Below, piece after piece: positions 1-64,000 of a stretch of 64,000 bases of DNA. Each line of letters begins with the position of its first letter. Position 1 is the first letter of the stretch. Source of the stretch: Vicingus serpentipes (GTDB lineage Bacteria; Bacteroidota; Bacteroidia; Flavobacteriales_E; Vicingaceae); NCBI RefSeq assembly GCF_007993035.1, contig NZ_VOOS01000001.1:744001-808000 (forward strand). Direction: 5' to 3'. The notes beneath the pieces are model-generated. The model did not search any database and was not told the DNA's origin. It saw nothing but the letters and a program-made list of their open reading frames with translations. Made by a program: the position numbers and the translations under genes.

Positions 1-1538
1 TTTTTTGTTCCAACCCAAAACTTACCATTCTTATCTTTAAGAATATTCATAACACTATTATCTGGCAACCCATTATCTGTTGTGTATTCATAGATAATTT
101 CAGTTTTCGGATTATAATTAATCAGCCCTTCCGAAGAACAAATCCATATTGAAGAAGATGATTCATTTAATATAAATCGAATATTTTTAGCTACGGCCTT
201 TTCTTCTGAGAAATTATAAATACTATCCTTTTCAATAAACAATATTGAAAGTCCCTCCTTAGAACCTATCCATATATTCTTATTTACATCTTCACTTAAT
301 GCATAAACTTTATTTGCATTTAACCCTTTATTTAAATCATAGGTTTTAAATCTTTTACCATCAAAAACTGAAAATCCAGTTGAAGTGCCAAACCAAATTC
401 TATTCTGATAATCAAGTATGCTACACCACACTGTATTATTTCCTAAACCTAGCTCTTCACCATAAAATGCATACAACTCTTTTTCCATTTTACAAATGCC
501 ATTTCCATAAGTGGAAAACCACAAGGATCCTTGAGGATTTTCAGCTACAGACATAATTATACTACTATTTAATCCATCTTTTTCTGTATAACTAATAAAA
601 GCCTCATCAGTAAATTTGATCAATCCTCCCCCGTCTGTTCCTAAAAATAAATTCCCCTCTATATCTTCAATTATTGTTTTTACATTTTCATTTACTAAAC
701 CATCCTTTTGTGTGAAGTTTTTAATCCCTTTTCTACTAAGTTTTGAAATACCTGCTTTAGAAACTAACCACACTGATCGATCTGATTTTTTGATAAACGA
801 CCGAATGTGATTACTTATTAATCCATCATTTGTGGTTAAAAAATAAGAAGTATCTGAAGTAGCATGAATAACACCATTACCAAATGTGCTACACCAAAAA
901 TTCCCATTATCTTCAATTAGTACTTGGGTAGCATTAATATTTTGAATAGTGTCTTTTACTTCACCTAAAACATCTAAAATAAATACTCCATTACGAGTGG
1001 AAAGCCATTTATTATTAAATGTATCACAAAATATATGTCTTACATAATTGTTGTTCTCATTATCAGAAGAATTTATATCGTAATAGGTTAAAATTCCGTC
1101 ACTATATTTCACAACACCTCCTCCATCTGTAGCGAACCAAAGATTACCCTCTTTATCTTCTGATATGTTTAAAACAAAAAAATTACTTAAATCATACTTA
1201 AAAGAAATACTCTCAAACTTATCTCCTTTTTTTACAGAAACGCCACCTAAAGAACCAAACCAAAGATTATTTTTTGAATCTTTAAATATTGAATTAACTT
1301 GATTATTAATTAATCCATTATTATTCGAATAATTTTGAAAATTAACCCCATCAAATTTCGAAACTCCTCCATAAGTTCCTACCCATATATATCCTCTTTC
1401 ATCCTGGCAAAGGGCACCAATTTGAGATTGCACCAATCCTTGTTCAACGGAATAATTTATAAAATTATACTGTTGAGAAACAACTTGCTGTGATAAAAGC
1501 AATAGAATAAATATGAAAAAAAATGTTTTCTTAAACAA
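1..1538 (-). CDS. Propeller-type sensor protein, partial (3' end outside window)
   Basis: The reading frame stays open from a TTG start at 1538 to the left edge, so only the N-terminal ~512 residues are visible. After a signal peptide (about residues 1-22, ending VVSQQ) come repeated units ending in WVGT, WFGS, WFAT, WLST, WCST, WFGT or WIGS followed by GG(V/G)xK. These are Reg_prop beta-propeller repeats of periplasmic two-component sensors. In this family a Y_Y_Y domain, a membrane helix and a histidine kinase usually follow, but none of that is visible. The gene starts 5 nt after the stop of the LytTR regulator upstream, so the two probably form one operon and a LytS-type kinase C-terminus is inferred. 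No in-frame ATG lies nearby; TTG is chosen because it directly precedes the signal peptide (MFKKTFFF). Confidence 0.8.
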   Translation of the reverse strand, partial: MFKKTFFFIFILLLLSQQVVSQQYNFINYSVEQGLVQSQIGALCQDERGYIWVGTYGGVSKFDGVNFQNYSNNNGLINNQVNSIFKDSKNNLWFGSLGGVSVKKGDKFESISFKYDLSNFFVLNISEDKEGNLWFATDGGGVVKYSDGILTYYDINSSDNENNNYVRHIFCDTFNNKWLSTRNGVFILDVLGEVKDTIQNINATQVLIEDNGNFWCSTFGNGVIHATSDTSYFLTTNDGLISNHIRSFIKKSDRSVWLVSKAGISKLSRKGIKNFTQKDGLVNENVKTIIEDIEGNLFLGTDGGGLIKFTDEAFISYTEKDGLNSSIIMSVAENPQGSLWFSTYGNGICKMEKELYAFYGEELGLGNNTVWCSILDYQNRIWFGTSTGFSVFDGKRFKTYDLNKGLNANKVYALSEDVNKNIWIGSKEGLSILFIEKDSIYNFSEEKAVAKNIRFILNESSSSIWICSSEGLINYNPKTEIIYEYTTDNGLPDNSVMNILKDKNGKFWVGTK

Positions 1539-1543
1539 TGTTT

Positions 1544-2302
1544 TTAAAAAGTTTTTATTGCATTAATAAATTCTGTGAGTTTTCTTCTTGATACAGGAAT
1601 AGCTGTCCCATTATCCATTATTGCAACATTACCTTCGTGGCGATTGAACTCTTTTAAATGGTCTCTTGTATTTATAATGTGTGACTTATGAACTCTAAAA
1701 AAAACATTTTTATTTAATACCTTTTCGTATCGAGCAATAGTCATGCTGCTCGTACATTTTTTTCCATCATTCAAAAAGATTTTTGTATAGCTTTCGTCTG
1801 CTTCTAATCTAACAATATCAGCTGTTTTAATTATTTCATAACCAGTAAGAGTTGGTATTGCTATTGTATCTACTTTAGATTCATTTTGGTATTTATCTAA
1901 AATAGAACGAATAGATTCAACATCAATATTTCCAATTTTTTCTGTTGATCCCGAAATTTTAGCTACTGCTTTTTGCAAATCTTCAACATCTATAGGCTTT
2001 TCTAAATAATCAATAGCACCTGCTTTAATCGCTTTTAATGCATACTGATTATGAGCTGTAATAAAAATTACTGAAAAATTCTTATCCTCTATCGATTCCA
2101 ATAAATCAAACCCATCTTCATTTGGCATATTAATATCCAGAAAAAGCAAATCTGGTTTCTGTTCTTCGATTAAAGCTCTTGCTTGTTCTGCTGATTCAGC
2201 TTCGCCAATAACGTTAACTTCTGGACAAAAATCTTCTATTAAAATTTTTAAATTGAACCGAGCATTTTGCTCATCATCAATAATGATTGCGGTAATAGCC
2301 AT
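1544..2302 (-). CDS. LytTR-family response regulator
   Basis: 252 residues. An N-terminal receiver domain (about 1-120) carries the acidic pair D9-D10, phospho-acceptor D56 (LFLDINMP), T82 and K102, so it should be phosphorylatable. A C-terminal LytTR DNA-binding domain (about 148-252) has the typical FFRVHKSHIIN and PVSRRK segments. It is followed after 5 nt by the propeller sensor, suggesting a cognate sensor-regulator pair. It has its own well-formed promoter upstream. The regulator at 2420-3199 is a paralogue with the same architecture, which suggests tandem duplication. Target genes cannot be read from the sequence. Confidence 0.93.
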   Translation of the reverse strand: MAITAIIIDDEQNARFNLKILIEDFCPEVNVIGEAESAEQARALIEEQKPDLLFLDINMPNEDGFDLLESIEDKNFSVIFITAHNQYALKAIKAGAIDYLEKPIDVEDLQKAVAKISGSTEKIGNIDVESIRSILDKYQNESKVDTIAIPTLTGYEIIKTADIVRLEADESYTKIFLNDGKKCTSSMTIARYEKVLNKNVFFRVHKSHIINTRDHLKEFNRHEGNVAIMDNGTAIPVSRRKLTEFINAIKTF

Positions 2303-2360
2303 AATATAATAAGTTTAGTTAGTCTTAATAAATGTACGGCATCTCCTAAAAGATGTTTTG

Positions 2361-2389
2361 CAAATCTATTCATTAGTATGAATAATCAA
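2361..2389 (-). promoter_or_regulatory. Promoter of the LytTR regulator-sensor operon
   Basis: On the minus strand TTG (2389-2387), an 18-nt spacer and TAGATTTG (2368-2361) fit the Bacteroidota consensus TTG-N17-23-TAnnTTTG. The leader to the ATG at 2302 would be about 50 nt and contains a small 5-bp inverted repeat (CATCT/AGATG, 2340-2355). Confidence 0.6.
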
Positions 2390-2419
2390 TTAAAAGGTAG
2401 CTAAAAAAGATTAACCGGT

Positions 2420-3199
2420 TTAAAGTGATTTAATTTTATTTATAAAATCGGTAACTCTTGCACGAGCAACAGGCAACATTTCTCCGTTTTTCAATTTAGC
2501 AAAATACCCATCTTGATGAATATAATCTGTTAACTGATTTAAGTTGATTATGTATTTTTTATGAATTCGATAAAATTTATTTGGATTTAATATCTCATCA
2601 TAAATTTTTAAAGTTCGTGTATCGAAAAAATTGGTAGTATCATTAAAATGTAAATTCGTGCAATTCCCTTCTCCTTCTAAATACATTATTGAAGAGTCTT
2701 CTATAATTTTTATCCCTTTTAAATGGGTAATAGTAATTTTATTTGATTCACTTTGGTAATGAATATTTTCAGAAAAATTCTTTAAAGATTCTATATAAGT
2801 TTGAAGATTACTATTATCTTGTTTAAAGATGGTTTTATAGTGCTTTAATTTATCTACTGCATCTTTTAAGTCTTCAATATCTATTGGTTTTAGAATGTAG
2901 TGAATCGAGTTTACATTAAAAGCTTTAATTGCATAATCCTTAAATGCAGTAACAAAAACAATTTGAAAATTTCCTGTTTTCACATCTTCCAACAATTCTA
3001 AACCTTCCTCTCCACTTGGCATTCTGATATCTAAAAATACAGCATCTGGTTTTTGATCTGCTAAAAGAATCCTTGCTTCTTCTACATTTTGCCCCATACC
3101 GACAACCTCAACTTCAGGACAAAACTCATTTAATAACATTAATAAGTTTTCGCGAGCAAAAAATTCGTCATCAATAATAATGGCTCTGATTTTCTCCAC
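2420..3199 (-). CDS. LytTR-family response regulator (paralogue)
   Basis: 259 residues: receiver domain with D10-D11, phospho-acceptor D57 (VFLDIRMP), T-A at the beta-4 end and K-P near residue 103, then a LytTR domain (about 155-259) with FYRIHKKYIINLNQL and PVARAR. The start is GTG, and its G is also the last base of the upstream stop codon (TAGTG), so translation is probably coupled to the small basic secreted protein before it. It is clearly related to the regulator at 1544-2302. A separate promoter lies between the two, so they are probably regulated independently. Confidence 0.92.
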   Translation of the reverse strand: MEKIRAIIIDDEFFARENLLMLLNEFCPEVEVVGMGQNVEEARILLADQKPDAVFLDIRMPSGEEGLELLEDVKTGNFQIVFVTAFKDYAIKAFNVNSIHYILKPIDIEDLKDAVDKLKHYKTIFKQDNSNLQTYIESLKNFSENIHYQSESNKITITHLKGIKIIEDSSIMYLEGEGNCTNLHFNDTTNFFDTRTLKIYDEILNPNKFYRIHKKYIINLNQLTDYIHQDGYFAKLKNGEMLPVARARVTDFINKIKSL

Positions 3200-3483
3200 T
3201 AGTTAAACCATCTTTTTAAGAAAAACTCTTTTTTTGCTTTGTTTTTATGCAAACGCTTATTCTTTTTTGCGGTTTGTTTCATACGCTTTTGAGTGGCTTT
3301 TGTTTGTATTTTCGTATGCCTCTTTAATCCTTCTTGATGTCCTTTTTCTTGGGCTTTCTCCTTAGCTTCTTCTTGCTTTTCTAACATCTTTTTTCGGTTT
3401 TTAACCATTTTAGTTTCTTGTGAAAAAACTGTAAAAGAGGCTAATAAAGCAAAAACTGTTAATATGTATTTTATTCCTTTCAT
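3199..3483 (-). CDS. Small basic secreted protein, unknown function
   Basis: 94 residues. A clear signal peptide (about 1-21, MKGIKYILTVFALLASFTVFSQ) precedes a very Lys/Arg/Gln-rich chain predicted to be a highly charged helix (repeated KxxxK and EEAKEKAQEK patterns) with a short aromatic C-terminus ending KRWFN. No family is recognised. The stop overlaps the GTG start of the LytTR regulator by one base, which implies co-translation and perhaps a functional link to that regulator (inference). High charge and low complexity make similarity searches weak, but the signal peptide and tight coupling argue that the gene is real. Confidence 0.75.
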   Translation of the reverse strand: MKGIKYILTVFALLASFTVFSQETKMVKNRKKMLEKQEEAKEKAQEKGHQEGLKRHTKIQTKATQKRMKQTAKKNKRLHKNKAKKEFFLKRWFN

Positions 3484-3531
3484 CCTTTTGAAAAATATTG
3501 TAGCCCGAATTTACTAATTTTACATTGAATT

Positions 3532-3948
3532 ATGAACAAACTAATCCTCATATTATTTGTATCTATTTTATCGTTTTTAGGATGTAATAAAGATGATAAT
3601 TCTACTATTCCTTTAGTCGCTGTTGAACTCTACTTAAACCTTTCCAATCCAGAATTTATTCATTTAAAGGTTGACAATGGTTGGACTTATGTTTCGGGAG
3701 GTTCTAGAGGAATTATAGTTTACCGAACTAATGGACAATACAAAGCATTTGATAGGCATTGCACTTTTAATCCATCAAGCAGTTGCGGTCTGGTTTCAGT
3801 TGATGTTACCAATGTTACCGGTAAAGATGATTGTTGTGGCTCTATGTTTTTAATGTCGAACGGTCAAGTAACTCAAGGACCAGCTACCCAAACATTAAAA
3901 GAGTATAACACATCTTTTGATGGTACTGTTTTGCGTATATATAATTAA
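3532..3948 (+). CDS. Rieske-like lipoprotein, degenerate cluster site
   Basis: 138 residues with a lipoprotein signal (lipobox LSFLGC, lipidated C18). The mature part resembles small Bacteroidota Rieske-fold lipoproteins: a first box at H76-C77 (DRHCTF) and a second at C101-C102 (DDCCGSMF), with the GQVTQGPATQ and LKEYNTSFDG segments typical of the C-terminal half of the Rieske fold. A canonical [2Fe-2S] Rieske site needs CxH and CxxH. Here the second histidine is absent and the first box is rearranged, so classical cluster binding is doubtful; extra cysteines (C85, C101, C102) could form a disulfide or bind another ligand. It is monocistronic and divergent from the small basic protein gene. 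Confidence 0.7.
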   Translation: MNKLILILFVSILSFLGCNKDDNSTIPLVAVELYLNLSNPEFIHLKVDNGWTYVSGGSRGIIVYRTNGQYKAFDRHCTFNPSSSCGLVSVDVTNVTGKDDCCGSMFLMSNGQVTQGPATQTLKEYNTSFDGTVLRIYN

Positions 3949-3977
3949 AAAGCCCCAACTTACGTTGAGGCTTTTTT
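3947..3977. terminator. Bidirectional intrinsic terminator
   Basis: AAAAAGCC-C-CAAC, loop TTAC, GTTG-A-GGCTTTTTT. The stem has one internal mismatch and is flanked by A and T runs. It lies between the convergent Rieske-like gene and ahcY and can serve both. Confidence 0.8.
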
Positions 3978-3996
3978 AAATCTAAAAAACTTATCT

Positions 3997-5310
3997 CTAG
4001 TATCTGTAGTGTTCTGGCTTATAAGGTCCTTCAACTGCAACTCCAATATATGCTGCTTGCTCTGGACGTAAAGTAGTTAACTCTACTGCGATTTTTTCTA
4101 AGTGCAATTTAGCTACTTTTTCATCTAAATGCTTAGGTAACATGTAAACTTCATTTTTGTAAGCTTTAGCATTTGTCCATAATTCAATTTGAGCCAATGT
4201 TTGGTTAGCAAATGAATTACTCATTACAAATGATGGGTGCCCTGTAGCACACCCTAGGTTTACTAATCTACCTTCAGCTAAAACAATAATATCTTTTCCT
4301 TTAATAGTATACATATCAACTTGAGGTTTGATAGTGTCTTTAGTATTACCATAATTTTTATTTAACCATGCCATGTCAATTTCATTATCAAAGTGACCAA
4401 TGTTACAAACAATCGTTTTGTCTTTCATTGCTTCGAAATGTTGACCTTGGATAATATCTTTATTTCCAGTTGTAGTAACAATAATATCAGCTTCACCAAT
4501 TACGTTTTCTAATAACTTAACAGCAAAACCATCCATTGCAGCTTGTAGTGCACAAATTGGGTCAATTTCTGTAACAATAACTCTTGCTCCAGCACCTCTT
4601 AACGAAGCAGCAGAACCTTTACCAACATCTCCATAACCACATACTACAGCAACTTTACCAGCCATCATCACATCTGTAGCTCTTCTTATAGCATCAACTA
4701 ACGATTCTTTACATCCATATTTGTTATCAAATTTAGATTTCGTAACTGAATCATTAACATTAATAGCAGGCATTACTAAAGTACCATTTAAAACTCTTTC
4801 ATATAATCTATGAACTCCAGTAGTTGTTTCTTCCGATAATCCTCTAATATCTTTAGTTAATTCAGGGTATCTATCAAAAACCATATTAGTTAAATCTCCA
4901 CCATCATCTAAAATCATATTTAATGGTTTTCCTCCTTCAAAAGCAAATAATGTTTGCTCAATACACCAATCAAATTCTTCTTCATTTAAACCTTTCCAAG
5001 CATAAACAGGAACTCCTGTTGCAGCTATTGCAGCCGCAGCTTGATCTTGAGTTGAAAATATGTTACATGAAGACCAAGAAACCTCAGCTCCTAAAGCTGT
5101 TAATGTTTCAATTAAAACTGCTGTTTGTATTGTCATGTGTAAACATCCTGCAATTCTAGCTCCTGCTAAAGGCTTAGATGTTCCAAACTCTTCTCTTAAA
5201 CTCATTAACCCTGGCATTTCTGCTTCAGCTAATCTAATTTCTTTTCTTCCCCATTCAGCAAGGGTAATATCTTTAACTTTGTATGGTAATCTTTCCACTT
5301 GTGTACTCAT
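3997..5310 (-). CDS. ahcY: Adenosylhomocysteinase (S-adenosyl-L-homocysteine hydrolase)
   Basis: 437 residues, full length. It hydrolyses S-adenosylhomocysteine to adenosine and homocysteine in the methyl cycle, using tightly bound NAD in the cytosol. Visible signatures are [16 protein letters not shown] (81-96), the active-site K191/D195 and C200 region ([20 protein letters not shown]), the NAD-binding GYGDVGKG (225-232), and the conserved C-terminus ending KPEHYRY. ATG start at 5310 with a TAnnTTTG box 32 nt upstream. Monocistronic, with a shared terminator downstream. Confidence 0.98.
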
Positions 5311-5341
5311 TTAGTTATAGTTTTTATAATTTTAAGGACTG

Positions 5342-5349
5342 CAAATTTA
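5342..5349 (-). promoter_or_regulatory. -7 box of ahcY promoter
   Basis: Minus-strand TAAATTTG matches TAnnTTTG 32 nt before the ahcY start. No good TTG element is seen at the expected distance, so the call rests on one box. Confidence 0.4.
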
Positions 5350-5375
5350 AGGAATAACATAATAACTTTAGTAAA

Positions 5376-5987
5376 ATGCCACTATTTCATCAAAAAAACA
5401 TAGCAAACAATATTAAAGTTGGTGTTTGGCATATTACTGAAAATCAAGATGATTTAATTAAACAATCCTCTCTTCTAAACATAGACCTAACTAAACTACC
5501 TGTAACAAAAAGTGAATCTAGAATTAAACAATGGATTTCAACTCGCCTTCTATTAAGTCACTTTTTTAAAGATGTAGAAATTATTTATGATGAATTAGGC
5601 AAACCTAGCTTAAGTAATCATTGGAATATTTCAATTTCTCATTCAGGAGACTATGTTGCCATAATATTAAATGAAAAAGAAAATTGTGGAATAGATATTG
5701 AAAAAATATCAACAAAAGTAGAACGAATTAAACATAAGTTTTTAAATGAAGATGATTTAAAAATAATTACATCTCATGAACACCTAACTCTATATTGGGG
5801 AGCGAAAGAAGCTCTTTACAAATACTATGGAAAAAAAGAAGTTTTATTTATCGAAAACCTTTTTATTAATTCATTTTCTAATGAATCAAATTACTTTGAA
5901 GGTGTAATTAATATGCCTGATTTTAGTAAAGAAATAAAAATGGTTTGGGATAAAATTGATAATTACTTATTAGTATATACTTTGTAA
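5376..5987 (+). CDS. 4'-phosphopantetheinyl transferase superfamily protein
   Basis: 203 residues. It would transfer the phosphopantetheine arm of CoA to a carrier-protein serine (ACP, PCP or similar). Sfp/AcpT-family motifs are present: the Mg-binding GIDIE (D107, E109) and the second motif W141-x-x-K144-E145-A-x-x-K149, preceded by ISISHSGDYVA (85-95). It is short, like Bacteroidota members of the family. It is followed 19 nt later by the GGGP-synthase gene, which makes a shared transcript likely. No polyketide or peptide synthetase is in the window, so the target is probably the fatty-acid ACP (inference). Confidence 0.92.
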   Translation: MPLFHQKNIANNIKVGVWHITENQDDLIKQSSLLNIDLTKLPVTKSESRIKQWISTRLLLSHFFKDVEIIYDELGKPSLSNHWNISISHSGDYVAIILNEKENCGIDIEKISTKVERIKHKFLNEDDLKIITSHEHLTLYWGAKEALYKYYGKKEVLFIENLFINSFSNESNYFEGVINMPDFSKEIKMVWDKIDNYLLVYTL

Positions 5988-6006
5988 TTATTAATATTGC
6001 TTCTGA

Positions 6007-6753
6007 ATGACTAAAGACATTTACCATAATATTGCTTTAAAAATTAAACAAGAGAAAAAACTCTTTTCAGTTTTAATAGACCCTGACAAACAAAACTTTT
6101 CAGAACTATTAAAAACCATTCAATTATGCAATAAAGTAAAAATTGATTTTTTCTTGGTTGGAGGAAGTATTATTACCAATGGAAATATTGACAACACTGT
6201 TCACGCCATAAAAGAAAACTCTATCATTCCTGTTTTACTTTTTCCTGGAAGTCACAATCACATTAGCACAAAAGCCGATGGTATTTTATTTTTATCACTT
6301 ATTTCTGGGCGTAATCCAGATTTTTTAATAGGAACTCAACTCTTAGCAACACCAAAACTAAAAACCAGTAAATTAGAAATTATTCCTACAGGTTATTTAT
6401 TAGTTGATTGTGGAAACCAAACCACTGCAATTAAAGTAAGTGAAACACCCCCTATTCCATTCAAAGAAAATGAACTGGCTGCTAATACTGCTTTAACTGG
6501 ACAGTATTTAGGACAAAAGTTAATTTATATTGATGGAGGAAGTGGAGCTGAACAGCCCATTTCAAATGAAATGATAACACAAACAAAATCAAGTTTAGAT
6601 ATCCCTTTAATTATTGGAGGTGGAATTAAATCTGCTGAAACTGCAACCAAAGTTTATAATGCAGGAGCTGACATTATTGTAATCGGTAATGGTGCTGAAA
6701 AAAATCGAAATTTAATCGAAGATATTTCTGTTGTAAGAAATAATTTTAATTGA
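6007..6753 (+). CDS. Geranylgeranylglyceryl/heptaprenylglyceryl phosphate synthase family protein
   Basis: 248 residues, single TIM barrel. Family signatures: LIDPDKQ near the N-terminus (22-28), FLVGGS (52-57), LLFPGSHN, YIDGGSGAEQPIS and the phosphate-binding GGGIKS plus GADIIVIGNG at the C-terminus. The family joins an isoprenyl diphosphate to sn-glycerol-1-phosphate, the first ether-lipid step in archaea. Bacteroidota carry a group II version; enzyme activity has been shown for some, but the physiological role is unclear. It sits downstream of the phosphopantetheinyl transferase. No glycerol-1-phosphate dehydrogenase is visible in the window. Confidence 0.93.
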   Translation: MTKDIYHNIALKIKQEKKLFSVLIDPDKQNFSELLKTIQLCNKVKIDFFLVGGSIITNGNIDNTVHAIKENSIIPVLLFPGSHNHISTKADGILFLSLISGRNPDFLIGTQLLATPKLKTSKLEIIPTGYLLVDCGNQTTAIKVSETPPIPFKENELAANTALTGQYLGQKLIYIDGGSGAEQPISNEMITQTKSSLDIPLIIGGGIKSAETATKVYNAGADIIVIGNGAEKNRNLIEDISVVRNNFN

Positions 6754-6844
6754 TATTTCAGATTGAAAGATTAACATTTTAACAATCCTTTTATTTTATT
6801 TCTTAACAGGGTTAAAAAACAGCATTTTTATGTTGTTCTTTTAT

Positions 6845-6852
6845 TACTTTTG
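6845..6852 (+). promoter_or_regulatory. -7 box of gcvP promoter
   Basis: TACTTTTG matches TAnnTTTG and lies 31 nt before the ATG at 6884. Its position supports that ATG over the upstream in-frame ATG at 6830, which lies before the predicted transcription start. The -33 element is not obvious. Confidence 0.45.
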
Positions 6853-6883
6853 CTTGCCTTTTTATTTCACAAAACGTACAATT

Positions 6884-9739
6884 ATGTCAATACAAAAATT
6901 TTCTGACCGACACATTGGTCCAAGAGACACTGATGTTAACCAAATGTTAACGGAAATAGGTGTAAACTCTATTGATGAACTTATTAATCAAACAATACCT
7001 TCAAAAATTCGATTAAAAAACGAACTTAATTTAAGTGAGCCTTTAACGGAATATGAATATTTAAATCATATTAAAGATTTATCTCATAAGAATAAAGTTT
7101 ATAAATCATACATTGGATTAGGATATTACAATACAATTTTACCTTCTGTAATTAAGCGTAATGTATTTGAAAATCCAGGATGGTACACTGCTTACACTCC
7201 ATACCAAGCTGAAATTTCTCAAGGAAGATTAGAAGCATTATTAAATTTCCAAACAATAGTATTGGACTTAACAGGTATGGAAATTACAAACGCATCTTTA
7301 CTGGATGAAGGAACTGCTGCTGGTGAAGCTATGATTATGGCATACAACAGTAGAACAAGGGAAGCTAAGAAGAATAATGCTAATGTATTTTTTGTTTCTG
7401 ACAAATGCTTCCCTCAAACGATTGATGTATTAAAAACACGTTCAACCCCATTAGATATTGAATTAATTATTGGTGATTACGAATCATTTGAATTTAATGA
7501 AAAAGTATTTGGAGCTATTGTACAATATCCTGATGCAAGTGGTCAGGTAGAAGATTATGCTTCATTCGTAGAAAGAGCACATGCAAATGAATGTTTAGTT
7601 GTAGTTGCTGCCGATTTAATGAGTTTAGCACTATTAACCCCTCCGGGAGAATGGGGAGCTGATGTTGTTGTTGGAACTACTCAACGTTTTGGTGTACCAA
7701 TGGGTTATGGTGGACCACATGCTGCATATTTTGCTACAAAAGAGGCTTACAAAAGAAATATTCCAGGAAGAATTATTGGTGTTTCTATAGATGACCAAGG
7801 AAACAGAGCCTTAAGAATGGCTTTACAAACAAGAGAACAACATATAAAAAGAGATAAAGCAACCTCTAATATTTGTACAGCCCAAGTGTTATTAGCTGTA
7901 ATTGCTGGTATGTATGGTGTTTATCATGGTCCTGAGGGAATAAAAAATATTGCTTCTTCAATTAATTCTTTAACTAGCAAATTAGCTGGAGCTATTGATA
8001 GTTTAGGATTAAAAAGATTGAACAATAGCTTTTTTGACACATTAACTTATGAAGCTGATGTAACATTAATTTCAAAAATTAAAGAGATTGCTTTAGCAAA
8101 AGAAGTTAACTTTTATTATACTTCAAACACTATTTCTGTTAGTATAGGAGAAACTGAAAATGAAAATAGCATTAATGAAATAGCTTCTATTTTTGCTGAA
8201 GCAACTGGAAACTCATTCCAAGCTTCTACTATTAATGGTATTCCTTCAAAGTTAACTAGAACAACCTCATACTTAACACACGAAAATTTTGCATTATATC
8301 ATTCTGAATCAGATATGATGCGATACATTAAGCGTTTAGAGAATAAAGATTTATCATTAACACATTCTATGATTTCATTAGGTTCATGCACAATGAAATT
8401 AAATGCAGCTTCAGAGTTAATCCCTTTAGGCTGGAATGAGTGGGCAAACATTCATCCTTTTGCTCCAATTAACCAAGCTCAAGGTTATCAAGAAATGTTA
8501 AAAGGTTTAGCTGATGATTTAGCTGAAATTACTGGATTTGATGCGGTAACACTCCAACCTAACTCTGGTGCTCAAGGTGAATATGCAGGTTTAATGGTGA
8601 TTAGAGCTTATCATGAAAGCAGAGGCGACACACATAGAGATATTGCTCTAATTCCTTCTTCAGCTCATGGAACTAACCCTGCAAGCGCGATTATGGCAGG
8701 AATGAAAGTTGTTGTTACTAAATGTGATGAATTAGGAAATATTGATGTCGCTGACTTAAAAGAAAAAGCAGAATTACATGCTGCTAATTTATCTTGTATC
8801 ATGGTAACTTATCCTTCAACTCATGGAGTTTTTGAGGAAAGTATAATTGAAATAACCGACATTATTCATGAAAATGGAGGTCAAGTTTATATGGATGGAG
8901 CGAACATGAACGCACAAGTGGGATTAACAAATCCTGCAAATATTGGTGCTGATGTTTGTCACTTAAATTTACATAAAACTTTCGCTATTCCTCATGGTGG
9001 TGGTGGACCAGGTGTTGGACCAATTGGTGTAGCAAAACATTTAACTGAGTTTTTACCTTCTAACCCAATTGTTAAAACTGGAGGAGAAAATGCAATTACA
9101 TCTATTTCTTCTGCTCCTTGGGGTAGTGCTTACGTATGCTTAATCTCTTATGCCTACATTAAAATGTTAGGTACAGCTGGTTTAAGAAAATCTACTGAAT
9201 TGGCTATTTTAAATGCTAATTACATCAAATCAAAATTAGAAGGACATTATGGTATTTTATATACAAATGAAAACCAACGTGTTGCTCATGAAATGATTTT
9301 AGAATGTAGAGATTTTAAACAAGCTTCAGGAATTGAAGTAACTGATATTGCTAAACGATTAATGGATTATGGGTTCCATGCACCAACTGTATCATTCCCT
9401 GTAGCTGGAACACTTATGGTGGAACCAACAGAAAGCGAAAGTAAAGCAGAATTAGATCGTTTTATTGATACTATGATTAGCATTAAAAATGAAGTAAATG
9501 AAATTCTTTCAGGATCTGCAGATAAAGATGATAATGTATTAAAAAATGCTCCTCATACTTCAAAAGCAATTATTGCTGGAGAATGGAAACATAGCTATTC
9601 TAGAGAAAAAGCTGCATTCCCTTTAGAATGGTTGCAAGATGCAAAATACTGGCCAACTGTTGCTAGAGTTGATAATGCTTATGGGGATAGAAACTTAATT
9701 TGTAGCTGTAACCCTATCGAAGATTACATGGAGGCTTAA
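6884..9739 (+). CDS. gcvP: Glycine dehydrogenase (decarboxylating), P protein
   Basis: 951 residues from the ATG at 6884, the usual size of the single-chain P protein with fused alpha and beta halves. It decarboxylates glycine using pyridoxal phosphate and passes the aminomethyl group to lipoyl-GcvH. The PLP lysine is K698 in LNLHKTFAIPHGGGGPG; the N-terminal half begins with the expected FSDRHIGPR. An upstream in-frame ATG at 6830 would add a hydrophobic MLFFYYFCLPF tail that the family does not have. No gcvT or gcvH is adjacent. lipB, which supplies the lipoyl group for GcvH, is elsewhere in this window (16907-17605). A terminator follows directly. Confidence 0.97.
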   Translation: MSIQKFSDRHIGPRDTDVNQMLTEIGVNSIDELINQTIPSKIRLKNELNLSEPLTEYEYLNHIKDLSHKNKVYKSYIGLGYYNTILPSVIKRNVFENPGWYTAYTPYQAEISQGRLEALLNFQTIVLDLTGMEITNASLLDEGTAAGEAMIMAYNSRTREAKKNNANVFFVSDKCFPQTIDVLKTRSTPLDIELIIGDYESFEFNEKVFGAIVQYPDASGQVEDYASFVERAHANECLVVVAADLMSLALLTPPGEWGADVVVGTTQRFGVPMGYGGPHAAYFATKEAYKRNIPGRIIGVSIDDQGNRALRMALQTREQHIKRDKATSNICTAQVLLAVIAGMYGVYHGPEGIKNIASSINSLTSKLAGAIDSLGLKRLNNSFFDTLTYEADVTLISKIKEIALAKEVNFYYTSNTISVSIGETENENSINEIASIFAEATGNSFQASTINGIPSKLTRTTSYLTHENFALYHSESDMMRYIKRLENKDLSLTHSMISLGSCTMKLNAASELIPLGWNEWANIHPFAPINQAQGYQEMLKGLADDLAEITGFDAVTLQPNSGAQGEYAGLMVIRAYHESRGDTHRDIALIPSSAHGTNPASAIMAGMKVVVTKCDELGNIDVADLKEKAELHAANLSCIMVTYPSTHGVFEESIIEITDIIHENGGQVYMDGANMNAQVGLTNPANIGADVCHLNLHKTFAIPHGGGGPGVGPIGVAKHLTEFLPSNPIVKTGGENAITSISSAPWGSAYVCLISYAYIKMLGTAGLRKSTELAILNANYIKSKLEGHYGILYTNENQRVAHEMILECRDFKQASGIEVTDIAKRLMDYGFHAPTVSFPVAGTLMVEPTESESKAELDRFIDTMISIKNEVNEILSGSADKDDNVLKNAPHTSKAIIAGEWKHSYSREKAAFPLEWLQDAKYWPTVARVDNAYGDRNLICSCNPIEDYMEA

Positions 9740-9758
9740 TTTAAACTTTTAATAGACA

Positions 9759-9787
9759 AAAAATCCCTTTCTAAAGAAGGGATTTTT
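9759..9787 (+). terminator. Intrinsic terminator after gcvP
   Basis: AAAAATCCCTT, loop, AAGGGATTTTT: an 11-bp stem ending in a T run, 20 nt after the gcvP stop. The next gene begins only 13 nt further on. Confidence 0.85.
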
Positions 9788-9800
9788 GTTTTAGTGTATA

Positions 9801-10850
9801 ATGGATTTTACTTCTAATAAACATTTTTGCATTCTCCCTTGGATTCATTTGCATGTATCCCAATCAGGTAAGGTACACCCATGCTGTAATAATAACAGGT
9901 ATTTAGGAGACGTTAAAACCAATTCTATAAAAGAGATTTGGGATGGGGAACAATTTAATGATTTAAGAGAACAGTTTAAAAACAATACTCCAGACAAGAG
10001 ATGTTCTCATTGCTATAATATTGAAAAATCAGGCAAGGAGAGTTTACGACAAATTTCAAATAGAAAGTATAAAAAAGATATAGATAGGATTCAAAACAAT
10101 AATGCCGAACCTATTTATTTAGACATTCGATTTTCAAATATTTGCAATTTTAAATGTAAAACTTGTTGGCACGGAAACAGTTCAGCATGGTTTAATGAAG
10201 GCAGTAAAAGGAATGCATCCGATGAAAGAATAATTAAAGCTTTTACCAATAATTTTGATGAATTATTTGAATACATCGACAACGTTGAAGAAATTTATTT
10301 TGCAGGTGGAGAGCCTCTTATAATGGAGGAACACTATTTAATTTTAGAAGAACTAGAAAAAAGAAATTTAGTTAATACCAAACTTAGATACAACACTAAT
10401 TTTTCTATTCTGAATTTTAAAGAAAAAAGTATTCTAGAAATCTGGAAAAAATTTAAACACGTTCATGTGAGTGCTAGCATTGACGGAACTTTTTCGCTAG
10501 GAGAAGAAATACGAGAAGGATTTAATTGGAATCAATTTTTAGCGAATAGAAAAAAAATGCTCCAGATTTGCCCTGAAATTTATTTCGAAATTACTCCAAC
10601 AGTTAGTACGCTAAATATTTTAAATTTACCAGAGCTTCATCAGTATTTAGTTAAAAATAAACTTTTAGACGTGAACAATATTTACCTTAATTTTTTGGAA
10701 CGACCTTTGATTTACAATTTAAAATCGCTGCCTATTGATACAAAAGAAGAAGCTGTAAACATCATTAAAGCACACATCAACTGGCTAAATAAAAAAAATG
10801 CTAACAACTTAATAATCAATGAATTTAAACACACTTTAAACTACTTATAA
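9801..10850 (+). CDS. Radical SAM protein with N-terminal twitch/SPASM-like cysteine cluster
   Basis: 349 residues. The radical SAM motif is C115-x3-C119-x2-C122 (CNFKCKTC), followed by the SAM-binding AGGEPL (168-173). Upstream lies a second cysteine set, C10, C28-C29 and C68-x2-C71, inside FCILPWIHLHVSQSGKVHPCC and CSHCYN. This resembles the auxiliary-cluster (twitch/SPASM) region but sits before, not after, the SAM barrel, as in 'twitch domain-containing radical SAM' proteins. Such enzymes commonly modify peptides, proteins or small metabolites; the substrate here is unknown and no small precursor-peptide gene is seen next to it. The gene starts 13 nt after the gcvP terminator, so its promoter must overlap that region or the gene depends on read-through. 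Confidence 0.85.
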   Translation: MDFTSNKHFCILPWIHLHVSQSGKVHPCCNNNRYLGDVKTNSIKEIWDGEQFNDLREQFKNNTPDKRCSHCYNIEKSGKESLRQISNRKYKKDIDRIQNNNAEPIYLDIRFSNICNFKCKTCWHGNSSAWFNEGSKRNASDERIIKAFTNNFDELFEYIDNVEEIYFAGGEPLIMEEHYLILEELEKRNLVNTKLRYNTNFSILNFKEKSILEIWKKFKHVHVSASIDGTFSLGEEIREGFNWNQFLANRKKMLQICPEIYFEITPTVSTLNILNLPELHQYLVKNKLLDVNNIYLNFLERPLIYNLKSLPIDTKEEAVNIIKAHINWLNKKNANNLIINEFKHTLNYL

Positions 10851-10856
10851 TTTTTA

Positions 10857-10887
10857 TTGTTAAGTTCTTTTTTAAAGTTTACATTTG
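10857..10887 (+). promoter_or_regulatory. Promoter of ChaN-like gene
   Basis: TTG (10857-10859), a 20-nt spacer and TACATTTG (10880-10887), 18 nt before the ATG at 10906. It supports the ATG start over the TTG at 10885, which lies inside the -7 box. Confidence 0.55.
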
Positions 10888-10905
10888 CATCATTACCAAA
10901 CACTT

Positions 10906-11775
10906 ATGCGAGTAAAATTAATTATACTAACCTTTTTGGCAATAGCACTTACCTCTTTTAAAGATGGTAAAAGAGCTTATAAAATTTTTGACCAAAACGG
11001 GAAAAAAATGAGCTATGAGAAGCTACTAAAAAAAGTAGCTGAAGCTGATGTAATTTTATTTGGTGAATTACATAACAATCCAATAAATCATTGGTTACAA
11101 TATGAATTAACTAAAGATATTTACAATAAATACAATGATTTTCTAGCACTAGGAGCCGAGATGTATGAGGCGGACAACCAACTAATAATTAACGAATATT
11201 TAGGTGGTCATATTGACTATAAAACATTAAAAAGTGAGGCAAAACTTTGGCCAAATGATGAAACAGATTATAATCCATTACTTGATTTTGCAGTAAGAAA
11301 TCAATTAACTTTTGTTGCAACAAACATCCCTAGAAGATATGCTAAAATGGTTAGTAAACAAGGATTTAAAGCCTTTAATCATTTATCTGACGAAGCTAAA
11401 AAATACATTGCTCCATTGCCTTTAAAGTATGATGACAAACTACCTGGTTATGTAGAAATGAAAAAAATGGCTGCTCACGGACATGGAATGAATGGTGATT
11501 TTCTAGCACAAGCACAGGCAAGTAAAGATGCAACTATGGCTCATTTTATTTTAAAAAACTGGGTAGAAGGAAGAACCTTTATTCATTACAATGGTGCTTA
11601 CCACTCTAATAATTATGAAGGCATTTTGTGGTATTTAAAACAAGCTAACCCTGATTTAAAAGTGGCTACCATTAGTTGTGTTGAACAAAAAGTATTGGAC
11701 GCTTTAGATGAAGAAAACAAAAGTTTAGCGCATTTTATTATCGCTACTCCTGAAACAATGACTAAAACACATTAG
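10906..11775 (+). CDS. ChaN-family (haem-binding-like) secreted protein
   Basis: 289 residues from the ATG at 10906. An N-terminal hydrophobic signal segment (MRVKLIILTFLAIALTSF) is followed by the ChaN/Cofac_haem_bdg fold: LFGELHNNPINHWLQ, LGAEMY, the mid-protein AAHGHGMNGDFLAQAQASKDATMAHFI and FIHYNGAYHSNNYEGI. Characterised members (Campylobacter ChaN) bind haem and are linked to iron acquisition; some relatives may be hydrolases using the same His/Glu residues. No lipobox cysteine is seen, so it is probably periplasmic rather than lipidated. No iron-transport genes are adjacent. It overlaps the convergent ABC-F gene by 4 nt. Confidence 0.85.
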   Translation: MRVKLIILTFLAIALTSFKDGKRAYKIFDQNGKKMSYEKLLKKVAEADVILFGELHNNPINHWLQYELTKDIYNKYNDFLALGAEMYEADNQLIINEYLGGHIDYKTLKSEAKLWPNDETDYNPLLDFAVRNQLTFVATNIPRRYAKMVSKQGFKAFNHLSDEAKKYIAPLPLKYDDKLPGYVEMKKMAAHGHGMNGDFLAQAQASKDATMAHFILKNWVEGRTFIHYNGAYHSNNYEGILWYLKQANPDLKVATISCVEQKVLDALDEENKSLAHFIIATPETMTKTH

Positions 11776-13703
11776 TCTTTCTTTCGAATCAATTCTTCTT
11801 CCAACAATTGACTTTCTTCCCAATCAATCATTGCTTGGTCTAAGCTGGATTTAACTTCGTTATATTCCACCAAAAGTTCATCTGAATATAAGGTTGGATC
11901 TAATAATTTAGCATTTAACTTTTCAATTTCTCCTTCTAACTCTTCTATCTTTTTCTCTAAATTATTTGTTCGATTTTGAGCTTTACGAATGTCTTTGTCT
12001 AATTGTTTTTTTTCTTCGTAAGTCAATTGAGATGTTGAAACTTCTTTCTCTTTTTTCTCCACCTGCTTAGTTACTTGCTCAAACTCTCTAATGCTATCAA
12101 CTTTTTTAGATTTTAAGAAATCGTAAACTCCACCTAAAAACTCTTTTACTTTTCCGTCTTTAAATTCATACATTTCTTCTACCAACCCATCTAAAAAATC
12201 TCTATCATGAGAAATTACTAAAAGTGTTCCATCATAATGTTTAAGCGCATCTTTTAACACCTCTTTTGAACGAATATCTAAGTGATTGGTAGGCTCATCA
12301 AGAATTAACAAATTAACTGGTTCAAGTAACAATTTACACAATGCAACACGAGCTCTTTCTCCTCCAGATAGTACTTTTATTTTTTTATCGGCTTCCTCAC
12401 CGCCAAACATAAATGCACCTAAAAGATTTCTCACTTTTTTTCTAATCTCACCATGAGCTGCTTTATCTATTGTTTCAAAAACGGTCAATTCTTTATCTAA
12501 TTCGTCTGCTTGGTTTTGAGCAAAATACGCTACCTCAACATTGTGTCCAATAACTAATTCTCCTTCATGCTCCAATTCTCCAACCAAAATCTTGGTCATC
12601 GTTGTTTTTCCTTCTCCATTCTTCCCTACAAAGGCAATTTTTTTCCCTCGTTCTACATAAAAACTAGCATCTTTAAACACCTCTTTCTCTCCAAACGATT
12701 TACCTAAACTTCTAGCTTCAACCACAACTTTTCCTGACCGTGGTGCTGGAGGAAAGAAAAATCGCATTGAGCTATTATCTTCCTCTTCTATCTCTATACG
12801 TTCAATTTTATCTAATTGCTTAATTCTACTTTGTACCTGAACTGCTTTTGTAGCTTTAGACCTAAATCGTTCAATAAACTTTTCGGTATCAGCAATTTGT
12901 TTTTGCTGATTTGTATAAGCAGCAATTTGCTGTTCTCTTCTTTCTTGTCGTTGCTCTAAGTATTTAGAATAATAGGTTTTGTAATCGTAAACTTTACCTA
13001 AAGAAATTTCAATTGTTCGATTAGTCACATGATCCAAAAACGCTTTATCGTGTGAAATTAAAACTACGGCTCCAGGGTATTCTTTTAAAAAATCTTCTAA
13101 CCATTGTATCGACTCTATATCTAAGTGATTGGTGGGCTCATCGAGTAATAATAAATTTGATTTCGTTAAAAGAATTTTAGCCAATTCTATTCGCATTCTC
13201 CAACCTCCACTAAACTCATCGGTTAGTCTATTAAAATCTTTAGGTGTAAATCCTAACCCTTTTAAAATAGTTTCTATTTCTCCATCAATATTAAATCCGC
13301 CAATAAATTGTAAGCGTTCGTTATAATCATTTAAGTGGTTTAATAAATCTAAATATTCTTCCGATTCGTAATCAGTTCTAGTAGCCAATTGATGATTAAT
13401 TTCTTCAATTTTATCATTAATCTTATTTACCTCTTCAAATACTAATTTTGTTTCTTCTAAGACAGTACGTCCATGAACAAAATCCATATCTTGAGGCAAA
13501 TAGCCAAAGGTAAAATCAGCAGGAAAAGAAACATTCCCTTCATCTGGAACATTTTCTCCAGCAATAACTTTTAGCATGGTAGATTTACCTGCTCCATTCT
13601 TTCCCACTAAACCTATTCTATCTTGTTTATTAATTAAAAAAGATACTTTATTAAAAAGGTATCGCTCACCAAAATTTACTGTTAACTCATTAATTCCAAC
13701 CAT
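11772..13703 (-). CDS. ABC-F family ATPase (Uup/YdiF-like)
   Basis: 643 residues, two ABC ATPase domains without membrane segments. Walker A motifs are GLVGKNGAGKST (31-42) and FVGKNGEGKTT (about 358-368). Signature loops are EFSGGWRMR and LSGGERARV (about 443-451), and both Walker B segments read LLLLDEPTNHLD or LLILDEPTNHLD. The linker is charged (RSKATKAVQVQSRIKQL), and a C-terminal coiled coil (about 540-643) resembles that of Uup/YdiF/YheS. ABC-F proteins act on ribosomes or DNA-associated processes in the cytosol. The chromosomal context gives no sign of an antibiotic-resistance role, so a housekeeping translation factor is favoured. Confidence 0.93.
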   Translation of the reverse strand: MVGINELTVNFGERYLFNKVSFLINKQDRIGLVGKNGAGKSTMLKVIAGENVPDEGNVSFPADFTFGYLPQDMDFVHGRTVLEETKLVFEEVNKINDKIEEINHQLATRTDYESEEYLDLLNHLNDYNERLQFIGGFNIDGEIETILKGLGFTPKDFNRLTDEFSGGWRMRIELAKILLTKSNLLLLDEPTNHLDIESIQWLEDFLKEYPGAVVLISHDKAFLDHVTNRTIEISLGKVYDYKTYYSKYLEQRQERREQQIAAYTNQQKQIADTEKFIERFRSKATKAVQVQSRIKQLDKIERIEIEEEDNSSMRFFFPPAPRSGKVVVEARSLGKSFGEKEVFKDASFYVERGKKIAFVGKNGEGKTTMTKILVGELEHEGELVIGHNVEVAYFAQNQADELDKELTVFETIDKAAHGEIRKKVRNLLGAFMFGGEEADKKIKVLSGGERARVALCKLLLEPVNLLILDEPTNHLDIRSKEVLKDALKHYDGTLLVISHDRDFLDGLVEEMYEFKDGKVKEFLGGVYDFLKSKKVDSIREFEQVTKQVEKKEKEVSTSQLTYEEKKQLDKDIRKAQNRTNNLEKKIEELEGEIEKLNAKLLDPTLYSDELLVEYNEVKSSLDQAMIDWEESQLLEEELIRKKD

Positions 13704-13791
13704 GCTGCGAAATTAATTAAAGTAAACTGACTTTTATCAAATTAAAGGATGCTGTTTTTATTACCTTTACAAAGAATTTATTATAAAACAG

Positions 13792-14187
13792 ATGCCAAAA
13801 GCACTTCCAAGCGTACTTCAACTTAAATGCCCTAAATGCAGGGAAGGAGATTTATTTGTAAATAAAAGCTCATACAAATACAAAGGTTTTTTTGATATGC
13901 CTAAAAGATGTTTGAAATGTGGGCAAGATTTTGAAATCGAAACTGGGTTTTATTATGGTGCTATGTACGTAAGCTACGCATTAACAATTGCCATCACTGT
14001 TGCTGTTTTTGTAGCTTTAACTGTTTTTAATGCATTTTCTATTATTCCGTTTTTAATTTTCGATGTTATTGCTTTAGTTTTAACAATGCCATACGTAACA
14101 AGAGTATCGAGATCTATTTGGATTGCTTTAATGATAAAATATGACGCTAATGCCATAAAAAACCATGAGCGAAAAACACAATCTTAA
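13792..14187 (+). CDS. DUF983 membrane protein with zinc-ribbon N-terminus
   Basis: 131 residues. The N-terminal part has two CxxC pairs (LKCPKCREGDLF and KRCLKCGQDF), a probable zinc ribbon. After ETGFYYGAMYVSYA come two predicted transmembrane helices (about 60-82 and 84-103), the layout of the DUF983 family, whose function is unknown. Its last 23 nt overlap the downstream esterase-like gene in another frame, so the two are co-translated. Confidence 0.88.
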   Translation: MPKALPSVLQLKCPKCREGDLFVNKSSYKYKGFFDMPKRCLKCGQDFEIETGFYYGAMYVSYALTIAITVAVFVALTVFNAFSIIPFLIFDVIALVLTMPYVTRVSRSIWIALMIKYDANAIKNHERKTQS

Positions 14188-14812
14188 AGTAGAAAAAACT
14201 GCTACCTATTACACATTAGGAAATGTAAAAACGGCCAAAACAATTTGGTTTGTGTTACACGGCTATGGAATGTTAGCCAAATATTTTATCAAAAAATTTG
14301 AGCCCATTTTAAATGAAGAAACTTGCATTATTGCCCCCGATGGCTTATCAAAATTTTACACCCAAGGTTTTTATGGTAGAGTTGGCGCTACCTGGATGAC
14401 TAAAGAAGACAGAGAAGAAGAAATTGAAGATTATATTAACTACCTCAACAAACTCTACGAGGTTAATATTGCTGAAAACAATAACGAAAATGTAAAAATT
14501 AATTTATTAGGTTTTTCTCAAGGCGGAGCTACAGTAAGTAGATGGGCTGCTAGCAAAAAAATAACCTTTAATAATTTAATACTTTGGGCAAGTGTTTTTC
14601 CTGACGATATGACTTTTGACTTTTTAAACAATAACAATACGTTTGTTTTGTTAGGCGATAAAGATGAATTTGCTACCGATAAAAACGTGCAAACTCAAAA
14701 AGAGGTGTTAGCAAAATCAGGCGTCGATTTTACCCTCATTAAATTTGAAGGAGCTCATGATATTCCTAAAAAAATCATATTAGAACAAACTCAATTAAAT
14801 AGTTGGAATTAA
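14165..14812 (+). CDS. Alpha/beta-hydrolase (carboxylesterase-like)
   Basis: 215 residues. Alpha/beta-hydrolase signatures: oxyanion region VLHGYGM (30-36), nucleophile elbow GFSQGG with S118, acidic residue in LLGDKDEF (D165 or D167) and H198 in FEGAHDIP. The length and LHGYG/GFSQGG pattern fit the YpfH/phospholipase-carboxylesterase group. The substrate is unknown. No signal peptide, so cytosolic. It is translationally coupled to the DUF983 gene through a 23-nt overlap. Confidence 0.9.
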   Translation: MSEKHNLKVEKTATYYTLGNVKTAKTIWFVLHGYGMLAKYFIKKFEPILNEETCIIAPDGLSKFYTQGFYGRVGATWMTKEDREEEIEDYINYLNKLYEVNIAENNNENVKINLLGFSQGGATVSRWAASKKITFNNLILWASVFPDDMTFDFLNNNNTFVLLGDKDEFATDKNVQTQKEVLAKSGVDFTLIKFEGAHDIPKKIILEQTQLNSWN

Positions 14813-14822
14813 CGATTCTATT

Positions 14823-15818
14823 CTAGTTTTGTAAAGTAGATTTAACCACCTCACTCACAGCAATATCCTCCATACACTTAAAATGCTTTTTTGGGCATTT
14901 GTCATAACCTATTTTAGAACAAGGTCGGCAGTTTAAGTTTTTGTTTTCTATCATTACAAACTTTTCAGGCTGCGTTGGGTAATAAGGGTACATTCCAAAT
15001 TCGGGAATGGTATTCCCCCAAACAGAAACAATTTTAATACCTAATGCTGCTCCAATGTGCATTAAGCCTGTATCGTGTGTAATCAGTACCTTACTTTGTT
15101 GTACCAACGATGCTGATTGATTTAAATTAAATTTTCCGCAGGCATTAAAAACATTAGCTCCAACTGCTTTTACAATTCGTTCTGCTTTCTCAGCGTCTTC
15201 TTTACCTCCTAACAAAACAACGGGTTGCTGTAATTGCTTACAAATCGAAATTATTTTATGCTCAGGCAAACATTTAGTGGCATGTTGAGCTCCTATGGCA
15301 AAGCTTACATATCCATTTTTAAAATTGGAAGGCAAAGTATTAACATCAACTTTATCTTTAGTTGGTATATAATATTCCAAGCCTACCCCATCATTTTCAA
15401 CACCCAAATATTTAACTGCATTTAAATAACGTTCTACAATATGTATGTTGGGTAGCTTATTTATTTTAAAAGAAGTCATTAACCATTTCTGGTAATTTAA
15501 TTTCTCAAAACTAAACGATAGGCATTTCAATTTTTTAATAACTCTTTTAGAACGAAGGTTTTTATGTAAATCAACAATATAATCGTAGCCTTCATTTTTT
15601 AAGTCAGCAATTATTTCGTTCGTACTTTTTTCTATGGTGTAAACTTTACTAACATTTGGATTGCTATCCACAATACTTTTATATTGTTTTTTAGTTAAGT
15701 AATGTATTTCCACTTCTCCATCTAACTGATTTTTAAGGCATCTCAACACCGGAGTAGTTAACACAATATCGCCAATTGAACTAAACCGTATCACTAATAT
15801 TTTAACAACTTGCTGCAT
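14823..15818 (-). CDS. Glycosyltransferase family 9 (heptosyltransferase-like)
   Basis: 331 residues. It begins KILVIRFSSIGDIVLTTPVLR, the GT9/WaaF pattern, and carries ITHDTGLMHIGAALG (about 245-259), which binds the nucleotide-sugar. Near the C-terminus it has a four-cysteine segment (CRPCSKIGYDKCPKKHFKC) common in Bacteroidota GT9 proteins. It probably adds a heptose or similar sugar to the lipopolysaccharide core at the inner membrane. The ATG at 15818 is the only plausible start, and a TAnnTTTG box ends just 8 nt upstream, so the transcript may be nearly leaderless. It is divergent from the isomerase gene. Confidence 0.9.
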   Translation of the reverse strand: MQQVVKILVIRFSSIGDIVLTTPVLRCLKNQLDGEVEIHYLTKKQYKSIVDSNPNVSKVYTIEKSTNEIIADLKNEGYDYIVDLHKNLRSKRVIKKLKCLSFSFEKLNYQKWLMTSFKINKLPNIHIVERYLNAVKYLGVENDGVGLEYYIPTKDKVDVNTLPSNFKNGYVSFAIGAQHATKCLPEHKIISICKQLQQPVVLLGGKEDAEKAERIVKAVGANVFNACGKFNLNQSASLVQQSKVLITHDTGLMHIGAALGIKIVSVWGNTIPEFGMYPYYPTQPEKFVMIENKNLNCRPCSKIGYDKCPKKHFKCMEDIAVSEVVKSTLQN

Positions 15819-15825
15819 TATGACA

Positions 15826-15833
15826 CAAATATA
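15826..15833 (-). promoter_or_regulatory. -7 box of the GT9 gene
   Basis: Minus-strand TATATTTG matches TAnnTTTG. It ends 8 nt before the only reasonable ATG (15818), implying a leader of at most a few bases. Confidence 0.4.
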
Positions 15834-15923
15834 GTTAATAAGATAGTGAGGAATGGAGTAATTATAATTGAATTTCTTATTTTTACTGACCCTTTAAAAG
15901 GAAGTTTTATAAGCACATCAAAT

Positions 15924-16907
15924 ATGAAAGAATTAATTGAAGATTTTACAAAGCATTTAGCTCAATCTATTAATATTAGTGAGAATACCTCTTTTAAATC
16001 TACCGACAAACAAATTACATCTGTTTTAATTTGTGGTTTAGGTGGTTCAGGAATTGGAGGAACTGTTGTTTCTCAAGTTATAGCAAACGATGCTTCACTT
16101 CCAATTGTAATTAATAAGGATTATAAAATTCCTGCTTTTGTAAATAGTTCAACATTAGTTATAGCTTGCTCTTATTCTGGAAACACAGAAGAAACGATAG
16201 AAATGATTGAACAAGCTCAAGCTAAAAATGCTGAAATAGCTTGTGTTACTTCTGGCGGTAAAATACAAGAACTTGCTAAAGAAAATGGATACAATCATAT
16301 CATTATTCCTGGAGGACATCCTCCAAGAGCTGCATTTGGGTTAGCTTTCCCTACTTTATTTACGTTATTAAAACACTATAAAGTAATTTCTGCAGACTAT
16401 ACAACGCAATTTACCAACGCAATCTCCATTATCAATAAAGAAGAAGAAAACATTATAGCTGAGGCTAAATCAGTTACTGAAAAATTGTTTGGGAAAATAC
16501 CTGTAATTTATTCTGACGCTTGGTACGAAGGAGTTGCTGTTCGTTTTAGACAACAAGTAAACGAAAATGGTAAAATGCTTTGTTGGCATCATGCTATTCC
16601 TGAAATGAACCACAACGAGCTAGTTGGATGGACTACAAAAAATGAAGATTTAGCTGTTGTAATTTTCAGAAATGATGATGATTATTTCCGTACTCAAAAA
16701 AGAATGGAAGTAAATAAAACAGTTTTTGAAAAGTACACTTCAACTATACTTGAAATATATTCTAAAGGAAATTCTAGATTAGAAAGATCTTTATACTTAA
16801 TTCATCTAGGCGATTGGGTTTCTTATTTATTGGCAGAGAAAAAAGGAATTGATGTTACAGAAGTTGATGTAATTACAAGTCTTAAAAACGAGTTAGCTAA
16901 AATTTAA
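15924..16907 (+). CDS. Bifunctional phosphoglucose/phosphomannose isomerase
   Basis: 327 residues from the ATG at 15924 (MKELIEDFTK). An upstream TTG at 15810 keeps the frame open but would add 38 residues not typical of the family. It has two SIS sugar-isomerase domains: CGLGGSGIGGTVV (about 39-51), ACSYSGNTEETIEM for phosphosugar binding, and the C-terminal EMNHNELVGW and LGDWVSYLLAEKKGIDVTEV. It interconverts glucose-6-P or mannose-6-P with fructose-6-P. Its stop overlaps the lipB ATG by one base (TAATG), so the two are translationally coupled. Confidence 0.88.
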   Translation: MKELIEDFTKHLAQSINISENTSFKSTDKQITSVLICGLGGSGIGGTVVSQVIANDASLPIVINKDYKIPAFVNSSTLVIACSYSGNTEETIEMIEQAQAKNAEIACVTSGGKIQELAKENGYNHIIIPGGHPPRAAFGLAFPTLFTLLKHYKVISADYTTQFTNAISIINKEEENIIAEAKSVTEKLFGKIPVIYSDAWYEGVAVRFRQQVNENGKMLCWHHAIPEMNHNELVGWTTKNEDLAVVIFRNDDDYFRTQKRMEVNKTVFEKYTSTILEIYSKGNSRLERSLYLIHLGDWVSYLLAEKKGIDVTEVDVITSLKNELAKI

Positions 16908-17605
16908 TGCCAAAAGTACATTTTCAAGACTTAGGATTAAAAGACTATAAAGAAGCTTGGGATTTTCAAGAACAACTTTTTAAAACAAACGTTGACGCTA
17001 AAATTGAAAACCGAAAAGCTGAAAAAGTAGTTACTCCAACAATTAGTCATTTACTTTTTTGCGAACATCCACACGTTTACACACTTGGCAAAAGTGGCGA
17101 TGAAAGCCATTTGCTGCTTTCTGAAGCGCTTTTAAAGCAAAAAGGCGCTACTTATTACAAAATAAATAGAGGTGGTGATATAACCTACCATGGCCCTGGT
17201 CAAATAGTTGGTTATCCAATTTTAGATTTAGATTTCTTTTTTACCGATATCCATAAATATCTTCGCTATTTAGAAGAAATGGTAATATTAACCCTAGCCG
17301 AATACGGAATAAAAGGTGAGAGATACGAAGGTTACACTGGGGTTTGGATAGATGCTGATAATCCGCTTAAAGCTAGAAAAATATGTGCTATGGGTGTACG
17401 TTGCAGTCGTTGGGTTACTATGCATGGATTTGCGTTTAATATTAATCCTGACTTAGACTATTTTAACAACATCGTGCCTTGCGGCATTACCGATAAGCAA
17501 GTTACATCTTTACAAAAAGAACTTAACCAAGAAATTGACGTAGAAGAAGTTAAAGAAAAATTAAAGAAACATTTTTGTTCACTTTTCGAAGCCGAATTCA
17601 TCTAA
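16907..17605 (+). CDS. lipB: Octanoyltransferase
   Basis: 232 residues. It moves octanoyl from octanoyl-ACP to apo-lipoyl domains (GcvH, E2 subunits) in lipoate synthesis. Visible are RGGDITYHGPGQIVGYPI (88-105), the catalytic lysine region ARKICAMGVRCSRWVTMHGFAFN (K158) and the catalytic cysteine C192 in NIVPCGI. ATG start overlaps the upstream stop. It can serve the gcvP product encoded earlier in the window through GcvH. Cytosolic. Confidence 0.97.
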   Translation: MPKVHFQDLGLKDYKEAWDFQEQLFKTNVDAKIENRKAEKVVTPTISHLLFCEHPHVYTLGKSGDESHLLLSEALLKQKGATYYKINRGGDITYHGPGQIVGYPILDLDFFFTDIHKYLRYLEEMVILTLAEYGIKGERYEGYTGVWIDADNPLKARKICAMGVRCSRWVTMHGFAFNINPDLDYFNNIVPCGITDKQVTSLQKELNQEIDVEEVKEKLKKHFCSLFEAEFI

Positions 17606-17606
17606 T

Positions 17607-18755
17607 ATGAAACGATTAAAAAAAATTCTACTAAGCATAATTCTTGTTATTGCTTTAGCATCAATATTAGCAGTTATTACTGGAAATAGCCATTTATTCA
17701 AAGCGGTTAGTACTACCTATTTAGTCGGTAAAACTGGACCTAGTATTGATGAACATGCTATTTTTGAAAGTAGAAAAATTGAAACAGAGACATATCAACC
17801 ATGGCTAGTGAGCAAAAATTACAACTCAACTACCAACGATTCTTTACATCAAGAAATTGAGAATTATAAGCCTGCTGCATTTTTAGTCGCAAAAAATGAT
17901 TCTATTATTTATGAGGAATATTGGGATGAATACAATGAAAATTCAATAACGAACTCTTTTTCAATGGCTAAAAGTTTTATTGGTTTATTGGTTGGTATTG
18001 CTTTAGATGAAGGAAAAATAAACAGTGTAAATGACCCAATTGGAAATTATTTACCTCAATATAAAGACAACCCAGAATTGACTATTAAGCATTTGCTAAC
18101 TATGAGTTCTGGTATTGATTTTGATGAAAGTTACAAAAGCCCCTTTGGACATATGGCAAAAGCTTATTATGGAACAGATATTAAAAAACTAAATGAAAAC
18201 TATAAAGTAACTGAAACACCTGGAGTAACATGGAAATACTTGGGAGGAAACACCATTATCCTTTCTTTTTTAATCGAAAAGGTTGCTGGCATGTCTGTTT
18301 CTGAATATATGAGTAAAACAATATGGCAAAGAATTGGAGCTAAAAATGAAGCATTGTGGAGCTTAGATAAAAAAGATGGGTTGGAAAAAGCTTATTGTTG
18401 TTTCTACTCTAATGCTAGAGACTTTGCTCGTATTGGTAAGCTTTACTTACATAATGGTTTATGGAATAATGAGCGTATTATTTCTGAAAACTATATTAAG
18501 AATTCTATTGCCGCAGCATACCCATTAAAAACACCTGAAGGCAAACCAGTAGATTTTTATGGCTACCATGTTTGGACTACCTATTACAAAAATTTAGACA
18601 TCTCTTTCTGTAGAGGAATTCAAGGGCAATATATTATTACTATTCCTGAAAAAAACTTAGTAATTGTTCGTTTAGGACATAAACGTTCTAAAGAATTTAT
18701 TAATAACATACCTAGCGATGTTTATACTTATATAGACTTTGCTTTGGAACAGTAA
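17607..18755 (+). CDS. Serine hydrolase, beta-lactamase (class C-like) fold
   Basis: 382 residues. An N-terminal membrane anchor or signal segment (about 7-26) is followed by a penicillin-binding-protein-like fold. The catalytic S119-M-A-K122 lies in FSMAKSFIGLLVG; the second motif is Y211-L-G instead of Y-x-N; then ACCF and HKRSKE near the C-terminus. The pattern resembles 6-aminohexanoate-dimer hydrolase and related esterases more than resistance beta-lactamases. It probably acts in the periplasm; the substrate is unknown. It begins 2 nt after lipB, in the same operon, and ends at a terminator. Confidence 0.85.
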   Translation: MKRLKKILLSIILVIALASILAVITGNSHLFKAVSTTYLVGKTGPSIDEHAIFESRKIETETYQPWLVSKNYNSTTNDSLHQEIENYKPAAFLVAKNDSIIYEEYWDEYNENSITNSFSMAKSFIGLLVGIALDEGKINSVNDPIGNYLPQYKDNPELTIKHLLTMSSGIDFDESYKSPFGHMAKAYYGTDIKKLNENYKVTETPGVTWKYLGGNTIILSFLIEKVAGMSVSEYMSKTIWQRIGAKNEALWSLDKKDGLEKAYCCFYSNARDFARIGKLYLHNGLWNNERIISENYIKNSIAAAYPLKTPEGKPVDFYGYHVWTTYYKNLDISFCRGIQGQYIITIPEKNLVIVRLGHKRSKEFINNIPSDVYTYIDFALEQ

Positions 18756-18783
18756 ATTAAATACAAGGTTTTTACCCTAAAAC

Positions 18784-18812
18784 AAAAAAGCCACTCTTTG
18801 AGTGGCTTTTTT
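18784..18812. terminator. Bidirectional intrinsic terminator
   Basis: AAAAAAGCCACTC, loop TTT, GAGTGGCTTTTTT: a 13-bp stem between the convergent serine hydrolase gene and infB. Confidence 0.88.
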
Positions 18813-18833
18813 GTTTTTTTATTTTTACACTAA

Positions 18834-21503
18834 TTATTTCAGTTTTTGTTTAATCTCAACCAATTCGTATGCTTCAACAATATCATCAACTTTAATGTCA
18901 TTATAGTTGGCAATGTTCAATCCACACTCGTAACCCTTAGCTACTTCTTTTACATCATCCTTAAATCGTTTTAATGAACCAAGTAAGCCATCAAAAATTA
19001 CAATACCATCTCTAATCAATCTTACTTTACTGTTTCTAAATACTTTTCCTTCCTGTACCATACAACCAGCAATTGTACCTACTTTAGAAATTTTAAATAC
19101 TTCTCTAATTTCTACAGTACCAACTATTTTCTCTTCAACCTTAGGAGCTAACATGCCTTCCATAGCATCTTTAACCTCTTCAATTGCATCGTAAATAATA
19201 GAGTATAATCTAATATCAATTTGCTCTTTCTCAGCTGTTTTTCTAGCTCCAACCGATGGCCTAACTTGGAAACCAATAATAATTGCTTCAGAAGCTGCTG
19301 CTAGCATTACATCAGATTCAGAAATTTGACCTACTGATTTATGTATAATGTTAACTTGTATTTGTTCTGTTGATAGTTTTTGTAACGAATCCGATAATGC
19401 TTCAATAGAACCATCCACATCACCCTTAAGAATAACATTAAGTTCCTTAAAGTCACCAATTGCTAAACGACGACCAATTTCATCAAGTGTAATGTGTTTT
19501 TGTGTTCTAACACCTTGCTCACGTTGTAATTGTAGTCTTCTTTCTGCAATAGATCTAGCTTCCTTCTCATCATCCATAACATGGAATTTATCACCTGCAT
19601 TTGGTGCTCCATTCAAACCTAATATAGATACTGGTGTAGATGGTCCTGCTTCTTCAACCTTCTGTCCTCTTTCGTTGAACATTGCCTTTACTCTACCGCT
19701 ATAACATCCTGCTAGTAAAATATCTCCAATTTTCATTGTTCCTGCTTGCACTAAAATTGTAGATACATATCCTCTCCCTTTATCCAACTCAGATTCTATT
19801 ACAGTTCCAACACCATTTTTATTTGGATTAGCTTTTAAATCAAGCATTTCTGCTTCTAAAGCAACTTTTTCTAATAAATCTTCAATACCTTGACCAGTTT
19901 TTGCTGATACCTCTTGTGCTTGGTATTTACCTCCCCAATCTTCTACTAAAATATTCATAGTAGAAAGTTCTTCTCTTACTTTATCAGCGTTAGCACCCGG
20001 CTTATCAATTTTATTGAAAGCAAAAACAATTGGAACTCCAGCTGCTTGAGCATGGTTAATTGCTTCTTTTGTTTGCGGCATCACACTATCGTCAGCTGCA
20101 ATTACAATAATTACAACATCTGTTACTTGCGCACCCCTTGCACGCATAGCCGTAAAGGCTTCGTGACCAGGTGTATCCAAAAACGCTACTTTTTTACCAC
20201 TTTTTAGTCCAACAGAATAAGCACCGATATGCTGTGTAATTCCACCAGCTTCTCCTCCAATAACATTCGCTTCACGAATATAATCTAGTAAAGAAGTTTT
20301 ACCATGATCAACGTGTCCCATCACTGTTACAATCGGAGATCTTTCAACTAAATCCTCTTCATTATCTTCACTATCAAGTACTGCCTCACTCTCTTCTGTT
20401 GCTGAAACAAACTCAACAAAGAATCCGTATTCTTCAGCAATTATTGATAATGTTTCAGCATCTAAACGTTGGTTAATTGATACGAATAAACCTAAGCTCA
20501 TACAAGCTCCAATAATATCATTTACCCCAACATCCATCATAGATGCTATTTCACTTACTGTAACAAACTCGGTGATTTTCAAAAGTCTTTTTTCTGCTTC
20601 TTGTATTTCAGCAGCCATTTCATTTTGCTCACTCGCAGCCTGACGTTTATCTCTTCTATGCTTAGAAGCTTTACTTTTACCTCCACCTGTTAATTTAGCA
20701 AGTGTTTCCTTAATTTGATCTTGTATTTGTTGTTCTGTTAACTCTTCTTTTTTCTCAACTCTTCCTCCACCTTTCTTAAATGGTGTTCTACCTGTATTTT
20801 TATTAGCATTTGTAGCTACATCTACTTTACGAGGTAATCGTTTTCTTTTCTTTTTAGACGCATCAGCACCACCTTCAGAAGATGCAACAGGTTTAGCTTT
20901 GGTTTTAGGCTTGTTAACTGGTAATTCAATTTTACCTAACACCTTTGGAGCTGATAATTTTTCATAAACCGTTTCTATCTCTTCTCTTTTAGGAGCAGCT
21001 TCTGGCTTCTCTTCAATCTTTTCAATTGGTTTCTCTTCAGTTTTATTAACTGCTTTTTCAACCTTAGGCTCTTCTTTTTTAGGAGCTTCAACCTTAGGTT
21101 CTTCCTTTTGCTTTGGTTTTTTATCAGGGCGAGTTTTCAAATTCAAAGTAGATAAGTCAATTTTACCTACTACTTTTATTTCTTCATCTTTACCTTTTTC
21201 AGAAGTTGCAGGAGACTCCTCTTTTGGACTTTCAACCTTAGGTTCAACAACAGACTCTATCGGTTCTATAGATATTGTTTCTTTTTCTGTGCCAATAGAA
21301 ACTTTTTTAGATTCCTCTTTAGCACTTTTTTCCGATTGAAATTCACCAACTAGAATATTATATGTTTCTCCATCAATTTTAGTATTTGGGTTACTTTCAA
21401 CCTGAACACCTTTTGACGCCAAATATTCTACGAGAGTGTTAATTCCTACATTAAACTCTCTGGCTACTTTACTTAATCTTTTTACTGTTGCTCCTTCAGC
21501 CAT
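18834..21503 (-). CDS. infB: Translation initiation factor IF-2
   Basis: 889 residues. GTPase that places initiator tRNA on the 30S subunit. An N-terminal IF2-N-like segment ([26 protein letters not shown]) is followed by a long Lys/Glu/Pro-rich low-complexity linker (about 60-280) and a second IF2-N region. The G domain has G1 GHVDHGKTS (about 394), G3 DTPGHEAF and G4 NKID, and beta-barrel domains II-IV follow. The linker is long, as in other Bacteroidota. It is the last gene of the rimP-nusA-infB unit. Confidence 0.98.
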
Positions 21504-21603
21504 TTTTTACACCTCTTTTTTTTTAATATCTACGATATTACCTTGATTTTTCTATTTGTTTAAGATGAACTACTAATATAATAATTTCTATTAAAAATTA
21601 CTA

Positions 21604-22842
21604 TTACCCTTCAAATTCTTCTCTAAGAATGCTCATTACATCTTCTACAGTCTCAATCTCAAGATCAGTTCTTCTAACTAATTCTTCAACTGATTGTTCT
21701 AATACACTTTTTGCAGAATCACAACCAACTGATTTTAATTCAGCGATAACCCAATCTTCTATTTCATCAGCAAATTCATCTAATGCTACATCATCAGCAT
21801 CATCATCTACATCTCTATAAACATCGATTTCAAAACCTACTAATTTACCTGCTAATTTAATATTGTAACCACCTTTACCAATAGCTAAAGATACTTGATC
21901 TGGTTTTAAGAAAACCTCAGCTCTATTATTTTCTCTATCTAATTTTATAGCTGTAATTTTTGCAGGACTTAATGAACGTTGAATATAAAGTTCAGTATTA
22001 GCTGTATAGTTAATTACATCAATATTTTCGTTTCTTAACTCTCTCACTATACCATGAATTCTAGCTCCTTTCATTCCGACACAAGCTCCTACAGGATCAA
22101 TTCTATCGTCATAAGATTCAACAGCTACTTTAGCTCTTTCTCCTGGTTCTCTAACAATATTTTTAATTGTTATAAGTCCATCATAAATTTCAGGAACTTC
22201 TAATTCAAATAAACGCTCTAAGAATAATGGCGATGTTCTAGACAATATAATTAAAGGTTTGTTGTTTTTCATTTCCACTCTTACAACTACAGCTCTAACA
22301 GTATCACCTTTCTTAAATCTATCACTATTAATTTGCTCAGTTTTTGGTAAAATCAACTCGTTATCTTCATCATCAAGAATCAATATTTCGCGTTTCCATA
22401 CCTGATAAACTTCTCCAGTAATTAAATCACCAACTCTATCCTTGTATTGTTTGTATATATTATCTTTTTCTAATTCTAAAACTTTAGACATTAAATTTTG
22501 ACGCAATGACAATACTGCTCTACGACCAAAATCTTCCATCTTCACTTCTTCAGAAACTTCTTCTCCAATTTCAAAATCAGGTTCAATTTTAATGGCATCA
22601 GAATAAGCGATTTCTTTATTATCATCTTCTACTTCTCCATCTGGAACAATTTCTCTATTTCTCCAAATTTCTAAATCTCCTTTATCAACATTAACAATAA
22701 AGTCAAAGTTGTCATCATCTCCAAACCTTTTCTTAATTGTACTTCTAAAAACGCTTTCTAGAATACTCATTAAAGTTGCTCTATCTATGTCTTTAAATTC
22801 TTTAAATTCCTGAAACGAATCTATTAAGCTTAAACTTTCCAT
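21604..22842 (-). CDS. nusA: Transcription termination/antitermination protein NusA
   Basis: 412 residues. The N-terminal RNA-polymerase-binding domain (MESLSLIDSFQEFKEFKDID) is followed by an S1 domain (about 137-200, GEVYQVWKREIL) and two KH domains (about 225-350, including VGACVGMKGARI and SLAIGKGGYNIKLA). An acidic C-terminal tail carries a short helical repeat. NusA modulates pausing, termination and antitermination. It lies 7 nt downstream of rimP. Confidence 0.97.
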   Translation of the reverse strand: MESLSLIDSFQEFKEFKDIDRATLMSILESVFRSTIKKRFGDDDNFDFIVNVDKGDLEIWRNREIVPDGEVEDDNKEIAYSDAIKIEPDFEIGEEVSEEVKMEDFGRRAVLSLRQNLMSKVLELEKDNIYKQYKDRVGDLITGEVYQVWKREILILDDEDNELILPKTEQINSDRFKKGDTVRAVVVRVEMKNNKPLIILSRTSPLFLERLFELEVPEIYDGLITIKNIVREPGERAKVAVESYDDRIDPVGACVGMKGARIHGIVRELRNENIDVINYTANTELYIQRSLSPAKITAIKLDRENNRAEVFLKPDQVSLAIGKGGYNIKLAGKLVGFEIDVYRDVDDDADDVALDEFADEIEDWVIAELKSVGCDSAKSVLEQSVEELVRRTDLEIETVEDVMSILREEFEG

Positions 22843-22849
22843 ATCAAAT

Positions 22850-23317
22850 TTATTTAAACGATATTATTATTGTTGTTTCTTTTATATTAACAAATGGTAT
22901 TATTTCTTGTTCTGTAATTGTTTCTTTTTTCTTTTTCCCTTCAATCTTTTGTTTGAAAGAATATTCAATAGTTATTTTTTCTTCATCAACCTCTACCAAT
23001 TCCCCTTTCACAACTTTACCTTCATTAGGTATCACTTTAACTTCCCTTCCAATATTTTTTTCATATTGCTGAAAAACTCTAAATGGTTTATCTAACCCGG
23101 GTGAAGAAACGTGTAATTCAAAATCTTCTTCCTCTCTATCTAAATTATGTTCTATTTGACGACTAAAATCAACACAATCTTTTATAGTTACACCATCATA
23201 GCCATCTAGTTCAATATTAATAACATTGCCAGGCAATATTTCTAAATCAACTAAAAACAATTCCTCGTCTTTTAGTTTTTCATCAATCAAACTTAATATT
23301 TGTTCTTTTGTAATCAT
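22850..23317 (-). CDS. rimP: Ribosome maturation factor RimP
   Basis: 155 residues. Assists 30S maturation. The N-terminal domain has VDLEILPGNVINIELDGYDGVTIKDCVDFSRQIEHNLD and the typical ELHVSSPGLDKPFRVFQQY. The C-terminal Sm-like domain (about 85-155) covers GREVKVIPNEGKVVKGELVEV. ATG at 23317. It is first in the rimP-nusA-infB operon, and a strong hairpin with a U-run lies in its leader just before the start codon. Confidence 0.96.
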   Translation of the reverse strand: MITKEQILSLIDEKLKDEELFLVDLEILPGNVINIELDGYDGVTIKDCVDFSRQIEHNLDREEEDFELHVSSPGLDKPFRVFQQYEKNIGREVKVIPNEGKVVKGELVEVDEEKITIEYSFKQKIEGKKKKETITEQEIIPFVNIKETTIIISFK

Positions 23318-23328
23318 TCTTTTGAATA

Positions 23329-23356
23329 AAAAGAGGGGACGTTAGTCCCCTCTTTT
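23329..23356 (-). terminator. Terminator hairpin between rplI and rimP, inside the rimP leader
   Basis: AAAAGAGGGGAC, loop of 4 nt, GTCCCCTCTTTT: a 12-bp GC-centred stem followed by a U-run on the minus strand. It ends the rpsF-rpsR-rplI transcript. It also lies downstream of the rimP promoter (23382-23412) and 12 nt before the rimP ATG, so it must be read through for rimP-nusA-infB to be expressed from that promoter. Confidence 0.85.
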
Positions 23357-23381
23357 GTTCGTTCTCTTATTGTTTCTGATG

Positions 23382-23412
23382 CAAAAGTAATAATTAATTA
23401 CTAATACTACAA
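23382..23412 (-). promoter_or_regulatory. Promoter of rimP-nusA-infB
   Basis: Minus-strand TTG (23412-23410), a 20-nt spacer and TACTTTTG (23389-23382). It begins 8 nt after the rplI stop. The leader to rimP would be about 55-60 nt and contains the hairpin at 23329-23356. Confidence 0.65.
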
Positions 23413-23419
23413 GAAATTC

Positions 23420-23869
23420 TTATTTATCTTCAACAACTTCGAATTTCACAGTAGCATCAACATCTTTATGCAATCTAATGTCTGCTTCGTAAGCTCCAAG
23501 ATTCTTAATTGGCTCACCTTTAATTTTAATATACTTTCTTTCGATAGTAAATCCTAATTTCTCGATTGCCTCAGCTAATTGAATAGTATTAATAGATCCA
23601 AAGATTTTCCCTTTTTCACCAGCTTTAGCACCAACTTTAACTACAGTTTCTTTTAATGCATTAGCAGTTTTAACAGCCTCTTCTTTAACTTTTTTATCTT
23701 TTACAGCTCTTTGCTTAAGGTTTTCCTCAAGAACTTTTAAAGCTGATTTAGTAGCTAAACTTGCTACACCCTTAGGAATTAAATAATTTCTTCCGTAGCC
23801 ATTTTTAACATCAACTACTTCATCTTTAAACCCTAGGTTTTCTATATTTTCTTTTAATATAACTTTCAT
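23420..23869 (-). CDS. rplI: 50S ribosomal protein L9
   Basis: 149 residues. Conserved N-terminus MKVILKENIENLGFKDEVVDVKNGYGRNYLIPKGVA, central connecting helix and C-terminal RNA-binding domain with KIFGSINTIQLAEAIEKLGF. Third gene of the rpsF-rpsR-rplI operon. Confidence 0.98.
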   Translation of the reverse strand: MKVILKENIENLGFKDEVVDVKNGYGRNYLIPKGVASLATKSALKVLEENLKQRAVKDKKVKEEAVKTANALKETVVKVGAKAGEKGKIFGSINTIQLAEAIEKLGFTIERKYIKIKGEPIKNLGAYEADIRLHKDVDATVKFEVVEDK

Positions 23870-23884
23870 CTTATAGCCTCCTAA

Positions 23885-24154
23885 TTATTTTAACATATCA
23901 GCTACATAAGGCATTAAAGCCAAATGTCTAGCTCTCTTAATTGCTTGACCAACTTTTCTTTGGTACTTTAAAGATGTCCCAGTAATTCTTCTTGGTAAAA
24001 CTTTACCTTGTTCGTTTACAAACTGAAGTAAAAACTTTTCGTCTTTATAGTCAATATATTTTATTTTATTTTTCTTAAATCTACAGTATTTCTCTCTGTC
24101 TAATTCAATATTAGGAGGAGTAAGATATCTTATTTCTGAAGTATTTTCTGACAT
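23885..24154 (-). CDS. rpsR: 30S ribosomal protein S18
   Basis: 89 residues. S18 signature with [39 protein letters not shown] and [12 protein letters not shown]. The single cysteine C23 alone does not show zinc binding. Between rpsF and rplI, in the standard order. Confidence 0.98.
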
Positions 24155-24178
24155 AACTTAAATTTTTAGGGATTAAAA

Positions 24179-24514
24179 TTATTTTGAATTTCTTTTTGGT
24201 CTTGATTCTGCAAAAGCAATTGCATGTTTATCCATAGATACAGTTAAGAAACGCATTACTTTTTCGTCTCTTTTTAAACCTAATTCATAATCTGCAATTA
24301 TTTCACCTTCAGCCTCAAATTCAAATAAGTGGTAAAATCCGGTTGATTTTTTTTGGATAGGATAAGCTAACTTACGTAGCCCCCAATCTTCTTCGTGCAA
24401 AATTTTTGCACCAGCTTCTTTAAGCTTGTTCTTCATTGTTCCTACTGCTTCCTTTACCTGTTCACCAGATAAAACGGGAGTTAAAATGAAAACAGTTTCG
24501 TAACGTTTTGTCAT
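24179..24514 (-). CDS. rpsF: 30S ribosomal protein S6
   Basis: 111 residues. RRYE-like N-terminus ([15 protein letters not shown]), [25 protein letters not shown] and [10 protein letters not shown] are typical of S6. First gene of the operon, downstream of a clear promoter. Confidence 0.98.
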
Positions 24515-24557
24515 TTTTTTAATAATTTAATTTATAATACTTTTTTTAAAAGGACGG

Positions 24558-24587
24558 CAAAAATACAAAAAGTTAACCTACAAACAA
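24558..24587 (-). promoter_or_regulatory. Promoter of rpsF-rpsR-rplI
   Basis: Minus-strand TTG (24587-24585), a 19-nt spacer and TATTTTTG (24565-24558), 43 nt before the rpsF start: a near-ideal Bacteroidota promoter. Confidence 0.7.
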
Positions 24588-24728
24588 ACAATTATTTACA
24601 TCAAATTCAATTCAATAGTAATTTCTAGAACATTTTATTTTTTAATTTTAAGAAAAACTTATGAAAATCTCCATGAAAACTTGTTAAAAACTAATATCAA
24701 GTTTTAAATCAAAAAAAATTATTAAACC

Positions 24729-24736
24729 TATATTTG
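24729..24736 (+). promoter_or_regulatory. -7 box of dnaX promoter
   Basis: TATATTTG matches TAnnTTTG 17 nt before the dnaX ATG. Only a weak T-rich -33 region is seen. It is divergent from the rpsF promoter. Confidence 0.45.
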
Positions 24737-24753
24737 CTCTTTAGGTAAAAGAG

Positions 24754-26498
24754 ATGGAAAATTTCGTTGTTTCGGCTAGAAAGTATCGTCCAGTAACATT
24801 TGACTCTGTTGTTGGTCAAGCTGCTATTACCTCTACCCTAAAAAACGCGATTAAGACAGAACATTTAGCTCAAGCATTTCTTTTTTGTGGACCTAGAGGT
24901 GTTGGAAAAACTACCTGTGCAAGAATTTTAGCTAAAACAATAAACTGTTTTAACATTACCGATGGTATTGAAGCATGCGATAAATGTGAGTCTTGTAAGT
25001 CATTTAACGAAGGACATTCATTAAATGTTTATGAATTAGATGCTGCTTCAAACAATTCTGTAGACGACATAAGAAATTTAATTAGTCAAGTAAGTTTTGC
25101 TCCACAACTTGGAACTCATAAAGTTTACATAATTGATGAGGTTCACATGCTATCTGCAGCAGCTTTTAACGCCTTTTTAAAGACTTTAGAAGAACCTCCA
25201 AAACACGCTATATTTATTTTAGCTACTACTGAAAAACATAAAATTATACCCACTATTTTATCAAGATGTCAGATTTTCGATTTCAATCGTATACAAATTG
25301 AAGATATTGCATCTCACTTAGCCAATATAGCAAACAAAGAAACTATTCAAGCAGAAACTGATGCTCTTCATATAATTGCCCAAAAAGCAGATGGTGCGTT
25401 AAGAGATGCGCTATCAATTTTCGACCAAATTGTAAGTTTTTCAGGTAACAATATTACCTACCAAGATGTTATTGATAATTTAAATATACTTGATTATGAT
25501 TATTATTTTAAATTAACTGATGCTATTTTTACTAAAAACATTAGCGAATGTCTTTTAATTTTTAATGAAATCTTAAATAAAGGTTTTGATGGACACAACT
25601 TTATTAATGGTTTAGCTGAGCACATAAGAAACTTATTAGTTTGTCAAGATGCATCTACTATAAGTTTACTTGAAGTTGGTGAGAATATTAAGGAAAAATA
25701 TAAACAACAAGCACAGAGCAATTCAACACCTCTTTATCTTGAATTTTTAAACATTATTTCAAAAGCTGACACTTCTTATAAAAGTAGTAAAAATCATCGA
25801 CTGCTTGTAGAAATTATGTTAATGCAATTATGCTCTGCTAGCTCTAGCAACGAAAAAAAAAAGCCTTAATTAATCTGCCTTTTAAAACTAAAAAGACAGA
25901 AAAAAATCAGCAACCACGACAAGAAACTACTTCTACCCCTCAAAAAGTTTCAACACTAAATATTAGCACCCCCCCTGAAACGGATAATAATATTATAAAA
26001 AAGCCAACGCTAACTCTTAAAAACTCAGCTAGCTTATCGTTTTCGGATTCAATTTCAATAAAAAAATCAGAAACAAAAAACAATCTTAAAGAAGATTTAA
26101 ATCAAGACTTATCTTCAAAACCAACCGAACCATTTACAAAAGATGCCTTTGCTAAAAAATGGAATCAATACAGAAATTTACTTTTAAAAGAAGGTAAATC
26201 CAGTTTAGCTAGCATATTTGAAACTGCTCCACTCATTGAGGAAAACGACATTACTGTAACTCTTGAGAACAAAGCTTTAGATGATGAATTTAATGCTCAA
26301 AAATCTGAACTACTAGACTTTATAAGAAAAGAACTTAGCAATTATAGCATTTCAGTAACTTCAATCATCAATAAAGAGGTGATGATGAAAAAAGCTTACA
26401 CACCTCAAGAAAAGTTCATGAAAATGAGCGAGAAAAATCCAGCTCTAATTAATTTAGCAAAAGCTTTTGACGCAGAAATTGGTTATCCTCTAGATTGA
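24754..26498 (+). CDS. dnaX: DNA polymerase III gamma/tau subunit, two-frame gene with A10 shift site
   Basis: The zero frame (24754-25869) encodes 371 residues with the AAA+ clamp-loader core: Walker A GPRGVGKTT (48-56), a zinc-binding four-cysteine module (C64 region, CDKCESCKSF), Walker B VYIIDEVHML, sensor 1 LATTEKH and an SRC motif (ILSRCQIF). It ends EKKKP-stop immediately after an A10 run. Re-reading one base there (-1 shift) opens 211 further codons to the stop at 26498 and gives a 581-residue product of normal DnaX length, with a charged linker and the C-terminal domain starting near FAKKWNQYRNLLLKEGKSSLAS. The core should be a gamma-like short form and the shifted product tau-like. 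A homopolymer miscount (A10 for A11) is the alternative explanation; decay is unlikely because both parts look intact and the gene is essential. Confidence 0.88.
25852..25869 (+). promoter_or_regulatory. Candidate -1 frameshift/transcript-slippage site in dnaX
   Basis: Codons GAA AAA AAA AAG CCT TAA. The run of ten A (25853-25862) plus G contains A-AAA-AAG, the same heptamer used in E. coli dnaX, and the zero-frame stop follows two codons later. No convincing downstream stem-loop is visible, so RNA-polymerase slippage, as described for Thermus dnaX, is at least as likely as ribosomal slippage. Confidence 0.55.
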
Positions 26499-26526
26499 TT
26501 AAAAAACCGAAAAAAGAACTTAAAAT

Positions 26527-26559
26527 AAAAAAGCTCCACTTAAAAAGTGAAGCTTTTTT
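26527..26559. terminator. Terminator after dnaX, probably the original tRNA-Val terminator
   Basis: AAAAAAGCT-C-CACTT, loop, AGTG-A-AGCTTTTTT. It follows the dnaX stop and directly abuts the leftover tRNA-Val 3' end at 26562. Before integration it would have served dnaX (+) and tRNA-Val (-) convergently. Confidence 0.75.
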
Positions 26560-26561
26560 AT

Positions 26562-26581
26562 TTGTGGGCGATGAGGGATTC
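26562..26581. repeat. attL: orphan copy of the tRNA-Val 3' end
   Basis: 20 bp identical to 31574-31593. Sequence diverges right after it (cttaccg versus cgaaccc), so this copy is not a functional tRNA. Confidence 0.88.
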
Positions 26582-26666
26582 TTACCGTAAATATCATTAA
26601 GACAAAACAAGAACACAAACTCTTATATAACATATAGTTTAAGCGTATATAAGATAATTCAATATA

Positions 26667-26712
26667 CTTAAAATTGCTTAATTATGCTTAAATTTGGGTA
26701 CAATTAAGGTAC
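26667..26712. repeat. Tandem CTTAA repeats and paired GGTAC motifs before the integrase gene
   Basis: Three 10-bp degenerate units, CTTAAAATTG, CTTAATTATG and CTTAAATTTG (26667-26696), run directly into two GGTACAA motifs (26697 and 26708, 11 bp apart). The GGTAC pair recurs with the same 11-bp spacing at the right end (31514-31529). Likely roles are integrase arm sites, excisionase sites or control of the int promoter (inference). Confidence 0.55.
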
Positions 26713-26725
26713 AAAATAGAAGTGT

Positions 26726-27934
26726 ATGATAGCAAAAGCAGTATTTCATCAAGGTAAAGTAAAAATTCATTACCAAAATAAAACAAGAGCTAAAAGAATT
26801 AACACTGGCGTAACTATTACCTCAGCTTCTGAAATATCAAAAGATGGGAGGCTAAAATCTACTGTTAAAGATGTTGAAAGAAAACAAGTAATAATCAACA
26901 AATTTAAAAAAGATGCTCAGGACTTAGTTGATGGACACTTTCATAAACACGACAACTACCCTACTGGAGACGAATTCAATAAACTTTGGTCAAAAAGAGA
27001 TAATCTGTTAGTTCGCTCAGAGAGACTGTTAGATTTCTATGATAGATTTTTAGCATGGAAACCAAAAGACAGAAATATTAAAAAGCTATCTTCATTAAAA
27101 GATTATAATAGCTTAAAGAAAAATCTAACTGATTACGAAAGTTTTCTCGGAGAAGAAATAATGCTCGGTGATATCAATAAGGAATGGTTAGGAGAATTTG
27201 AGGCATATTTAACAGGTTGTAAAGATGATAGCTATACTTCTAAAACGAATCATAAACTTGAAACACGAAAAAAGCGAATTAGAACACTAAAAGCTTTTTT
27301 TAACTGGATGGATGAAAGCGATTTATTCACTATTCCAAAAGCATTAAGTAATTTTAAAAGTGAACAAGGTGTTGCTGAAACTGTAAAAGCAGTATTAACC
27401 AAAGCTGAAGTAATTAAACTATATAAAAAAAAGTTTTCTGACCCAAAAAAGGAATTTATAAAAGATGTATTTGTGTTCACTTGCTATACTGGGTTGAGGT
27501 TTTCAGATTTAATTAGCTTGACTAAACGACATATTAAAGAATTAGATTCAGCAGGAACAACTATAATAAAAAAAGCAGTCAAAACAGGCTATGAATTTTC
27601 TATTCCTTTAAATAAAGTCGCTCTTGAAATCTTAGAGCTTTATGATTATGATTTTTCAAGATATGACAATGCTAATTTTAACAAGTACCTACACATTCTT
27701 TTGAAAGAAACAGAAATGTTTGATGATGAACTGGATTTTGAAGAAGAGGTTAAAGAAAGATGGGAGTGCTTATCCATTCATAGAGGGCGAGACACTTTCA
27801 TAACACTATTAATACAAGAGCGTGTTCCATTGAATGAAATAATGAAGTACACAGGTCACAGGTCTGTTTCTAACCTCAACAAATATATCGACACTAAAGG
27901 GGAGTTGATTAATTATACAAAAGAGTTGATATAA
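26726..27934 (+). CDS. Tyrosine recombinase/integrase
   Basis: 402 residues. An N-terminal arm-DNA-binding-like domain (1-90, including FHQGKVKIHYQNKTRAKRINTG) is followed by a SAM-like core-binding domain (about 100-205) and a catalytic domain. Catalytic residues: R258 in TGLRFSDLISL, H352 and R355 in SIHRGRDTF, H378 in TGHRSVSNL and nucleophile Y387. This is the Bacteroidota phage_int_SAM_5-type family. It lies 145 bp from attL and reads into the element. All catalytic residues are present, so it is probably active. Confidence 0.95.
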   Translation: MIAKAVFHQGKVKIHYQNKTRAKRINTGVTITSASEISKDGRLKSTVKDVERKQVIINKFKKDAQDLVDGHFHKHDNYPTGDEFNKLWSKRDNLLVRSERLLDFYDRFLAWKPKDRNIKKLSSLKDYNSLKKNLTDYESFLGEEIMLGDINKEWLGEFEAYLTGCKDDSYTSKTNHKLETRKKRIRTLKAFFNWMDESDLFTIPKALSNFKSEQGVAETVKAVLTKAEVIKLYKKKFSDPKKEFIKDVFVFTCYTGLRFSDLISLTKRHIKELDSAGTTIIKKAVKTGYEFSIPLNKVALEILELYDYDFSRYDNANFNKYLHILLKETEMFDDELDFEEEVKERWECLSIHRGRDTFITLLIQERVPLNEIMKYTGHRSVSNLNKYIDTKGELINYTKELI

Positions 27935-27980
27935 TTATTTTTTTTTATATATTTTTGATGGTACTATTTAAGATGTAATT

Positions 27981-28673
27981 ATGAAAAATGTATTCCCCCC
28001 CTTTATTATATTAATATTTATTTTTAGCACATCATGTAATAAAGAAGATTCTTCTCCAGAACCAACTCCAGTTGTAGCAACAACTCCAACACCTACTGGA
28101 CCAACTTCTTCGGATACAGTTCAAGATTTACTCGACAACGGCTCTACACCAATTGAAATATTCAATCAAGGCTATACATTATCAGAAATATATTGCAAAA
28201 CCTATTCTGGGGGGTATATCTTTTACTTAGATACTATATCAGGTAAAGGTTTGGTTTGTTCAACATCTGACTTTATGAATGGTGTAACTTGGGACCCAAC
28301 TGGAACACCTACGCAAGATTTTACTTATGTTTATCTTGGTGTTACAGATACTGCTATTTGGTCTGGGCAACAAAATACAACATCAATAGCTTTATTAAGA
28401 CCAACTTCACCTTTTGCAAGTGTTGAGGCATTAACTCTTGCGGGATATAATGATTGGTTTATTGCTTCTAAAAATGAAAGTATATTAATGTTTAATGTTC
28501 TTGGCGTAGATGGGTGTAATTTACTCTCAACAGGATTAAATGAGGTATATTGGACTTCATCGGAACTCAATAACATAGCAGCTTATAGGATGATAAACTA
28601 TTCAGGCGTAGGTGATGGTTCCGCCTATCAGAAGCATTCTGAGTATTCTATTAGACCAATTAGAAAATTTTAA
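27981..28673 (+). CDS. Lipoprotein with DUF1566/FISUMP-like domain
   Basis: 230 residues. Lipoprotein signal with lipobox STSC (C19), followed by a Pro/Thr-rich spacer (about 25-48) and a C-type-lectin-like or FGE-like domain. The domain shows GGYIFYLD near its start, AGYNDWFIASKNE in the middle, then VYWTSSE and YSIRPIRKF at the end, the pattern of DUF1566 and FISUMP proteins. An acidic CNKEDSS tail after the cysteine suggests surface export in Bacteroidota. It is the first cargo gene and forms a pair with the next gene, 2 nt away. Function unknown, perhaps ligand binding at the surface. Confidence 0.8.
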   Translation: MKNVFPPFIILIFIFSTSCNKEDSSPEPTPVVATTPTPTGPTSSDTVQDLLDNGSTPIEIFNQGYTLSEIYCKTYSGGYIFYLDTISGKGLVCSTSDFMNGVTWDPTGTPTQDFTYVYLGVTDTAIWSGQQNTTSIALLRPTSPFASVEALTLAGYNDWFIASKNESILMFNVLGVDGCNLLSTGLNEVYWTSSELNNIAAYRMINYSGVGDGSAYQKHSEYSIRPIRKF

Positions 28674-28675
28674 AT

Positions 28676-29476
28676 ATGAAAAAATTAATTTATTTTACTT
28701 CAATTGCTCTTATAATTTTAAGTTCGTGCTCTAAAGAAAGTAATGATGTAGCTCCAATACCTACATTAACAACAACTCCCACACCTTCACCTTCACCTTC
28801 ACCTTCACCTTCACCTTCAATTGTGAGTAATCCTGGAAATGGAGTTACCGATTTAGATGGAAATTCTTATCCAAGTATTGTTTTGGGAAATGGTCAAGAA
28901 TGGATGGGTGAAAACTTAAAAACAACTAAATATTCAAACGGTGACAGCATACCAGAAATTACAAATGGAGGTCAATGGTCAGGGTTAGCTACTGGAGCAT
29001 ATTGCTGGTACAACAATGATTCTGCTTCTTATGAAACCCCTTATGGTAAACTTTATAATTGGTTCACAGTTGCTGACTCAAGAAATGCATGTCCTACTGG
29101 CTGGAGAGTTCCTTCAGATGATGACTGGAAGATGTTAGAGTATTATTTAGGTATGGACTCTGTAGAGTTGGACTCAATAAACATTATGACAAGAGGAACT
29201 GACGAGGGTGGAAAACTTAAGGAAACAGGAAGTACTCATTGGTCAATTACAAATATAGGAGCCACTAACGAAATAAATTTTACCGCTGTTCCTGCAGGAT
29301 ATAGAGATGTTACTTCAAGTTTTAATGTCATCAATGGAGCGACATGGTTTTGGTCATCAAATGCTTTTGATACTCAAAATGCTATTTCAAGAGCTCTACC
29401 AGGAGGTGGAACTGAAATTACACGATGGACTGATGATAAAGGAGAAGGTTACTCTGTTAGGTGTATAAAAAATTAA
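28676..29476 (+). CDS. Lipoprotein, Fibrobacter succinogenes major paralogous (FISUMP) domain
   Basis: 266 residues. Lipobox LSSC (C18), then a Pro-Ser repeat spacer (six CCTTCA units) and a FISUMP domain (about 60-266). Diagnostic segments are VTDLDGNSYPSIVLGNGQEWMGENLKTTKYSNG, YCWYNND, YGKLYNWF, CPTGWRVPSDDDWKMLE, GGKLKE, FTAVPAGYRD and the terminal GYSVRCIKN. Many Bacteroidota and Fibrobacteres carry such exported proteins; their function is not established. It is co-transcribed with the preceding lipoprotein. Both are cargo of the element. Confidence 0.88.
   Translation: MKKLIYFTSIALIILSSCSKESNDVAPIPTLTTTPTPSPSPSPSPSPSIVSNPGNGVTDLDGNSYPSIVLGNGQEWMGENLKTTKYSNGDSIPEITNGGQWSGLATGAYCWYNNDSASYETPYGKLYNWFTVADSRNACPTGWRVPSDDDWKMLEYYLGMDSVELDSINIMTRGTDEGGKLKETGSTHWSITNIGATNEINFTAVPAGYRDVTSSFNVINGATWFWSSNAFDTQNAISRALPGGGTEITRWTDDKGEGYSVRCIKN
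28784..28819 (+). repeat. Six tandem CCTTCA hexamers coding (Pro-Ser)6
   Basis: Six perfect 6-bp units inside the lipoprotein gene. Changes in copy number would alter spacer length without changing frame. Confidence 0.9.
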
Positions 29477-29752
29477 ATAGCTTTTTTTTAGATAAATAAT
29501 TTACTAATTAAAGGTGTAATTTTTTAGGTAAAAATCATCTACCAATGCTCGTGCAAATAATAAGCTCGAAAAAGTTTTTTATAAAAATATTACGTTGAGG
29601 TAGGCACAAATTTTTCACCCCATTTTTGGATAACAAAAAGACAACCAATGAGTTTGCCCCTATTATTATTGATTAGCAAGGCAAAAAAACAATATGCTCA
29701 TTTACTTAGAATGTTCAACTATTAAAGAATGAACGAGTCAACCATTAAAAAT
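29477..29752. other. Noncoding stretch within the element
   Basis: No credible gene. AT-rich; one possible 25-codon reading (MSLPLLLLISKAKKQ) at about 29648 is too short to support. No clear terminator or repeat is seen. Confidence 0.5.
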
Positions 29753-30034
29753 TTAAAGATTTAGGTTTTTTAACCCTTTAAGGAAATCTTCTATAAATAG
29801 AATTGATTTTTTAGAGATGCAAATTAAATAGTAATCAACTAATTTCTGGTTAAAATTATATCCATCAACAAATGATAAACTTGGAGAAAATACATACTTA
29901 GTTGATGTTCTATTAAAGTAGAATGTATCTATCACATTTTTACCCCTATCAATAGATTCAATCATTACTCTTTTACCTGAGTGAATTATCCCTTCCGATA
30001 AGTGTTGGTCGTAGTCTGTTATTGTTATTTTCAT
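29753..30034 (-). CDS. Small hypothetical protein
   Basis: 93 residues from the ATG at 30034 (MKITITDYDQHLSEGIIHSG). The frame stays open upstream to 30106, but that extension is less protein-like. Composition is plausible for a small folded cytosolic protein with alternating beta and helix. No family is recognised and there is no signal peptide. It lies on the opposite strand to all other genes in the element. It may be a chance ORF. Confidence 0.35.
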   Translation of the reverse strand: MKITITDYDQHLSEGIIHSGKRVMIESIDRGKNVIDTFYFNRTSTKYVFSPSLSFVDGYNFNQKLVDYYLICISKKSILFIEDFLKGLKNLNL

Positions 30035-30499
30035 AGGTTGAGTTTTAAGCATAAACTTTTTTCCCGTGATAATCTGGGATTGCAGGATTAACATCGCAAC
30101 AAGCACAAAATAACACAGAGTATAATTCTATTTTGGTTATAACCTCAACTGCTTACATAGAATTATTATGCCCATCTACACACCCCTCCCGTAAGGTCAG
30201 CATCTCTTCATTTCTAAATATCACGGACACAAGTTGGCAAGTTTCAGCCAGGGCTTGGATTTATTGATGCTTCATGTATGGACTACCGCTTTTTGGTTTG
30301 TTACATCACAGTTAGCAACTTGGAAGTAGCCCGAACCGAACTCCCATTTCAAATAAATAGGAAAAAAAAAGATGAATTCGCAGTTGTCAACTACAAATAA
30401 TGAACCTATTATTAAACCAATGTTTATTTAGCTATTTGTTGTATTTGTAACTTTTCTGATTCGAATCGTTATAGCTCCGAACCCATTAAAATAAGAAAC
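30035..30499. other. Noncoding region of unusual composition in the element
   Basis: About 460 bases without a convincing gene. The part near 30180-30350 is visibly richer in G and C than its surroundings. It contains two perfect 10-bp palindromes, GGTTATAACC (30135-30144) and GATTCGAATC (30458-30467), and an inverted pair CAAGTTG (about 30213) / CAACTTG (about 30317). Possible roles are a structured RNA, an operator region for the next gene or the remnant of a lost gene. Confidence 0.4.
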
Positions 30500-31012
30500 A
30501 TGGAAAAACAATTAGAAAAAATTATCAAAAACTATTCTTTAAGAATAGAGGAAAAGATTAATGAAGTAATAATAGAAATACCAACAAAAGGAAGCTCATA
30601 TTCTATTGAAATATTCAAAAGCATCCAATTTGCTGAAAACATAAACTTTAGACGGAAATTTTTAAAGACCATTATGTTTAATAAAGGAAGCTTTATAGGA
30701 AATTTTATTGAGACACTAAAAAAAGAAAATGAAAAAGACTACTCTATCATATTTCAAAAAAATGATGAAGATTTTTTAATTGATTTTTATGTTTGGGTCA
30801 ATGCTCAAAGTAATGATAAGAGAAAGTATTTTGTTAATCTGTTAATTGATTATAACATATTAAAACTTAAAAATTTATTTCATGCTATTAGCTTAATCGA
30901 AAAAAACGATATATCGTGTGGAGTAAATTTTAAAGATGGATTTAATGAGATAAATAGCTATGATAGAGATTTCTTCATTCAAATAAATAAATGGATAAAT
31001 CTAAAAAATTAA
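30500..31012 (+). CDS. Hypothetical protein of the element
   Basis: 170 residues, Lys/Ile/Asn-rich, no signal peptide or membrane segment, probably cytosolic and mixed alpha/beta. Several aromatic patches (DFLIDFYVWVNAQ, DFFIQINKWINL) suggest a folded domain. No family recognised. The GATTCGAATC palindrome lies 32 bp upstream. The HTH gene follows 33 bp later in the same direction, so the two may be co-expressed. Confidence 0.6.
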   Translation: MEKQLEKIIKNYSLRIEEKINEVIIEIPTKGSSYSIEIFKSIQFAENINFRRKFLKTIMFNKGSFIGNFIETLKKENEKDYSIIFQKNDEDFLIDFYVWVNAQSNDKRKYFVNLLIDYNILKLKNLFHAISLIEKNDISCGVNFKDGFNEINSYDRDFFIQINKWINLKN

Positions 31013-31045
31013 TAGTAAAGTGTTATGAAGCTTAAATGAAACAAG

Positions 31046-31441
31046 ATGGGAAACAATGCTAACGATATAAATATATTACCTATTCTAATACAGATGCTTC
31101 TGAATGGAGTTGAAGAGAATCATTTAGATGAATATATTTGTAAGTGGATATTAGATGAAAAATCCAAAAAAGCATTTTTCACTTCATTACCTGACAAGCT
31201 TCTGACACTCTGCTCACAAATTAAAAGGAAAGAGCTTGAAAATAAAGTAAAACTTCAACATACTATAAAGAATGTTTCTAAGAAACTTTATAAAGTTAAA
31301 GAGGCAGCGAAGCTCCTTAACTTATCAGAGCCAAAACTAAGAGAAATGATTGCAGATGGAACAATTAACACTGTTAATCCAAGTAAATCTCCAAGAGGAA
31401 CAAAGATTTGTTCTTCTGAAATTGAACGATTAATGCAATAA
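31046..31441 (+). CDS. Excisionase-like helix-turn-helix protein
   Basis: 131 residues. The C-terminal 50 residues form an HTH_17/excisionase-type domain (LYKVKEAAKLLNLSEPKLREMIADG, then SPRGTKICSSEIERLM). The N-terminal 75 residues are helical and unassigned. It sits 130 bp from attR at the end opposite the integrase. It is a good candidate for the directionality factor of excision, or a regulator of the element (inference). A strong terminator follows. Confidence 0.78.
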   Translation: MGNNANDINILPILIQMLLNGVEENHLDEYICKWILDEKSKKAFFTSLPDKLLTLCSQIKRKELENKVKLQHTIKNVSKKLYKVKEAAKLLNLSEPKLREMIADGTINTVNPSKSPRGTKICSSEIERLMQ

Positions 31442-31464
31442 ATTAAGATAAATTTTAAAACAAG

Positions 31465-31494
31465 AAGAGCTTAGATAAAATAAGCTCTTTTTTT
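31465..31494 (+). terminator. Intrinsic terminator after the HTH gene
   Basis: AAGAGCTTA, loop, TAAGCTCTT followed by a T run: a 9-bp stem, 24 nt after the stop codon. Confidence 0.85.
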
Positions 31495-31513
31495 GTGCCT
31501 TTTTTTTAAATAA

Positions 31514-31529
31514 GGTACGAATTGGGTAC
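31514..31529. repeat. Paired GGTAC motifs at the right end of the element
   Basis: GGTACGA at 31514 and GGTACAA at 31525, spaced 11 bp, like the pair before the integrase gene (26697 and 26708). They lie 45-60 bp inside attR, consistent with arm-type integrase binding. Confidence 0.5.
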
Positions 31530-31535
31530 AATAAA

Positions 31536-31564
31536 AAAAGCCTTGCAGTAATAGCAAGGCTTTT
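31536..31564. terminator. Hairpin at the right edge of the element, terminates tRNA-Val
   Basis: AAAAGCCTTGC, loop AGTAATA, GCAAGGCTTTT, with seven T on the minus strand after the stem. Minus-strand transcripts from tRNA-Val meet it first. It lies inside the element, so it replaces the displaced chromosomal terminator at 26527-26559. Confidence 0.8.
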
Positions 31565-31573
31565 AATGTTTTC

Positions 31574-31593
31574 TTGTGGGCGATGAGGGATTC
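31574..31593. repeat. attR: 3' end of tRNA-Val
   Basis: 20 bp identical to 26562-26581. It covers the 3' acceptor strand and part of the T arm of the intact tRNA, plus a few flanking bases. Confidence 0.88.
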
Positions 31594-31651
31594 GAACCCC
31601 CGACCCCCTCGGTGTAAACGAGGTGCTCTGAACCAACTGAGCTAATCGCCC
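31577..31651 (-). tRNA. tRNA-Val (anticodon TAC)
   Basis: 75 nt. Acceptor stem GGGCGAT/ATCGCCC with discriminator A, D arm TAGCTCAGTTGGTTCAGAGC, anticodon stem CCTCG/CGAGG around loop TTTACAC (anticodon TAC, reads GUA) and T arm with GGTTCGAATCC. CCA is not encoded. The gene is intact although the element is inserted at its 3' end. Confidence 0.96.
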
Positions 31652-31663
31652 TAAAAGGGATGG

Positions 31664-31695
31664 CAAATATAGAAATTAAAAATATAATCTTGCAA
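31664..31695 (-). promoter_or_regulatory. Promoter of tRNA-Val
   Basis: Minus-strand TTG (31695-31693), a 21-nt spacer and TATATTTG (31671-31664), 13 nt before the mature tRNA 5' end. Confidence 0.6.
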
Positions 31696-31732
31696 TTTTT
31701 CACATAAAAAAATCACACTTTTTTATAACTAT

Positions 31733-32761
31733 CTAGTAATCTATATTTTCCGACAAATATTGTTCCCACTTCCAAGCAGAAATGACCATTTCTTTTATTC
31801 CAAATTGAGGTTCCCAGCCTAATATTTCTTTTGCTTTTGCTGAATTTGAATAAATACTCTCCACATCACCATCTCGTCTTGGCCCTACAGAATAATTTAA
31901 TTTTAGATTATTCTCTTTCTCAAAAGCATTTATTATTTCAAAAACACTCACTCCATTTCCACTTCCTAAATTGATTACATCATAATTTAGACTTCCTTTA
32001 TCTTCACTTAATTTTTTTAATGCTAAAACATGAGCATGAGCAATATCACTAACATGAATATAATCTCGAACACAAGAACCATCCTTTGTAGCGTAATCAC
32101 TTCCATAAACCTGAAACTCCTTTAATCTACCTATTGCAGTTTGAGTAATGTATGGCAACAAATTATTTGCCTGCGGTTGGATTTCTCCATTTAAACCACT
32201 ATTATGAGCTCCAACTGGATTGAAATATCTTAAGCTAATGGCTTTTAAAGATTTGTTCGCTTTTATAAAGTCAGAAATTATATTCTCGCCAACCTGTTTA
32301 GTGTAAGCATAAGGCGATTCAGGGAAATTCAATTTAGAACTTTCAGTAACAGGTAATTCTGTAATGTTTCCGTAAACTGAACAAGAAGAAGAAAATATAA
32401 AGTTTGGTATTTTTTGGTCTTTTTGAATCTTTAGAATATTTACCAAACCTCCTAAATTATTCTCATAATATTTTAAAGGATTTTCTACTGAATCTCCAAC
32501 CCATTTATGAGCTGCAAAATGGATAATTCCTTCAATATTTTGGTATTGACTAACAACCTCTAAAACTTCATTAAAATTTTTAAGGTCGACTTTATGGTAG
32601 CTTATTTTCTTGCCTGTAATTCGTTCTATTCGAGCATAAGTATCTTCAGAAGAGGTAGAATAATCATCTAAAGAGATTACTTTCCAATCTGTATTTTCTA
32701 AAATATCTATTATTGTATGAGAACCAATATACCCAGCTCCTCCTGTTATTAAAATTTGCAT
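31733..32761 (-). CDS. galE: UDP-glucose 4-epimerase
   Basis: 342 residues, extended short-chain dehydrogenase. NAD-binding GGAGYIGSH (7-15), SSSCSVYG (catalytic serine region, about 124-131) and Y-x-x-x-K in SPYAYTKQ. It interconverts UDP-glucose and UDP-galactose (or the N-acetyl forms) for surface polysaccharide. Its start overlaps the end of the wecB-like gene by 13 nt, so they form one transcript. Confidence 0.95.
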   Translation of the reverse strand: MQILITGGAGYIGSHTIIDILENTDWKVISLDDYSTSSEDTYARIERITGKKISYHKVDLKNFNEVLEVVSQYQNIEGIIHFAAHKWVGDSVENPLKYYENNLGGLVNILKIQKDQKIPNFIFSSSCSVYGNITELPVTESSKLNFPESPYAYTKQVGENIISDFIKANKSLKAISLRYFNPVGAHNSGLNGEIQPQANNLLPYITQTAIGRLKEFQVYGSDYATKDGSCVRDYIHVSDIAHAHVLALKKLSEDKGSLNYDVINLGSGNGVSVFEIINAFEKENNLKLNYSVGPRRDGDVESIYSNSAKAKEILGWEPQFGIKEMVISAWKWEQYLSENIDY

Positions 32762-33825
32762 TTAAAATCACTTAATAAATAGTCAATAATTTTTTTAGAG
32801 GCTGTTCCCCCTCCATAAAGATTTACATCACTATTAAAGCTAGCATTCAACCTATCTCTAACAGCGGAAATAATTTTCGCTTTATCTGCTCCAACTAAAA
32901 CATTTACACCATTATTTATCAATTCTACCCATTCTGTTTCATTTCTCAATGTTACACAGTATTTTTTTAGAATATATGCTTCCTTTTGAATTCCTCCGCT
33001 ATCAGTTAAAACAAGTCTTGAGTTTTTAATCAAATTAAGCATTTGAACATACCCAACAGGTTCTACAATATCTGCTTCAACCTTAATATTAAGGTCTTTT
33101 ATTTTTTGCTTAGTTCTTGGATGTAATGGGATTAAAACTTTTACACTCTTGCTCAGCTCATTTATTGCGCTAATTATATCTGTTAGTCTTTTTATATCAT
33201 CCGTATTTTCTTGTCTATGAATCGTACACAAAATATAGTCATTATCCAACTTAAGTATATTACGTTCATTAGGTTTCATCGAATAAAATAAAACTGCATC
33301 ATTCATAACATCCCCAACATTTACTACTTTATTTTCTAAATTATCAAATCCTTCTTTCTTTAAATTTTCAAATGATTGCTCTGTTGGGCAAAACAAATAA
33401 TCAGATATTCTATCTGTCAATATTCTATTAATCTCCTCTGGCATTTTCATATTAAAACTTCTTAATCCAGCCTCAACATGCGCTACAGGTATATGCATTT
33501 TTTTAGCTGCTAATGCTCCTGCTAAAGTTGAATTAGTATCTCCATAAACCAATAATAAATCTGGAGATTCTTTAAATAAAATCTTTTCAATTTCTTCTAT
33601 CATACGACCCGTCATAGCACCATGAGTTAGACTATTAATCCCTAAATTATATTTAGGCTTAGGAATCTCCATTTCATCAAAAAACACATCTGACATGTTT
33701 TTATCGAAATGTTGGCCTGTATGAACTATTACCTCATCTATTTGATTGTGTTTACTGAATTCTCTACTTAATGCTCCTGCTTTTATAAATTGAGGTCTAG
33801 CTCCTAGAATTGTAAGAATCTTCAT
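32749..33825 (-). CDS. wecB: UDP-N-acetylglucosamine 2-epimerase (non-hydrolysing)
   Basis: 358 residues. The GT-B-like epimerase fold is marked by LGARPQFIKAGAL, VHTGQHFDKNMSDVFF, VYGDTNSTLAGALAA, HVEAGLRSFNMKMPEEINR, HRQEN and the C-terminal DSGGIQKEAY. It makes UDP-ManNAc, which can feed nonulosonate synthesis or capsule sugars. It is followed by galE with a 13-nt overlap. The symbol reflects the family; a sugar-specific paralogue cannot be excluded. Confidence 0.92.
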   Translation of the reverse strand: MKILTILGARPQFIKAGALSREFSKHNQIDEVIVHTGQHFDKNMSDVFFDEMEIPKPKYNLGINSLTHGAMTGRMIEEIEKILFKESPDLLLVYGDTNSTLAGALAAKKMHIPVAHVEAGLRSFNMKMPEEINRILTDRISDYLFCPTEQSFENLKKEGFDNLENKVVNVGDVMNDAVLFYSMKPNERNILKLDNDYILCTIHRQENTDDIKRLTDIISAINELSKSVKVLIPLHPRTKQKIKDLNIKVEADIVEPVGYVQMLNLIKNSRLVLTDSGGIQKEAYILKKYCVTLRNETEWVELINNGVNVLVGADKAKIISAVRDRLNASFNSDVNLYGGGTASKKIIDYLLSDFKCKF

Positions 33826-33858
33826 GCTACGAATTTATTCAGCATTTTTAAATAATCA

Positions 33859-36800
33859 TTAATTAATCATGATTTTCTTTTTAATCGATTCATCTTTAAA
33901 CCTAATTTCTACAAAATAGATTCCATTTGAATAAGAACCAAGAAGAAAACCATACCTATTTAAACCTTTTTCAGTAATCCCATTATAAAGCATAGAAACT
34001 TTTTTGCCAATCTCATTAAACAACGTTATTTCAAGTTGATTAGATTCAGGAAAAATTAATTCCATATTTAACTCATTAATTGTTGGGTTGGGATAAATAT
34101 TTATTAAATCAAACTTAAGCAACGACTTACAAAACTCATTATTAGAGTCATCAGCATCTATCGAATTGTTCGGCATTAATGCTTCAACACATATGACATC
34201 GGGAATTTCACCTCTTGGAACTTCAATAATTGATGATAGCTCAACTAATTCTTGTGTATTTGGCAAAATATTACCTTCCCATTTTTCTAACACTTTTCCT
34301 GTACTTGAGTTGAACAGCATTAAATCTAATGTTTGAATAGAAACAACTCCAACATTGTCTAATTGAACAGTTAATCGCATTAAATCAGAATTTGGCAACA
34401 GACTATAAATAACATCTCTAACAGCCACATCTACAATTGGATTTATTACTTGTATCGTATTTTCAACACTATCTTTACAGCCATACAAACTGGTTGCTGT
34501 CAATTTTACATCAAAAATATTAGAATCAGTATAAGTATAAACTGGATCAAAACTAGTTGAAATATTATTATCGCCGAAATCCCACTCATAAGTATTAGCC
34601 CCAGTTGAATTATTTGTAAAATGAACCTCTAAAGGAGGTAAACCAATTTGAGGAGAAAATGTAAATTCTGGAACTGGTAAAGGATAAATTGAAATTACCT
34701 TAGTCACTGAATCAAGACACCCAAAACTATTTGCAACTTTTAATTTCAGATTAAAAACACCAGTATCAGAAGTATTAAATAAGAATTGAGGATTTTGTAT
34801 TATTGAATTATAATCGGTATTTAAAATACTCCATTCCCATTGGTCTATAAATCCAGAATTAGTTGAACTACTATCATAAAGTTGTATGGTTGATAAAACA
34901 CAATAATCATCATTGATAAAATTTGCTTCAGGATTTTCATTTATTGTAATTGGAGAAACAAGCGTATCCCAACAGCCATTTAAATCTTTAACTATTAATT
35001 TAGTATTATAAACACCTGCAGTATTATATATATGATTTGGGTTATTCAATGTGCTTGAATTAAAATCTCCAAAATCCCAAAAAACTGAAAACAAATTACC
35101 TTCAGAAGTATTTATAAACCCTACAGGACTATTATCACAACTATCTTGAATTAAAAAAGAAGCTGTTGGAGTTTGTTTAACATTTACAAATTGAGAAACA
35201 GTATCACTGCATCCATATTCTGTTAAAGATATTAATTGCACATTAAAACTTCCAGAATTAGGAAATGAATATACCCCATTTTCTAATGAAGAAGTATCTA
35301 ATAAACCTGTAACTCCAAAATCCCAATCCCAAGAATTAATTATTCCATCAGAAGAAAAAGAATTATTAGAAAATGTTGCATTTTGATTTGAGCAAATAAG
35401 TCCATTTGCTGGGAAAAAACCAGCAGTTGGCTTTTTGTGTATTGTTATTTGCTGTTGAACGCTATTTACACAACCAGAATCTGTTAAAACTTGGAGAACA
35501 ACATTATATACTCCAGCTGTATCATATTTGTTCTGTGGGGATTGAATATTACTAGTATCTCCATCTCCAAAATCCCAATGCCAATCAATTATATTGCTTC
35601 CATCACTTGTAAACGAATTATTGTTAAAAGTTGTAGGGGCATTTTCACAAATTCCATTAGTAGTAAAAAGAACTGTTGGTGCAATTCCATTAACAATAAT
35701 ATTTATAGAATCCTTAGCAATACAACCTAAAATATTTCTGACTTGAACCCAATATAAACCAGATGTATCAACTTTTATTTGATAAGATGTATCTGAAGTA
35801 CTCCATAAATAATTAATTCCACCATTATCTATTTCCAATCCTAAATTTTCATACTTACAAACTATTTTATCCAATCCTAAACTAGTTTGAGTTGAGAATG
35901 AATCTAACAATATTGTTAAAGTATCTGAATATTGAAAACAGCCTAAAGTATCCATAACCTTCACCCAATAATCTCCTGATTCAGCTACTCTAAGAATAGA
36001 ATCAGAAGAATTATCTGACCATAAAAAATCATATCCAAAATGGTTTAATCTTATATTAATATCTAAAGTATCTCCTTGACATAAGGTAATTGTATCTTGC
36101 TTAAATATCATGAAATCACCGGGGTACCAAACATCAATTGTATCGGATGAATTGTTACCAAAAGTTTCTGTAACATTAATAGAATAAGTTCCAGTCTTAT
36201 GAATCAAAATACTATCCAGTAAACTTCCATCAGACCACAAATAATTTAAAAACCAATCTTTATAGGCATAAATTACGGTATCACAAAAGCCATACGGGAT
36301 ATATATATCTTCGCCCAAATTAACAGGAGGGGTATATTTGTATCTTAGATACTGATGTACATAATTAATTTCTGTATTACTAAGCACCTCATCAAAAAAT
36401 ATCACTTCAAAAATTTCTCCATTCAAATGGAAATTACTTGCTTTCCCTAAATAGAAAGAGTTAGAATTATCAAAAAGGTAAGAAGTATCTTGTATTCCGA
36501 ATACTGAAAAGCTATCCAAATTATTAAATCTTATTTGATTCATCATATTATTTCTATCTAATACTGTTGAATAAATAGTAAAATTATTATTATTAAAAAA
36601 CTTAGCTGCAGATTTATTTGAGTTATCAATATATAGGTGAGCAAGTCTACCATCACCAAAAAAACCTAGCCCATAACTATTAGTAGACGCATAATCGCCC
36701 TTACTATAAAAGTAGCCAGGGAAAACATTACTGTTTTTACAAACAACAAAACTTGTTCTACTCTTCTTCCCTATATCAAGAATATCCTGTCCAATTAAAA

Positions 36801-37320
36801 AATCATTTAAGCCATCAAAAGACAAACTGGAATAGCCATTCAATTGATTATTTTTTTTTTGAGGAGATTTTAATGTATCATTTTGATTAAAAATATAACT
36901 ATTTCCACTAACGTCACCCCAACTCAAGATTTTATTAGTAGAATCAACAACTAATAAACTATCATTTTTCAACCAAAGCCCCAAAGAATAACCATAAATA
37001 TCAAACAAATAGAAAGAATCTACTTTTGATATACTCTCATTATTAAAAACCCTCCAAAAATACATCTGATTAGAATTGGTTATATTTACAGTCAAGTCAG
37101 AGAAACCTGTAATAGTAGTATCAACTATTAAAGAAGAAAAATTTTCAAAAGAAGAAATTTGAAGTATTGAAGTATCTGCATTTGTAACCCAATCAAAATA
37201 TACATTATTTTCGATTAAACATGAATTTGACTCTGGATAATTATAATGAAAATATTCCTGAGCGTAAATCAAGCTTAAAAAATTAAACAGAAAAAAAAAT
37301 GTCGTAATATTTTTTTTCAT
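33859..37320 (-). CDS. T9SS-secreted multidomain protein with LamG-like and PKD domains
   Basis: 1153 residues. Signal peptide (1-20, ending IYAQ), then a concanavalin A/LamG-like domain (about 115-330, LSFDGLNDFL). Repeats with SGLYWVQV, SGDYWVKV or TGTYSINV endings (about 345-545) are followed by five PKD-like domains (about 548-960), several with the WDFGD motif and a cysteine pair each. A linker leads to a type A T9SS sorting domain (about 1072-1153, INIYPNPT ... NGIYFVEI ... KKIMIN). It is probably exported across the outer membrane and attached or released at the surface, as an adhesin-like protein. It is encoded next to, but not part of, the sugar genes. No enzymatic domain is recognised. 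Confidence 0.92.
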   Translation of the reverse strand: MKKNITTFFFLFNFLSLIYAQEYFHYNYPESNSCLIENNVYFDWVTNADTSILQISSFENFSSLIVDTTITGFSDLTVNITNSNQMYFWRVFNNESISKVDSFYLFDIYGYSLGLWLKNDSLLVVDSTNKILSWGDVSGNSYIFNQNDTLKSPQKKNNQLNGYSSLSFDGLNDFLIGQDILDIGKKSRTSFVVCKNSNVFPGYFYSKGDYASTNSYGLGFFGDGRLAHLYIDNSNKSAAKFFNNNNFTIYSTVLDRNNMMNQIRFNNLDSFSVFGIQDTSYLFDNSNSFYLGKASNFHLNGEIFEVIFFDEVLSNTEINYVHQYLRYKYTPPVNLGEDIYIPYGFCDTVIYAYKDWFLNYLWSDGSLLDSILIHKTGTYSINVTETFGNNSSDTIDVWYPGDFMIFKQDTITLCQGDTLDINIRLNHFGYDFLWSDNSSDSILRVAESGDYWVKVMDTLGCFQYSDTLTILLDSFSTQTSLGLDKIVCKYENLGLEIDNGGINYLWSTSDTSYQIKVDTSGLYWVQVRNILGCIAKDSINIIVNGIAPTVLFTTNGICENAPTTFNNNSFTSDGSNIIDWHWDFGDGDTSNIQSPQNKYDTAGVYNVVLQVLTDSGCVNSVQQQITIHKKPTAGFFPANGLICSNQNATFSNNSFSSDGIINSWDWDFGVTGLLDTSSLENGVYSFPNSGSFNVQLISLTEYGCSDTVSQFVNVKQTPTASFLIQDSCDNSPVGFINTSEGNLFSVFWDFGDFNSSTLNNPNHIYNTAGVYNTKLIVKDLNGCWDTLVSPITINENPEANFINDDYCVLSTIQLYDSSSTNSGFIDQWEWSILNTDYNSIIQNPQFLFNTSDTGVFNLKLKVANSFGCLDSVTKVISIYPLPVPEFTFSPQIGLPPLEVHFTNNSTGANTYEWDFGDNNISTSFDPVYTYTDSNIFDVKLTATSLYGCKDSVENTIQVINPIVDVAVRDVIYSLLPNSDLMRLTVQLDNVGVVSIQTLDLMLFNSSTGKVLEKWEGNILPNTQELVELSSIIEVPRGEIPDVICVEALMPNNSIDADDSNNEFCKSLLKFDLINIYPNPTINELNMELIFPESNQLEITLFNEIGKKVSMLYNGITEKGLNRYGFLLGSYSNGIYFVEIRFKDESIKKKIMIN

Positions 37321-37485
37321 TGTAACGATATGTTATAAATATATTAAGTCGAGATAAATTTAAACAATTACTTTAACAGTAATAAATAAAACTAAATTTA
37401 TTAAAATCTTAACCTATACTTCATAATTCTTTAAATATTTTACCAAAATTTTATTTTAAGGTAAAAATAATAGTATGATTATCTT

Positions 37486-37493
37486 TATATTTG
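37486..37493 (+). promoter_or_regulatory. -7 box before the cytidylyltransferase gene
   Basis: TATATTTG matches TAnnTTTG and ends 12 nt before the ATG at 37505. It lies after the earlier in-frame ATG at 37475 and so supports the later start. No clear -33 element. Confidence 0.4.
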
Positions 37494-37504
37494 AATCTAA
37501 AGAA

Positions 37505-38266
37505 ATGCAAAACAAACCTCTCTTAATACTTCAAGCAAGAACTGGCTCAAAAAGGCTTCCAAATAAAATGACTCTTGATTTTCACAAAGGGCTTACTATT
37601 CCTCAAATCATAATTAATAATTTAAAAAATATATTTGAACCTAATCAAATTGTATTAGCAACTTCAACTAAAAAGGAAGATGATGCCTTAGAATTCTTAG
37701 CAAATGAAGAGGGAGTGTTGCTTTTTAGGGGTGCAGAAAATGACGTTTTGCAGAGGTTTATCGATTGTGCAACATTATTTAAAGCAAAAAAAATAGTTAG
37801 AATTTGTTCTGACAACCCGTTTCTAAGGCCAGAATACATCCCACCCTTGCTAGAAAAATTACAGAATGAAAATTTAGAATACACTTCCTATCAATGGAAA
37901 GATGGCACTCCTATTATGCTTTCACATATTGGCATTTTTGCTGAAGCTATGACTATAGATTTTTTAAAGAAAATTAAAAGTTCTACCGATGACTCTAAAT
38001 ATTTAGAACATGTTACAAATTACATTTATTACAACAACAAACAATTTAAATATGCATTTTTACCCTTGCCAGAATTTTTAGAAGATAGACAAAACGTTCG
38101 TTTAACAGTTGATACAGAATCAGATTTTCTTATTGCTCAAGAATTATACGATAATATATATATTAAAAAGAATAGTTTTAAATTAGAAGATTTATTAAAA
38201 CTTATTGATGAAAATGACGTAATAAAATCAAATATGGAAGCTCAAATAAAAGGAAATGCAAAATAA
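37505..38266 (+). CDS. SpsF/NeuA-like cytidylyltransferase
   Basis: 253 residues from the ATG at 37505 (MQNKPLLILQARTGSKRLPNK); an earlier ATG at 37475 precedes the putative promoter. The nucleotide-binding signature ILQARTGSKRLPNKM is that of the SpsF and acylneuraminate-cytidylyltransferase superfamily. VLQRFIDCA, KKIVRICSDNPFLRPEYI and the late RQNVRLTVDTESD are also typical. It would activate an acidic sugar as the CMP derivative. Overlaps the NeuB-like gene by 11 nt. Position in a nonulosonate cassette supports this role. Confidence 0.83.
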   Translation: MQNKPLLILQARTGSKRLPNKMTLDFHKGLTIPQIIINNLKNIFEPNQIVLATSTKKEDDALEFLANEEGVLLFRGAENDVLQRFIDCATLFKAKKIVRICSDNPFLRPEYIPPLLEKLQNENLEYTSYQWKDGTPIMLSHIGIFAEAMTIDFLKKIKSSTDDSKYLEHVTNYIYYNNKQFKYAFLPLPEFLEDRQNVRLTVDTESDFLIAQELYDNIYIKKNSFKLEDLLKLIDENDVIKSNMEAQIKGNAK

Positions 38267-39295
38267 AACATATTTAATTGGAGAAATAGGACAGAATCAT
38301 AATGGATCTGTAGATATAGCAAAAGTGATTATTGATTTCATTTCAAGACCAATTATTGATGATGTTTTTGGAAATAAATTGTGTGGTATGGATGCTGTCA
38401 AATTAACAAAAAGGGATTTAAGTCAAGAACTTTCTAAATCTCAAATGAATCGCATTTATCAAAGCCCTCACTCTTTTGGAAAAACATATGGAGAACATAG
38501 AGAAGCTTTAGAACTTAATGATGAAGAACATTATGAAATTTATCAACATGCAAAGGAAAAAGGTCTAGAATTTGTAGAAACACTTTGTGCTATTGGATGT
38601 TTATCAATACTTAAATACTTTACTCCTGACAAATTAAAAGTAGCTTCTAGAGATTTAACAAATTTACCTCTACTAAATGCCTTAGCTGAAACTAAACTTC
38701 CTATTATTTTGTCTACAGGAATGGCTGGACAGGCAGAACTAAATAATGCTTTAGAAGTTATTTCAAAACATCATGAAAACATATCAATTCTTCATTGTGT
38801 TTCTCAATATCCAACAGCACCAAATAATGTTAACTTAAAAACAATTGACTTTTTAATAAAGAATTACCCTAAATATAGAATAGGATATTCAGATCATACA
38901 ATCGGAATATCAACCCCTATAGCTGCTGTTGCTCGAGGTGCGGAAATTATTGAAAAACACATAACATTGGAACGGAGCATGAAAGGGACAGACCAATCCG
39001 GTTCTCTGGGACCAGAGGGTGTTAGAAGAATGGTTAGAGATATTCGAATTTTAGATATGTCGATAGGTGAAGAGAAAATGTACATTGTTGAAGATACAAA
39101 AGCAGCAAAAGATAAATTGGAGCGATCTATAGCAACAAAAAGCAATTTGAAGAAAGGACATATTATAACAGAAAGTGATTTGCATTTACTTTCACCTGGA
39201 GATGGTTTTAAATGGTCAGATTTAAAATTGGTCGTTGGCAAAGAATTATTAGAGAATATTCCAGCGAATGAAATCATTTATCAAAATTTAATTAA

Positions 39296-39299
<4 letters not shown>
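38256..39299 (+). CDS. NeuB/SpsE-like nonulosonic acid synthase
   Basis: 347 residues. NeuB family: TIM barrel (GEIGQNHNGSVDIAK, KVASRDLTNLPLLNAL, LSTGMAGQAE, LHCVSQYPTAP, GYSDHTIGI, EKHITLERSMKGTDQSGSLGPEG) plus a C-terminal antifreeze-like SAF domain (about 285-347, KLERSIATKSNLKKGHIIT). It condenses phosphoenolpyruvate with a hexosamine-type aldehyde to form a nine-carbon acid (sialic, legionaminic or pseudaminic type). The exact sugar cannot be told from the motifs. Overlaps the upstream and downstream genes by 11 and 4 nt. Confidence 0.9.
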
Positions 39300-40539
<1,240 letters not shown>

Positions 40540-40546
40540 TAATTTA

Positions 40547-41566
40547 TTATTGAATTCTATCTTTATCTAATGCAGATGAAGAACAAATAGAATTTAACAT
40601 ATCATCTAAATCTTTAATTGTCTTAGGAATAAAAATAGATGTTAAAATCTGAGATCGATAATGTTCATATTCTTTTTTACTTTTCCAATCTACCAAATCA
40701 ATCACACTTATAACATGCTGACATTTAGAGGACAAACTATTAAGGCTAGAAGAGCAGATTCCAAGAGCAATTTTCAATTGCCCTTCAAATAATTCCATTG
40801 GTATATCTGGTAATAAAGAAAATTTATTTTGCTCACTATAAGGGGAATTATGATTTGGGTGATTTTTATAATAAAAATTTAATCCATTCTTTTCAACAAA
40901 ATTATTTATACTTAAAAACACATCCTGATTGATGTCAAAAGACTTATTACCTTGATCTATAAAAACCATATCAATAGGTAACTTCACCTTAAAATTACCA
41001 ATGATTTTCAACTTATTCCTCTCCCAAATCAAGTCATCCTCAGTAAGGTCTATTATCTCATAAAAAGACTTGATTACTTTTTCCTCAATCCCAAAAAACA
41101 ATCTATTCTCACTTATTCTAAATATTTCTATCGGAATATTATAAATTGATCTTAATATTATTCTATCTATTAGCAACCTTAAACCTAATTTATTTGAAAG
41201 TAAATTAAACAAGTTAATTCTAGGAAAGATGTAATCTAAATGACTATAAAATACTTTATTATTTTTAAATAATTCCTTTATAAGGAAAAGAGATTGATAG
41301 TCAAACCCATAAAATCCAAAATATATATCCTCATTATGAAATTGATTTGATAACAAGCGTATCTTATGTTTTTGCTTGTATAAATTTTCACGTGATTTGT
41401 TAACCGGAGTAGCTATAAAATAAACTTCTATTGAAACTTTCTTGCAAAAATCCTTTAATTTAGGATTAGAGGTTATAACTTTAAGTAGTGAAAGATCAAA
41501 TCTCTTTAAATAGTAAATCAATCCAAAATAAGATGGACATATTAATATTTTTAATTTTGAATTCAT
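40547..41566 (-). CDS. Putative sialyl/nonulosonyl-transferase (GT52/polysialyltransferase-like motifs)
   Basis: 339 residues, no signal or membrane segment. Overall family is not recognised, but three spaced motifs match the scheme of bacterial sialyltransferases: a D/E-D/E-G-type motif FIDQG (D204-Q205-G206), an HP motif KNHPNHN (H236-P237) and an SS motif GICSSSLN (S272-S274), preceded by PDIPMELFEG. In sialyltransferases of families GT38, GT52 and GT80 these bind CMP-sugar and provide catalysis. The gene is convergent with, and 7 nt from, the end of the nonulosonate cassette, the place expected for a CMP-nonulosonate transferase. This is inference from motifs and neighbours. Confidence 0.55.
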   Translation of the reverse strand: MNSKLKILICPSYFGLIYYLKRFDLSLLKVITSNPKLKDFCKKVSIEVYFIATPVNKSRENLYKQKHKIRLLSNQFHNEDIYFGFYGFDYQSLFLIKELFKNNKVFYSHLDYIFPRINLFNLLSNKLGLRLLIDRIILRSIYNIPIEIFRISENRLFFGIEEKVIKSFYEIIDLTEDDLIWERNKLKIIGNFKVKLPIDMVFIDQGNKSFDINQDVFLSINNFVEKNGLNFYYKNHPNHNSPYSEQNKFSLLPDIPMELFEGQLKIALGICSSSLNSLSSKCQHVISVIDLVDWKSKKEYEHYRSQILTSIFIPKTIKDLDDMLNSICSSSALDKDRIQ

Positions 41567-41587
41567 AATAACTTTTAACCTTTAAAT

Positions 41588-41616
41588 AATAGTATTTTAA
41601 AAAAAATCATACTATT
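41588..41616. repeat. AT-rich inverted repeat in the divergent intergenic region
   Basis: AATAGTAT ... ATACTATT, 8-bp arms separated by 13 bases, between the transferase gene (-) and the ABC transporter gene (+). It could be an operator; no TAnnTTTG box is seen nearby. Confidence 0.35.
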
Positions 41617-41660
41617 TATAATAACTTAGCCGAATATAAAAAGTTAAATTAATTTCTTCT

Positions 41661-43418
41661 GTGTTATTTTCAAATATTTATACTTCATCCTTAAAAAGGA
41701 TTTATTCCATTCTTTTACCTCACCAAAGAAAAAAAACAATATTAATCTTTTTATTTGTGGTAATAAATGGATTAATAGACGTTATAGGTTTAGCATTTAT
41801 TCTACCAGTTCTATATGTCATTAATGACTCCTCTGTAATATATTCTAATTATTATCTAAATTTCTTATATAATCAATTTCATTTTGTTTCTCCTGATGGA
41901 TTCTCTCTATTCCTTATTATCTTAATGTTTATAGTTTTTTTGGGGAAAAATTTTATTAGTGCTTTAATTATCTATTTTCAGTATAAATATTCTAATAACA
42001 TAGCAATTGAATTAATATCATCTCAATATAAAAAATACCTACACAAAGATTATCTATATTTTAAACAAAACAACTCTAATTACATTCTTAGAGATATTGC
42101 AACAATTCCATCTGAATTTGCGCAAGGAGTATTAATACCAATTATTAATTTTTCGACTGAATTAATTGTAACCCTATCTATTACTATTGCAATTGGAATA
42201 TACAACCCGATTGTTTTCTTATTATTGTCTATCATTTTATTTCCGAGTTTCATACTTTTTTACAACTCGATAAAAAATAAAGTAGATAGATATGGTATTG
42301 AAATTAGTGAAATTAGATCAAGTACTTTTAAATCTATCTTTGAAGCAATTTTTGGTATTGAAGAAGTTAAATTAGCTAATAAAGAAAATTATTTTATAAA
42401 AAGATCCCTAAATCCTCTAAAGTATTATTTTGGGTTAAATGTTAAATTAAATTTTTTTAAAGTTTTGCCTGCAAAAGTAATAGAAATTGTATCAATACTT
42501 GGAATAGTCTTAATTTTCATGTATGGCTTTTTTCTCGGTGAAAAGAAAAATACTTTTTCTCTATTAATGATTTTTGCCACAGCAGCATACCGAATGATGC
42601 CTTCATTAAACAGAATGGTTAGCTCATTGATTGACATTAAGAACAAGAGTTATGTCTTTGATATTTTGTCAGAAAATTCTATTCCCCACAAAGATGATGT
42701 TGAAAATTTACAAGAAGTTATTTTTAATAAATCTATACATATCAATAATATTAGTTTTAAATTTCCTGACAAGGAGAACTACGTTTTAGAAAAAATTAAT
42801 ATACTAATTTCAAAAGGTGATAAAATTGGATTAATTGGAGAGTCTGGCTCAGGTAAATCTACTTTAATTAAAATTATTTTAGGATTTTTAAAACCTGAAA
42901 CAGGGTCAATATTAATAGATGATAATTTAATCAATGCAGCAAAATCAATAAAATGGAGAGATAAAATTGGTTATGTTCAACAAGATTTTTATTTATTAGA
43001 TTGTTCTTTAGCAGAGAATATTGCCTTTGGAGAAAAATTAAGTGAAATTAATTTCGAAAAACTTAAAAATTGCATTGAATTAGCAAAGTTAGATAGCTTA
43101 GTTGAAACTTTAGTGGATAAAGAATATACTAAAGTTGGTGAGTTTGGAAGTAATTTATCAGGAGGACAGAGACAAAGAATTGCTATTGCCCGATCACTAT
43201 ATAAAGAAGTTGAGATATTAATTTTTGATGAAGCTACAAGTGCTTTAGATAATAAAACTGAACAAGAAATAATAGAAACTATTAATAATTTAACAGACAA
43301 AAATTATACAATAATCATGATTACTCACCGCCTTTCTTCTCTCCGATTTTGTGATGATATTTATGAGATAAAAGAAGGTTGTATTATAAACAAACTGAAA
43401 TACGATAGTATTGAATAG
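41661..43418 (+). CDS. ABC transporter, PglK/MsbA-type flippase
   Basis: 585 residues from a GTG start (no closer ATG in frame). Six-helix exporter domain (about 25-325), then an ATPase with Walker A IGESGSGKST, signature LSGGQRQR, Walker B ILIFDEATSALD and H-loop ITHR. Type I half-transporter, working as a homodimer in the inner membrane. Similarity of layout to PglK and its position among glycosyltransferases suggest flipping of a lipid-linked oligosaccharide, in place of a Wzx protein. It overlaps the next gene. Confidence 0.87.
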   Translation: MLFSNIYTSSLKRIYSILLPHQRKKTILIFLFVVINGLIDVIGLAFILPVLYVINDSSVIYSNYYLNFLYNQFHFVSPDGFSLFLIILMFIVFLGKNFISALIIYFQYKYSNNIAIELISSQYKKYLHKDYLYFKQNNSNYILRDIATIPSEFAQGVLIPIINFSTELIVTLSITIAIGIYNPIVFLLLSIILFPSFILFYNSIKNKVDRYGIEISEIRSSTFKSIFEAIFGIEEVKLANKENYFIKRSLNPLKYYFGLNVKLNFFKVLPAKVIEIVSILGIVLIFMYGFFLGEKKNTFSLLMIFATAAYRMMPSLNRMVSSLIDIKNKSYVFDILSENSIPHKDDVENLQEVIFNKSIHINNISFKFPDKENYVLEKINILISKGDKIGLIGESGSGKSTLIKIILGFLKPETGSILIDDNLINAAKSIKWRDKIGYVQQDFYLLDCSLAENIAFGEKLSEINFEKLKNCIELAKLDSLVETLVDKEYTKVGEFGSNLSGGQRQRIAIARSLYKEVEILIFDEATSALDNKTEQEIIETINNLTDKNYTIIMITHRLSSLRFCDDIYEIKEGCIINKLKYDSIE

Positions 43419-44568
43419 GATTTATACTAAAATATTAGATTTATTATTCCTTCTGGTATCTAAATTTGCTTATTACTTTTTTATTTTGATTTTTCTGATA
43501 AGAAAAAGCGATACCAACATCAGAAAAGCAGACATATTAGCCTTACCTTACTATCCTTATAATTGGCCTGGAGGGCATGAAAGAATTGCTAATTGGAAAC
43601 CTTACTTTGAAAAAAGAGGACTATGTTTTGATGTTTATTGGGCATCTAACGATAAAGAATTGCTAAAATTTCATGAATCAAAAAATCCCATAAAAAGATA
43701 TTATTTTTATTTTATAGTATTATTTAGAAGATTGAGAATTATATCACGGGTAAATAATTATAACACTATTTGGATTCAAAGAAATTTCATTCCTTTCTAC
43801 CCCTTCAAAGATGCATTCTTCGAAAAATTATTATCTATTATTCATCCAAAAGTAATTATGGATTATTATGATGCAGATTACGTAAGTAATTATAATTTAA
43901 CTATAAACTCAGTCAAAAATGCTAGTAAGGTTACTGTTTCAACATCATTTTTAAAAAACTATTACTTATCACTGAATTCAAATTCCTATCTATTAAATAT
44001 GACAATAGATTATTCAAATTACACAATAAAAAAAAACTACGTTACTAATGATAAAATAAAAATAGGATGGATGGGAAGTCGCGGCAATATGATCTACTTG
44101 AAAAAGATAGAAAACGAGCTTAAATTTATCGAGGACATATTCCCTAATGTCTCTTTCCATTTTTTATGCCGTGATGGGTTAATTATGGATTTAAAACGAG
44201 TTAAAATGTATACATGGAAGGATCCAGGATTTAACTACTCTGACTGGCTAACTGATCTAGACATAGGTATTGCTCCATATTTTGGTGACACAGACACCCT
44301 TAAAGCTAAATCTTCTATGAAATCACTTGAATTTATGGCTTGTGGCATCCCGTTAATCACATCTGAACATGGAATTTTTGAAGGTATGATAGATAAAACA
44401 CATTTTATTTTAGCAAATAATATAAACGATTGGAAGATTCAATTAAAAAATATAATTCCTAACAATTCATTAAGAAAAAAAATAGGCTTATCTGGTTATA
44501 ACTTTTTTAAGAATTATCACACATACGAAAGCAATTTAGATAAGTTGATTAAAATATTAATTCAATGA
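43411..44568 (+). CDS. Glycosyltransferase, GT4-like
   Basis: 385 residues from a TTG at 43411, overlapping the ABC gene by 8 nt; the next Met lies far inside. A short hydrophobic N-terminus is followed by YYPYNWPGGHERIANWKPYFEKRG. The C-terminal GT-B half has IGWMGSRGNMIYLKKIE, IGIAPYFGDTDTLKAKSSMKSLEFMACGIPLITSEHG (donor-binding E-x7-E-like segment). It transfers a sugar during assembly of the repeat unit; donor and acceptor unknown. It overlaps WbqC by 4 nt. Confidence 0.82.
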   Translation: MNRIYTKILDLLFLLVSKFAYYFFILIFLIRKSDTNIRKADILALPYYPYNWPGGHERIANWKPYFEKRGLCFDVYWASNDKELLKFHESKNPIKRYYFYFIVLFRRLRIISRVNNYNTIWIQRNFIPFYPFKDAFFEKLLSIIHPKVIMDYYDADYVSNYNLTINSVKNASKVTVSTSFLKNYYLSLNSNSYLLNMTIDYSNYTIKKNYVTNDKIKIGWMGSRGNMIYLKKIENELKFIEDIFPNVSFHFLCRDGLIMDLKRVKMYTWKDPGFNYSDWLTDLDIGIAPYFGDTDTLKAKSSMKSLEFMACGIPLITSEHGIFEGMIDKTHFILANNINDWKIQLKNIIPNNSLRKKIGLSGYNFFKNYHTYESNLDKLIKILIQ

Positions 44569-45278
44569 TTGTTTCAGCCCATCAACCTCATTATCTCCCA
44601 TGGTGTGGTTACATAAATAAAATGTTGCTTTCTGACAAATTTGTAGTTATGGATAATATGCATTTTACGAGTTATCATTATCTAAATAGAAATAGAATTA
44701 TTCAAAATGACAGGATACTAAAATTGTCTCTACCAGTTAAAAATAAAAATAAGTCTTCATTATTAATTAAGGATGTTGAACTTGACTATTCTCATTCTTA
44801 TAGAGGTTGTAAAAAACACATGAAATCTATTATTCATAATTATAGTAAATGCAAAGGATTTGATGAGTTTTTCCCCTTATTACAAGGGGTAATGAAATAT
44901 AAGCATAAATGGTTGTTGGATATAGATTTTGCAATTATTAATTTAATTAAAGATTATTTAAATATAAATACTGAGACTTACTTAGCCTCAGAATTAGATA
45001 TTAGAGGAAAAAAGGAAGATGAATTGTTTCTTTCATTGTTGGAGAGAACAAGTAGTAGCCATATTTTACTCGGACTTGGAGCATCTTTAAATTATATAAA
45101 TACTGATAAGATTGTTAAAAATGGCGGTAATATTGTTTATCAAAAATTTGATCATCCAGTCTATTCACAGAATTCTGAAGATTTTATAAAAGGAGTTTCA
45201 ATTATAGACTTATTATTAAATAACACAAGAGAAAAATCTATTAATCTAATCAATGCCAGCGGTTCAATTGAAAAATAA
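44565..45278 (+). CDS. WbqC-family protein
   Basis: 237 residues. It starts MIVSAHQPHYLPWCGYINKMLLSDKFVVMDNMHFT, the hallmark of the WbqC family, and has the RNRIIQNDRILKLSLPVK segment. The family occurs in O-antigen loci and its exact role is not settled. It overlaps genes on both sides, so translation is coupled. Confidence 0.9.
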   Translation: MIVSAHQPHYLPWCGYINKMLLSDKFVVMDNMHFTSYHYLNRNRIIQNDRILKLSLPVKNKNKSSLLIKDVELDYSHSYRGCKKHMKSIIHNYSKCKGFDEFFPLLQGVMKYKHKWLLDIDFAIINLIKDYLNINTETYLASELDIRGKKEDELFLSLLERTSSSHILLGLGASLNYINTDKIVKNGGNIVYQKFDHPVYSQNSEDFIKGVSIIDLLLNNTREKSINLINASGSIEK

Positions 45279-46476
45279 ATTTGATATAATTATCCTTTTG
45301 GATAAAGTAGGAGTTAATTATTCTTCAGATTCTAGGGTTTTTAGAATAGCTTATTTTCTTAAAGATAATGGATTTAAAGTCGCCATCTTAGGATTTCACT
45401 CTAGTCAGCATAAAAAAATTGTTATTGACAAAAATTTATCCATCTATAATATAATATCACCTGATATTATTACTCCAAGATCTCTCATTTCTCTAAGAAA
45501 AAATGAGGCTAAGAAAATTTTGGATATGTTTTTATTCAAAAACATAATAGCTAATGATCACTACATGCTTAATCTAGCTAAGTTAATTAAGCAAAAGAAA
45601 GAAAATATGAACCTTATTTATGATTCTCACGAGTTTTTCCAGGACTACCAGTTGGAATTTTTTGAAGAGGAAAAATTGAGTATTAGATTGAAATCCAAAA
45701 TTTGGCGATGGATTGAAAAAAAAATGGAGATTAATGATGTTAAACATGCTAACGAAATTATTGCTCCGAGTGTATCAATTGCTTCTATGTTTGAATATAT
45801 TTTTAAACCCAAAAATAGAGTAATGGTTATTCGAAATGTGCCTAATTTTTCTCCTTTAAAAGATGAAAAAAATCTCACTGATTATGACCGAAATATTTAT
45901 AAAATTTTAGAGAAAAATAAGCATTATAATATTATTATTTACTTCGGATTTTATATGGAAAAACTAAATGGACTTGAATTTGTATTAGAAGGACTAAAAG
46001 ATTTAGATGATAATGCAAAATTGATATTACTTGGAAGAGATGTTAGTAATGGTCATTTTGATAACCTAATTGCTAAATATAATATCCAGAATAAAATTAT
46101 TCAAATCAATGCTGTACCTCATCATTTAATGCCATTGATTGGAAAATATGCTAAATTATCTATTGTTCCAACCTTGTATAATAATTATTTGCAATGCCTT
46201 TTTTCACTACCAAATAAATTTCTAGAGTCGATAAAAATGAATTTACCGATAATCTGTATTAATTTGCCAGAGCAAAGGCAAATTATAAGTACATTTAACA
46301 ATGGAATTTTGTTAAATGAAAGTGACGAAAACTTGAAAAATGATTTAAAAACCGCTTATTTTAAAATACTCGGGAATTATAATTATTACAAAGAAAATGC
46401 AGAGACTTGTTCTAAACACATAGATTATAGTACAGATTTAAAAGAATTATTAACAAAAATAAAGCGTGAAAAATAA
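45253..46476 (+). CDS. Glycosyltransferase, GT4-like
   Basis: 407 residues; ATG at 45253, 26 nt inside the WbqC gene. N-terminal acceptor domain (SSDSRVFRIAYFLKDNGFKVAILGF, LIYDSHEFFQDYQLEFF) and a GT-B donor domain (YFGFYMEKLNGLEFVLEGLKDL, KLILLGRD, LFSLPNKFLESIKMNLPIICINLPEQ). It shares the YDSHEF motif with the glycosyltransferase at 62194-63303. Sugar unknown. Confidence 0.87.
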   Translation: MPAVQLKNKFDIIILLDKVGVNYSSDSRVFRIAYFLKDNGFKVAILGFHSSQHKKIVIDKNLSIYNIISPDIITPRSLISLRKNEAKKILDMFLFKNIIANDHYMLNLAKLIKQKKENMNLIYDSHEFFQDYQLEFFEEEKLSIRLKSKIWRWIEKKMEINDVKHANEIIAPSVSIASMFEYIFKPKNRVMVIRNVPNFSPLKDEKNLTDYDRNIYKILEKNKHYNIIIYFGFYMEKLNGLEFVLEGLKDLDDNAKLILLGRDVSNGHFDNLIAKYNIQNKIIQINAVPHHLMPLIGKYAKLSIVPTLYNNYLQCLFSLPNKFLESIKMNLPIICINLPEQRQIISTFNNGILLNESDENLKNDLKTAYFKILGNYNYYKENAETCSKHIDYSTDLKELLTKIKREK

Positions 46477-47089
46477 TAGTAGACTAGAAAATATGTATTT
46501 AGAAACTCATAATCAAATGATAGCTAAAAATGGGTTTACACCGAAAGCTTTATGGGGCAGCAAACAAAGCCAAGAAAAAAGATTCGAAGCTCTATCGAAA
46601 TTATTCTTAAATAAAGAGGGGTTTACAGTGTTAGATTTAGGGTGTGGCTTGTGTCATTTTAATGATTATCTTATAAAAAATGGTTTCTCTTCAATAAATT
46701 ACATTGGGGCAGATATTAATAAAAACTTTATTGACGAAGTAAGAAAAACAAAAAAAGGTATCCAGTTAATAAATGGAGGGGTAAAACAAATATTAAAAGA
46801 GTTAGAATGTTCTGTTGATTATATTGTTGCGAGTGGTATTTATAATTTGGGTAATAATACTAATGAAACTCAAAAAACATTTGTGGAGGATTTTACATCT
46901 CTATATTCAATTATAAATATAGGGTTTGGGGTTAATTTTTTATCTTCAGAATCTAATAATAAAGATGAGATTTCGGTTTATCATGAACCAACAGATTTAT
47001 TTAAGATCTGCAATTCTTTTTTTACTAAAAGAATTGTTTTGTCCCATGATTATTTGCCTCATGACTTTACAATATTGGCATTTAAATAA
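46466..47089 (+). CDS. Class I SAM-dependent methyltransferase
   Basis: 207 residues from a GTG overlapping the previous gene; an ATG at 46493 (MYLETHNQ) is a possible alternative. SAM-binding motif I VLDLGCGLCHFNDYL (about 53-67) and acidic loop YIGADINKNF (about 75-84). A sugar or lipid-linked intermediate is the likely substrate given the neighbours, but this is inferred. Confidence 0.8.
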   Translation: MKNNSRLENMYLETHNQMIAKNGFTPKALWGSKQSQEKRFEALSKLFLNKEGFTVLDLGCGLCHFNDYLIKNGFSSINYIGADINKNFIDEVRKTKKGIQLINGGVKQILKELECSVDYIVASGIYNLGNNTNETQKTFVEDFTSLYSIINIGFGVNFLSSESNNKDEISVYHEPTDLFKICNSFFTKRIVLSHDYLPHDFTILAFK

Positions 47090-47220
47090 AAGGTTATCGA
47101 GTATTTGTTTTATTAGTTTTTGGAAAAATAATTCATGTGTTATTTTTGGGAAAGATTAATTTTAATACTTCAAGAATAATCCCTAAAACAGAAACAATTA
47201 TATTTAAAGAAAGTTTGAAA

Positions 47221-47856
47221 ATGGTAAATGATATAAAAAATGTATTAGTTCTAGCACCACATACAGATGATGGAGAATTGGGCTGTGGTGGTACAATCGC
47301 AAAGCTATTGGAGCAGAATGTTAATGTGTATTATGCTGCATTTTCTACTGCTGAGGAATCTCTACCAGAAGGTTTTCCTAATGACACCTTAAAAAAGGAG
47401 GTCAAAAATGCTACTAAAAAATTAGGAGTCCAACCTGATAAACTTATAATTTATAATTTTCAAGTAAGAAAACTAAACTATGTTAGACAAGAGATTCTAG
47501 ATGAATTAGTTAGATTAAAGAAAGCCTTGGAAATTGATTTGGTATTTATGCCTTCATTAAATGATGTTCATCAAGATCATCATACAGTTGCTGAAGAAGG
47601 ATTAAGAGCCTTCAAAAATATAACTATTCTTGGCTATGAGCTTATTTGGAATAATTTAAGTTTTAACACAACATCTTTTGTTAAATTAGAAAAAAAACAT
47701 GTTTCAAAAAAAGCAGAAGCTTTGAAAGAATATAAAAGTCAGGAGGGAAGAAATTATATGGATAAGGATTTTATTTTTTCTTTAGCTAAAACAAGAGGAG
47801 TTCAAATTGGTTGTGAATATGCAGAGGCATTTGAAGTTATTAGACTAGTAATATAA
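47221..47856 (+). CDS. PIG-L family deacetylase
   Basis: 211 residues from the ATG at 47221 (MVNDIKNVLVLAPHTDDGELGCGG); the frame is open upstream to 47137, but that part lacks family features. Zinc-binding motif PHTDDGE (H14, D16-D17) and HQDHH further on, as in PIG-L/LmbE enzymes that remove an N-acetyl group from GlcNAc-type sugars. It could expose an amine for later modification. Confidence 0.9.
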   Translation: MVNDIKNVLVLAPHTDDGELGCGGTIAKLLEQNVNVYYAAFSTAEESLPEGFPNDTLKKEVKNATKKLGVQPDKLIIYNFQVRKLNYVRQEILDELVRLKKALEIDLVFMPSLNDVHQDHHTVAEEGLRAFKNITILGYELIWNNLSFNTTSFVKLEKKHVSKKAEALKEYKSQEGRNYMDKDFIFSLAKTRGVQIGCEYAEAFEVIRLVI

Positions 47857-47859
47857 AAA

Positions 47860-49188
47860 TTGAAAAAAATACTCATATTAGCATATGATTTCCCTCCATA
47901 TATATCAGTTGGTGGCTTAAGACCTTATGGCTGGTATAAAAATTTATCAGAATTTGGTATTTACCCAATAGTAGTTACACGTCAATGGGAAAACAAAAAA
48001 GGCAATAAGTTAGATTACATCTTACCTAGTAAATCAGATTATAAAATAATAGACCATAATAAAGAAGGAACAATTATTAAAGCTCCATTCAAGCCTAACA
48101 TTAGTAATAAGCTTTTGTTAAAATATGGAGAAAAAAGATTTAAATTTATTCGTAAGTTAATATCAGCTTATTACGAGTTTATTCAATATATTTTCATAAT
48201 TGGCCCTAAAGCTCAAATCTATAAAGAAGCAAATAATTTTCTAAAAGAAGAACAAGTAGATGTCATTATTGCAACAGGAGATCCTTTTGTTCTTTTTAGT
48301 TATGCTAATAAATTATCCAAAAAACATAATATTCCTTGGATAGCAGATTATCGAGATCCTTGGTCACAAGACATCCCAATTCAGAAGTATAAATTATATC
48401 AAAAGTGGTGCTCCTTTTTTGAAAAAAAAATAATTCCTCAAGCAAAAACAATAACTACGGTTTCTGAATTTTTAAAAATAAAAATCATGGAATTAACAAA
48501 AATAAATAATGCATATATTATTTATAATGGGTATGATGAAGATTTAGTTAAAATGACAAGTCATCTAAGCCAAAACAAAGATAAAATGAGTGTTGCTTAT
48601 ATGGGAACTATTTACGATTGGTATCCCATTAATAATTTTTTTATGGTTGTATTAAAATTTATTGAAGAATATGAACCTAATAATTTTGAAATTAATTTTT
48701 ACGGAATTAACAAAGAAGTTGAGCTTAAAGAGCTTATTAATACAAGATATAAAAAGTTAGAAGGATTTATTAACATATACCCTAAAATGCAGAACTCAGA
48801 ATTATTAAAAAAAATAGCAACAGATAATTTGTTTTTATTATTTAATAATTATTCATTTTTAGGGACTAAAATATTTGATTATGTTGCTTTAAAACGTAAA
48901 ATACTCTTTTGTTATACTGATGATTTTGAATCAAAAAGGCTGAAAAAACAACATTATTTGATAGAGGAGCTAGGATCAGAATTTCAGCATTTACAAGAAG
49001 ACATGCTTAAGTCCACCAACTCAGCTATAATTATTAAAGATGAGCTACATTTGAATGATGTTTTAAAAGAATTGTACAAAGAGTTCTCAAAAAAAAGGAC
49101 TATTTCATGTGATGCTGTTAATACGGAAATGTATTCACGAAAAATTCAAACTCAAGAGTTGGCGAAAATAATACTTAATATTGTATAA
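47860..49188 (+). CDS. Glycosyltransferase, GT4-like
   Basis: 442 residues from a TTG 3 nt after the previous stop. LAYDFPPYISVGGLRPYGWYKNL at the N-terminus is typical of GT4 proteins in surface-sugar loci. IADYRDPWSQDIP and the donor half with VAYMGTIYDWYPINNFF and FLGTKIFDYVALKRKILFCYTDDFE follow. The last residues overlap the upstream end of the open HisH frame. Sugar not identifiable. Confidence 0.85.
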   Translation: MKKILILAYDFPPYISVGGLRPYGWYKNLSEFGIYPIVVTRQWENKKGNKLDYILPSKSDYKIIDHNKEGTIIKAPFKPNISNKLLLKYGEKRFKFIRKLISAYYEFIQYIFIIGPKAQIYKEANNFLKEEQVDVIIATGDPFVLFSYANKLSKKHNIPWIADYRDPWSQDIPIQKYKLYQKWCSFFEKKIIPQAKTITTVSEFLKIKIMELTKINNAYIIYNGYDEDLVKMTSHLSQNKDKMSVAYMGTIYDWYPINNFFMVVLKFIEEYEPNNFEINFYGINKEVELKELINTRYKKLEGFINIYPKMQNSELLKKIATDNLFLLFNNYSFLGTKIFDYVALKRKILFCYTDDFESKRLKKQHYLIEELGSEFQHLQEDMLKSTNSAIIIKDELHLNDVLKELYKEFSKKRTISCDAVNTEMYSRKIQTQELAKIILNIV

Positions 49189-49198
49189 TAGTTTAAAT

Positions 49199-49810
49199 AT
49201 GATAGTGATTATAGATTATAAAATGGGTAATTTGTTATCCGTAAAGAAGAAAATAAACCAACTATCATCAAATGTTATTGTAAGTTCAGATATTACAGTT
49301 ATTAAATCTGCAGACAAAATAATACTTCCAGGAGTTGGCCATTTTGGAAAAGCAATGGAAAACTTAAAAAAGTTAAACCTTATTAATATTTTAAATAATT
49401 TAGTAATTGAAGAGAAAAAACCTGTCTTAGGAATATGTTTAGGAATGCAAATAATGACTAAAAAAAGTGAAGAAGGTAATGTTCAAGGTTTAGATTGGAT
49501 TGATGCAGAGGTAATTAAATTTAAAGTGAATGATACGTTAAAATTTAAAGTGCCACATACTGGTTGGAATCAAATTATTAGCAACAAGGACAGTAGATTA
49601 ATGGTTGGAATACCTGATGGATCTGAATTTTATTTTGTCCATTCATACCATGTTAAAACAAATAATACTAATATCACTTTAAATACAACTGTATATGAAC
49701 ATGAGTTTATATCTGCTTTTCAGCAAGAGAATATTTTTGGTGTTCAATATCATCCAGAGAAAAGTCATGATGTTGGGGTGCAATTACTGAAAAATTTTAT
49801 AGCATTATAG
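49199..49810 (+). CDS. HisH-like glutamine amidotransferase (sugar amidination)
   Basis: 203 residues from the ATG at 49199 (MIVIIDYKMGNLLSV). Class I amidotransferase: nucleophile Cys in LGICLGMQIM (about 82), FYFVHSYH and FGVQYHPEKS with the His-Glu pair. It releases ammonia from glutamine. It is followed at once by a HisF-like gene and a WbpG-like gene and has no other histidine genes around. It is therefore taken as the HisH2-type partner for sugar acetamidino formation rather than histidine synthesis. Confidence 0.88.
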   Translation: MIVIIDYKMGNLLSVKKKINQLSSNVIVSSDITVIKSADKIILPGVGHFGKAMENLKKLNLINILNNLVIEEKKPVLGICLGMQIMTKKSEEGNVQGLDWIDAEVIKFKVNDTLKFKVPHTGWNQIISNKDSRLMVGIPDGSEFYFVHSYHVKTNNTNITLNTTVYEHEFISAFQQENIFGVQYHPEKSHDVGVQLLKNFIAL

Positions 49811-49811
49811 T

Positions 49812-50564
49812 ATGTTTAGACCTCGAGTCATACCAGTTTTATTATTAAAAGGACAAGGCTTAGTGAAAACTGTAAAATTTACTAAGCCAAATTATATTGG
49901 AGATCCTATTAATGCTGTAAAAATTTTTAATGATTTAAAAGCTGATGAACTAGTTTTTTTAGATATTCTAGCAAGCAAAGAAAAACGATTAATTTCATTA
50001 GATTTCGTCAAAGATGTTGGTGAAGAAGCAAATATGCCATTTGCTGTTGGTGGAGGTATTAGAACAATAGAAGATATTAGATCTATAATTGGAGTTGGTG
50101 CAGAAAAAGTCATTATTAATACTTATGCTGCTGAAAATCCAGACTTTATAAAACAAGCCGCAAATACTTTTGGCTCATCAACAATTGTAGTATGCATAGA
50201 TGTCAAAAAAAAACGATTTGGAAATCTAAAAACATGGATATTAGGTGGTACTAAAGTTACTAAATATGATCCAGTAGAGTTTGCAAAATTAATGGAGGAA
50301 AAAGGATCTGGGGAAATTATAATACAATCGATTGATAGAGATGGGAACATGGAAGGGTACGATATTGATTTAATTAAAAAAATATCAGAAGCTGTAACTG
50401 TTCCAGTTATTGCTTTGGGTGGAGCTGCAAAGATTACAGATCTTCAAGAGGCATATGTTAATGGATATGCTAATGGTCTAGCTGCTGGTAGCATGTTTGT
50501 ATACCATGGAAATCAAAAAGGAGTACTAATTAATTATCCTGAAAAAGGAAGTTTAACTTTTTAA
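49812..50564 (+). CDS. HisF-like protein of the amidination complex
   Basis: 250 residues, TIM barrel. RVIPVLLLKGQGLVKTVKFTKPNYIGDPINAVKIFN at the N-terminus: where cyclase HisF has RIIPCLDV with catalytic D11, this protein has Leu at that position (VLLL), so imidazole-ring cyclase activity is not expected. The second aspartate (VVCIDVKKKR, about 130) and the barrel phosphate loops (AVGGGIRT, ALGGAAK) remain. The protein probably channels ammonia from HisH to the WbpG-like enzyme, as in P. aeruginosa O-antigen loci. Confidence 0.9.
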   Translation: MFRPRVIPVLLLKGQGLVKTVKFTKPNYIGDPINAVKIFNDLKADELVFLDILASKEKRLISLDFVKDVGEEANMPFAVGGGIRTIEDIRSIIGVGAEKVIINTYAAENPDFIKQAANTFGSSTIVVCIDVKKKRFGNLKTWILGGTKVTKYDPVEFAKLMEEKGSGEIIIQSIDRDGNMEGYDIDLIKKISEAVTVPVIALGGAAKITDLQEAYVNGYANGLAAGSMFVYHGNQKGVLINYPEKGSLTF

Positions 50565-50576
50565 TTTTAAAATTAA

Positions 50577-51695
50577 TTGAAAAAAAAAGAATATAAGCAA
50601 TGTACTAGATGTGTAATGGACACTAGTGATCCGTTTATCGAGTTTGATGAAGAAGGATATTGTAATCATTGTAAAGAGTTTTTTGAAAAAACAGCTAAAT
50701 TAGTTTATCAAGGAGAAGAAACTGACAAACAACTCGCTATAGAGCTTGAAAAGATTAAGCAAGATGGAAAGGGGAATCCTTACGATTGTATAATAGGAGT
50801 AAGTGGAGGTATTGATAGTAGCTATGTCCTATATAAGGCCGTTCAATTAGGATTAAGACCTTTAGCTGTTCATATGGATAATGGATGGAATTCTGAAGAG
50901 GCAGTTAAAAATATTAAGAATGTATGTAGCAAATTAGGTGTTGATTATCAAAGTTATGTTCTAGATTGGGAAGAGTTTAAAGATATACAACTTGCTTTTT
51001 TAAGAGCTTCAATAGTTGAAATGGAAATACCTACAGACACAGCTATACCTGCAGCATTGCATAAAATAGCTGCTAACAACAAAGTAAAACATGTGATTAG
51101 TGGAGGTAACTATGCTACTGAAGGGATTTTACCAAATAGTTGGTTTTACGACCCTAAAGATTTAAAACTATTAAAAAGTATTCATAGAAAATATGGTACA
51201 AAAAAATTAAAGACGTTTCCTGCTTTTGATTATAAAAAAGAGATTTATTATAAGAAGGTTAGAGGAATTAGAATATTTTATCTTTTAAATTACGTTCCTT
51301 TTTCTAAAGATGATGCGATGGCATTACTTCAAGAAAACCTTGGATGGCAGTATTATGGGGGTAAACATTATGAATCTAAGTTTACGGGCTTTATTCAATC
51401 CTATCTTCAGCCTATTAAATTTGGTGTCGACTACCGAAAAGCGACATTCTCCACACAAATATGTACTGGTGAAATAACCAGAGAAGAAGCAATTAAAGAA
51501 TTAAAAAACTTACCCTACAATGCAGAAAAAATAGATGCAGAAAAAGAATATGTCGCAAAAAAACTTGGAATTACTTTAACAGAATTTGAAGATATATTAG
51601 CACTACCCATAAAAACTTATAATGATTATCCAAACAATGAAAAACTACTTACTTTTTTATACAATACATATCGAAAATTAAAAATTAATTCTTGA
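50577..51695 (+). CDS. N-acetyl sugar amidotransferase (WbpG/PseA/LegG family)
   Basis: 372 residues from a TTG. Two CxxC pairs (C9/C12 in CTRCVMDTSDP and C29/C32 in CNHCKEF) likely bind zinc. The PP-loop ATP motif is GVSGGIDSSY (74-83), followed by GNYATEGILPNSW. The family turns an acetamido group of a sugar (for example on Leg/Pse acids or ManNAc3NAcA) into acetamidino, using ammonia from HisH/HisF-like partners, which are encoded directly upstream. Confidence 0.9.
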   Translation: MKKKEYKQCTRCVMDTSDPFIEFDEEGYCNHCKEFFEKTAKLVYQGEETDKQLAIELEKIKQDGKGNPYDCIIGVSGGIDSSYVLYKAVQLGLRPLAVHMDNGWNSEEAVKNIKNVCSKLGVDYQSYVLDWEEFKDIQLAFLRASIVEMEIPTDTAIPAALHKIAANNKVKHVISGGNYATEGILPNSWFYDPKDLKLLKSIHRKYGTKKLKTFPAFDYKKEIYYKKVRGIRIFYLLNYVPFSKDDAMALLQENLGWQYYGGKHYESKFTGFIQSYLQPIKFGVDYRKATFSTQICTGEITREEAIKELKNLPYNAEKIDAEKEYVAKKLGITLTEFEDILALPIKTYNDYPNNEKLLTFLYNTYRKLKINS

Positions 51696-51735
51696 AGAAT
51701 ATAGTTCTTATTGAACTGTGAAAAATTTATAAAAA

Positions 51736-52602
51736 ATGAAATTCCACCAGACATGTTTAATATGTTCTTCTCCTAAACTTAAAAAAATGACGGATTATAA
51801 AGATGCTTTTTTATGTAAGTGTAAAAAATGTGGATTTGTATTTTCTGTTAAAATTCCTTCTCAAAAAGATTTAAGTAGTTTTTATGATGGATATGGAGAA
51901 TATGAATATATTTCTCCAATAACAATTGCTAGATATAATGAACTACTTGATTATTTTGAAAAATATAGAGAAAATAACAACCTATTAGATATTGGTACCG
52001 GAACAGGAACTTTTTTAATTGAAGCAAAAAAAAGAGGTTGGGATGTCTATGGAACTGAGTATGGTGAAGATAAAGTAAAGTTAGGCATTCAAAATGGCAT
52101 CAAAATGGCAGATGGAGTTTTATCAACATTAAACTATACGGTTAAATTTGATGTAATCACATCATTTGAAGTTATAGAGCATATCAACAACCCATGTAAT
52201 GAGATAGAGAACATTAAAAACTTACTTAGAAAAGGAGGCGTTTTTTATATTACTACACCTAATTTTAACTCGCTAAGTAGAAGATATTTAAAAAATAAAT
52301 GGCAGCAAATATTTTATCCAGAACATTTATCTTATTATTCAGTAAAAACACTATCAAAAGTTTTAAAAGATTGTTCTCTAATACCAATAAAAGCGAAAAC
52401 TACAGGTATTAGCTTAACAGTTTATAAAAAAAGTAAAGGTGCCAACATCTCTCTTGGAAATTCTGATGATTCTGATGATGAAATATTAAGAAATAAAATA
52501 GAAACTAGTTTTGTTTTAGCAATTATAAAGGACTTAATAAATTCTATTCTTTCTTTCTTTCGATTAGGTGACACCATAAAAATTTTTGCAGTAAAAAAAT
52601 AA
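51736..52602 (+). CDS. Class I SAM-dependent methyltransferase with zinc ribbon
   Basis: 288 residues. An N-terminal four-cysteine zinc ribbon (CLICSSPKLKK, CKCKKCGFVFS) is followed by a Rossmann SAM domain: NLLDIGTGTGTFLIEA (about 78-93), VITSFEVIEHINNP and GGVFYITTPNFNSLSRRYL. This is the arrangement of methyltransferases in polysaccharide loci. It is 41 nt after the amidotransferase gene, same direction. The substrate is unknown. Confidence 0.85.
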   Translation: MKFHQTCLICSSPKLKKMTDYKDAFLCKCKKCGFVFSVKIPSQKDLSSFYDGYGEYEYISPITIARYNELLDYFEKYRENNNLLDIGTGTGTFLIEAKKRGWDVYGTEYGEDKVKLGIQNGIKMADGVLSTLNYTVKFDVITSFEVIEHINNPCNEIENIKNLLRKGGVFYITTPNFNSLSRRYLKNKWQQIFYPEHLSYYSVKTLSKVLKDCSLIPIKAKTTGISLTVYKKSKGANISLGNSDDSDDEILRNKIETSFVLAIIKDLINSILSFFRLGDTIKIFAVKK

Positions 52603-52606
52603 CTCC

Positions 52607-54469
52607 ATGTGTGGAATAACCGGCTTTGTTTCTCAAAAATTCAATATTGAACATTTGTACAAAATGACTCGCTCTATAAAGCATAGAGGTCCAGATACAG
52701 AGGGTTATTTTTATGATGAATCTTCATCCATTGGATTAGGACACCGAAGATTAAGCATTCTTGATTTATCAGAACACGCGAATCAACCCATGACATCGCA
52801 TTGTGAAAGGTATGTAATTGTGTTTAATGGCGAAGTCTATAATTACAAAGAAATAGCAAAAAATATTGAAAGAACATGGAGAACTACTTCTGATACAGAA
52901 ATAATACTAGAAGCATTTGTTGAATATGGAGAAGATTTTGTACATCATTTAAATGGAATGTTTGCTATTGCGATATTAGATAAAACTGAAAACAAACTTT
53001 ATCTATTTAGAGATCGATTTGGAATAAAACCATTGCTGTATTTTTTTGACGGAAAAACTTTTGCCTTTGCTTCTGAATTAAAAGCTTTGTTATCGTTAAA
53101 CCTCCCTAAAATTTTAAACAAAAAAGCAATTAAAGATTATTTGTTTTTAGAATATATCCCACAGGAACAAACAGTTTTTAATCATTACTTTAAATTAAAA
53201 CCAGGCCATTATTTAATTTTAAAAAAAGGTAGGGAGACAGAAATTAAACAGTACTATGACATCATAGATAAACTAAAACCAAACACTTCCATATCAGAAG
53301 AAGAAGCGATAGCTAAATTAAAAGAAAAACTAGCTCAATCTATTGATTTAAGAAAAATTAGTGACGTTCCTATAGGTTCTTTTTTGAGCGGAGGAACCGA
53401 CAGTTCTTTAATTTGCTCTATATTTCAAGAAATAAACTCTGTTCCTATAGAAACTTTTAATATAGGATTTGACATCACTCAATACGACGAGTCCGGTTTT
53501 GCTAAGAGAGTTTCTGAAGTCTTAAAAACTAACCATCATTATCAATTAGTAAATGATGCTGAGGCAAAAAAACATATTGAATTTATTGTAGATTATTATG
53601 ATGAACCTTTTGCTGTTCCATCTGTTATCCCTACCTCAATTCTCTCTAAAAAAACAAAAGAACATGTAACTGTTGCTTTCAGTGGGGATGGAGGAGATGA
53701 ATTATTTATGGGGTACGGATATTATAACTGGCATACAAGAATTGAAAAATTAAAAAAATTAGGAGGGAAGTCAGCTGTTAAACTAGCTTCAATATTGTTG
53801 AGTACATTAAATAATAAAAATAAAAGAGCTGCAAGGGTAATGGATATTCCTGATTTTGAAAACAACTGGATGCATATATGGTCGCAAGAGCAATATATGT
53901 TTACCGAAAAAGAAATTACTCAACTTTTTAATGAGCCTTATAAGCATACCTCAACATTCCAGAATTGGCAAAAAATTGATGCCTTACCTATACATCCTTT
54001 TGAAAAAATATCACTATTTGATATCCAAAATTATTTATCTAATGATTTACTTCATAAAATAGATATAGCCTCCATGAGTTCTGGATTGGAAGTTAGAGTT
54101 CCTATGTTAGATCACAACTTTGTTGAGTTTGCAATTAATCTTCCTATGAATTTAAAAATAAAAGACGGAGAACAAAAGTATTTACTTAAGAAATTATTAT
54201 CTAGCTATTTACCTAAAGAGTTAGTCTATCGACAAAAATGGGGATTCCCTGCCCCTATCGGATATTGGTTGAAAACTGATTTATCTTATTTGATTGATGA
54301 TTACTTAAATAAAGAAATCGTAGAACAAATAGGTTTATTTAATTTCAATTATATTGAAAAATTAGTACATGAATTTAAATCTGGGTCTGATTTCCATTAT
54401 AAAAGGCTATGGGCTTTAATTTACTTTAACATGTGGTATAATCGATGGTATATATCCAAAATTGAATAA
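52607..54469 (+). CDS. asnB: Asparagine synthase (glutamine-hydrolysing) homologue
   Basis: 620 residues. N-terminal glutaminase domain starting MCGITGF (nucleophile C2 after Met removal) and GHRRLSILDLS. Synthetase domain with the PP-loop SGGTDSSL (about 263-270) and AFSGDGGDELFMGYGYY. In polysaccharide loci such homologues often amidate a sugar carboxylate rather than make asparagine, so either role is possible. Start at the only sensible ATG. Convergent with the membrane protein gene, 3 nt apart. Confidence 0.88.
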   Translation: MCGITGFVSQKFNIEHLYKMTRSIKHRGPDTEGYFYDESSSIGLGHRRLSILDLSEHANQPMTSHCERYVIVFNGEVYNYKEIAKNIERTWRTTSDTEIILEAFVEYGEDFVHHLNGMFAIAILDKTENKLYLFRDRFGIKPLLYFFDGKTFAFASELKALLSLNLPKILNKKAIKDYLFLEYIPQEQTVFNHYFKLKPGHYLILKKGRETEIKQYYDIIDKLKPNTSISEEEAIAKLKEKLAQSIDLRKISDVPIGSFLSGGTDSSLICSIFQEINSVPIETFNIGFDITQYDESGFAKRVSEVLKTNHHYQLVNDAEAKKHIEFIVDYYDEPFAVPSVIPTSILSKKTKEHVTVAFSGDGGDELFMGYGYYNWHTRIEKLKKLGGKSAVKLASILLSTLNNKNKRAARVMDIPDFENNWMHIWSQEQYMFTEKEITQLFNEPYKHTSTFQNWQKIDALPIHPFEKISLFDIQNYLSNDLLHKIDIASMSSGLEVRVPMLDHNFVEFAINLPMNLKIKDGEQKYLLKKLLSSYLPKELVYRQKWGFPAPIGYWLKTDLSYLIDDYLNKEIVEQIGLFNFNYIEKLVHEFKSGSDFHYKRLWALIYFNMWYNRWYISKIE

Positions 54470-54472
54470 TTC

Positions 54473-55819
54473 TTATCTTTTTTGTTTTTTTTCATTTTTT
54501 GCAATTTGATATATTAAAAAAAGAGAAGAAAAATAAAATGGAATAAGTGGAATTTTATAACGAACTAATGCCCCAAAATTTGCAGTAGCAATACCCACTC
54601 CGAATGCAAACATAATACTAAATACTATCGAATATAAAATAAGTGGATCATTTTTTATTATTTGAATCATTTTATAGGGTCTAATTTTCATTATAACTAC
54701 AATAGTAAAAATTAACAAAATAAAATTTTCTAAAGCTGAAAGAGCCATTAAAATGTTTCCAATCTCACTTAGGAATGGCCTGTAAAGCGTAGTAAAAATT
54801 GCTAGTGGCCCTATTCTCAATAAACTACTAATTGACCCATCAATTTCTCCTAAATTATAATTATTACTTCCATATTGACTTTCACGAAGCAAATCTTCTT
54901 GTGTAATCTTAGCTTTCTGAATTGCAGAATCAAAATCTCCATAGTCACCCATGGAATCACCTATATTACTAAATAAAACAACTCCTGAAAATGTCAATCC
55001 TATTAGCAAAATAGGCATTATAACAACTTTTATAAAGCTCGATTTAACATTTTGCATATATGATTGATTTAACCAAAGAAGCATACAAGGAATCATACAA
55101 CTTATAACATATGGCTTTATGTTAAGAATAATTATAAAGTTCATAACCAAAAACAAGAAATTAATTAAAACCTTACTTCGATTAATAAATATTCTATAAA
55201 AATTATACGTAAACCAACATGTAGCGCCAACAATATATGTATCTTTCATAATCCCTGAACCCCAAAAAATAAAGCTTGGCATAAATAAAATTGATATAGC
55301 TAAAAATTTAATATTTTCTTTATAAAAATGAGTAAACAACATGAATAATTTCCAAATACCGATATACGATAATGAGCTAACTATCAAAGTTGTAGGTATG
55401 TAAGTTCTAAAACTAAAGAAAGTTAATATTGAAGTATATCTAGCCACAGTATAAGTATTTGGATCTCGCCAGACATAATTATGGGGCCATCCAGTATCTA
55501 TGTTAAAATAAGTGTGATTTTCAGGGGTTAAATTATTCATAAGAATAGAAAACGCAGCTGAAGGTTCTTTAAAAAATAACCTTCCTAAAGAGCACGCGTC
55601 TAAAAAATAAGAATGAGTATCTCCTCCATCATAATAAAAAACATATACTAAAGCAAATGCAATTCCTCCTAACAACTTGAATGTTAAGCCTGCCAAAAAA
55701 TATTTATACTCCGATTTTTTTTTTATTTGTGTATTTTTGATAATATATCCAATTACACATATAACTAATATGTATATAGGCGTAAGAAAAAAATCCCATA
55801 TAGAAAGTACTGTATCCAA
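54473..55819 (-). CDS. Polytopic membrane protein of unknown function (paralogue 1)
   Basis: 448 residues with about ten hydrophobic segments; inner membrane. Contains FYYDGGDTHSYF, WGSGIMKDT, NYNLGEIDGSISSLL, FTTLYRPFLSEIGN and ATANFGALVRYKIPLIPF. The same landmarks occur in order in the protein at 58137-59423, so the two are paralogues. The acidic-glycine loop between TM segments and the location make a Wzy-like polymerase or a GT-C type sugar transferase possible; neither can be shown here. Encoded opposite to the flanking glycosyltransferase genes. Confidence 0.75.
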   Translation of the reverse strand: MDTVLSIWDFFLTPIYILVICVIGYIIKNTQIKKKSEYKYFLAGLTFKLLGGIAFALVYVFYYDGGDTHSYFLDACSLGRLFFKEPSAAFSILMNNLTPENHTYFNIDTGWPHNYVWRDPNTYTVARYTSILTFFSFRTYIPTTLIVSSLSYIGIWKLFMLFTHFYKENIKFLAISILFMPSFIFWGSGIMKDTYIVGATCWFTYNFYRIFINRSKVLINFLFLVMNFIIILNIKPYVISCMIPCMLLWLNQSYMQNVKSSFIKVVIMPILLIGLTFSGVVLFSNIGDSMGDYGDFDSAIQKAKITQEDLLRESQYGSNNYNLGEIDGSISSLLRIGPLAIFTTLYRPFLSEIGNILMALSALENFILLIFTIVVIMKIRPYKMIQIIKNDPLILYSIVFSIMFAFGVGIATANFGALVRYKIPLIPFYFSSLFLIYQIAKNEKKQKR

Positions 55820-55850
55820 ATTTTAATAAAATTAAGTCAAATCTAATAAA

Positions 55851-57071
55851 ATGAAAGTACTTTATATTACTTATGATGGATTAACTGATCCATTAGGTCA
55901 ATCACAAGTTTTACCTTATGTAATTGGTTTAGCAAAAAAGGGGCATGACTTTACAATTTTATCATGCGACAAACCTATTAATTATCAAAAGAATAATTCA
56001 TTAATTCAAAAGATTTGTGATACAAATAATATTAAATGGGAGTCAGTAAAATACTCAAATAAAATTCCTGTTATTTCTTCAGTTTGGAACATTCTTAAAT
56101 TAAACATCAAAACAAAAAAATTAATTACAACTCATCAATATAAAATTCTTCATTGTAGAAGTTATCTATCATCATTAATAGGATTAGCATTTAAGCAAAA
56201 AGTTAATATTAAATTAATTTTTGACATGAGAGGTTTCTGGGCTGACGAACGAATAGAAGGAGGTATTTGGGGTTTGAACAATCCTATTTTTAATAAAATT
56301 TACAATTATTTTAAGAAGAAAGAAATTGAATTTATTAAATACTCTGACCAAATTATAAGTTTAACTGAAACCGGCAAAACGGAAATCTTAGCTTGGAATA
56401 TTAATAACATAAACCCTAACAAAATACAAGTAATTCCATGTGCTGCCGACTATAAGTTATTTACTTTAAACTCCATTGACAAGAAAAAAATTGCTAAACA
56501 AAATTTAATGTTAAACGAAAATACTTTTGTTGTTTCTTATATTGGATCTATTGGAACATGGTATTTGTTAGATGAAATGCTAGAGTTTTACAGCTATTTA
56601 AAAACAACAAAATCTGATTGTAAATTTTTATTTTTGACACCTGATGACAAACAAATCATTCTCAATCATGGAGAAAAATATGGATTAACTCCTAATGATT
56701 TTATTGTAAAATTTTCTCCTAGAGCTGATTTACCCAAATATGCATCAGCATCAGACATAAGCATTTTCTTTATCAAGCCATCCTTTTCAAAAAAGGCAAG
56801 TTCTCCTACTAAAATGGGTGAATTGATGGCTATGGGAATACCCATCATATGCAATAATAATGTTGGAGATGTTGAATTAATAATAAACAAAACAAAATCC
56901 GGCTATTGCTTGAATGATTTTTCTCCAGATTCATATAAAATTGCTATTGAGCAGATTAATAATTTAATGAATATAAACCCCTCTGAGATAAGAGAGAAAT
57001 CAAAAGAATTCTATGATTTAGAAAAAGGCATAACTTTGTACAATGATGTTTATGAGAAATTATCATCGTAA
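55851..57071 (+). CDS. Glycosyltransferase, GT4-like
   Basis: 406 residues. MKVLYITYDGLTDPLGQSQVLPYVIGLAKKGHDFTILSC at the N-terminus and FDMRGFWADERIEGGIW are typical of a GT4 subgroup in capsule and O-antigen loci. The donor half has VSYIGSIGTWYLLDEML and FFIKPSFSKKASSPTKMGELMAMGIPIICNNNVGD. It starts 31 bp from the divergent membrane gene, so the two promoters overlap in this short gap. Confidence 0.88.
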   Translation: MKVLYITYDGLTDPLGQSQVLPYVIGLAKKGHDFTILSCDKPINYQKNNSLIQKICDTNNIKWESVKYSNKIPVISSVWNILKLNIKTKKLITTHQYKILHCRSYLSSLIGLAFKQKVNIKLIFDMRGFWADERIEGGIWGLNNPIFNKIYNYFKKKEIEFIKYSDQIISLTETGKTEILAWNINNINPNKIQVIPCAADYKLFTLNSIDKKKIAKQNLMLNENTFVVSYIGSIGTWYLLDEMLEFYSYLKTTKSDCKFLFLTPDDKQIILNHGEKYGLTPNDFIVKFSPRADLPKYASASDISIFFIKPSFSKKASSPTKMGELMAMGIPIICNNNVGDVELIINKTKSGYCLNDFSPDSYKIAIEQINNLMNINPSEIREKSKEFYDLEKGITLYNDVYEKLSS

Positions 57072-57080
57072 AATATTTTT

Positions 57081-58163
57081 ATGAGTAAGAAAGTATTAGT
57101 TATTACAAACCATAGAAAAAATAGATCTCCTGGTCAAAGATTTAGATTCGAACAATATCTTGATTTTTTAGAAGAAAATGGATTCGAAATTACAATATCA
57201 TTTTTATTAAACGAAAAAGATGACAAACATTTTTACAATAAATCATTTCCAATTATTAAAGCCATCATTTTATTAAAATCTTTTATTAAAAGATATATTG
57301 AGGCTAAGACATATAATAATTATGATATCATTTTTGTTTATAGAGAAGCTTTTTTTACTGGTTCTACTATTTTTGAAAAGAAGATAGCTAAATCAAAGGC
57401 TAAATTTATTTTTGATTTTGATGATGCAATTTGGCTTCATGATGTTTCTGAGGGTAATAAAAAATGGGGATGGCTTAAAAAGCCTGAAAAAACCATTGAA
57501 ATTATACAATTGTCAGATATGGTTTTTGCCGGAAATAAATATTTAGTAGATTTTTCTAAAAAATATAATTCTAATGTTGTCTTAATTCCCACAACAATAG
57601 ATACAAATTATCATATACCTGAAATTAAAGCAAAAACAAAAAATCAAATATGCATAGGATGGACTGGCTCATCTACAACTTTAAAATATTTCGAAAATTT
57701 CATACCAACTCTGGAAAAAATAAGTACTAAATACCCAGGTATAATAAATTTTAAAGTAATTGTTGATTTAAAAAAGACTTACCCAACATTGAATATAACA
57801 ACTACCCTATGGAATCTCGAAAAAGAAATAGAAGATTTAAATAAAATTGATATTGGAATTATGCCTTTACCTAATGACAAATGGACAAAAGGTAAATGTG
57901 GGTTTAAAGGTTTGCAATATATGTCACTTGTAATTCCTACAATAATGTCTCCTATTGGTGTAAATACTGAAATAATTAATGATGGTATAAATGGATTTCT
58001 AGCCTCAACTGAAGAGGAATGGATTAGTAAAATCTCGTTGTTAATAGAATCAGTTGAATTGAGAAATCAAATTGGAAAAGCTGGATTTGAAACAATAAAA
58101 AATAAATACTCTATTGAAGCCAATAAAAAAAAGTATTTAGACAGCTTCAACTCCCTTCTTTAA
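57081..58163 (+). CDS. Glycosyltransferase, GT4-like
   Basis: 360 residues. ITNHRKNRSPGQRFRFEQYLDFLEENGFEI at the N-terminus, then FDFDDAIW, VDFSKKYNSNVVLIPTTID, IGWTGSSTTLKYFENFIPTLEKI and MPLPNDKWTKGKCGFKGLQYMSLVIPTIMSPIGVNTEII. It is 9 nt after the previous glycosyltransferase gene, in the same operon. Its 3' end overlaps the second membrane protein gene by 27 nt, convergently. Confidence 0.88.
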   Translation: MSKKVLVITNHRKNRSPGQRFRFEQYLDFLEENGFEITISFLLNEKDDKHFYNKSFPIIKAIILLKSFIKRYIEAKTYNNYDIIFVYREAFFTGSTIFEKKIAKSKAKFIFDFDDAIWLHDVSEGNKKWGWLKKPEKTIEIIQLSDMVFAGNKYLVDFSKKYNSNVVLIPTTIDTNYHIPEIKAKTKNQICIGWTGSSTTLKYFENFIPTLEKISTKYPGIINFKVIVDLKKTYPTLNITTTLWNLEKEIEDLNKIDIGIMPLPNDKWTKGKCGFKGLQYMSLVIPTIMSPIGVNTEIINDGINGFLASTEEEWISKISLLIESVELRNQIGKAGFETIKNKYSIEANKKKYLDSFNSLL

Positions 58164-59423
58164 TGAGCTAGCTAAATACAATAAGCTAGCTATGTAAAAA
58201 GGGATTAAGGGTACTCGATACCTTGACAAAGCTCCAAAACTATATGAGGTCATCCCTACCACATAAGACAAAATAAAAACAAACAACAACAAGAAAATAA
58301 CAACTTGTTTACTTTTTATTGTTTCTATTAATTTTAATCTACAATTAATCATTGTATAGATGAATAAAATTAAAAGTAAAAAACTTTCTACAGCTGTTTC
58401 TAAAATAAAAACATTTGACACTTCCCAAAAAAATGGCCTATACAAAGCTGTAAATATAGCTTGTGGAGATTTTAATAATAAATTAAAAAACCCATAGTTC
58501 ATTTCCCCTAAATTATAACCATAATCAGTATTTAAAGCGTGGTACGTATGAAAATCTTTTAGACGAATTAAGGAATGATTCCATAATTTAAAATCATTTA
58601 AAAACTCAAAACCTACACCTATTAGAACAAATAAGACGGCTGATACAAACAAAACGTTATGAATTAAATAAGCTCTTTTTTTTATTATTAAAATAAGGAG
58701 GTAAATAAAATAAGCTAATCCTAAACATATTAAAATATAAACTTTCAGCCAAAACAAGATTAATACAGATAATCCAATCAACAAACAATTAGTTATTTTT
58801 TTGAATGAAATTTCTATTGACAAAAAATAAAATAACACTCCAAGTGCAGAAAAACAAAGAGTATCTTTCATAATTCCAGATGTCCAAAATAAAACGGAAG
58901 GAATAAAAAGTATAAAAATAGTAGTCAAATTTGACAAAGGATTAAATACTTTCTCAAACCCCATATACATCAACCATGTCCCCACAAAAGCGACATAACA
59001 AAATAACATTGAACTCAACCAGAACGAATTAAACGTAACAACATTAAATATAGATGTTATTTTCATCATAAAAATAGAACTGTTATCCCCCCTAAATCCG
59101 CAAGTACCACACACTCCTTTAAGGTTTTCAATCATATTTTGAGAGTCTGAAAAAATCAACTTAAAATAAGCAGAGGGCGATTCTATGAATTTATTAAACA
59201 ACATTCCCCCTCCTTTGTAAAACACAAATGTATCTCCCGAATTTTCATGAAAAAAATTGAATAAAATAAATGCTATTAATCCCAAAATTTTAGCATAAAA
59301 AAGCAAAAGAAAAAAAGGGGAGTCTATTTTATATTTTCTCTTAAAATAATTAACTCCATAAACACCAATAGCTAGCAATAAAATACATAAAAAAATATCT
59401 ATCCATGTAATTTCAGGAAGCAT
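58137..59423 (-). CDS. Polytopic membrane protein of unknown function (paralogue 2)
   Basis: 428 residues, about ten membrane segments. Shares with the protein at 54473-55819 the landmarks GDTFVFYKGG, WTSGIMKDT, YGYNLGEMNYGFFNLLL, FTALYRPFFWEVSN and TSYSFGALSRYRVPLIPF. An extra cysteine-rich loop (VCGTCGFRGDN) appears near residue 105. Possible polymerase or lipid-linked sugar transferase; function not known. It is 3 nt after the aminotransferase gene, so the two are co-transcribed. Confidence 0.75.
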   Translation of the reverse strand: MLPEITWIDIFLCILLLAIGVYGVNYFKRKYKIDSPFFLLLFYAKILGLIAFILFNFFHENSGDTFVFYKGGGMLFNKFIESPSAYFKLIFSDSQNMIENLKGVCGTCGFRGDNSSIFMMKITSIFNVVTFNSFWLSSMLFCYVAFVGTWLMYMGFEKVFNPLSNLTTIFILFIPSVLFWTSGIMKDTLCFSALGVLFYFLSIEISFKKITNCLLIGLSVLILFWLKVYILICLGLAYFIYLLILIIKKRAYLIHNVLFVSAVLFVLIGVGFEFLNDFKLWNHSLIRLKDFHTYHALNTDYGYNLGEMNYGFFNLLLKSPQAIFTALYRPFFWEVSNVFILETAVESFLLLILFIYTMINCRLKLIETIKSKQVVIFLLLFVFILSYVVGMTSYSFGALSRYRVPLIPFYIASLLYLASSLKKGVEAV

Positions 59424-59426
59424 AAC

Positions 59427-60554
59427 TTAAGATAGATAAAATTGATCAATACAATCAACTATGTAATTTAATTGTTGGATAGATAAATTATAAAACAAAG
59501 GCAACCGAACCAATCGTTCACTCTCAATTAATGTATAATCAAATTCAGAATTAACAAATTGATAATCTTTACCCATATCACTTAAATGTAATGGTAAATA
59601 GTGAAAATATGCTGCTATGCCTTTTGAAGCTAAATAGTCAATTAATTTATTTCGTTCAACTTTATCTTTTACCTTAATAAAAAAAATGTGAGCATTATGC
59701 TTATTCTGATGCAATAGAAAATCAATCTTATTTATATCTTTTAAAGGTTTTAGCTTTTCTTGATATAAATTATACAACTCTTTTCTTTTTGTTGTTACCT
59801 TTTTAATTTCTTTTAACTGGGCTAATAAAAAAGCTGCCGAAATTTCACTAAGTCCAAAACTAGAACCTAAATCTTTCCATGTATAAGTACCTTCGTTTCC
59901 TAATAAAAAGTCTTTACGATTTGTCCCTTTTTCTAAGATTAAATCAACTTTTTCTAATAGTGCTTTATTATTAATTAATAAAGCTCCGCCTTCACCACAT
60001 TGAATGTTTTTGGTATCATGAAAACTAATACAACCAAAATCGCCAAAGGTGCCTAAATGCTGATTTTCATAATAAGCATCTATTGATTGTGCGGCATCTT
60101 CAATTAAATAAATGTTTTTCTCTTGACACAATTGAACCACTTTATTAATATTAGAAGTAAAGCCAGAGTAATGCACTAAAACAATTGCTTTAGTTTTTGA
60201 TGAAATTGCTTTTTCTAGCAAGGACTCATCCATGCACATCGTGTTTGGATTAATATCCACAAAAACCAATTTTGCTCCTCTTAAAACAAATGCACTTGCT
60301 GTTGTAACATAAGTAAATGAAGGTAAAATAACTTCATCACCTGGTTTAACATCTATGGCTAATGCCGTAATCTCTAATGCCGCTGTTGCGCTACCTGTTA
60401 ATCGTACACAATCACATTTAGTTAATGTAGTCAATTCTTCTTCACACAATTTATTATATTTCCCTGTAGAAGAATAACTTTGCATTTTTATTACATCATT
60501 AATGTAATTAACTTCGTTGCCCGAAATGTAAGGTATATTAAAAGGTATTTTCAA
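59427..60554 (-). CDS. rffA: dTDP-4-amino-4,6-dideoxygalactose transaminase-like protein (WecE/RffA)
   Basis: 375 residues. PLP-dependent DegT/DnrJ/EryC1 family: LTGSATAALEITALAIDVKPGDEVILPSFTYVTTASAF, EDAAQSIDAYY, PLP lysine K182 in SFHDTKNIQCGEGGAL. The spacing matches WecE/RffA, which makes dTDP-Fuc4N for enterobacterial common antigen-like sugars. The start is TTG at 60554, directly abutting the rdgB ATG at 60555 on the other strand. The exact sugar is unsure. Confidence 0.88.
   Translation of the reverse strand: MKIPFNIPYISGNEVNYINDVIKMQSYSSTGKYNKLCEEELTTLTKCDCVRLTGSATAALEITALAIDVKPGDEVILPSFTYVTTASAFVLRGAKLVFVDINPNTMCMDESLLEKAISSKTKAIVLVHYSGFTSNINKVVQLCQEKNIYLIEDAAQSIDAYYENQHLGTFGDFGCISFHDTKNIQCGEGGALLINNKALLEKVDLILEKGTNRKDFLLGNEGTYTWKDLGSSFGLSEISAAFLLAQLKEIKKVTTKRKELYNLYQEKLKPLKDINKIDFLLHQNKHNAHIFFIKVKDKVERNKLIDYLASKGIAAYFHYLPLHLSDMGKDYQFVNSEFDYTLIESERLVRLPLFYNLSIQQLNYIVDCIDQFYLS
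60475..60482 (+). promoter_or_regulatory. -7 box for rdgB inside the aminotransferase gene
   Basis: TAACTTTG matches TAnnTTTG, 73 nt before the rdgB ATG. A clear -33 element is missing. It would explain how rdgB is expressed despite a zero-length gap to the divergent gene. Confidence 0.35.
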
Positions 60555-61133
60555 ATGAAACTAGTATTTGCTACAAATAACAAAAATAAAGTTAAAGAAA
60601 TAAAACATTTACTCAATAATTCAATAGAAATATTGAGTTTAGAAGATATTGAGTGTTTAGAAGATATTCCTGAAACAGCAAATACAATTGAAGGTAATGC
60701 CATTCAAAAGGCAAGTTATGTTTTTGACAAGTATGGTTATAATTGTTTTGCTGATGATACAGGATTGGAAATTGAAGCATTAAACGGAGAACCGGGTATT
60801 TATTCGGCTAGATATGCAGGAGACCAAAAAAATGCTGAAAACAACATGAATAAAGTTTTAAAAAAATTAGATGGCATTGAAAATCGTTCTGCCCAATTTA
60901 AAACTGTGATTGCTTTAATTATTAATGGAGAAACTACTTGCTTTGAAGGAATTGCAGAAGGCGAAATGACTAATAAAAAAAGTGGTTCAGAAGGTTTTGG
61001 TTACGACCCAATTTTTAAACCAAAAGGATTTGATATTACCTTTTCTGAAATGGACTTAACCCTTAAAAATAAAATTAGCCATAGAGCTAAAGCAACTTTT
61101 AAACTTATTGGTTACTTAAAGCAAGTTCAATAA
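60555..61133 (+). CDS. rdgB: RdgB/HAM1 family non-canonical purine NTP pyrophosphatase
   Basis: 192 residues from the ATG at 60555 (MKLVFATNNKNKVKEIKHLL); the upstream open frame is antisense to the aminotransferase gene. It has FADDTGLEIEALNGEPGIYSARYAG (about 65-89) and GFGYDPIFKPKG, the XTP/dITP pyrophosphatase signatures. It clears deaminated purine nucleotides. Its 3' end overlaps the convergent ddl gene by 29 nt. Confidence 0.95.
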   Translation: MKLVFATNNKNKVKEIKHLLNNSIEILSLEDIECLEDIPETANTIEGNAIQKASYVFDKYGYNCFADDTGLEIEALNGEPGIYSARYAGDQKNAENNMNKVLKKLDGIENRSAQFKTVIALIINGETTCFEGIAEGEMTNKKSGSEGFGYDPIFKPKGFDITFSEMDLTLKNKISHRAKATFKLIGYLKQVQ

Positions 61134-62070
61134 CTTCATTGTACAACTCCTTTAAAGAGATTCCTTCATAAGCTGCCATTTGAGGAATTATACTTGCTGT
61201 TGATTGACCTGGAACAGTATTTATTTCTATCAAAAATGGCTCATTATTTTGAATAATATAATCTGCTCTACAGATACCAGATAGTCCTAATACTGAATAA
61301 ATCTTATATGTAGTTTCTTTTACTTTTTGAGTAACCTCTTTAGATAAATTAGCCGGAGTAATTTCTTGTGATTCCCCTTTATATTTTGCCTCAAAATCAA
61401 AGAATTCATTGTTGGTAACAATTTCAGTTATCGGTAAGACTTTTATTCCGTTTATATTTTTATAAATACCATTTGTTACTTCTCTACCTTGCATAAAAGA
61501 CTCAACAACAACCTGAGAGCCATGCTGCATGGCATTCATCACAGCATCAGTTAATTCAATTACTTTTTTAACTTTAGTTACTCCAAAACTACTTCCTCCA
61601 TCAGCTGGTTTTACAAAGCAAGGTAATCCAACCTTTAAAACTATTGCTTCTGCATCTACTTTCTCATTCTTTTTAATTAAAACTGCTTCTGCTACTTTAA
61701 TTCCGAAGTTTTTAAGATATTGATTACAAACAAATTTATTAAAAGTTAATGTAGATGTTAAATGATTACTCGTTGAATATGGAATATTTAGCATGTCAAA
61801 ATATGCTTGTAATTTACCATCTTCACCAGGTGTACCATGAATAACAATAAAAGCAAAATCAAATTTTACACCTTTAAAAGAAAAATCTGTTCTATCTATT
61901 GCTATTTTCTCTCCTTCATAAAATGCAAGCCATCCTTCCTCATCTATTCTCACCTTAATAGGCCTATATTTGGAAGTGTCAATATTATTAAAAACAGTCT
62001 CAGCACTCTTTAATGAAATTACCTTTTCGTGACTATAACCACCTTCAATTACTGCTATATTTTTAATCAT
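61105..62070 (-). CDS. ddl: D-alanine--D-alanine ligase
   Basis: 321 residues. ATP-grasp ligase: EGGYSHEKVISLKSAETV (N-terminal domain), IHGTPGEDGKLQ, PCFVKPADGGSSFGVTKV, VESFMQGREVTNGIY and ADYIIQNNEPFLIEINTVPGQS with the Mg-binding E and N. It makes the D-Ala-D-Ala end of peptidoglycan precursors. Slightly shorter than E. coli DdlB. Housekeeping gene embedded in the sugar locus. Confidence 0.95.
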   Translation of the reverse strand: MIKNIAVIEGGYSHEKVISLKSAETVFNNIDTSKYRPIKVRIDEEGWLAFYEGEKIAIDRTDFSFKGVKFDFAFIVIHGTPGEDGKLQAYFDMLNIPYSTSNHLTSTLTFNKFVCNQYLKNFGIKVAEAVLIKKNEKVDAEAIVLKVGLPCFVKPADGGSSFGVTKVKKVIELTDAVMNAMQHGSQVVVESFMQGREVTNGIYKNINGIKVLPITEIVTNNEFFDFEAKYKGESQEITPANLSKEVTQKVKETTYKIYSVLGLSGICRADYIIQNNEPFLIEINTVPGQSTASIIPQMAAYEGISLKELYNEVIELALSNQ

Positions 62071-62091
62071 ATTTTATATTATTAAGCCTAC

Positions 62092-62099
62092 CAAATGTA
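62092..62099 (-). promoter_or_regulatory. -7 box of ddl promoter
   Basis: Minus-strand TACATTTG matches TAnnTTTG, 21 nt before the ddl start. No -33 TTG at the expected distance. Confidence 0.4.
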
Positions 62100-62193
62100 T
62101 TCAGATATTTTAAAGATTAATAAAAAAGTGTAAAATAAATATTCATACCATTGTGTTGATAGATTTGTTATTATCGAGTAGATTTACAACTCA

Positions 62194-63303
62194 ATGCCAA
62201 AACAACAAAAAATTATCATTTCTGTAACCAACGATTTAGTCGTTGATCAACGTGTCGCAAAAATTTGCCAAACACTTTCTGAAATGGGGTATAAAATTGT
62301 TTTAGTTGGACGAGAATTAAAAGGAAGTTTACCAGTTGCTAGAGACTACAATGTAAAGCGATTTAAACTCTTTTTCAATAAAGGATTTCTCTTTTATGCA
62401 AACTACAACATTCGCTTATTTTTCTATTTGCTTTATAGCAATGTTGATATTTTATGGAGCAATGATTTAGATACTTTACCTGCAAATTATTTAGCATCAA
62501 AAGTTAAAGGAAAAAAAATAGTTTATGATAGTCATGAATTTTTTACTGAGGTTCCTGAATTAGTAAAAAGACCAAAAGTTCAAAAAGTATGGGAAACAAT
62601 TGAGGAGTTAATTTTACCAAAGCTTAAAAATGTTATTACTGTTTGCAATAGCATTGCAAAATGCTATGAAGAGAAATACAACATAAAAGTAAATGTTGTT
62701 CGCAATGTTCCTCGTAAGAACAAAACCTTTTTAACTGTAAAAAACCTTAGAGAAGGCGATAAAAACATTATTATTTACCAAGGGTCAGTAAATATAAATA
62801 GAGGTTTAGAAGCTTTAGTTAAAGCTATGCAGGAAATTGACAATACAATTCTTTATATTATTGGAGATGGAGACGTTTTTGAAAATATTATTTCTTTGAT
62901 TCTTGAATTAAATTTAAACCACAAAGTAAAAATGTTAGGCAAAATTCATTTTGAGCTTTTACACGACTACACTATGCAAGCAGACCTAGGGCTTAGTTTA
63001 GAGGAAAATGTAGGGTTAAATTACAAATATGCTCTACCCAATAAGTTGTTTGATTACATTAATGCAAAAGTACCTGTGCTAACATCAAACCTACCAGAAA
63101 TGGCTAAAATTGTTAACCAATACCAAGTTGGCGAAACTATTGATGAGATTACCCCAAATGCTATAGCAAAAAAAATAAACCAACTTTTTGAAAATAGCGA
63201 GCAACTTAAATCTTATAAAACTAACACCATAAAAGCTGCTGAAGAATTAAACTGGGAGTCTGAACAGAAAATTATTCAGGGTTTAGTTAAAGAGATTAAA
63301 TAG
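62194..63303 (+). CDS. Glycosyltransferase, GT4-like
   Basis: 369 residues. ISVTNDLVVDQRVAKICQTLSEMGYKIVLVGRE, SNDLDTLPANYLASKVKGKKIVYDSHEFFTEVPEL, IYQGSVNINRGLEALVKAM and LGLSLEENVGLNYKYALPNKLFDYINAKVPVLTSNLPEM. A complete GT-B glycosyltransferase related to the one at 45253-46476 (shared YDSHEF and LPNK(L/F) segments). Its 3' end overlaps the convergent GT2 gene by 28 nt. Confidence 0.9.
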   Translation: MPKQQKIIISVTNDLVVDQRVAKICQTLSEMGYKIVLVGRELKGSLPVARDYNVKRFKLFFNKGFLFYANYNIRLFFYLLYSNVDILWSNDLDTLPANYLASKVKGKKIVYDSHEFFTEVPELVKRPKVQKVWETIEELILPKLKNVITVCNSIAKCYEEKYNIKVNVVRNVPRKNKTFLTVKNLREGDKNIIIYQGSVNINRGLEALVKAMQEIDNTILYIIGDGDVFENIISLILELNLNHKVKMLGKIHFELLHDYTMQADLGLSLEENVGLNYKYALPNKLFDYINAKVPVLTSNLPEMAKIVNQYQVGETIDEITPNAIAKKINQLFENSEQLKSYKTNTIKAAEELNWESEQKIIQGLVKEIK

Positions 63304-64000
63304 CCTAGCTTATACAAATCGAACCATCTTAGATTTGGTTCATTTTCTTGTAGCTTTTGAAGTATTTCTTTTTTATTATTAGAATAATAACGCCAAATTT
63401 TATTTGTCAACCCAAATTTTTTCAACAACAAATAATATCGATAAAGCTTTACTGAAGTATCAATTTTATTAGTTTCAATTAAATACTTTAAATTTCTTAT
63501 CCCCTCTTCTGTTTTTAAAATATACTCTTCAAAAGATTCTAAACCAATATGAAAAAGCGGATTATCAATATGCTTTATTCTGATGTTTTGTTTTTTTAGT
63601 TCCAACCCAAACAAAGTATCTTCATGTCCATATCCTTTTAAAGTTTCTTCTAACTTTATGCTTTGGTAGATAGTTTTTTTAACTAAAAAATTATTTGTCA
63701 TAAACGAATCGTAAGGTTGTTTATTTCTGTTTTCGAGACGAATTGTTTCTCGCTGCACACCATACCACCATCTAAAATGTTCATCTGATTTTTTGGGAGA
63801 TTGTTCTTTATAACTTCTTCCTCCATATATTACTGAAGAATTATCTATAGCATCAACATAGCGTTTTATAAAATAACTATCAACTACAGCCGAATCACAA
63901 TCTAAAAAAAGTAAACATTCATATTTTGCTTTTTGAGCTAATAGATTTCTAATTTTAGAGCGCCCAATATTCTGATTAAGTTCATCATAAATAACAGAAT
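63276..64000 (-). CDS. Glycosyltransferase family 2, partial (5' end outside window)
   Basis: The frame is open from the right edge to the stop at 63276, about 241 codons of the C-terminal part. The GT-A core is visible: NQNIGRSKIRNLLAQKAKYECLLFLDCDS with the metal-binding DxD (D-C-D), then IYGGRSY and the acceptor loop with YGHEDTLFGLELKKQNIRI. The initiating GTG at 63758 is internal, not the real start. Sugar specificity is unknown. It continues the run of glycosyltransferases beyond the window. Confidence 0.88.
   Translation of the reverse strand, partial: SVIYDELNQNIGRSKIRNLLAQKAKYECLLFLDCDSAVVDSYFIKRYVDAIDNSSVIYGGRSYKEQSPKKSDEHFRWWYGVQRETIRLENRNKQPYDSFMTNNFLVKKTIYQSIKLEETLKGYGHEDTLFGLELKKQNIRIKHIDNPLFHIGLESFEEYILKTEEGIRNLKYLIETNKIDTSVKLYRYYLLLKKFGLTNKIWRYYSNNKKEILQKLQENEPNLRWFDLYKLGYLISLTKP

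What the first reader, a model, noticed from the sequence alone, without database searches (positions are those of the whole stretch)
26562..31593. Minimal 5-kb integrative element in tRNA-Val with lipoprotein cargo
Perfect 20-bp attL/attR repeats from the tRNA 3' end, an intact integrase at one end and an excisionase-like HTH at the other, yet no mobilisation or replication genes. Cargo is two exported FISUMP/DUF1566 lipoproteins plus unknown proteins. It could be a satellite that moves with help from another element, and may be undescribed.
Basis: partly seen in the sequence, partly recalled or inferred. Interest (0 to 1): 0.68.

Follow-up and report, generated by a model that had tools for sequence, protein, structure and literature searches.

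The report
Tiny tRNA-inserted element with surface-protein cargo
A 5,000-letter stretch of a bacterial genome is a very small mobile element that has slotted into a tRNA gene and carries two surface proteins, and its compact layout was also found complete in one unrelated ocean bacterium, so it may belong to a wider kind of minimal gene carrier.

Summary
26562-31593 is a 5,012-bp integrative element in the 3' end of tRNA-Val(TAC): two exact 20-bp att copies, a tyrosine integrase with its catalytic residues, an excisionase-like HTH protein, and no recognised transfer or replication gene. Joining the flanks restores the tRNA followed at once by a terminator. At 28 other tRNA-Val(TAC) sites of the same family no copied tRNA end or integrase was seen in the up to 1.5 kb examined; no close relative of the integrase was found in 45 other family or 394 other class genomes. 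New here: a pair of GGTAC motifs 11 bp apart lies just inside each end, the only two such pairs in the window; they look like integrase arm sites. A pattern scan of 84,980 species found the pair beside tRNA 3' ends elsewhere (15 of 16 hits, 13 of them at alphaproteobacterial tRNA-Ser). One, a 5,623-bp SAR116 island, is a complete twin in layout. A class-wide scan with a reversed control, however, showed no excess of the bare pattern. The cargo is two lipoproteins with FISUMP/DUF1566-type binding domains, probably surface-displayed. The kind (tRNA-borne cargo island without its own transfer genes) is known; this member, and perhaps the signature, are new. How it transfers is not shown.

The parts
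26523..26563 (-). chromosomal terminator that originally followed tRNA-Val, now beside the displaced tRNA end
   Evidence: terminator scan; same AAGCTTCACT stem after tRNA-Val in two relatives, L037 and L060
26562..26581 (.). left att copy: displaced last 18 bases of tRNA-Val plus 2
   Evidence: exact 20-bp copy
26697..26712 (.). GGTAC-N6-GGTAC pair, presumed arm-type site, 13 bases before the integrase start codon
   Evidence: one of only two such pairs in the window; arm-site role inferred
26726..27934 (+). tyrosine integrase, 402 aa
   Evidence: Pfam, PHROGs, NCBIfam; residues
27981..28673 (+). LP1, lipoprotein, 230 aa, DUF1566-like
   Evidence: Lcl_C below cut-off; phrog_4245 6.6e-11; CNKED after the lipobox fits the export rule in PMC5080379
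28676..29476 (+). LP2, lipoprotein, 266 aa, FISUMP domain; hexamer repeat CACCTT x6.3 at 28782-28819 encodes a Pro-Ser linker
29753..30034 (-). probable small gene, 93 aa, unknown
   Evidence: codon score above other frames, weak; no family match for the longer 117-aa reading
30035..30499 (.). intergenic stretch between divergent genes; possible control region, transfer or packaging site (speculative)
   Evidence: 30107-30499 scores non-coding; no Rfam match above gathering; no unusual fold for 30040-30460
30500..31012 (+). P5, 170 aa, unknown; no relative found
31046..31441 (+). excisionase-like HTH protein, 131 aa
   Evidence: HTH_17 over cut-off, 'excise' just under, excisionase PHROGs
31514..31529 (.). 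second GGTAC-N6-GGTAC pair, presumed arm-type site
31536..31564 (-). terminator supplied by the element for tRNA-Val
31574..31593 (.). right att copy, 3' end of tRNA-Val
31576..31651 (-). tRNA-Val(TAC), intact
   Evidence: ARAGORN

Best explanation
A 5,012-bp integrative cargo island. Shown by sequence: it sits in the 3' end of tRNA-Val(TAC), gives the tRNA back its 3' end with a replacement terminator, and leaves the displaced end beside dnaX. Inferred: the integrase binds the GGTAC pairs near the two ends and the core in the tRNA and recombines them; the HTH protein tips the reaction towards excision; the pair just ahead of the integrase start would let the integrase repress its own gene. 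The excised circle has no recognised transfer genes, so it most likely spreads by hitching: packaged by a phage, carried in vesicles, mobilised through an unrecognised transfer origin, or taken up as DNA. The cargo, two lipoproteins with C-type-lectin-like binding domains, probably changes what the cell surface binds.
For: Exact att copies; catalytic residues; excisionase-like HTH; joined flanks give a full tRNA-Val followed by a terminator; gene block not found in relatives; matched GGTAC pairs, the only two in the window; a SAR116 island with the same layout and its own 20-bp att copies.
Against: No excised circle, no exact two-flank empty site and no conspecific genome were available. dnaX is not beside a tRNA in any of the 29 relatives' dnaX loci read (11 further matched genomes were not read), so the original arrangement is inferred. 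About 0.7 kb looks non-coding (29480-29750 and 30107-30499), which could mean decay. G+C does not stand out overall.
Confidence: 0.75

Rival explanations
1. A remnant: a larger island or prophage that lost its replication and transfer genes and now stays put.
For: About 0.7 kb of non-coding DNA inside; no transfer genes recognised; no second copy or close relative found.
Against: Integrase open with catalytic residues, both att copies exact, both presumed arm pairs kept, a twin of nearly the same size and layout in SAR116.
Confidence: 0.17
2. A phage satellite in the narrow sense, induced and packaged by a particular helper phage.
For: Small size and int/xis-like pair; FISUMP relatives occur on viral contigs, in L181 and L182 beside proteins matching virion families.
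Against: None of the six ORFs matched a capsid, terminase, primase or AlpA-type satellite gene; no helper was sought or found.
Confidence: 0.15
3. Ancestral chromosome with a chance repeat.
For: G+C like the surroundings.
Against: A 20-bp match not expected by chance, matched pairs at both ends, block absent from the relatives searched.
Confidence: 0.02

Closest known systems
SAR116 island in L151 (AG-893-M18, CACNSW010000019.1); I know of no description of it
   Same: tRNA end, arm pair, about 5 kb with an HTH regulator and unknown ORFs, integrase at the far end reading inward, arm pair just before its start, second 20-bp tRNA-end copy beginning GAATCCC
   Different: tRNA-Ser instead of tRNA-Val; Fis-type HTH instead of HTH_17; other cargo; integrases only 25% identical over 215 residues
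Riemerella anatipestifer 10K genomic island (PMC6764341, abstract and passages)
   Same: tRNA-borne island of the same broad group with tyrosine integrase and perfect direct repeats; most of 12 ORFs unknown; shown there to excise as a circle
   Different: 10 kb, tRNA-Arg, 53-bp repeat, integrase beside the tRNA; no lipoprotein cargo reported in the passages seen
Tycheposons (described in PMC10872708, passages; the original paper was not seen)
   Same: tRNA border, tyrosine recombinase, cargo, size within the 4-200 kb quoted there
   Different: Defined in other phyla; carriage in vesicles or capsids is recalled by me and untested here
PICMI, minimalist phage satellites of Vibrionaceae (PMC10803314, abstract and one section)
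   Same: Small island with few genes
   Different: PICMIs integrate beside fis and encode three core proteins for excision and replication; this one is in a tRNA and no replication gene was recognised
IMEs (review PMC5704250, passages)
   Same: Integrated and dependent on a helper; some IMEs carry only an oriT
   Different: No relaxase or mobilisation protein recognised; unlike a CIME the integrase is present

Membership tests
tRNA-targeting integrative genomic island | Direct repeats from a tRNA 3' end at both borders | tested here: met
tRNA-targeting integrative genomic island | Integrase with catalytic residues inside the borders | tested here: met
tRNA-targeting integrative genomic island | Empty sites or absence in relatives | tested here: inconclusive
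   28 of 28 other tRNA-Val(TAC) loci without visible insert, but no exact two-flank empty site
Tycheposon | tRNA border, tyrosine recombinase, cargo, 4-200 kb | tested here: met
   features as quoted in PMC10872708
Tycheposon | Carried in vesicles or viral capsids (recalled) | not testable with these tools
   needs particle DNA
Canonical IME | Encodes a relaxase | tested here: not met
   no relaxase family among the six ORFs
IME with oriT only | Transfer origin used by a helper | not testable with these tools
   no oriT search was possible; no Rfam match or strong fold in the intergenic stretch
PICMI | Integration beside fis, with replication genes | tested here: not met
   site is tRNA-Val; no replication family hit
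CIME (decayed cis-mobilizable element) | Has lost its integration genes but kept att sites | tested here: not met
   integrase open and complete
Diversity-generating retroelement acting on the lipoproteins | Template repeat nearby with changes at adenines, and a reverse transcriptase | tested here: not met
   no template-like repeat of either 3' end in the window (ungapped); no RT among the six ORFs; rest of the genome not tested

The most novel reading that the evidence does not exclude
Minimal cargo islands of about 5-6 kb form a phylum-spanning class with one plan: tRNA end, terminator, GGTAC pair at 11-bp spacing, regulator and cargo, integrase at the far end with a second GGTAC pair in front of it, displaced 20-bp tRNA end. 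The pair beside a tRNA end would then be a sequence-only signature for islands whose genes are all unknown.
Probability: 0.3. Interest if true: 0.7.

Novelty: new member of a known kind. Interest (0 to 1): 0.48.

Why it matters
It is a very small integrative element that can be delimited from sequence, with both ends, both presumed arm sites, integrase and an excisionase-like gene in 5 kb, which makes it a handy minimal model. Its surface-protein cargo suggests that such islands swap cell-surface binding traits. If the arm-pair signature holds, islands made only of unknown genes could be found and delimited from DNA alone.

Tried and rejected
A diversity-generating retroelement (both lipoprotein domains are known targets): no template-like repeat in the window. 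A structured RNA in the non-coding middle: the only Rfam match up to E=5 was one at 4.9, far below its gathering score; 30040-30460 folds no better than shuffles on either strand; repeats there are short two-copy matches; matches of 29480-30500 in the family were short and weak (best other E 4.7e-5). FISUMP genes of relatives as cargo of similar islands: 26 FISUMP matches lie in 17 of 46 genomes; of the 15 FISUMP regions I read (L114-L128), none had an ORF matching our integrase at 1e-3 (a weak test). Folding P5 and LP2 gave mean pLDDT 39.4 and 33.9, too poor for a fold search, so none was run. Notebook entry 2 called 13 of the 16 genome-contig hits chance-like; reading them reversed that.

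Results against the signature idea: in 262 class genomes the GGTAC form hit 5 and the GTACC form 9, while the reversed-pattern control hit 14 and 15 genomes by my count of the columns, so the bare pattern is not enriched. Of those hits only the window itself and two GTACC hits (L173, and L169 by eye) sit at tRNA ends. Only 1 of the 15 tRNA-side hits (L151) shows a second tRNA-end copy in the DNA held, and the 13 at tRNA-Ser are alphaproteobacterial and may share descent.

Full report
What is there. Two exact 20-bp copies of the tRNA-Val(TAC) 3' end lie at 26562-26581 and 31574-31593, with no other match in the window at up to three mismatches and none in shuffles. The intact tRNA is at 31576-31651 on the - strand. 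Between the copies are an integrase, two lipoproteins, a probable small gene on the other strand, an unknown 170-aa protein and an HTH protein. A codon score trained on six neighbouring genes is positive for the five main ORFs and near zero but above the other frames for the small reverse one; 29480-29750 and 30107-30499 score as non-coding.

Insertion. Joining the flanks at the att copy gives a complete tRNA-Val followed at once by a terminator. Two relatives, L037 and L060, have a terminator with the same AAGCTTCACT stem after their tRNA-Val. At the tRNA side the element carries its own terminator, 31536-31564. So the insertion left the tRNA whole and terminated.

Relatives. At E<=1e-20 the integrase has a match in 3 of 46 family genomes: this one and two with distant homologues at 26-33% identity. 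At 1e-40 it has none in 394 other class genomes, with at most four candidates scored per genome. Searches for close relatives found none in viral contigs or genome contigs; phage and plasmid records hold only matches under 60% identity, 21-29% in the rows listed. P5 has none in 394 other class genomes at 1e-5, and the HTH protein none in 394 other phylum genomes at 1e-8. Of 30 tRNA-Val loci fetched, one is the window and one had no ARAGORN call; the other 28 show no copy of the tRNA end, no arm pair and no match to a small integrase set in the 356-1,502 bases held downstream. Of 12 wider tRNA contexts fetched, four keep tRNA and epimerase gene together (L077, L079, L080, L082). dnaX is not near a tRNA in the 29 relatives' dnaX loci read, so the exact two-flank empty site is missing.

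Machinery. The integrase keeps R258, a lysine near 286, H352, R355, H378 and Y387 in an alignment with four other integrases (the lysine is my assignment). The HTH protein passes the HTH_17 cut-off and matches excisionase PHROGs weakly. Pairs GGTAC-N6-GGTAC lie at 26697 and 31514, the only two in the window; other spacings from 8 to 15 gave one pair, in the opposite sense. In the 0.93 Mb of loci then held, no 11-bp pair occurred outside copies of the window. That they are arm sites is inferred from place, spacing of one helical turn and symmetry.

The same plan elsewhere. The pair 40-70 nt from TTCGAACC gave one match in the window, 0 in viral contigs and 16 genome contigs. In 15 of 16 the match ends inside a tRNA called by ARAGORN, so that the pair lies 25-53 nt past its 3' end: 13 at tRNA-Ser in SAR116, Rhodobacteraceae and other Alphaproteobacteria, one at tRNA-Pro in a Clostridia MAG, one at tRNA-Lys in a Proteobacteria MAG. 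The pattern itself asks for a T-loop word, so tRNAs are partly built in; by a rough estimate of mine, not run, one to five hits were expected by chance; no control scan of that collection was possible. Of ten nearby proteins scanned, two are integrases (L148, L159); others are caspase, cytosine methylase, HNH, beta-lactamase-fold and MORN proteins, and two had no match. The sixteenth, L152 (Dokdonia MAG), has the pair next to a terminator-like stretch and what I read as a tRNA 3' fragment. In the class sample G179 shows pair, terminator-like stretch and tRNA-Val(TAC), and G223 pair, terminator-like stretch, a tRNA-like fragment and an integrase. Against this, the bare pattern was no commoner than its reversed control in 262 class genomes (5 and 9 genomes against 14 and 15), and in viral contigs integrases lay within 500 bp in 6 of 120 loci against 0 of 120, but tRNAs in 0 against 3.

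The twin. L151 (SAR116) holds tRNA-Ser(TGA) 1376-1465, a terminator-like stretch (by eye), an arm pair at 1518, five ORFs without a Pfam match, a Fis-type HTH protein, integrase 5602-6978 on the - strand, an arm pair at 6989 just before the integrase start, and a second 20-bp copy GAATCCCACCCTCTCCGCCA at 7069; the period is 5,623 bp against 5,012 in the window. The integrases are 25% identical over 215 residues, so the shared plan is either very old or convergent.

Cargo. LP1 begins its mature part CNKED, fitting the published export rule C-X-K-(D/E)2; LP2 has CSKES, a partial fit (PMC5080379, passages). FISUMP and DUF1566 domains are similar to each other and both occur as targets of diversity-generating retroelements, for which a C-type-lectin-like fold is proposed, in one example on a predicted lipoprotein (PMC4159848, passages). 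LP2 relatives occur at 11 loci of viral contigs, several in large proteins, and L181 and L182 have neighbours matching virion families. So the cargo most likely binds something outside the cell; the ligand is unknown.

Print. In the open-access library held, searches for tycheposon (8 papers), tyrosine recombinase with arm-type and Bacteroidetes terms, FISUMP with integrase (none), flavobacterial islands, NBU1 arm-type (none), tRNA-Val islands, GGGTACAA with integrase and att (nothing relevant in the listing) and GTACCC with arm-type and integrase (none) showed no description of this element or of the pair signature. Subscription papers are mostly not covered.

Noticed in passing
window 24754-26499: dnaX stops after 371 aa just behind a run of ten A, and another frame continues to 26499. 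Relatives L007 and L008 have such a run but read on in frame to about 600 aa; L010, L021 and L031 stop right after it. Looks like tau/gamma production by slippage that comes and goes between species.
   Followed up: partly
L178 841-3703 (G000:C2): Second tRNA-linked integrase in the same genome, beside tRNA-Ser, lacking the usual first arginine (reads GYAYSD), with a 266-aa unknown and a 97-aa HTH_17 protein; the order integrase, roughly 260-aa unknown, HTH_17 recurs in L110 and L175. No second tRNA-end copy in 39 kb.
   Followed up: partly
L176 3961-4104 (G179:C5): In another family of the class, a GTACC pair and a terminator-like stretch lie just past tRNA-Val(TAC), suggesting an island at the same tRNA; neighbouring ORFs have no integrase match and the contig ends nearby.
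   Followed up: partly
L180-L189 (IMG/VR): FISUMP domains occur in proteins on viral contigs, several of 480-1,065 aa, for L181 and L182 among virion-type genes: possibly receptor-binding proteins.
   Followed up: partly
window 31733-33825 and 49181-57071: The element borders sugar-nucleotide genes, and amidotransferase, asparagine-synthase-like and glycosyltransferase genes lie further on: apparently a surface polysaccharide region.
   Followed up: no
L145-L160: Alphaproteobacterial tRNA-Ser genes repeatedly carry a TGGGTAC pair about 50 nt downstream next to varied cargo genes (caspase, methylase, HNH, MORN): probably a recurrent island site.
   Followed up: partly
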